A DNA stretch of 24,243 bases, taken from positions 1-24,243 of the IMG/VR virus record IMGVR_UViG_3300032284_002443; one strand, written 5' to 3'. Of the stretch, positions 1 to 24,243 are shown piece by piece (position 1 is the first letter of the stretch; every line of letters begins with the position of its first letter). Both the position numbers and the translations under genes were made by a program. The stretch comes from a virus. The notes below the pieces were generated by a model. That model worked only from the letters and a program-made list of their open reading frames with translations. It was not told the origin of the DNA and did no database searches.

Positions 1-2
1 CA

Positions 3-437
3 ATACAAGCATTGAAATTAGCCTTGGAAGGTTTTACATCGGATTCGTTTAAAGGACTTAAAGAATTTTTAGAAACATTTAGTTCACGTGATTTAATTAC
101 ACGTTTACAAGATGTAATAAGAATTTCGAGAAATCTAAACGAGGTTGCAGCTAATTTTGCAAAATTTAGAGATAGTGTAGCACCTGCTTTATCGCCGTCG
201 ACATCACCTGTTAATACCGGAGGTACTGCTGCCCCTGTTACTCCTCCAGTGATAACAGCCGATCAATTAAACGTTAAGACATTAAAGTATTATGAAGACA
301 GTGTAAACAAGATGAAAGAAATGATTGATAAATTGGAAACATTGCATACAGATTTGGATACATTGACTAGTAGAAGTGATCTTGCGTACAGCCGACTTAT
401 TGATGCTGTGCAAAAAAGCGGACAGAATGTGAGATAA
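3..437 (+). CDS. Unknown protein, 5'-truncated by window edge
   Basis: The reading frame is open from the left edge and ends in TAA just upstream of the portal gene. The first possible in-window start is a TTG at 12 with no ribosome binding site, and codons before it are also open, so I treat the gene as partial. Visible are an N-terminal helical stretch, a Pro/Thr/Ser-rich linker at about residues 60-80, and a C-terminal segment rich in K, E and L (about 90-140) that looks like a coiled coil. The position before gp20 is where T4 has tail genes (gp18, gp19), but I see no resemblance to the tail tube protein. Possibly structural; I do not recognise the family. Confidence 0.6.
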   Translation: MQALKLALEGFTSDSFKGLKEFLETFSSRDLITRLQDVIRISRNLNEVAANFAKFRDSVAPALSPSTSPVNTGGTAAPVTPPVITADQLNVKTLKYYEDSVNKMKEMIDKLETLHTDLDTLTSRSDLAYSRLIDAVQKSGQNVR

Positions 438-461
438 ATTTTTTGGAACATTTTTTTTAAC

Positions 462-469
462 AATAAATA
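462..469 (+). promoter_or_regulatory. Candidate late promoter before portal gene
   Basis: AATAAATA differs in one base from the T4 late promoter element TATAAATA. It lies 25 bases before the portal ATG, which would leave a short leader containing the AGGA ribosome binding site at 483-486. In AT-rich DNA such matches arise by chance, so confidence is low. Confidence 0.3.
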
Positions 470-493
470 TCTTAAATTAGATAGGATAACTTA

Positions 494-2266
494 ATGGCTT
501 CTTGGAAGAAATATTTTTCTGCAGTTCCTGCACAGTCTGCACTTAACAGACGATATGATGCACAGCCTTCTGGTCAATACGGTGGTTCAGCTAGTGGAGC
601 CAAATATGCCAGTTATCTGCCAGAAGTATATAGCGGCGCACCAAATCGTGTTGAAAGATATATTCAGTATGAACAGATGGATTTGGACAGCGAAATTAAC
701 AAAGCCTTAGACATTCTCGCTGACTACAGCACACAAAATTATGATCAACAAAATGAACCATTTAATATCATTTACAAAGGTAGCATGAGTGAAACTGAAA
801 CCAAATTGCTTAAGGATATGTTACAGCAATGGTGCAGTCTTAACAAATGGCAACAAAGGTTGTGGAGAGCATTTAGAAATGTAATTAAGTATGGCGATCA
901 AATTTATATTCGTGACCCAGAAACATTTAAGCTTATTTGGATTGATCCAACTAAGGTAGAAAAGATTATTGTCAATGAAGCTAAAGGTAAAGAAATTGAA
1001 CAATATGTGGTCAGAGACTTAGACATTAATCTTACTACATTAGTAGGAACTAACATGTTGATCCATGATCAATATAGTTTCCCAGGAGGTTATCCAAGAA
1101 GTTCTAATCCAGCAGCAGGTGCAGGAACTGTGATGTTTGGCGTTGCTAGCAGCCCTGGTACTAGAAGCAGCAGATTTAACATGCCTGAAAATCACACGGC
1201 TGTTGATGCAACGCACGTTTGTCATCTTAGCCTTAGTGAAGGTATGGACAGTCAGTGGCCATTTGGAACCAGTTTGCTTGAAAGCGTTTATAAAGTATAC
1301 AAACAAAAAGATCTACTCGAAGATGCTATTTTGATTTATCGTATCGTTCGCGCTCCGGAACGCAGAGTTTTCTATATTGATACTGGTAGTTTGAGTGGAC
1401 CTAGAGCACAGGCAATAGTAGAACGTATGAAAAATGAAATCTATCAACGACGCATTCCAAACAAAACCGGTGGCGGACAAAGCATTCTAGACGCAGCTTA
1501 TAGTCCATTAGCTATTAACGAAGACTACTTCCTAGCTGTAAACAGCGAAGGTAAAGGAACTAAGATTGAAACACTACAGGGTGGTGAAAATCTTGGTCAA
1601 ATCGATGACTTAAAATATTTCAATAACAAAATGGTAAGAGGTCTTGGTATCCCATCCAGCTATCTACCAACCGGTCCAGATGATGGTACCACTGTTTATA
1701 CTGACGGCAAAGTTGGTACAGCATATGTGCAAGAGTTTCGTTTTAGTAAATATTGCCAACGTTTGCAGAATTTAGTGGCTCCTATGCTAGACAGAGAATT
1801 CAAACTTTATTTGAAAAACCGTGGCGTTGAAATTGAAAGTAATTTGTTTGAATTACAGCTTTGGCCGCCTCAAAGCTTCAGCCAATACAAACAAATGCAA
1901 TTAGATAGCGAACAGATTAATGTTTTCTCAAGCTTGATACAAACTGAAGCTGCAAAATATATCAGCAAGAGATTTGCTCTTATGCGCTATCTTGGATGGT
2001 CAGAAGAAGATGTATTAAATAACGAACGCATGTGGAAGGAAGAAAATGCCAAGCGTGTTAAAGAGAAAACTGGCATGGCTGCAGGACAAGATACAGCTCC
2101 TGGACTCAGCGCAGTGGGCGTCCGTCCTCCTACACCGGGCGAAGAAGCTCCTGGCGGAGAGGTACCACCTACAGTTGATTTAGGCACTCCTCCAGTAACT
2201 CCGGGTGCTGCTCCAGCACCTGCTGGTGGTACGCCGCCTGCAGCAGGCCCTGCTCCAGCAGCATAA
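494..2266 (+). CDS. 20: T4-like portal vertex protein gp20
   Basis: This is the dodecameric portal protein that nucleates prohead assembly, passes DNA during packaging and connects head to neck. The N-terminal and central regions, with segments such as YIQYEQMDLDSEINKALDIL and PEFRNVIKYGD-like motifs around residues 55-140, are typical of T4-like gp20. The 590 residues exceed T4 gp20 (about 524) mainly through a C-terminal tail of about 55 residues made almost only of P, A, G, T and E. That tail is probably disordered. The ATG has an AGGA box 7 bases upstream. The gene sits first in the canonical order portal, core, protease, scaffold, capsid. Family assignment is firm; the role of the tail is unknown. 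Confidence 0.95.
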   Translation: MASWKKYFSAVPAQSALNRRYDAQPSGQYGGSASGAKYASYLPEVYSGAPNRVERYIQYEQMDLDSEINKALDILADYSTQNYDQQNEPFNIIYKGSMSETETKLLKDMLQQWCSLNKWQQRLWRAFRNVIKYGDQIYIRDPETFKLIWIDPTKVEKIIVNEAKGKEIEQYVVRDLDINLTTLVGTNMLIHDQYSFPGGYPRSSNPAAGAGTVMFGVASSPGTRSSRFNMPENHTAVDATHVCHLSLSEGMDSQWPFGTSLLESVYKVYKQKDLLEDAILIYRIVRAPERRVFYIDTGSLSGPRAQAIVERMKNEIYQRRIPNKTGGGQSILDAAYSPLAINEDYFLAVNSEGKGTKIETLQGGENLGQIDDLKYFNNKMVRGLGIPSSYLPTGPDDGTTVYTDGKVGTAYVQEFRFSKYCQRLQNLVAPMLDREFKLYLKNRGVEIESNLFELQLWPPQSFSQYKQMQLDSEQINVFSSLIQTEAAKYISKRFALMRYLGWSEEDVLNNERMWKEENAKRVKEKTGMAAGQDTAPGLSAVGVRPPTPGEEAPGGEVPPTVDLGTPPVTPGAAPAPAGGTPPAAGPAPAA

Positions 2267-2269
2267 ATA
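2262..2269 (+). promoter_or_regulatory. Candidate late promoter overlapping gp20 stop
   Basis: CATAAATA, one mismatch from T4 late TATAAATA, contains the TAA stop of the portal gene. It sits 20 bases before the next ATG, a placement similar to the candidate before the portal gene. This is suggestive only. Confidence 0.25.
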
Positions 2270-2289
2270 TTATTCTAAGGATTAAGGCC

Positions 2290-2517
2290 ATGCGAGCTGA
2301 AGAATTAAACCCAGAATTTAGAAACAACAATCAAGATCATATTATGCAACGTCATATGCATGACAGTCGCAAGCCTAAAATTACCCTTCGATTGTTAAAC
2401 AAGCTAAAAACAATGAGGGCAGCCAAAGATCTTGAAAATCTTATTAGATCTGATTTTATGCAAACATTATATGGAGCTCCCGATGAACAAGCACCAGGGG
2501 GAGGCCTTGGTTTATGA
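2290..2517 (+). CDS. Small conserved-position protein downstream of portal
   Basis: The product is 75 residues, basic in the middle (a KPKITLRLLNKLKTMRAAKD helix at about 28-47) with a Gly-rich C-terminus. AAGG-type ribosome binding sites lie just upstream. Its TGA overlaps the ATG of the next gene (ATGA), indicating translational coupling, and the start of that gene uses the GGGGGAGG inside this one. In T4 the genes after gp20 are the small prohead core proteins gp67 and gp68, and a small protein after the portal is common in marine T4-like phages. A head or core role is therefore plausible by position. I do not recognise the sequence. Confidence 0.75.
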   Translation: MRAEELNPEFRNNNQDHIMQRHMHDSRKPKITLRLLNKLKTMRAAKDLENLIRSDFMQTLYGAPDEQAPGGGLGL

Positions 2518-3593
2518 CCTATAACCTAACAAACTGGGACGGAACACCATTAGTTAGTGTTGCAAACAGTACAATAGACACTACTACTACTAGTATCAGC
2601 TTACTGGGACGTAATGCTGTAAACTTTGGTTTGCCTTTAAACGAAAATTTCATTGCCTTATTAGAACATTTTGCTGATACAAGCCCTCCACCTAATCCAG
2701 TAAAAGGACAAATTTGGTTTGATACTTTAAGTATCAATGTAAAAATTTATGATGGGACCAAATGGTTAATTATTAATCCACCATTTGATGGTACAGCAGG
2801 TACAGCTACAGTAGCAGTTAGCCCTACTATAGACATAGTAATTTTTATCAGTGACACACATATTATTTCAGCTATTTCACATGATTTAGTTGTTCCTAGT
2901 GAACTGCCGGCAACAGTTACAATAAGCGATCGTACGTTTGCTTTTAGTAGCAGATTTCCAAATGGACTATTTCCGGGTATCACCCTGGCTACTGATCCAA
3001 ATAATTATCAATTTAACGGTGTCGCTTTGCATGCAAACGCACTGACTACATCTAGAAATATTGGTTTAACTGGAAGTATTTCTGGTAATGTTCAATTTGA
3101 TGGTAGTAATGATGTAGTTATTGCCAGCAATTTAATTAATGTTTTAAATGCTAATATTTCCAGTGGATGGTTTAGCAATGTCCGCGTTAATAGCAACGGA
3201 CTAGTCAGCGACGCAACCTATATTAATGCAAATGATGTATGGACAGCATTAGCCTATACACCACCTAGTGACGTTAGAATTACAGGTGATGCAACAGGCA
3301 ATACCAACGCAAATGGTACAGTTTTTACAGTAAATGTCACGTTAACTCCAACTAATGTAGTTCCTGGAAATTATACAAATGTCACTGTTGACAGCAGCGG
3401 TCGTGTAGTAGGTGGTAATAACAATACACCGTTACCATTTAAAGGAATAATAATGTGGGAAGATATTCTGGTACCAAATGGTTGGGCTAAATGCGACGGG
3501 TCCAGTGTTCCTACACAATATGGAATAGTGAATACTCCAAATTTGGTTCCTTATAATATTGGGCCAACATATTTCATTATGAAAATTATCTAA
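2514..3593 (+). CDS. Tail-collar-domain structural protein (fibre-like)
   Basis: The 359-residue product ends in a phage tail collar domain (PF07484 type): PFKGIIMWEDILVPNGWAKC followed by DGSSVP at about residues 303-330. This is the G-x-I...P.GW..CDG signature found in short tail fibres and collar proteins. The N-terminal third carries a GQIWFDT segment followed by a KIYDGTKW segment (about 61-83), seen in fibre or adhesin-like proteins of marine phages. The middle is rich in T, N, V and G with beta-type periodicity (repeated NVTVDSSGRV-like strands). It may be a fibre, whisker or head decoration protein. Its place inside the head block, between portal and core protein, is unlike T4. The domain call is good; the virion location is unknown. 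Confidence 0.8.
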   Translation: MTYNLTNWDGTPLVSVANSTIDTTTTSISLLGRNAVNFGLPLNENFIALLEHFADTSPPPNPVKGQIWFDTLSINVKIYDGTKWLIINPPFDGTAGTATVAVSPTIDIVIFISDTHIISAISHDLVVPSELPATVTISDRTFAFSSRFPNGLFPGITLATDPNNYQFNGVALHANALTTSRNIGLTGSISGNVQFDGSNDVVIASNLINVLNANISSGWFSNVRVNSNGLVSDATYINANDVWTALAYTPPSDVRITGDATGNTNANGTVFTVNVTLTPTNVVPGNYTNVTVDSSGRVVGGNNNTPLPFKGIIMWEDILVPNGWAKCDGSSVPTQYGIVNTPNLVPYNIGPTYFIMKII

Positions 3594-3709
3594 AAATGCA
3601 GTTTTAGAACAAAAAATGCAAAATTATAGGCGAATATACCTAGAGAATGGCCTTTTCTGTTAAATAACTCCGAGTCTGTCTTAAACTTTTGACTAAAGGA
3701 GTGTTATAA

Positions 3710-4822
3710 ATGACGACAAATAATAAACTTTATAAGGTGTTAGAGCACCTAACAAAGGGTGACGATGAAGCTGCACGCGATCTTCTGCACACTGTATTCA
3801 TTGAAAAAGCTCGTGCTATTCATGAAGAGTTGATGAGTGCTGATGAAGCTGCTCACGAAGAAATGGAAGAAACTGTAGAAGAAACTATGGAAGAAGAAGG
3901 CGTCGAAGAAAGTATGCACGACGACATGGAAGAAACTATGGGCCATGATGACATGGAAGAAACTATGGGCCATGATGACATGGAAGAAATGGTCGGCGGC
4001 AGCGGAGACATGGGCAAAGACCTAACTAATGAAATCGAAGCTCTCGAAAATGAAGTTGATTTTGAAGAAACCATGAGCGAAGACGACATGGATATGCCAG
4101 GTGACATGTCGGGTGACATGCCAGCCGACGACATGTCAATGGGCGCTGACGCTGCAGGCGAAGAGTCTCACGATCTAGGCGATGTTGAACAGAAGATGGA
4201 AGACCTTGAAAGTGCATTAGCAGCTCTAAAGGCTGAGTTTGATAAGCTTGAATCAGTTGAGAAAGAAGAAGCTGGTGAAGACGAAGAAGAAGCCGGCGAA
4301 GAAGCCGAAGAAGCAGGCGAAGACGAAGAAGAAGCCGGCGAAGAAGCCGAAGAAGCAGGCGAAGACGAAGAAGAAGCCGGCGAAGCTGAAATGGAAGAAA
4401 GCTGGGAACTTGACGAAGATTTTGATGATTTGGCAGAAAGCCTTAACCTCGAAGTTGTCGAAAAGGACATGGAAAAGTCAGCTAAGACAGCCGACGAAGT
4501 TGGCAGTGGTAAGAGCGGAATGAGCAAAGGCGAACACGCTAAGAGCCCACTTCCTGCAAGCCAAACAACACGTATGGGTGCAAAGCCAGTAGCTATTGGT
4601 AAGGGTCCAGCCCACAATGGTTACAAGTTAGAAGCTGCTCCAAAGAGTGGTCAGCTAACTGGAACAAGCGACAATCGTCGTAAGAAGAGCACACAAGGCA
4701 TGAGCGGTGTCAAAGCTTCTAAAGAAGGTGAAGTTGGTAGCGGTCACAGTGGAATGAGCACTGGCAAGAACGCTATGAGCCCACTCAGCAAAGGTGGTCA
4801 AAACCTAAAGGCTGGTAAGTAA
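3710..4822 (+). CDS. Acidic prohead core protein, gp67-like
   Basis: The 370-residue product has an N-terminal helical segment (about 5-40, LYKVLEHLTKGDDEAARDLL) that resembles the start of T4 gp67 as I remember it. A very acidic region (about 45-245) made of E, D, M, A and G follows, then a basic Ser/Gly/Lys-rich tail (about 260-370). T4 gp67 is far shorter (about 80 residues), so this is an expanded version. Tandem repeats lie in the acidic part, and the basic tail holds two copies of a VGSG-x-SGMS-x-G motif. In T4, core proteins fill the prohead and are degraded by gp21; Leu/Ile-x-Glu sites are frequent here. An AAAGGAG box at 3695-3701 supports the ATG. The position between portal and protease fits. 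Confidence 0.8.
   Translation: MTTNNKLYKVLEHLTKGDDEAARDLLHTVFIEKARAIHEELMSADEAAHEEMEETVEETMEEEGVEESMHDDMEETMGHDDMEETMGHDDMEEMVGGSGDMGKDLTNEIEALENEVDFEETMSEDDMDMPGDMSGDMPADDMSMGADAAGEESHDLGDVEQKMEDLESALAALKAEFDKLESVEKEEAGEDEEEAGEEAEEAGEDEEEAGEEAEEAGEDEEEAGEAEMEESWELDEDFDDLAESLNLEVVEKDMEKSAKTADEVGSGKSGMSKGEHAKSPLPASQTTRMGAKPVAIGKGPAHNGYKLEAAPKSGQLTGTSDNRRKKSTQGMSGVKASKEGEVGSGHSGMSTGKNAMSPLSKGGQNLKAGK
3923..3989 (+). repeat. 27-base tandem repeat in core protein gene
   Basis: There are two exact 27-base copies (3923-3949 and 3950-3976) and a third partial copy. They encode a 9-residue unit DMEETMGHD. The repeat stays in frame, so it extends the acidic region without disrupting the gene. Confidence 0.9.
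4277..4385 (+). repeat. 42-base tandem repeat in core protein gene
   Basis: Near-perfect copies begin at 4277, 4319 and 4361, the last incomplete. Each encodes the 14-residue unit EDEEEAGEEAEEAG. Being in frame and almost identical at the DNA level, they point to recent slippage or unequal recombination. Confidence 0.9.
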
Positions 4823-4831
4823 TTTTGGTAA

Positions 4832-4866
4832 TAAAATGCTGGTAAGTAAAACGCTTACCAGCATTT
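4832..4866 (+). terminator. Strong hairpin between core protein and protease genes
   Basis: A 14-base perfect stem (AAAATGCTGGTAAG at 4832-4845 with CTTACCAGCATTTT at 4853-4866) has a 7-base loop and starts 10 bases after the stop of the core protein gene. The descending arm ends in TTTT, so it may act as a terminator or attenuator. It could instead be an mRNA-processing or stabilising hairpin, because the head genes continue downstream. Confidence 0.65.
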
Positions 4867-4933
4867 TCTACGAAAATTCACCGTATTTCATAAGAAAAAG
4901 CACAAATCTTTTAAATAAAAAAAGAAATTAGCT

Positions 4934-4941
4934 TATAAATT
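4934..4941 (+). promoter_or_regulatory. Candidate late promoter before gp21
   Basis: TATAAATT has a single mismatch from T4 late TATAAATA. It sits 9 bases before the protease ATG and after the hairpin, so a fresh late start here would make sense. The implied leader is only a few bases, which weakens the case. Confidence 0.3.
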
Positions 4942-4950
4942 AGGCCAAGA

Positions 4951-5592
4951 ATGAAGAATAATCTCTTAGTTGAGCATTTAAATTACGACACAGCGAAAGC
5001 TGAAATTATTACCGAAGGTGATGATTCATCAGGACAACCTAAAAAGGTTTTCATGAAAGGTATATTCATTCAAGGTGATATTAAGAATCATAATGGACGA
5101 GTATATCCATTGAATGAAATTAGAAGCGCTGTTGAAAACATTAATAAAGCTATTAAAGAAGACAACGGTGTATTGGGCGAATGTGATCATCCCCAAGAAC
5201 TACAGATACATCTCGATAGGGTAAGCCACAAAATTACCGAGATGTGGATGGATGGACCAAATGGTTATGGAAAGCTTCAAATTCTTCCAACTCCATGTGG
5301 TCTTATCGTAAAAACATTATTAGAAAGTGGAGTTAAACTTGGTGTTAGCTCTCGCGGATCTGGTAACGTTGATGACAACGGTCGTGTGTCAGACTTTGAC
5401 ATGTTGACAGTAGACATAGTGGCTAAACCATCTGCGCCAAATGCATATCCAGTACCTATGTACGAAGCTATCATGAATCGCAGACACGGATACAAGACTC
5501 TCGACCTAGCAGAAAGTGTAAAGTTTGATCAAAAAGCTCAAAAGGCTTTGAAGCAAATTCTACTGGGTTGGGTTGACGAGTTGAAACTATAA
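4951..5592 (+). CDS. 21: Prohead core protease gp21
   Basis: This is the T4-type serine protease (herpesvirus assemblin-like fold) that matures the prohead by cleaving scaffold, core and capsid proteins after (Leu/Ile)-x-Glu. The 213-residue length matches T4 gp21 (about 212). The presumed catalytic His lies in LGECDHPQ (about residues 75-82) and the Ser in GVSSRGSG (about 131-138). NGRVYPL (about 49-55) is also family-typical. The ribosome binding site is weak (only AAGA just before the ATG). The gene is followed after 16 bases by the scaffold, as in T4. Confidence 0.93.
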   Translation: MKNNLLVEHLNYDTAKAEIITEGDDSSGQPKKVFMKGIFIQGDIKNHNGRVYPLNEIRSAVENINKAIKEDNGVLGECDHPQELQIHLDRVSHKITEMWMDGPNGYGKLQILPTPCGLIVKTLLESGVKLGVSSRGSGNVDDNGRVSDFDMLTVDIVAKPSAPNAYPVPMYEAIMNRRHGYKTLDLAESVKFDQKAQKALKQILLGWVDELKL

Positions 5593-5608
5593 AAAGGAGT
5601 AGTGTCCT

Positions 5609-6832
5609 ATGGATAAAGAAATAAAAGACCTTCTTGAAAATGACGTACTTGGTGAAGACGCCAAGACTGCATTGCAAGAGGCCTTTGACAACAAGGTTAA
5701 GGCTGCTGTTGCAGCCGCGGAGCAAAAGCTCCAGGAAGACTACGCTGCACGTTATTCCAATGACAAAGCAGTACTTGTTGAAGCCATGGACAAGATGCTA
5801 GGCGATGCTATTCGCTCGGAGCTAACTGAGTTCGCAGAAGATCGTTCTGCTCTCATCAAGCAACGTGCAAAGCTAAGCAAGCAGACAATGGAAGCCAAGA
5901 AGTGGTATGCTCAAAAATTAAAAGAACATACCAAGTTGCTCAACACATATGTTGATCGTCAACTTCGTGGTGAAATTGCTGAGTTCGTTGATGATCGCAA
6001 GACACTAGACGAACAGCGTCAAGAAATGGCCAAAGAGTTAGAATCTGCAAGACTAAACAGCAAGAAGGCATTTACTGAGCGTGTGAACAAGTTGGAAACA
6101 TTTGTTCTCAAGCAGTTAAGTGAAGAAATTGCTGAATTCCAAGCTGATAAAAAGGCATTGGTTGAACAGAGAGTTAAACTCGCACAAGAAGGTAAGAAGA
6201 AACTACACGAAGCACAGACTAAGTTTATCGAACGTGCTGGACAAGCTGTCAATAAGACACTTGATTCAGTTATCAGAAAAGAACTTGTTCAGTGGAGAGA
6301 AGACATCAAGGTTGCTCGTGAGAACAACTTTGGTCGTAGAATCTTTGAAGCTGTAGCAGCTGAATATATGGCAAGTTACTTGTCAGAAGGCAGTGAAGTA
6401 AAGAAACTAAGCAACTTGCTTAGCAAGCAAAAAGCCGCTTTAGAAGAAGCACAAAAGCAAATCAACGAAAAGGAAACACTAGTTGAAACTGCCCGTGCAG
6501 AAGCTAGAGCAGCAAACGATCGCATTAAGAGAACAGAAACTATGAATGAGCTTCTAAAGCCTCTTAGCCGCGATAAGAAAACTGTAATGGAAGATCTATT
6601 GAAGGACATCAAGACTACTAACTTGAAGGAAGCCTTTTCAAGATATCTACCAGCAGTTATGAACGGTGGAAAGGTTGAACCAGCCAAGCAAACACTTGCT
6701 GAAACTACCCAACCAAAATCAGTTGCCATAACAGGTGACAGACAAAACAAACTATCCCAAGCAGTGATAGAAGAGTCCAAGCAATCAGATGACCTTGGCG
6801 TGATTCTACACCTCGCAGGAATCAAAAATTAA
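5609..6832 (+). CDS. 22: Prohead scaffold protein gp22
   Basis: This is the major scaffolding core protein around which the capsid shell assembles; it is later digested by gp21. The 407-residue product is almost entirely charged helix and coiled coil, with many (L/I)xE sites, and is longer than T4 gp22 (about 269). Much of the extra length is a threefold repeat of about 51 residues (69-119, 120-170, 171-222), each opening with an E-(L/I)-x-E-F-x-x-D-(R/K)-x-x-L motif. A fourth unit begins at RKELVQW. The C-terminal part (about 330-345) contains the RYLPAVMNG segment. AAAGGAG at 5593-5599 supports the start, and the capsid gene follows after 12 bases. Confidence 0.92.
   Translation: MDKEIKDLLENDVLGEDAKTALQEAFDNKVKAAVAAAEQKLQEDYAARYSNDKAVLVEAMDKMLGDAIRSELTEFAEDRSALIKQRAKLSKQTMEAKKWYAQKLKEHTKLLNTYVDRQLRGEIAEFVDDRKTLDEQRQEMAKELESARLNSKKAFTERVNKLETFVLKQLSEEIAEFQADKKALVEQRVKLAQEGKKKLHEAQTKFIERAGQAVNKTLDSVIRKELVQWREDIKVARENNFGRRIFEAVAAEYMASYLSEGSEVKKLSNLLSKQKAALEEAQKQINEKETLVETARAEARAANDRIKRTETMNELLKPLSRDKKTVMEDLLKDIKTTNLKEAFSRYLPAVMNGGKVEPAKQTLAETTQPKSVAITGDRQNKLSQAVIEESKQSDDLGVILHLAGIKN
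5813..6274 (+). repeat. Three ~51-residue protein repeats in scaffold gene
   Basis: The units begin RSELTEFAEDRSAL (5813), RGEIAEFVDDRKTL (5966) and SEEIAEFQADKKAL (6119), spaced exactly 153 bases for the first two. The DNA copies have diverged, so this is an old in-frame repeat visible mainly at protein level. Confidence 0.75.
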
Positions 6833-6844
6833 GGAGATTATTAT

Positions 6845-8044
6845 ATGAGTAAGAACCTTTTCGAGACACATTGGTCGGCTACAAAGACCGCCCTCTGCGA
6901 AGGTCTAAGCGGCAATCGCAAGAAGGTCATGGAAGTCGTGCTTGAAAACACAAAGAAGGATCTACAGAGCAAGAGCGGAATACTTTTTGAAAGTGCAACA
7001 CCAGGCAGCACAAGTGCTGGCAACGTTGCTACATTAAACAAGGTCATTCTTCCTGTTATCCGTCGAGTAATGCCAACCGTTATCGCTAACGAAATCATCG
7101 GCGTACAGCCAATGAGCGGTCCAGTTGGACAGATCCACACATTGCGTGTGCGTTATGCTGACACCTTTGGTGCTCCAGTTCCAGTAGTAGCTGGTGCAGA
7201 AGCCCTAAGCCCATTCGACATTGCACGTTTCTACAGCGGTAATGGCGACAGCGTAACACCAAAGGCAGCTCCAGTAAGCGTACTTGAAGGTACAGCTGGT
7301 AAGCGCCTAAACATCCAGATCCTCAAGGAAACAGTCGAAGCTAAGACACGTAAGCTTAGCGCTCGTTGGACCTTTGAGGCCGCTCAGGATGCACAGGCTC
7401 AGCAGGGCATTGACATCGAAGCTGAAATTATGGCAGCTCTCGCACAGGAAATCACTGCTGAAATTGACCAAGAAATCCTCGTCAGCCTACGTACACTAGC
7501 TGGCACAACATTGACATACGACCAAGGCGCAGTAAGCGGTACAGCAACATACGTTGGTGACGAACACGCTGCTCTAGCAGTCCTAATCAACCGTGGTGCT
7601 AACTTGATTGCTGCACGTACACGTCGTGGTGCTGGTAACTGGGTAGTTGTTTCCCCAACTGCTCTTACCATCCTACAAAGTGCTACAACTTCAGCATTCG
7701 CTCGTACTACAGAAGGTACCTTCGAAGCTCCAACAAACACCAAGTTCGTTGGAACACTCAACAACAGCATGAGAGTCTATGTAGACCAATATGCTGCTGA
7801 TGACACCAACGTACTAGTTGGATATAAAGGTCCTGGTGAGATTGATGCGGCAGCATATTACTGCCCATATGTTCCACTAACAAGCAGTGGCGTTATCATC
7901 GATCCAAATACCTTTGAGCCAGTAGTTAGCTTTATGACACGATATGGCTACCTAGAACTCAGCAACACAGCAAGCAGCTTAGGTAATGCTGCCGATTATT
8001 TGGCTGGTATTGGGATCAATACTGCACATCTAAAGTTCCTATAA
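6845..8044 (+). CDS. 23: Major capsid protein gp23
   Basis: This forms the hexamers of the T4-like head (HK97 fold). The typical gp23 core is seen from residue 60: NKVILPVIRRVMPTVIANEI, then GVQPMSGPVGQIH and LRVRYAD (about 80-102). The C-terminal part contains a GYKGPGEIDAAAYYCPYVPL segment (about 327-346) and a SFMTRYGYLE motif. At 399 residues it is shorter than T4 gp23 (521). A candidate gp21 site LFE|S at residues 47-50 would remove a propeptide of about 49 residues. AAGGAG at 6831-6836 gives a strong ribosome binding site. The gene ends the head block and is followed by a strong terminator. Confidence 0.96.
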   Translation: MSKNLFETHWSATKTALCEGLSGNRKKVMEVVLENTKKDLQSKSGILFESATPGSTSAGNVATLNKVILPVIRRVMPTVIANEIIGVQPMSGPVGQIHTLRVRYADTFGAPVPVVAGAEALSPFDIARFYSGNGDSVTPKAAPVSVLEGTAGKRLNIQILKETVEAKTRKLSARWTFEAAQDAQAQQGIDIEAEIMAALAQEITAEIDQEILVSLRTLAGTTLTYDQGAVSGTATYVGDEHAALAVLINRGANLIAARTRRGAGNWVVVSPTALTILQSATTSAFARTTEGTFEAPTNTKFVGTLNNSMRVYVDQYAADDTNVLVGYKGPGEIDAAAYYCPYVPLTSSGVIIDPNTFEPVVSFMTRYGYLELSNTASSLGNAADYLAGIGINTAHLKFL

Positions 8045-8094
8045 TTTTGTTTATTTTCAATGACTTAGTGCATTGATTTAAACTAATATAGAGT

Positions 8095-8124
8095 AAAAAA
8101 CCGGAAAGAAATTTCCGGTTTTTT
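8095..8124. terminator. Bidirectional terminator after gp23
   Basis: A 13-base perfect stem (AAAAAACCGGAAA with TTTCCGGTTTTTT, loop GAAA) is flanked by A- and T-tracts, so it works as an intrinsic terminator on both strands. It closes the head operon and, from the other side, overlaps the last bases of the endonuclease gene, including part of its stop codon. Confidence 0.9.
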
Positions 8125-9550
8125 ATTTTATAATGAAAACTCTATTACCACAATCATGAAATCTTCTAAATTTTGCTAAAAACATGTTTTCTGATTCACT
8201 AAGATTTGGATCATATGTTTCTAACCAACGTTTTAATTGTGATCGTTGGGCTTTAAATCTAGATATTACAATATTTCCGTCTGTCCAAAAATAACCAGGA
8301 CCAGTATCTCTTAAAAATTTAAATCCTATAGATACATAACTACTTCCTGTACTTTTTGATAAATCGCAGTATGTTATTATAGACGCACAACGGTCTTTTA
8401 TTGCAGAGATTAGTTTACTACCCCCGCCTACTACGGTTAAACCAGCCTTAGTACAATATCTTAATAGTTCATACTCTGCTTCATTGTTAAATCTACTCTT
8501 ACCAACAGACATTAATGATACTAAATCATTTTTATAAAATAATCCTATTGAAAAGTTACTAGGAATATATCCTTGTATATGATATCGGTTAATAAACTCT
8601 TTTTCTTCCAACGAAGATAGTTCTCTTATTGTGCATTGCCTAGCACCTATACGTGTGTTTTTTCCTAGTTTGCTTAAAAGCATAGCTTGAATTATTTCTC
8701 TTTTATTATTCCATTCAAAATCAGTAATATGAATTAAATCAATACCATGCTTAGCAGAAAGTTGACTTTTTTCTAAATGTCTTGTTTTATTTTCAGGTTT
8801 ATTAGATCTTGGATGGTAGCTATGCCAATATAAGCCATTAGCCTCTATAGCCATATTCTTTGATGGAATATAGATATCTAATTCTTTACCAATTGCTTTC
8901 CAGTTTCCTTGCTCATATTGAACATTATGATCATCAAGAAATTTCATAATATTCAATTCAACTAAACTATAATTGGTACGTTGTCTTATTGTAAAATTAT
9001 GTTGGATACAATAATCAATAACTGTGCTATAATAAACACCAAGTTCGTTAGCAATATCAACAGCAGTTCTTTTGTTCTGGTTGTATTCTTGATTTAACCA
9101 ATCATAGTTAGATAACTTTTCAAATGCATCTGAATTTATTTTTGGTTTTTTCCAAATATGATGTATGTCGTCTCGTTGGCTATTGTATGCAACTCCATAC
9201 TTATCTATCATTGTCGTTTTACGTTTCTCATTTATTTCTTTTCTTTTACTTGTTGTAAACTTAGACTTCGTTTCAATAACAGATTGACGTATACTATCAG
9301 ATGTACATTTGCATGTTTTTGCCGGACCACACCCAGAAAAACCTTGAGTGATATTTACAAACTTTTTATGTTTACCGTTTATACATATGTTATCGACTCC
9401 ATATAACGCAGAGTATACCATTTCTGGTAAGTACTCGCTTACTATAATAGAATTTTGTTTAACCCATTCTAGCATATCGGGCGATGATTTAATAATCAAA
9501 GAATAGTGCTTTGGTTTTTCTTTAATTAAACTTAATATTGCTTCTTTCAT
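8123..9550 (-). CDS. Free-standing homing-type endonuclease, Vsr-like (EDxHD) fold
   Basis: The 475-residue protein resembles phage and intron-associated homing endonucleases. In order: a Cys-rich segment (C74, C80, C82, possible zinc site); a KRKTTMIDKYGVAYNSQ motif (about 109-125) common in such enzymes; a helix-turn-helix-like stretch (about 161-190, TAVDIANELGVYYSTVIDYC); and a nuclease core with E198, LDIYIP (D225), IEANGLYWHS (E236, H243) and a later H..K, like the Vsr/EDxHD arrangement. A C-terminal domain follows (about 305-475, with VVGGGSKLISA). It lies opposite to the head genes immediately after gp23. No strong ribosome binding site is seen. The target is probably a nearby conserved phage gene, but the sequence cannot show which. 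Confidence 0.8.
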   Translation of the reverse strand: MKEAILSLIKEKPKHYSLIIKSSPDMLEWVKQNSIIVSEYLPEMVYSALYGVDNICINGKHKKFVNITQGFSGCGPAKTCKCTSDSIRQSVIETKSKFTTSKRKEINEKRKTTMIDKYGVAYNSQRDDIHHIWKKPKINSDAFEKLSNYDWLNQEYNQNKRTAVDIANELGVYYSTVIDYCIQHNFTIRQRTNYSLVELNIMKFLDDHNVQYEQGNWKAIGKELDIYIPSKNMAIEANGLYWHSYHPRSNKPENKTRHLEKSQLSAKHGIDLIHITDFEWNNKREIIQAMLLSKLGKNTRIGARQCTIRELSSLEEKEFINRYHIQGYIPSNFSIGLFYKNDLVSLMSVGKSRFNNEAEYELLRYCTKAGLTVVGGGSKLISAIKDRCASIITYCDLSKSTGSSYVSIGFKFLRDTGPGYFWTDGNIVISRFKAQRSQLKRWLETYDPNLSESENMFLAKFRRFHDCGNRVFIIK

Positions 9551-9605
9551 ATAACTATATATGAAGTAGAATGCAAAATGGTCAATATTTCATGTAAATA
9601 ACAAT

Positions 9606-10199
9606 ATGACAGAACACTTAGAACCATATCAAGGACCGGCGAAATACGCTATGTATGGTCAAGAGTTTATGCAGGAATGGTTTACATACACTTACTATAA
9701 ACTATCTGCAACACTTAATCGAGCATGGGATCTAACACCATGCACAACTTTAACCGTTAGCCCAAAATGGACACCAGATTATTTTCTTTATATGTATAAT
9801 AAGGTTGGTAAAGACTATAAATGGTGGTACTTTAATTGGAAAGAACCTAAAGAGGTTGAAGAATATCTACAAGAAAAGAAGGCATTCATTACCTTATTGG
9901 TAGATGGAGAACCAAGTGGATTTGCTATAGTTAAAAATGAAGATGATGATAGTTGCAACTTAGAATATTTTGGATTAATGAATCACGTACATGGTCGAGG
10001 ATTAGGTAAAAAGTTTTTATTAGATATCATGCGGCTCGCAAGTTATAGTAGAAATAACATCTGGGTGTACACTACAGATCTAGATCATCCAGCCGCATTA
10101 CCAACTTATAAATCATGCGGATTTAAAGTTTTACAAGAAAAACTTGTAAGTGAATATTATCCAATAACAGTGATTGGAGATACAAATGCAAAAGATTAA
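9606..10199 (+). CDS. GNAT-family acetyltransferase
   Basis: The 197-residue product has an acetyl-CoA binding motif A, HVHGRGLGKKFL (about 128-139), preceded by a beta strand LEYFGLMN and followed by YKSCGFKV near the C-terminus, the usual GNAT end motif. The long N-terminal part (1-90) is rich in aromatic residues and probably sets the substrate. It is transcribed away from the endonuclease and overlaps the downstream DUF454 gene by 14 bases, so the two are coupled. No good ribosome binding site is visible. The acetyl acceptor is unknown. Confidence 0.82.
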   Translation: MTEHLEPYQGPAKYAMYGQEFMQEWFTYTYYKLSATLNRAWDLTPCTTLTVSPKWTPDYFLYMYNKVGKDYKWWYFNWKEPKEVEEYLQEKKAFITLLVDGEPSGFAIVKNEDDDSCNLEYFGLMNHVHGRGLGKKFLLDIMRLASYSRNNIWVYTTDLDHPAALPTYKSCGFKVLQEKLVSEYYPITVIGDTNAKD

Positions 10200-10605
10200 A
10201 AAAGCGTTTTGGTTTACATTAGGAATTATTTTTATAGGAATAGCATACATCGGTATTATTACACCTGGTATTCCTTGGAGCACACCCACAGTGTGTGCAG
10301 CATTTTGTTTCAGCAAGAGCAGTGATAGAATGCACAACTGGATAATGAATCATAAACTGTTTGGTCCATTTTTACGAAACTGGAGTGAGAAACGAGTGTT
10401 TCCAACTAAAGGCAAATGGGCAATGGTTCTAACAATGGATGTTAGCTTGATCATTATCTATATTACCACACAAAATGTTTGGTATACACTAGGAATGGGA
10501 TTAGTAATGTTATTGGTAGCCTTATGGGCATTTCGCTATCCAAGTAGTGTTGAAGAATGGCAAGATCGTGTTAATAAGAAATTAAAGATTGGTTGGTTTA
10601 AATAA
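10186..10605 (+). CDS. DUF454 (YbaN-like) inner membrane protein
   Basis: I place the start at the ATG at 10186 (139 residues), which has GGAG about 8 bases upstream, rather than at an upstream TTG. It matches the DUF454 pattern: a first hydrophobic segment ending in GIITPGIPWSTPTVCAAFCF (about 21-40), then SKSSDRMHNWIMNHKLFGPF and LRNWSEKR (about 41-68), then two hydrophobic segments (about 76-112). The biochemical function of DUF454 is unknown; it is a small inner-membrane protein. It ends 2 bases from the stop of the convergent Agt-like gene. Placement beside a lipid-modifying pair is suggestive of a membrane role. Confidence 0.88.
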   Translation: MQKIKKAFWFTLGIIFIGIAYIGIITPGIPWSTPTVCAAFCFSKSSDRMHNWIMNHKLFGPFLRNWSEKRVFPTKGKWAMVLTMDVSLIIIYITTQNVWYTLGMGLVMLLVALWAFRYPSSVEEWQDRVNKKLKIGWFK

Positions 10606-10607
10606 TT

Positions 10608-11609
10608 TTATCTAGCACTTACTAGATTTGCTCTAAAGATCTTCCAAGCATTTTGCCACGACCATCTCATACTACCTTTAGCTACCGTATTTCTATCAAT
10701 CTGTAGACATCTGTTTATGGCTGATAAAAGATCTACATCCATATATCCGGTAGTACCTTGATCTATTACATCTAATGGTCCATTAGTTGGAAATGCAGCC
10801 ACAGGTGTTCCACATGCCATTGCTTCAATCATAACTATGCCAAATGTTTCCCATGTGCTAGGAAAAACAAAGACGTCAGCATTGGCATAATATTGTGCTA
10901 GATCAATACCTGTTTTGAAGCCTGTGAATTCAACATCTGGGTATAGACGTTTATATTCTTCAAGCATAGGACCATCACCTACCATTATTTTTTTTGAATT
11001 TGGATAATCTAAATTTAAAAACTGTTCTAGGTTCTTTTCTTTGCTTACCCGGCTTACACATAATAACGTTATGGGATCTTTCGGTGATTTATTTCGTAAT
11101 AATGGAGAGAAAATGGTTCTATCAACTCCTCTAGTCCATGATAGAATATCTCCTGTAAATCCATTATCTTTTAATTCTTTTACCATACTATCGGTTGTTG
11201 TTAAAACACGCCCGGCGTGTTTATGAAACCATCTAACGTATTTCCATGTTATGAATTCTGGAATACCTACAAGTTTTTTTAATCCTTCTGGAAATTTAGT
11301 ATGATAAGCTGTATTATATTTAATGTTTCGGTACGACAAATAAATTCTTGCATATAAACCTAACGGACCTTCTGTAGCAATATGTATATAATCGGGATCA
11401 ATAATATTGATCATTTTGCTTAACTTGTGCGGAACAGCCAATTTAATTTCATTATACTTTGGACAATCAATGTACAAGAATCGACCAGGATGAATATAGT
11501 CAACTGTATCACCATCTAAATTTGCACATTTTTCAATATTAGTATATGTAGTAACCACACCGTTAATCTGACTAGGTAGATTATCAGTTATTATTAGTAT
11601 TTTGGACAT
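10608..11609 (-). CDS. agt: Agt-like GT4 glycosyltransferase (probable glycolipid synthase)
   Basis: The 333-residue protein is a GT-B, GT4 retaining glycosyltransferase. The N-terminal domain opens ILIITDNLPSQINGVVTTY and contains DYIHIATEGPLGLYAR (about 74-89) and AYHTKFPEG. The C-terminal domain has LSWTRGVDRTIFSP and a nucleotide-sugar motif TFGIVMIEAMACGTPVAAFP (about 261-280). This pattern matches the family next to plcP in alphaproteobacteria (Agt), which transfers sugars to diacylglycerol. Its start lies 26 bases inside the metallophosphoesterase gene, indicating tight coupling. MgtA-type mannosyltransferases are close relatives, so donor and acceptor are inferred from context. It is the last gene of the - strand operon. 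Confidence 0.82.
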   Translation of the reverse strand: MSKILIITDNLPSQINGVVTTYTNIEKCANLDGDTVDYIHPGRFLYIDCPKYNEIKLAVPHKLSKMINIIDPDYIHIATEGPLGLYARIYLSYRNIKYNTAYHTKFPEGLKKLVGIPEFITWKYVRWFHKHAGRVLTTTDSMVKELKDNGFTGDILSWTRGVDRTIFSPLLRNKSPKDPITLLCVSRVSKEKNLEQFLNLDYPNSKKIMVGDGPMLEEYKRLYPDVEFTGFKTGIDLAQYYANADVFVFPSTWETFGIVMIEAMACGTPVAAFPTNGPLDVIDQGTTGYMDVDLLSAINRCLQIDRNTVAKGSMRWSWQNAWKIFRANLVSAR

Positions 11610-12366
11610 CTATTAAAAGCCTATTCCAATATATTATTTCCCAAGTACCATCATAATTTTCTACCAATGCTGAACAACTTTCTACCCAATCCCCATCGTT
11701 CATGTATCTAATACCATTAATATATTTTATAACTGGTGTATGTATATGACCACAAATAATACCATCATATCCTTTGGTACGACAATAATCAGATATCAGT
11801 CCTTCAAAATTTAAAACATATCCAACAGCTTGTTTGGTATGTTTTTTAAGCCATCCGCTCATTGACCAATATTTCATGCCAAGTTTGGCTCTTAACCAAC
11901 TATACCAATCGTTTAGGCGTATGATTAAATCATATAATCTATCGCCTATATGCATTAAAAACTTACCTTGTGTAGCAGCCATTAATGTATCAAACATATC
12001 CCCATGTACCACCAGATACTTACTTCCATTTAATGCAAGATATTCTTCTTTATTGGAAAAAGATACATTACCTATATTTGGAATATGCTTCAACCATGGA
12101 CGTATTGCTTCGTCATGATTACCGGCAATATATTTGATTTTGGTTCCTCTTTTAGCTGCTGTTAATAATCTACGCAACACGTTGTTGTGTTCTTGAGGCC
12201 AATACCAATTTCTTTGTAAACGCCATCCGTCTACAATATCGCCAACTAGATACAAAGTTTCACATGAATTATGTTTTAAAAAGCTGCATAATAAATCAGC
12301 TTTACAGCCACGACTACCCAAATGTATATCACTTATAAAAATAGATCTATATTTGGTTATTTGCAT
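11584..12366 (-). CDS. plcP: PlcP-type metallophosphoesterase (phospholipase C-like)
   Basis: The 260-residue protein is a calcineurin-like metallophosphoesterase with a full metal-binding set: SDIHLG (D13, H15), GDIVDGW (D43), GNHDE (N83, H84), HGD (H121) and CGHIHTP (H206, H208). Features I associate with the PlcP branch rather than LpxH are HLGSRGC, NWYWPQEHNNV (about 53-63), KYWSMSGWLKK (about 164-174) and MNDGDWVESC (about 221-230). PlcP releases the headgroup from phospholipids, giving diacylglycerol, during phosphate starvation. Overlap with the Agt-like gene downstream strongly supports that reading. Generic annotation would call it a UDP-2,3-diacylglucosamine hydrolase (LpxH-like), which remains the alternative. 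Confidence 0.83.
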   Translation of the reverse strand: MQITKYRSIFISDIHLGSRGCKADLLCSFLKHNSCETLYLVGDIVDGWRLQRNWYWPQEHNNVLRRLLTAAKRGTKIKYIAGNHDEAIRPWLKHIPNIGNVSFSNKEEYLALNGSKYLVVHGDMFDTLMAATQGKFLMHIGDRLYDLIIRLNDWYSWLRAKLGMKYWSMSGWLKKHTKQAVGYVLNFEGLISDYCRTKGYDGIICGHIHTPVIKYINGIRYMNDGDWVESCSALVENYDGTWEIIYWNRLLIDVQNTNNN

Positions 12367-12371
12367 TGCTA

Positions 12372-13337
12372 TTATTTATCAATGGTTAATTTTGCTACAG
12401 CTTCTATGTCATTTACAGTATGCTGAATAAGATGATTATTCATAGCATAATTATATCCACGTTCTATACTAAAACAATCTCTACTAAATGTTCTTAGTTC
12501 ATGTACCAACTGTATATCATCGGTATATGTGTGACCATAATCTTTCATTAAATCAGCGCCGGCTATTCTTCTTGATATCCACGGTGTTTTGTTTACCATG
12601 GCTTCTAGTAATACCAGTCCAAATCCTTCTTGATAACTGTGCATGATATAACAATCTGCTTCTTTAATGGCACTTAGTACATCGTTTCTATTTTCAAGTA
12701 TTATGTTTTTTACATTGTGTGAATTTTCTGGCATTAGGTTCATTCTATTATCGTAGCCAGTTGTTACTAAAGTAGCATTGTTGATATTAGCAGATGTAAA
12801 AACCTGTGCAAGTTCTTTCATTGCTTTGTTTGGCCAATAACCTCCGCAGCTCAAAAACATAGTGCCTTGGATGTTATATTTGTCCTTGAATCCCAGTTGT
12901 CCACATGATTGATTTAATGCAATGCCATGTCGAACTTGTACTGCTTTGTTTACAACACCATGTATTTTACAATGCTCCCAATCTTGATTAGTGCTACAAC
13001 CAAGATAAGAACAATCCCTAAGAGCCTGAAGGCAAACAGCACTATTACTAGGAAGAACAAGCATATAAAGTATAGGACTAGGAATCCTAGTAGCATTGGA
13101 AAGAACAAAATTTTGTACATTAACATCTCCGCCGTGTACTATGATTAAATCCCAAGGTTGTAATAGAATGTTAGCATCGCTGGTTACTGTTACACCATTA
13201 TAGTTTCCTTGATGCTCGCCTGCAAAAACAGCTACAGTGTGTCCACGCCGCAGACTTTCCTCTGCCATATTTTGAACATATATTTCGCTGCCTCCCGGGA
13301 ACGGTGCATAACGGTGTACACAAAAAAGTAGTTTCAT
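12372..13337 (-). CDS. GT4-family glycosyltransferase
   Basis: The 321-residue GT-B enzyme has an N-terminal KLLFCVHRYAPFPGGSEIYV motif (about 2-21) with the glycine loop, NMAEESLRRGHTVAVFAG, and a C-terminal donor-site motif SYQEGFGLVLLEAM with the two glutamates of the E-x7-E signature (about 236-249). LSCGGYWPNKAMKEL (about 162-176) is the start of the second domain. The initiating ATG directly follows the TAA of the upstream gene. It probably adds a sugar to the glycan made by the enzymes upstream, or to lipid with the downstream pair. Substrates are not predictable. Confidence 0.85.
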   Translation of the reverse strand: MKLLFCVHRYAPFPGGSEIYVQNMAEESLRRGHTVAVFAGEHQGNYNGVTVTSDANILLQPWDLIIVHGGDVNVQNFVLSNATRIPSPILYMLVLPSNSAVCLQALRDCSYLGCSTNQDWEHCKIHGVVNKAVQVRHGIALNQSCGQLGFKDKYNIQGTMFLSCGGYWPNKAMKELAQVFTSANINNATLVTTGYDNRMNLMPENSHNVKNIILENRNDVLSAIKEADCYIMHSYQEGFGLVLLEAMVNKTPWISRRIAGADLMKDYGHTYTDDIQLVHELRTFSRDCFSIERGYNYAMNNHLIQHTVNDIEAVAKLTIDK

Positions 13338-13691
13338 TTATCCCCACACTAAATTAAATTTAACTGCATCTTCTTTGTTTTCAAATAAACATATGTAGCC
13401 AAATACTTTGTATTTGTTAAGACAGTTAGAACTACACCATTTAGATAGCGTTTCTATATTCCAGGTTTGATATTCTGATTTCTCAATAGAATACCAGCCT
13501 ATATTTTTTAAATTCTCAATCAACTGTTTGGCTTCGATTTCTTCCAGTAATATTTTTCCCAGTTCTTCCTCTAGTTCTTCCTCTAGTTCTGGAGACATAT
13601 CCTGTATAGATGACGACATTGTCCATCTTCCCAAAAGCTTTCTTTGTGCAGCTCCAACTTTTTGTATCAATATATCTTTTTTATTAGACAT
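13338..13691 (-). CDS. Small acidic coiled-coil protein, unknown
   Basis: The 117-residue product has a basic N-terminus, then an ELEEELEEELGKILLEEIEA helix (about 34-53) that probably forms a coiled coil. Its C-terminal half is rich in W, C, Y and F (about 65-117, with SKWCSSNCLNKYKVFGYICL). A 12-base tandem duplication near 13565-13590 encodes the ELEE repeat. It overlaps its neighbour by 8 bases and is cotranscribed. I do not recognise it. Confidence 0.7.
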   Translation of the reverse strand: MSNKKDILIQKVGAAQRKLLGRWTMSSSIQDMSPELEEELEEELGKILLEEIEAKQLIENLKNIGWYSIEKSEYQTWNIETLSKWCSSNCLNKYKVFGYICLFENKEDAVKFNLVWG

Positions 13692-14142
13692 TTAGATTCT
13701 TTCGCCAGTGTACCATTCTTTGATATTTGTGTAAATCACACAGTGCAGTTTTTTCATTAGCTGTATATGGTCTATAGCCGCAGTTGATTAAATTAGTCAT
13801 ACTTGCTGCACTATACACTTCTGTATAAGTAACAGCAACTTTCAAATTTGACCTACGCATTTCGGCCTCACGCAGCTCTACCATTGTTTTTTGCAAACCC
13901 TGCCCGCGATAGTCTGTGAGCACTCCAGACCTATAATGAAATCCAACTAAATCAGTATCCAGCAAATGAGGTTTCCAACCGCAGAATGCCACAGCTTGTT
14001 TGTTCTGCCATCCTATAAACCAATTAGCCGTTCCGACTACAGCAGGATTATCATTGGGAAATATTTCAGCATCCAACCAACGTAACCAGCGTATGCTTTC
14101 AAGATCAGATTTTGCTAGATATTTGAAAATAATGTCAGTCAT
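13684..14142 (-). CDS. GNAT-family acetyltransferase
   Basis: The 152-residue product has the acetyl-CoA motif GVLTDYRGQGLQKTMV (about 73-88), with Q/R-x-x-G-x-G/A in the form RGQGLQ, and a C-terminal NLINCGYRPY segment. The N-terminal part contains FIGWQNKQAVAFCGW, the usual central strands. It sits within the glycan operon, overlapping both neighbours by a few bases. Acetylation of an amino sugar or of the surface glycan is plausible, but nothing in the sequence identifies the substrate. Confidence 0.82.
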   Translation of the reverse strand: MTDIIFKYLAKSDLESIRWLRWLDAEIFPNDNPAVVGTANWFIGWQNKQAVAFCGWKPHLLDTDLVGFHYRSGVLTDYRGQGLQKTMVELREAEMRRSNLKVAVTYTEVYSAASMTNLINCGYRPYTANEKTALCDLHKYQRMVHWRKNLNV

Positions 14143-14849
14143 CTGTATTCGGTCTCAGAACGATCAATTTCATAATTAAAGTTTCCAAAAGGACTAGTAC
14201 CTGGCAAGCTATGTATTTTTATGCCCATATTTTGCCAAATTTGGCTTTGAATAATTTCTGGAATTCTTATATGATGTAACTGATTATGAGTTTGATATTG
14301 TTGTATTTGAAGTTTAAGATGCCATAGGGTATTTGAAACTATATCAATACTTTTACAATCACCTAGATAAAAATTATCAACCATTCGCGGAGAAATGTAA
14401 GAATCTATCTCAGGTGTTTGACGACTGTTACTACACCATATGCCTGTGTCATCTTTACAAATATTTTCTATAGATGGTAATCGCTCAAAGAATAAATTGT
14501 CGCTGCGGGCTTGTATAACATAATCATAGGTTATGTTATTTGCTCGTTGATATGTTTCTCTCAAACATTTGGCTCGATAGAATTTGTATAACATATACGG
14601 CATGTTGCGATGAATATTTTCTGGAAATAACAAATTGAGATGTGTGCATATATCATGCGAATATTCAATTTCAATCAACTTAGGTTTTATATAATCGGTC
14701 CATCTATCCACTGTTGATAAATTTTCTGTATTCCAGAAACTACAGAAAATATCTGGATTATGCGTTTCTATTAGACTGGCCATAATACTGGTAATAGATG
14801 CAGGAGTAAATCTTAATCTTCCGCTAATTTGCAGAGCTATTCTTACCAT
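14139..14849 (-). CDS. Putative glycan-related protein
   Basis: The 236-residue protein begins RIALQISGRLRF and continues NPDIFCSFWN (about 31-40). This is like a group of poorly characterised surface-polysaccharide proteins with a start of the form SGQ.R......DVF.H.W. A YDYVIQARSDNLFF motif (about 108-121) resembles the R-x-D segments of those proteins and could bind a nucleotide sugar. It overlaps its neighbours by 4 and 7 bases in the sugar operon. A glycosyltransferase role is my inference; the family match is from memory and weak. Confidence 0.55.
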   Translation of the reverse strand: MVRIALQISGRLRFTPASITSIMASLIETHNPDIFCSFWNTENLSTVDRWTDYIKPKLIEIEYSHDICTHLNLLFPENIHRNMPYMLYKFYRAKCLRETYQRANNITYDYVIQARSDNLFFERLPSIENICKDDTGIWCSNSRQTPEIDSYISPRMVDNFYLGDCKSIDIVSNTLWHLKLQIQQYQTHNQLHHIRIPEIIQSQIWQNMGIKIHSLPGTSPFGNFNYEIDRSETEYR

Positions 14850-15793
14850 ACGAAGTCTTTCATATGATGTTTGACTATTTTCTTTATTTCAGTATCAAAT
14901 ATACGTTTGTTTTGCCAACCAAGATTTCTTAATTTACTGTCATCTATACTGTACCGAACATCTTGTCCTGGCCTCTTTACACTAAAATCAACATATTCAT
15001 GATAATTTTCAGGATCTAGTTTAGCTGCTTGCAAAATCTTTTTGAATACATTTAGATTACAATCTTCATAATCGCCTGACACATTGAAAATTTCATTTTG
15101 AACATTTTGGTCTATTAAGAATAGCACTGCATCTGCAGTGTCTTTAACATGCAGCCACGTTCTACATGGTAAGCCTTGTTCATGCAACGGAACTGGCCTA
15201 CCAAGGCTGAGATATTTGCAGGCTTTTGGAATAAATTTTTCAACATATTGGCCAATTCCGTAATTATTACTAGGTCTTATAATAACATAAGGAATGCCAT
15301 ATGTTCTAGCCCATGCAGTTATCATCATATCAGCACTAGCTTTTGTTGCACTATATGGATTACTTGGTTTTAATAAATCCTTTTCGCTATGAGCACCAGA
15401 AATAATATCACCGTACACTTCATCGGTACTAAAATGAAAAAGTGTTGGCATTTTGAATCTACTTTTGGTTTGTATTGTGGTTAGAAGATTATGAACTCCG
15501 TTTATGTTGGATTTTATGAACTCGCTACCGTTTACAATACTATTATCAACATGTGTTTCCGCTGCTGTGTTAATAATGTAGTCACAGTCATATAACCAGT
15601 TGATATCATTGATATCTTTTTTAAGATATTTGAAATTAGGGTATTTCCTGAGTTTTTCTAGATATGTAACATCAGCAGCATAAGTTTCAGCATCTATCCC
15701 AAAAACATGCCAGCCTCGTTCAAGACATGCTCTAGCTACATATCGTCCTATAAAACCTAAACAACCTGTTACATATACTACTTTAATTGTCAT
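14843..15793 (-). CDS. NAD-dependent sugar-nucleotide 4,6-dehydratase, RmlB-like
   Basis: The 316-residue extended SDR has an N-terminal GCLGFIGR NAD loop (about 10-17), a STDEVYGD active site (about 123-130; the T-D-E residues that RmlB uses for dehydration) and the YSATK Tyr/Lys pair (about 147-151). It also has IIRPSNNYGIGQ (about 171-182) and a C-terminal GLPCRTWLHVKD segment. It should convert an NDP-glucose to the 4-keto-6-deoxy sugar. The active site resembles dTDP-glucose (RmlB) or UDP-sugar dehydratases more than CDP-glucose 4,6-dehydratase (RfbG), although the E1-type partner upstream normally takes CDP sugars. The donor nucleotide is therefore uncertain. Confidence 0.85.
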   Translation of the reverse strand: MTIKVVYVTGCLGFIGRYVARACLERGWHVFGIDAETYAADVTYLEKLRKYPNFKYLKKDINDINWLYDCDYIINTAAETHVDNSIVNGSEFIKSNINGVHNLLTTIQTKSRFKMPTLFHFSTDEVYGDIISGAHSEKDLLKPSNPYSATKASADMMITAWARTYGIPYVIIRPSNNYGIGQYVEKFIPKACKYLSLGRPVPLHEQGLPCRTWLHVKDTADAVLFLIDQNVQNEIFNVSGDYEDCNLNVFKKILQAAKLDPENYHEYVDFSVKRPGQDVRYSIDDSKLRNLGWQNKRIFDTEIKKIVKHHMKDFVW

Positions 15794-16596
15794 TTGTATT
15801 CTTTAAGGCTAGTTTCTAATCCATATTTCATTTGGTGACAAGAATATAGAAAATCACTATTACAACTATAATCAAATCCTGTATTATCTGTTAATTCAAT
15901 TTTCTTATTTAAACCGTGTAGATTTGAATATAGAGATAAAAAGTCATTTAAATCAATTTGGTTATTGTAGGCGCAGTTGATATCTAAAGGATAGTTTTTC
16001 CAATCTTGAATAACATGTTTAATTATATCTGCAAAATCTATAGCTGATATCCAGCTAAAGTTTCGATTTTTTAGTAAAAATACGTCTGACGCTTTGTTAA
16101 ACTGTTTTAATAATCTGAAATCTGGCTCATTTGGATGAAAACATCCAAACACTCTTAATGTAAGAGCATTTGGCATATCTTTGCATTGCCGGCTAATTAG
16201 ATTTTTTGATAATCCGTAACTATCTTGTGGCAATCTTTCGTCTAGTAAAATTTCTTTAGCTTGAGTAATATTTTGAGATATGTCAAACTCAGCTCCGGTT
16301 CCTATGTTAATCAGCACACCGTAACATCCGTTTAGTGCTCGTAGATTTTGAAACATTTTTAAATTATCATGAAGATCAGCAGCAATAAACTGGCCAAGTG
16401 TTTGTTTGCCGCCGACTGCAGCACAGTTGATAACTGTATCAAACCTGTATTCTCTTAAAAAGTTTTCAGTGGATTGCCTATCAGTTAAATCGCAATCACG
16501 GCGTGTAACAGAAAATGGTTTTAAATCATCCAGTTCATGTGCAAGGATTTTTCCAATAGTACCAGAACTACCTAATATAGCTATTTTATTGGCCAT
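15790..16596 (-). CDS. SDR-family sugar reductase, candidate 4-ketosugar or acetyl reductase
   Basis: The 268-residue protein has a Rossmann loop KIAILGSSGTIGKIL (G9, G12, G15), a DTVINCAAVGG segment (about 53-63) and a Y-x3-K pair in DSYGLSKN (about 127-134). At this length it resembles RmlD/WcaG-type reductases rather than 4,6-dehydratases. It lies directly after the split ThDP enzyme. In yersiniose synthesis the step after two-carbon addition is a reduction by YerF, so a YerF-like job fits, but the sequence does not prove it. It overlaps the upstream gene by 16 bases and the downstream one by 4. Confidence 0.75.
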   Translation of the reverse strand: MANKIAILGSSGTIGKILAHELDDLKPFSVTRRDCDLTDRQSTENFLREYRFDTVINCAAVGGKQTLGQFIAADLHDNLKMFQNLRALNGCYGVLINIGTGAEFDISQNITQAKEILLDERLPQDSYGLSKNLISRQCKDMPNALTLRVFGCFHPNEPDFRLLKQFNKASDVFLLKNRNFSWISAIDFADIIKHVIQDWKNYPLDINCAYNNQIDLNDFLSLYSNLHGLNKKIELTDNTGFDYSCNSDFLYSCHQMKYGLETSLKEYK

Positions 16597-17339
16597 TCGC
16601 GTTCTAGCTCCTCCGGTGATAAAAATGGGGCCATGTCATGCAATGGTGCTTGAACTCGCGTACCTTCTGGCAATACTTTAAAGCTCTGTGCTGGTAGTAT
16701 TTCCTGATCAACTTTGCACATGACTTCTATAAGCTCTGCTGATCTATTATTTGGATCATTTAGTGATCCGAACGCATTCTTTAGCTCATTTCTGTTGCTG
16801 ATCTTTTGATATTTAATTTCAAACGCTTCGGCAACTTTATTAAGTTGCGGAAAAAATAAACCGCTTGCTTGATCAACTCCATACACTCTGCCTTCAAAAT
16901 ATTTTGTTTGTGTATTCTTGATGCTTAAATATCCACCGTTGTTTAGCACAATAAGTTTTATAGGTAAATCTAAATATTTGATAACTGCTAGCTCTTGCAT
17001 ATTTGAATAAAAGCTACCATCTCCGACAATAGCTAAAACTAACTTATCCTTTGCATTAAGTGCAACACCTACACTGGCCGGTACTGCCCATCCCATGTCT
17101 GCTTGACTGGGATTAAAGATAAACTGGTTTGAACATGTTGCTTTTAATGCTGTTGGACATGCATAACTTGGACTACCAGCATCTGCTACAATTAGATTAT
17201 TATCAGTTAATATTTCATTAACCGATTCCAACACTTCATAAATGTCAAGACCGTGTGAATCGTCGGCATGCTCTGGTTGATATACAGGCCATTGCTGTTT
17301 CCATTGTTGGCATTTAGTAACCCAGTCGTTATTTGTCAT
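16581..17339 (-). CDS. ThDP-dependent enzyme, C-terminal (PP) half
   Basis: The 252-residue protein is the diphosphate-binding domain of an acetolactate-synthase-type enzyme. The ThDP/Mg motif is GDGSF (106-110) with NN at 133-134, the GDG-x24-NN form. It is preceded by NPSQADMGWAVPASVGVAL, typical of this domain. The first 40 residues (KCQQWKQQWPVY) match the linker between the middle and PP domains of one-chain enzymes. Alone it lacks the catalytic Glu-bearing PYR domain, which the overlapping upstream gene supplies. The start ATG is embedded in the end of that gene in another frame, with AAGGA about 11 bases before it. Confidence 0.87.
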   Translation of the reverse strand: MTNNDWVTKCQQWKQQWPVYQPEHADDSHGLDIYEVLESVNEILTDNNLIVADAGSPSYACPTALKATCSNQFIFNPSQADMGWAVPASVGVALNAKDKLVLAIVGDGSFYSNMQELAVIKYLDLPIKLIVLNNGGYLSIKNTQTKYFEGRVYGVDQASGLFFPQLNKVAEAFEIKYQKISNRNELKNAFGSLNDPNNRSAELIEVMCKVDQEILPAQSFKVLPEGTRVQAPLHDMAPFLSPEELEREWPIK

Positions 17340-18402
17340 TTCGTAACATGTCCTTAAAAAATGTTTCTAACTCTACACAACAACGCCATTCTAATGATGT
17401 CAGTTCTCTAGCAGTCCAATGATGTATATATTTGTTAAATTCGTTAGGATCTATAGTTACAAACACTTTAGTACTATGAGGCGACCATGTTGATAAATCA
17501 TATCCTGTATGACTGTTGTTTAGGCTACATCCTAAAATGAATAATAAATCTGATGATTGCATGGCAAAATTTCCAGCTCGTGATCCTTTTATTCCAATAG
17601 CTCCTACATTTAATGGATGATTATATGGTAACAAATCACTAGCACCATATGTGTACACATACGGAACATTATAATGCTCAATGAACTGTTTAAATAGATC
17701 TTGAGTTTTAGATTGTTTAATACCTTGCCCTGCTAATACAACAGGTCTCTTTTTCTCTTTGAATAACTTTGGCAAATCAAAATATGCAGCTACAGGCATT
17801 GTATGCACTATAGGCATTATAGACGCTATTTTATCTCGTTTTATGTTATCTATAACATCGGATATATTATAGGTTTGTATATTTGATGGTATATCTATCC
17901 AAACAGGGCCAGGACGACCAGTAGTTGCATAATGTACTGCTTCGTCTAATATCTTTTTTATGTCCTGTGGAGAGTCTACGAACTTAGAATACTTAGTAAT
18001 ACTTTTTACTGTTTCAATAATATCATGTTCCTGTATACCAAACTTTCTTAACGAATATGCATTGGTATTTTCCTTTAGGAATCTTGAACATTGTTCTAAT
18101 CCAACATTTCCACTAATGAATATAACAGGAACACTGTCTTGCCATGCAGCTAATAAACTTGTTATACAATTTGTGCCACCGCAGCCTGTTGTTGGATTTA
18201 CAAGGCTTATATTACCCGTAAGTTTTGATTCGGCAACTGCTGCATGTGCAGCACCTTGCTCGTTGTGAAAGCATACATATTGAATTTTACCATGTTTAAT
18301 AAATCCATCGTTAAGGCCACTAGCACCTCCGCCCATTAAACCATAAACATGCTTAACACCTAGTTGCCAGAAATATTCAGCTATGTAGTCACAAACTCTC
18401 AT
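17329..18402 (-). CDS. ThDP-dependent enzyme, N-terminal (PYR plus middle) half
   Basis: The 357-residue protein has a PYR domain with the catalytic glutamate in CFHNEQGAAHAAVAES (E48) and NPTTGCGGTNCITSLLAAWQ (about 68-87, where most acetolactate synthases have SGPGATN). The middle domain starts after ATTGRPGPVWIDIPSN (about 154-169). It stops where the PP domain would begin. With its partner (252 residues) it totals 609, close to one-chain enzymes of about 550-600. In this gene neighbourhood the best functional match is YerE, which transfers an acetyl unit from pyruvate to a 4-ketosugar nucleotide. Plain acetolactate synthase is less likely in a phage glycan operon. Confidence 0.85.
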   Translation of the reverse strand: MRVCDYIAEYFWQLGVKHVYGLMGGGASGLNDGFIKHGKIQYVCFHNEQGAAHAAVAESKLTGNISLVNPTTGCGGTNCITSLLAAWQDSVPVIFISGNVGLEQCSRFLKENTNAYSLRKFGIQEHDIIETVKSITKYSKFVDSPQDIKKILDEAVHYATTGRPGPVWIDIPSNIQTYNISDVIDNIKRDKIASIMPIVHTMPVAAYFDLPKLFKEKKRPVVLAGQGIKQSKTQDLFKQFIEHYNVPYVYTYGASDLLPYNHPLNVGAIGIKGSRAGNFAMQSSDLLFILGCSLNNSHTGYDLSTWSPHSTKVFVTIDPNEFNKYIHHWTARELTSLEWRCCVELETFFKDMLRNDK

Positions 18403-19727
18403 ACATGACCTTTCATAAATGCATCGAGCTGTTCACCAATGTAATCTATTTGCTCGTCTGTAATAACAGGACTTGTTCCTAGGAAGAATGTATCGGTCAT
18501 CACTTTAGTAGCCACAGGATACATAGTTTTGCATTGATTAATATCAACCATATGACTGTATGCAGGCTGCAATAAAATGTTACCGGCAAAATATGGCCGT
18601 GTTTGAATCTTAGATGTTTCTAAATGGTCTGTTATTTGTGATCTTGTGAATTTTGATCTATCTTTAATAGTAACAGCAAATGCAAACCAACTTGGATCAC
18701 TCAATTCTGTTGCAACAGGCAAATGAAAGAAAGATTCATAAGGCTTAAACTTTTCTAACAGCCTTTGATGATTATGTCGTCTCTTGGCATGTATAGTATC
18801 AAGTTTGTCTAGCTGGGCTAGTCCCATGCTTGCTTGTAGTTCGATAGGTTTAAGATTATAACCAATCTCATCATAAACATATTTGTGATCAAACGTTTCA
18901 TCTGGCAATGCAGAAATCCAATTGCTAAATCTGCATTTACATGTTCCATTTTTAAGTAAGTTTGCTTCTTGTCCAACACAATAGCATCCACGACCCCATT
19001 CTCTAAAACTTCTTATCACACGTTCTTGTTCTTGTGTTTTACAAGCAACAAACCCGCCTTCGCCCATTGTCATGTGATGTGCAGGATAAAAGCTACAGCT
19101 GGCCATTTCACCGAAACTACCTAATGGCTTATTGTCGTATGTGCTACCTAGTGCATCACAGCAATCTTCTATAAGAATAAGATTATAACGTTTAACAATA
19201 TCCATAACTTGATTCATATTAGGCGGATTGCCTAGTACATGTGCAAATGTAATAGCTCTACAGTCAGGATTTGTAGCAAGTGCCATTTCTACTTGATTTA
19301 AGTTTAGATTTAGCGTATCTATTTCAATATCAACAAATACTGGAATTAAACCACATTGAAAGATTGGATTTACTGTAGTTGGAAATCCTGCAATAGGAGT
19401 GAGTATTTTAGATCCTTCCGGAAGATTCCACAAACGCTTGCTGCGTAGTGCATTCATTTGTATTAGGTTAGAACTACTACCACTATTTGTTAATACGCCC
19501 CACTCTTTTCCAAATAAACGTGGAAACTTATATTCAAATGTCTGTGCGTCTTTGCCTAATACTAACCATCCATTAAGCAAACTTTTAGCAGCTCGCACGT
19601 ATTCATCTGAATCAAAAAATGGACCAGCATATTGGACGGTATCAATGCCTGCCTGCCATTTTTTGTTGGCTTGTTTTTCTGAAATATATTCAGCTATGTC
19701 GCGTAAAATTGAATCTAATTTAGTCAT
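18399..19727 (-). CDS. RfbH/AscC-type 3-dehydratase (E1), PMP and [2Fe-2S]
   Basis: The 442-residue DegT/DnrJ-fold protein carries CDP-4-keto-6-deoxyglucose 3-dehydratase signatures. In SFYPAHHMTMGEGG (212-225) the Lys that normally holds PLP is His (H217), as in E1 and ColD. Cysteines C190, C248, C250 and C263 or C265 match the E1 iron-sulphur pattern C-x57-C-x-C for the first three; the fourth is spaced further than in E1 (x12 against x7). DHKYVYDEIGYNLKPIELQA (280-299) is also family-typical. It removes the C3 hydroxyl of a 4-keto-6-deoxy sugar nucleotide, with electrons from an E3 reductase not present here. It starts the five-gene sugar block after a 55-base gap. Confidence 0.9.
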   Translation of the reverse strand: MTKLDSILRDIAEYISEKQANKKWQAGIDTVQYAGPFFDSDEYVRAAKSLLNGWLVLGKDAQTFEYKFPRLFGKEWGVLTNSGSSSNLIQMNALRSKRLWNLPEGSKILTPIAGFPTTVNPIFQCGLIPVFVDIEIDTLNLNLNQVEMALATNPDCRAITFAHVLGNPPNMNQVMDIVKRYNLILIEDCCDALGSTYDNKPLGSFGEMASCSFYPAHHMTMGEGGFVACKTQEQERVIRSFREWGRGCYCVGQEANLLKNGTCKCRFSNWISALPDETFDHKYVYDEIGYNLKPIELQASMGLAQLDKLDTIHAKRRHNHQRLLEKFKPYESFFHLPVATELSDPSWFAFAVTIKDRSKFTRSQITDHLETSKIQTRPYFAGNILLQPAYSHMVDINQCKTMYPVATKVMTDTFFLGTSPVITDEQIDYIGEQLDAFMKGHV

Positions 19728-19733
19728 AGCACC

Positions 19734-19748
19734 ACTTAAAATTTAAGT
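19734..19748. repeat. Short palindrome before the dideoxysugar block
   Basis: ACTTAAA-A-TTTAAGT is a 15-base palindrome in one of the longer gaps of the - strand operon, just upstream of the RfbH-type start. It might be a regulatory or mRNA-structure site. Its AT-rich makeup makes chance quite possible. Confidence 0.3.
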
Positions 19749-19782
19749 CTACGTGGTTTAGTGACGCAGTGTCAATTCTAAA

Positions 19783-20433
19783 TTATTCTATTATCTGTGG
19801 TTTAATCCAATTAAACAATTCCATTCTGATGCCCATTGGCTGATCTGGGCAATGTATTAAAAAGTCACCACGTTGCCATTGTCCATTAAACCCTAGTTTG
19901 TCATCATTGGTAGCTGCGCCTTTATTTCTGTATAAAGGATAATGATAACTGTTTAAAAATCGTTGAGGTACCACTTTAACAATGTGTCTATACTGATTGT
20001 ATGTTTCCATCATAACACCCTGTTCTAAAAATGGATGGTTTAGGTAGTTAGGCATTGAATCTAATATCATTTTCAACCATGCACGACCTTCCAGGGTATT
20101 TCGAACCAAAAAGCTATCACTCTGTATGCCATTAAAATCTGTAGCAATAGTTACATGATAGTTGTTATATGCAAACTCAGTTAAAGGAATGGTAAAGTTT
20201 GTAATCATTGTATCGGTACCAGACCAATGAAACAGTTCAACATCGCTTTGATTCAAAATGTCTAGCATTAAGGCAATTTTAGCAAAGCCAATATTCATTG
20301 TGCCCCAACCGTCGGTCTTGGCTATTGCACCATATCCATGTTTTTGTGCATATTTTTCTCTATTATTATGCCATGTTAAGTCCGCTAACTGTTTGTAATT
20401 CTCATCATGTAATGTAGTCAATGCACATTTCAT
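19783..20433 (-). CDS. GT34-like (GMA12/MNN10) glycosyltransferase
   Basis: I use the ATG at 20433 (216 residues): it has AAGAGG about 8 bases upstream and gives a 4-base ATGA overlap with the preceding gene. Family-like features are NNREKYAQKHGYGA (about 23-36), the DxD-like strand FHWSGTDTMITN (D74; others have W-x-D-x-D), DFNGIQSDSFLVRNT and FLEQGVMMETY. The GT34 family is best known in fungi and plants (galactosyl and xylosyl transferases), with bacterial and viral members. The first Asp of the classical DxD is Gly here, so metal binding may differ. Confidence 0.7.
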   Translation of the reverse strand: MKCALTTLHDENYKQLADLTWHNNREKYAQKHGYGAIAKTDGWGTMNIGFAKIALMLDILNQSDVELFHWSGTDTMITNFTIPLTEFAYNNYHVTIATDFNGIQSDSFLVRNTLEGRAWLKMILDSMPNYLNHPFLEQGVMMETYNQYRHIVKVVPQRFLNSYHYPLYRNKGAATNDDKLGFNGQWQRGDFLIHCPDQPMGIRMELFNWIKPQIIE

Positions 20434-21596
20434 CTTGTGTACCTCTTGGATTTTTCTAACCAAATATCTAAGTTATGCTTGATTTGATGATGAGTAGATA
20501 ACTGCTGCTTCTCACCTGTAAACTTATCTCTTTCCCAGCTCCAACTAGTATTCATAGCCAAATAATGACCAAAATATATTTCATCTGTTGTTGCGTGTGG
20601 TCCACTGGTTCTATGTAACATCCATTGATGAGTTAAATTCTTTTGAGGATTGAGCATCCATTTTATGCCTATGCCTCGTTGATTACTATGTGTCGTTTGC
20701 CAATAGTTGTAGAATCGTCTTGTAGGTTGTGGTACGTTACTGGCTTCTTCACCTGTAACACTATTAACTGGTTCAATCCATGTACCTTTATATAGCCAAA
20801 CACTGTTAGAGTTTTCCCTACAATATTGTACAATATTATCAAGCGTATAGTTTTTAATCACAAGTAATTCGTCGGTATCTGCGTTTATTGCTAAACTAGC
20901 ACAATGTAACCATTTCCATTTAGCATGCTCTAACATGATGTATTGTGAAAAGTCACTATCCCAAGGCAAAAACGTTCCAGACTTACCTTGCCATGTCCAA
21001 TCACCGCCACCCATGCAACCAAACGGAACAGCATAATCTACAATTTCAATTTTAGCATCAGGTCTGTTGAGTAATATTTGTAATTCATCTGATTTATAAA
21101 GTGTGCTTTGATTATTATAGATAATAAAGCCTTCAACTTTATGTACGCATACATGATAATCAATCCACTGTTCTAACCAAGACACAGGATGATCTTTACT
21201 AATAGTTACAATAGTTTTTTTACCAGCAAAATCCATTGAAGAACGAGATATTGAAATCTCTCGTTCATTGTGTGGTCCAATAAAATATATTTGTTCAAGC
21301 GGAGATGTGGTTTCTAAAACTGTAATACACACACGATCCATTTCATAAAAGTTGTAATTTAATTGATTTTTGTTACTATCTAAAAATTTACAGTTATTTT
21401 TAATAAAATCTTTAGTAGCATATAATGGTGGACCAATTAACAGAGTAGAGTTTGGATTTATTTGAATACAGTCATACCAAAGATTATCCCAATCATAGTT
21501 TTTTTCAAAATCAAACACCCATAACTCCTGCGGACGAGCTGGTTGTCTTTGAAATCCCCATTCTTTTGGATATTTGATTACAGGAAGATTATACAT
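20430..21596 (-). CDS. GT92/GT2-like glycosyltransferase
   Basis: The 388-residue protein has a variable N-terminal region (1-125) and then a GT-A domain: SWLEQWIDYHVCVHKVEGFI and IYNNQST (about 139-165), the motif of GT92/DUF23 and Glyco_tranf_2_4 proteins. It also has INADTDELLV (about 237-246), the metal-binding D-x-D-E. FLPWDSDFSQYIMLEHAKWK lies between them, and a C-terminal HRTSGPHATTDEIYFGHYLA follows. It should transfer a sugar to a surface or virion glycan. It overlaps neighbours by 4 and 8 bases. Donor and acceptor are unknown. Confidence 0.75.
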   Translation of the reverse strand: MYNLPVIKYPKEWGFQRQPARPQELWVFDFEKNYDWDNLWYDCIQINPNSTLLIGPPLYATKDFIKNNCKFLDSNKNQLNYNFYEMDRVCITVLETTSPLEQIYFIGPHNEREISISRSSMDFAGKKTIVTISKDHPVSWLEQWIDYHVCVHKVEGFIIYNNQSTLYKSDELQILLNRPDAKIEIVDYAVPFGCMGGGDWTWQGKSGTFLPWDSDFSQYIMLEHAKWKWLHCASLAINADTDELLVIKNYTLDNIVQYCRENSNSVWLYKGTWIEPVNSVTGEEASNVPQPTRRFYNYWQTTHSNQRGIGIKWMLNPQKNLTHQWMLHRTSGPHATTDEIYFGHYLAMNTSWSWERDKFTGEKQQLSTHHQIKHNLDIWLEKSKRYTR

Positions 21597-22572
21597 TTTT
21601 AACCTGATATTTTGTCGCCATATGTTTGATTATCATATGATAGTTAATTTCATTTTGTACGTCTTCATTAAAATCATTCTTAATAAGAACATTAAATTTG
21701 TTAATGTTTCTATGATTAAACAACTCAGCACCTGATCGATCTCTTTGTACCATCACAGTACCACCGCCGTATTTGTGCCACTGATTTGTTTTACCTTTAT
21801 GAAATGGACCATATGGCATCATACCATAAGGTACTTGTGGACTTTCATGATAATTATATGGTTGATGATAACTTTGTTCTTGTATAGCTACATATTGCCA
21901 TGCCATCCTCCAGCATTCGGCATCGCCGCCAAATTGATAATAAATGTTTTGCTGTTCTGTATAGTAAACCATTATATACAGTTGTTTCCAGCATTTCTTT
22001 TTATTGATAAGAAATTGCCCGCTTTCAAATGGCTCGCCGTCGTTAGGACCTACATTAAAAACTTTCCAAAAATCAGATCCTGACCAATATTGGTTTGCTC
22101 TGTCTATGCTATAAACGTCTCGCCAAAACAAGCTACCTTTTTCAAGATATTCAGGATCTTGAAATAAATCTAAACAATTTCTTATTGGAAAGTTATCACT
22201 ATCAATCCATAGGTTTTCTTCGTATTCACTTTCCAATACAGCATATACTTTGGTAGCCCAACCTTTTTTATTACCCCATCTATCTTGAAATGGTTCAAAA
22301 TTCTTTTTTAACTTTTTAAAGATTACATAGTTAGGATAAAGTCTTGTTAGCTCTTGTATTTCATCGTCGACTAGTTCGCCTTCGCGATAAAATACCTCAA
22401 TGGGACACTGAAAACCTAATCTTTTTAATTCGGTTAATAAAATATATGTACCAGTAATTTCTTGTCTATAACAGCTGGTTACTATACTTTGACCTGTTTT
22501 ATAATCTTTAGCATTACCTATGCTTTGATATACTTTATTTTGCTCTGCATGTAAATCATCAAATGTTGTCAT
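21589..22572 (-). CDS. GT71-like (MNN1-type) mannosyltransferase family protein
   Basis: The 327-residue GT-A protein shows the PF11051-type pattern: RLGFQCPIEVFYREGE (about 51-66), the metal-binding ENLWIDSDNFPIRN (D124, D126), GSLFWRDVYS (about 146-155), FESGQFLINKKKCW (about 182-195, the acceptor and catalytic-loop signature) and FGGDAECWRMAW. Fungal members are alpha-1,3- or alpha-1,2-mannosyltransferases of the Golgi; bacterial and phage members are uncharacterised. The start overlaps nothing upstream and lies 4 bases past the preceding stop. Confidence 0.78.
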   Translation of the reverse strand: MTTFDDLHAEQNKVYQSIGNAKDYKTGQSIVTSCYRQEITGTYILLTELKRLGFQCPIEVFYREGELVDDEIQELTRLYPNYVIFKKLKKNFEPFQDRWGNKKGWATKVYAVLESEYEENLWIDSDNFPIRNCLDLFQDPEYLEKGSLFWRDVYSIDRANQYWSGSDFWKVFNVGPNDGEPFESGQFLINKKKCWKQLYIMVYYTEQQNIYYQFGGDAECWRMAWQYVAIQEQSYHQPYNYHESPQVPYGMMPYGPFHKGKTNQWHKYGGGTVMVQRDRSGAELFNHRNINKFNVLIKNDFNEDVQNEINYHMIIKHMATKYQVKNV

Positions 22573-22576
22573 AATA

Positions 22577-23428
22577 TTATCCGTATTGAATTTCTATAGC
22601 CCGATGCCAATGTGGAATTCTATCCCATTGATGTAAAATATGATGTGCGTATCCTGTGCTTGTTGTGGTGCTTTGTCCTGTCCATAACGGTTCTTTTTCT
22701 AAGAGAAATGGACGAAAACTGTTTATTTTAGTTGGATCTACTGTGGTTCCGGCTTGGCATGCCCATCCTTCTTCACTATAGGTGAAACGTGTCATGCTTT
22801 TCCAAGGTTCTAAACTTAATAGTAAATTGTATGCTGCTTGATCCGGATTAGGTCTTTGTGCTGCATGACATGTAAGCCATATTTGGAGCCATAGGTCCTT
22901 CATTGTTTTTATTTCTCCTGCTTGTACACCGCAGTTCCAAATTGGTTGACTTTTCATACGGTTATAGAAACCAGGATAGCTTCCTTGCATGTTATCTGCA
23001 CCCCATGGCTCGTTTTCGTAACATATGCTTTCTGAGCTGGCACAGATTTTCTTACCATCAAGATACTTTTCCAACCACTCGCTGGGATTTCTTTGAAATA
23101 CGACATCTTTTACATCTGTGCTAATCACATATCTATATTCATCGATATTTGATAGCCCATCTAGATACTGCCATAAATGCAAAAATCTCTGAACAACAAT
23201 TATTAGTTGTCCTGGATACGATAGATTACCTTGGTCGTCTTTTGTAAATCCCCATACGCGGAAATTTCGATTAAGTAACTCTTGTATGGTTTTGTTATCA
23301 CAGTTATATACTACAACTGCCTTATCGCCGGTAAATCCGGATTTATCTATACTATTGGCCCAATATTTAATTTTTGACCAGTCGTAGTTAGTAAATGCTC
23401 CTATTATGAGATCTTTAGAGGTAGACAT
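22577..23428 (-). CDS. GT-A fold nucleotide-sugar transferase, unclassified
   Basis: The 283-residue protein begins DLIIGAFTNYDWSKIKYWAN (about 6-25), followed by YRYVISTDVKDVVFQRNP (about 98-115). The D-x-x-D there looks like the metal site of a GT-A enzyme. Later come WNCGVQAGEI and PDQAAYNLLLS, the pattern by which such enzymes hold the donor, and a His-rich C-terminus (YAHHILHQWDRIPHWHR). It is part of the four-gene GT-A run. I cannot assign a CAZy family. Confidence 0.65.
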   Translation of the reverse strand: MSTSKDLIIGAFTNYDWSKIKYWANSIDKSGFTGDKAVVVYNCDNKTIQELLNRNFRVWGFTKDDQGNLSYPGQLIIVVQRFLHLWQYLDGLSNIDEYRYVISTDVKDVVFQRNPSEWLEKYLDGKKICASSESICYENEPWGADNMQGSYPGFYNRMKSQPIWNCGVQAGEIKTMKDLWLQIWLTCHAAQRPNPDQAAYNLLLSLEPWKSMTRFTYSEEGWACQAGTTVDPTKINSFRPFLLEKEPLWTGQSTTTSTGYAHHILHQWDRIPHWHRAIEIQYG

Positions 23429-23454
23429 GTATAGATTATATCTTGATTTGTATG

Positions 23455-24204
23455 TTAGCTACAATTTAAATCAAGATATTTGTCAGCACCCATTTTACAC
23501 ATAAGAGATAAAACTAAGCGACTGTTTTTCATACTTAAAAACCCAGCTAGCTCAAGTTTTGTTCTTTTCTCATCTTTTATATTTCGTAGTAACGGCAAAT
23601 ACTTTTGAACTAAGTCTCTGTCTTTTTTTGGCCATTTTGGATTTTCAAACAACCCAATAGCTTTGTACCATCTTAACAACTGATTTGGATCTCTTTTGAT
23701 TTTTGGTATTGGATTTGGGCAGAATCTCACAACTTGATTTTTAATGTCATCTATGCCGCCTACATAATCATATAATGTACCATCAAAATCTACACTTAAT
23801 GCATTAACAGTTAAATCTCTGTTTTCTGCATCAATTTTCCAACTAGTGTTTCGATCTATTTTTACATGATCGTTTTGTATTTTCATTTTGTAGACGATAC
23901 TGGTTACATCTACTTTATTATCTCCAAAAACTGCTTTGATAGTGCCATGCTGAATTCCATCGGCGTCGTATTCAATTTTCTCAATATCAAAAATAAAAAT
24001 AAGTTCGGCCGGTTCGGCGTTGGTAGCAAAATCAATGTCTCTTGGAGTTACATTTCGCACAAAATCTCTAACAGCTCCGCCTACTATGCGTAAGTCGAAA
24101 TTATACTTTTTAAGTACGTTTGCAACAGTGCGTGCTTCTTTTGGCCAGCTTTTGCTAAACTCTTCAAAATTAATTTGTGTGTTGACTTCAAACAAGCTCT
24201 GCAT
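23455..24204 (-). CDS. CCA-adding/poly(A)-polymerase-type nucleotidyltransferase, short
   Basis: I choose the ATG at 24204 (249 residues). The frame is open further to the window edge, so a longer N-terminus cannot be excluded. The head domain is clear: RIVGGAVRDFVRN (about 39-51), RDIDFATNA (D56, D58, the catalytic pair), HGTIKAVF, RDLTVNALSVDFDG and DYVGGIDDIKN. A neck-like part, ending near the C-terminus, contains RDPNQLLRWYKAIG. Bacterial class II CCA enzymes are about 400 residues, so the body and tail domains are missing. It may repair or mature tRNA 3' ends, or act on another RNA or small substrate. It heads the - strand operon as visible here. Confidence 0.85.
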   Translation of the reverse strand: MQSLFEVNTQINFEEFSKSWPKEARTVANVLKKYNFDLRIVGGAVRDFVRNVTPRDIDFATNAEPAELIFIFDIEKIEYDADGIQHGTIKAVFGDNKVDVTSIVYKMKIQNDHVKIDRNTSWKIDAENRDLTVNALSVDFDGTLYDYVGGIDDIKNQVVRFCPNPIPKIKRDPNQLLRWYKAIGLFENPKWPKKDRDLVQKYLPLLRNIKDEKRTKLELAGFLSMKNSRLVLSLMCKMGADKYLDLNCS

Positions 24205-24212
24205 GGCATACC

Positions 24213-24220
24213 TATTTATA
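24213..24220 (-). promoter_or_regulatory. Exact T4 late promoter match on - strand
   Basis: On the - strand this is TATAAATA, identical to the T4 late promoter core, ending 8 bases before the ATG of the nucleotidyltransferase gene. It could start the long glycan and lipid operon late in infection. The implied leader is only a few bases long, and the frame is open through it, so it may instead be coding sequence of a longer gene. Confidence 0.4.
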
Positions 24221-24243
24221 ATGCAATACGCCAATAACCGCGC

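Follow-up and report, generated by a model that had tools for sequence, protein, structure and literature searches.

Background

Phage genomes are rich in phosphorus, many of their aquatic hosts are poor in it, and the phosphorus genes known from phages serve mainly for uptake. Those genes (pstS and others) are phage-borne and of host type, as is the gene pair described below, and pstS adjoins plcP in phage Mosig and in several contigs. They differ from the pair in what they draw on: they take up phosphate, whereas the source of phosphorus tapped by the pair would be the membrane lipid of the host.

The closest described system is a bacterial pathway, known from S. meliloti (PlcP), from P. aeruginosa (PA3219-PA3218) and from SAR11 strain HTCC7211 (PlcP and the glycosyltransferase GTcp): PlcP makes diacylglycerol from phosphatidylglycerol and phosphatidylethanolamine, and Agt glycosylates this diacylglycerol (PMC4796936, PMC8231724, PMC8528852). 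In bacteria the commonest order of the two genes is plcP followed by agt (PMC4796936), which is also the order of the viral pair.

We analysed a stretch of viral DNA of 24,243 bases, hereafter the window, which is the IMG/VR virus record IMGVR_UViG_3300032284_002443. Its gene pair has in common with the bacterial pathway both protein families, the gene order, the tight or overlapping arrangement of the genes and most of the key residues of GTcp. It differs from that pathway by its phage flanks, by an Agt clade of its own, by the absence of an upstream Pho box and, in the subclade of the window, by a glutamate which takes the place of the catalytic aspartate.

The enzymes and the pathway are already known; what appears to be new is their recurrent linked presence in phages. 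We found no report of a viral plcP or agt in the open-licence PMC papers that we searched, so that a report outside this set may exist, and among the same kind of papers none brings "plcP" together with "AMGs". A large catalogue of ocean AMGs left out every contig with glycosyltransferase or nucleotide-sugar genes (PMC11360552), a rule which would hide a plcP-agt pair.

The window and its viral origin

The window had been attributed to a T4-like phage in a first-pass annotation, and the genes expected of such a phage are indeed on the contig: a T4-like portal gene (494-2266, plus strand; phrog_213), a prohead protease gene (4951-5592, plus strand; phrog_207) and a major capsid gene (6845-8044, plus strand; phrog_138). 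Because these T4-like head genes lie on it (494-8044, plus strand), we concluded that the contig is viral. Three viral contigs with lengths of 262-323 kb have portals 49-51% identical to this one, so that the window is probably one piece of the genome of a large T4-like myovirus. The major capsid gene is followed directly by a homing-endonuclease-like gene in the opposite orientation (8123-9550, minus strand), and the right end of the window codes for a protein with the head domain of poly(A) polymerases and CCA-transferases (23455-24234, minus strand).

One could object that the contigs carrying the pair are bacterial DNA misfiled as viral, since IMG/VR records are computed predictions and the identity to the closest bacterial PlcPs is as high as 59%. 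We give this objection practically no credence: the phage head genes stand on the same 24-kb contig as the pair, contigs of up to 322 kb combine the pair with portal and terminase, the viral Agts form one clade (support 96/91), and a plcP (54%) is also present in Mosig, a cultured phage of Pelagibacter.

Both genes of the pair are on the minus strand and start with ATG. The plcP-like gene (11584-12366, 260 aa) codes for a calcineurin-like metallophosphoesterase (Pfam Metallophos, 6.4e-14), predicted to be a phospholipase C of the PlcP family, and the agt-like gene (10608-11609, 333 aa) codes for a GT4 enzyme (Pfam Glycos_transf_1, 7.6e-25), predicted to be a diacylglycerol glycosyltransferase. 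By the coordinates of the open reading frames, the end of plcP and the start of agt overlap by 26 bases (11584-11609, minus strand), exactly as had been read before. This overlap suggests a translational coupling of the two genes; in the nearest viral relative, locus L206, plcP and agt overlap in the same place by 29 bases. On the other side of agt lies a gene for a DUF454 membrane protein (10174-10605, plus strand), convergent with agt and with 2 bases between the two stop codons; DUF454 homologues are also found near the plcP-agt pair in the viral loci L194, L247 and L253.

The phosphoesterase

The phosphoesterase of the window is 44% identical over 240 residues (225 bits) to PA3219 of P. 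aeruginosa, the locus L166 having been assigned as PA3219-PA3218 from gene order and neighbours, and 45% identical over 97% of the protein to S. meliloti PlcP (L165). Next to the latter gene are those for an AHL synthase and for LuxR, a setting which we take to be that of S. meliloti SMc00171. L165 and PA3219 are 47% identical to each other, in line with the published 46% between PA3219 and S. meliloti PlcP (PMC8528852). According to genetics, these PlcPs, which stand at 44-45% identity to the window protein, are needed for lipid remodelling (PMC8528852). All the metal motifs are present in the window protein (D13xH15, G42D43, G82NHD, H121GD and G206HIH) and they are invariant in an alignment of 27 related sequences. 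The first-pass description, a metallophosphoesterase with complete metal motifs and signatures of PlcP, therefore agrees with both the motifs and the identities.

In our trees a branch with 100/100 support separates all the PlcPs, including that of the window, from LpxH, and the window protein is not in the clade of LpxH or of another nucleotide-sugar hydrolase, the placement named beforehand as the one that would speak against the assignment. The AU test did not reject a grouping of the window protein with LpxH (p=0.27) and is uninformative here, because the LpxH branch is very long and the point at which it attaches to the PlcP group is free. Nor did this test reject a single origin of the viral PlcPs (p=0.30), but the best tree mixes them with sequences of Hyphomonadaceae. 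The homologue of S-SRM01 (36%) was set aside for its long branch and for its motifs, which are altered (GNHE; NDGDW missing). Taken from its sequence, the membership of the window phosphoesterase in the PlcP family is well supported.

A competitor for this identity is LpxH, the UDP-2,3-diacylglucosamine diphosphatase of lipid A synthesis, under whose name the homologues of Mosig and of S-SRM01 are publicly annotated. LpxH belongs to the same superfamily and has the calcineurin-like fold and the metal site in common with the window protein. The AlphaFold model of the latter (pLDDT 85) has LpxH structures as its nearest neighbours, at about 20% identity, which is expected within one superfamily; the structure models gave the expected folds and do not decide the substrate. 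With the LpxH model TIGR01854, the window protein scores 40 bits when the curated cut-off is 190, that is 150 bits below it, and with E. coli LpxH it scores 36 bits, against 225 with PA3219. The overall identity to LpxH is about 20-25%, and the window protein reads GNHD where LpxH reads GNRD. In Solimonas genomes with both genes, the match of the window protein is to the PlcP-like gene and not to the LpxH proper, which is over the cut-off; in the genome search the window protein had no match to LpxH at E 0.001. On score, motif and comparison of paralogues we rejected the LpxH identity, which we regard as very improbable. Phage genes annotated as lipid A enzymes may hence be phospholipases.

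The glycosyltransferase

The glycosyltransferase of the window is 39% identical over 324 residues to PA3218 (Agt1) and 31% identical to the protein of L170, which was assigned as PA0842 (Agt2) because genes for plcR and a phospholipase C adjoin it. In the tree it falls, with support 100/99, into the Agt1 clade together with PA3218 and with a gene of Kordiimonas which is presumably GTkg (PMC8231724), and all viral Agts are found in the single clade mentioned above. Its placement with the Agt2/MgtA-like side or with other GT4s is rejected by the AU test (p=0.0004). In the trees of the two proteins, which had been proposed as a check, the phosphoesterase is on the PlcP side and the glycosyltransferase is with Agt1.

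The residues which matter in GTcp of SAR11 were determined by mutation: His104, Thr162, Arg163, Arg190, Lys195 and Trp320 at the donor and diacylglycerol sites, and the catalytic Asp256 (PMC8231724). The former are all kept in the window protein, as H103, T159, R160, R187, K192 and W318 (mapped by motif and by the alignment of relatives). The catalytic aspartate is replaced by a glutamate, Glu254, within the motif FPSTWETFG, and in GTcp the change of Asp256 to Glu removes more than 90% of the activity (PMC8231724). In the sampled tree, an aspartate is found in every bacterial protein of the Agt1 clade with a readable motif and in most viral ones, the glutamate being limited to the subclade of the window and to the PA0842-like protein. 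Of the 79 sequences collected for their similarity to the window protein, 77 have the glutamate, but their selection was partly based on this very motif.

The Agt-like signatures noticed in the first-pass annotation are thus confirmed by the clade and by the donor and diacylglycerol residues, and not by the catalytic position. The glutamate does not exclude activity, because PA0842 (Agt2), which makes GADG (PMC8528852), has it too; Asp256 is a defining residue of GTcp and may not be one for the family as a whole. Judging by these residues, it is plausible that the window protein is an active Agt, whose donor or rate may be different, and its membership in the Agt family is well supported.

Recurrence of the pair in viruses

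Relatives of PlcP are encoded by at least 597 stretches of viral contigs (not dereplicated), and the gene context was read for 78 of the best 80 of them. Of these 78 loci, 44 have an Agt homologue no more than four genes away from plcP, 36 have one immediately downstream, and 13 have a GT2-family gene in the downstream position. In 17 viral loci of phages without agt (L068:6749-7459 and 16 others), a GT2-family gene of about 236 aa comes just after plcP, as if one lipid glycosyltransferase had replaced another. We also looked at 79 further viral loci, those with the glycosyltransferases closest to that of the window: plcP is just upstream on the same strand in 74, at no more than 300 bases in 58, while one of the other five is cut by the end of the contig and the upstream sequence of the remaining four is only about 1 kb long. 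The search of viral metagenomes for the same pair, which had been suggested for this window, was therefore fruitful, and the pairing of plcP with agt in viruses is far beyond chance.

Six records (G005, G009, G031, G033, G038 and G041) contain the pair together with a terminase and a T4-like portal, and record G032 contains the pair with a terminase. In two close viral copies (L206 and L241), dN/dS is 0.05 for plcP and 0.07 for agt, dS being saturated for most other pairs of loci; close viral copies of both genes are under purifying selection. The first-pass annotation knew of no described phage with both genes. This still holds for the literature searched and for INPHARED, where no phage has both genes at E 1e-5, but the pair is not a one-off of the window: it is a recurrent viral module.

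Gene neighbourhoods and regulation

In the window, plcP is preceded by a second GT4 gene (12372-13337, minus strand; 5 bases upstream of plcP), which is the last of a run of glycan genes. This second GT4 was ruled out as an Agt by its distance in the tree, which amounts to 10 changes per column. Further upstream, the interval 14843-19727 (minus strand) looks like the pathway of a branched 3,6-dideoxysugar of the yersiniose type, here in a phage: it contains an RfbH gene (18399-19727, minus strand; 472 bits with the model, for a cut-off of 423), an acetolactate-synthase-like TPP enzyme in two overlapping open reading frames (17329-18402 and 16581-17339, minus strand) and RmlB-like and RmlD-like genes (minus strand).

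The pair might accordingly be a part of this glycan operon, its phosphoesterase processing a lipid-linked or nucleotide sugar and its GT4 decorating a surface glycan: 5 bases separate plcP from the GT4 gene before it, and the RmlB-like, RfbH, TPP-enzyme and other glycosyltransferase genes are on the same strand. We consider this improbable, for L206, with a PlcP 74% and a glycosyltransferase 69% identical to those of the window, has the pair without the glycan run, viral loci with unrelated flanks retain the pair, and both proteins belong to lipid-acting clades. The relatives which have the pair without the glycan run point to a mobile unit: the plcP-agt pair appears to move on its own. A RimK-like ATP-grasp gene (about 294 aa) comes directly after plcP in about a dozen loci, mostly between plcP and agt (L015:6777-7661; L005, L006, L194, L195, L197, L201, L220, L227, L231, L232, L244 and L252).

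The regions upstream of plcP were scanned for Pho boxes, with at most 3 mismatches to a fixed consensus and with mononucleotide shuffles as reference. Pho boxes are found in 22 of 79 bacterial regions, versus 1.35 in the shuffles, and show no enrichment in the viral regions (1 of 80, versus 2.3 expected). Phage Mosig has its plcP and a pstS-like gene, whose annotation is phosphate transporter, in divergent orientation (L001:7909-9744), and the intergenic stretch between the two contains no Pho box. The Pho box is a feature of regulation and no part of the definition of the PlcP family. Its absence from the viral copies points to control by the phage: the viral pair is probably under the phage programme and not under the PhoR/PhoB switch of the host.

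Proposed role of the pair

Family membership, conserved linkage, viral location, purifying selection and absence of a Pho box are established for the pair. From there, we think it probable that the pair is a phage module which turns phospholipid into sugar-capped diacylglycerol and so makes lipid phosphorus available for phage DNA. PlcP, a metal-dependent phospholipase C, would strip the phosphate headgroup off the phosphatidylglycerol and phosphatidylethanolamine of the host, leaving diacylglycerol, to which Agt would add one sugar from UDP-glucose or UDP-glucuronate. By this capping, the membrane would keep a bilayer lipid and free diacylglycerol would not build up. The headgroup phosphate would enter the metabolism of the host and then the synthesis of phage nucleotides and DNA, which would be most useful when phosphate is scarce. 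The enzyme activity, the donor sugar and the benefit to the phage are the parts of this reading which we infer.

The quantities are compatible with such a role. A genome of 250 kb contains about 5x10^5 atoms of phosphorus, and tens of progeny therefore require at least 10^7, which is of the same order as the phospholipids of one bacterial cell; lipid phosphorus is hence a store large enough to matter. In 23 of the 78 viral loci read from the best 80 of at least 597, thyX, nrdA or nrdB is no more than four genes away from plcP; pstS is equally close in 4 of them, to which phage Mosig is to be added. These neighbours favour a link to DNA synthesis. It counts against the role in phosphorus supply that most of the viral loci have neither thyX nor nrd nor pstS within four genes of plcP, and that the pair of the window follows a run of glycan genes and not nucleotide genes.

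The same enzymes could also serve another aim, in which phosphorus is secondary: the change of lipids would block superinfection, protect phage processes associated with the membrane or tune lysis. Such an aim accounts equally for the pair staying together, the pair of the window does follow surface-glycan genes, and changes in bacterial lipids are reported to alter the attachment of phages and predation by them (PMC9938194, PMC9457565). We find this aim rather unlikely as the principal one, because the thyX, nrd and pstS genes near plcP in other phages speak for phosphorus and nucleotides, and because the sugar of Agt goes on an inner pool of lipid and not obviously on a surface receptor.

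If the supply of phosphorus is the right reading, membrane lipid is a source of phosphorus during infection, and infected cells would leave a lipid signature in the water. The question is directly testable, since Mosig bears a plcP and SAR11 HTCC1062, the host on which it was isolated, is reported to be without one (PMC4796936). A broader proposal, which we advance only tentatively and would not yet call probable, is that a widespread group of T4-like phages has a phosphate-starvation programme of its own for the membrane, outside the Pho control of the host, which turns host phospholipids into glycolipids during infection, with the membrane as the phosphorus store for phage DNA, and that the Agts of the glutamate subclade are functionally distinct diacylglycerol glycosyltransferases.

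We observed, last, that the bacterial plasmids L176 and L178 carry more distant phosphoesterases of the family, followed by other glycosyltransferase genes, one of which is annotated as a ceramide glucosyltransferase; this gene order extends the idea of the pairing beyond PlcP and Agt.
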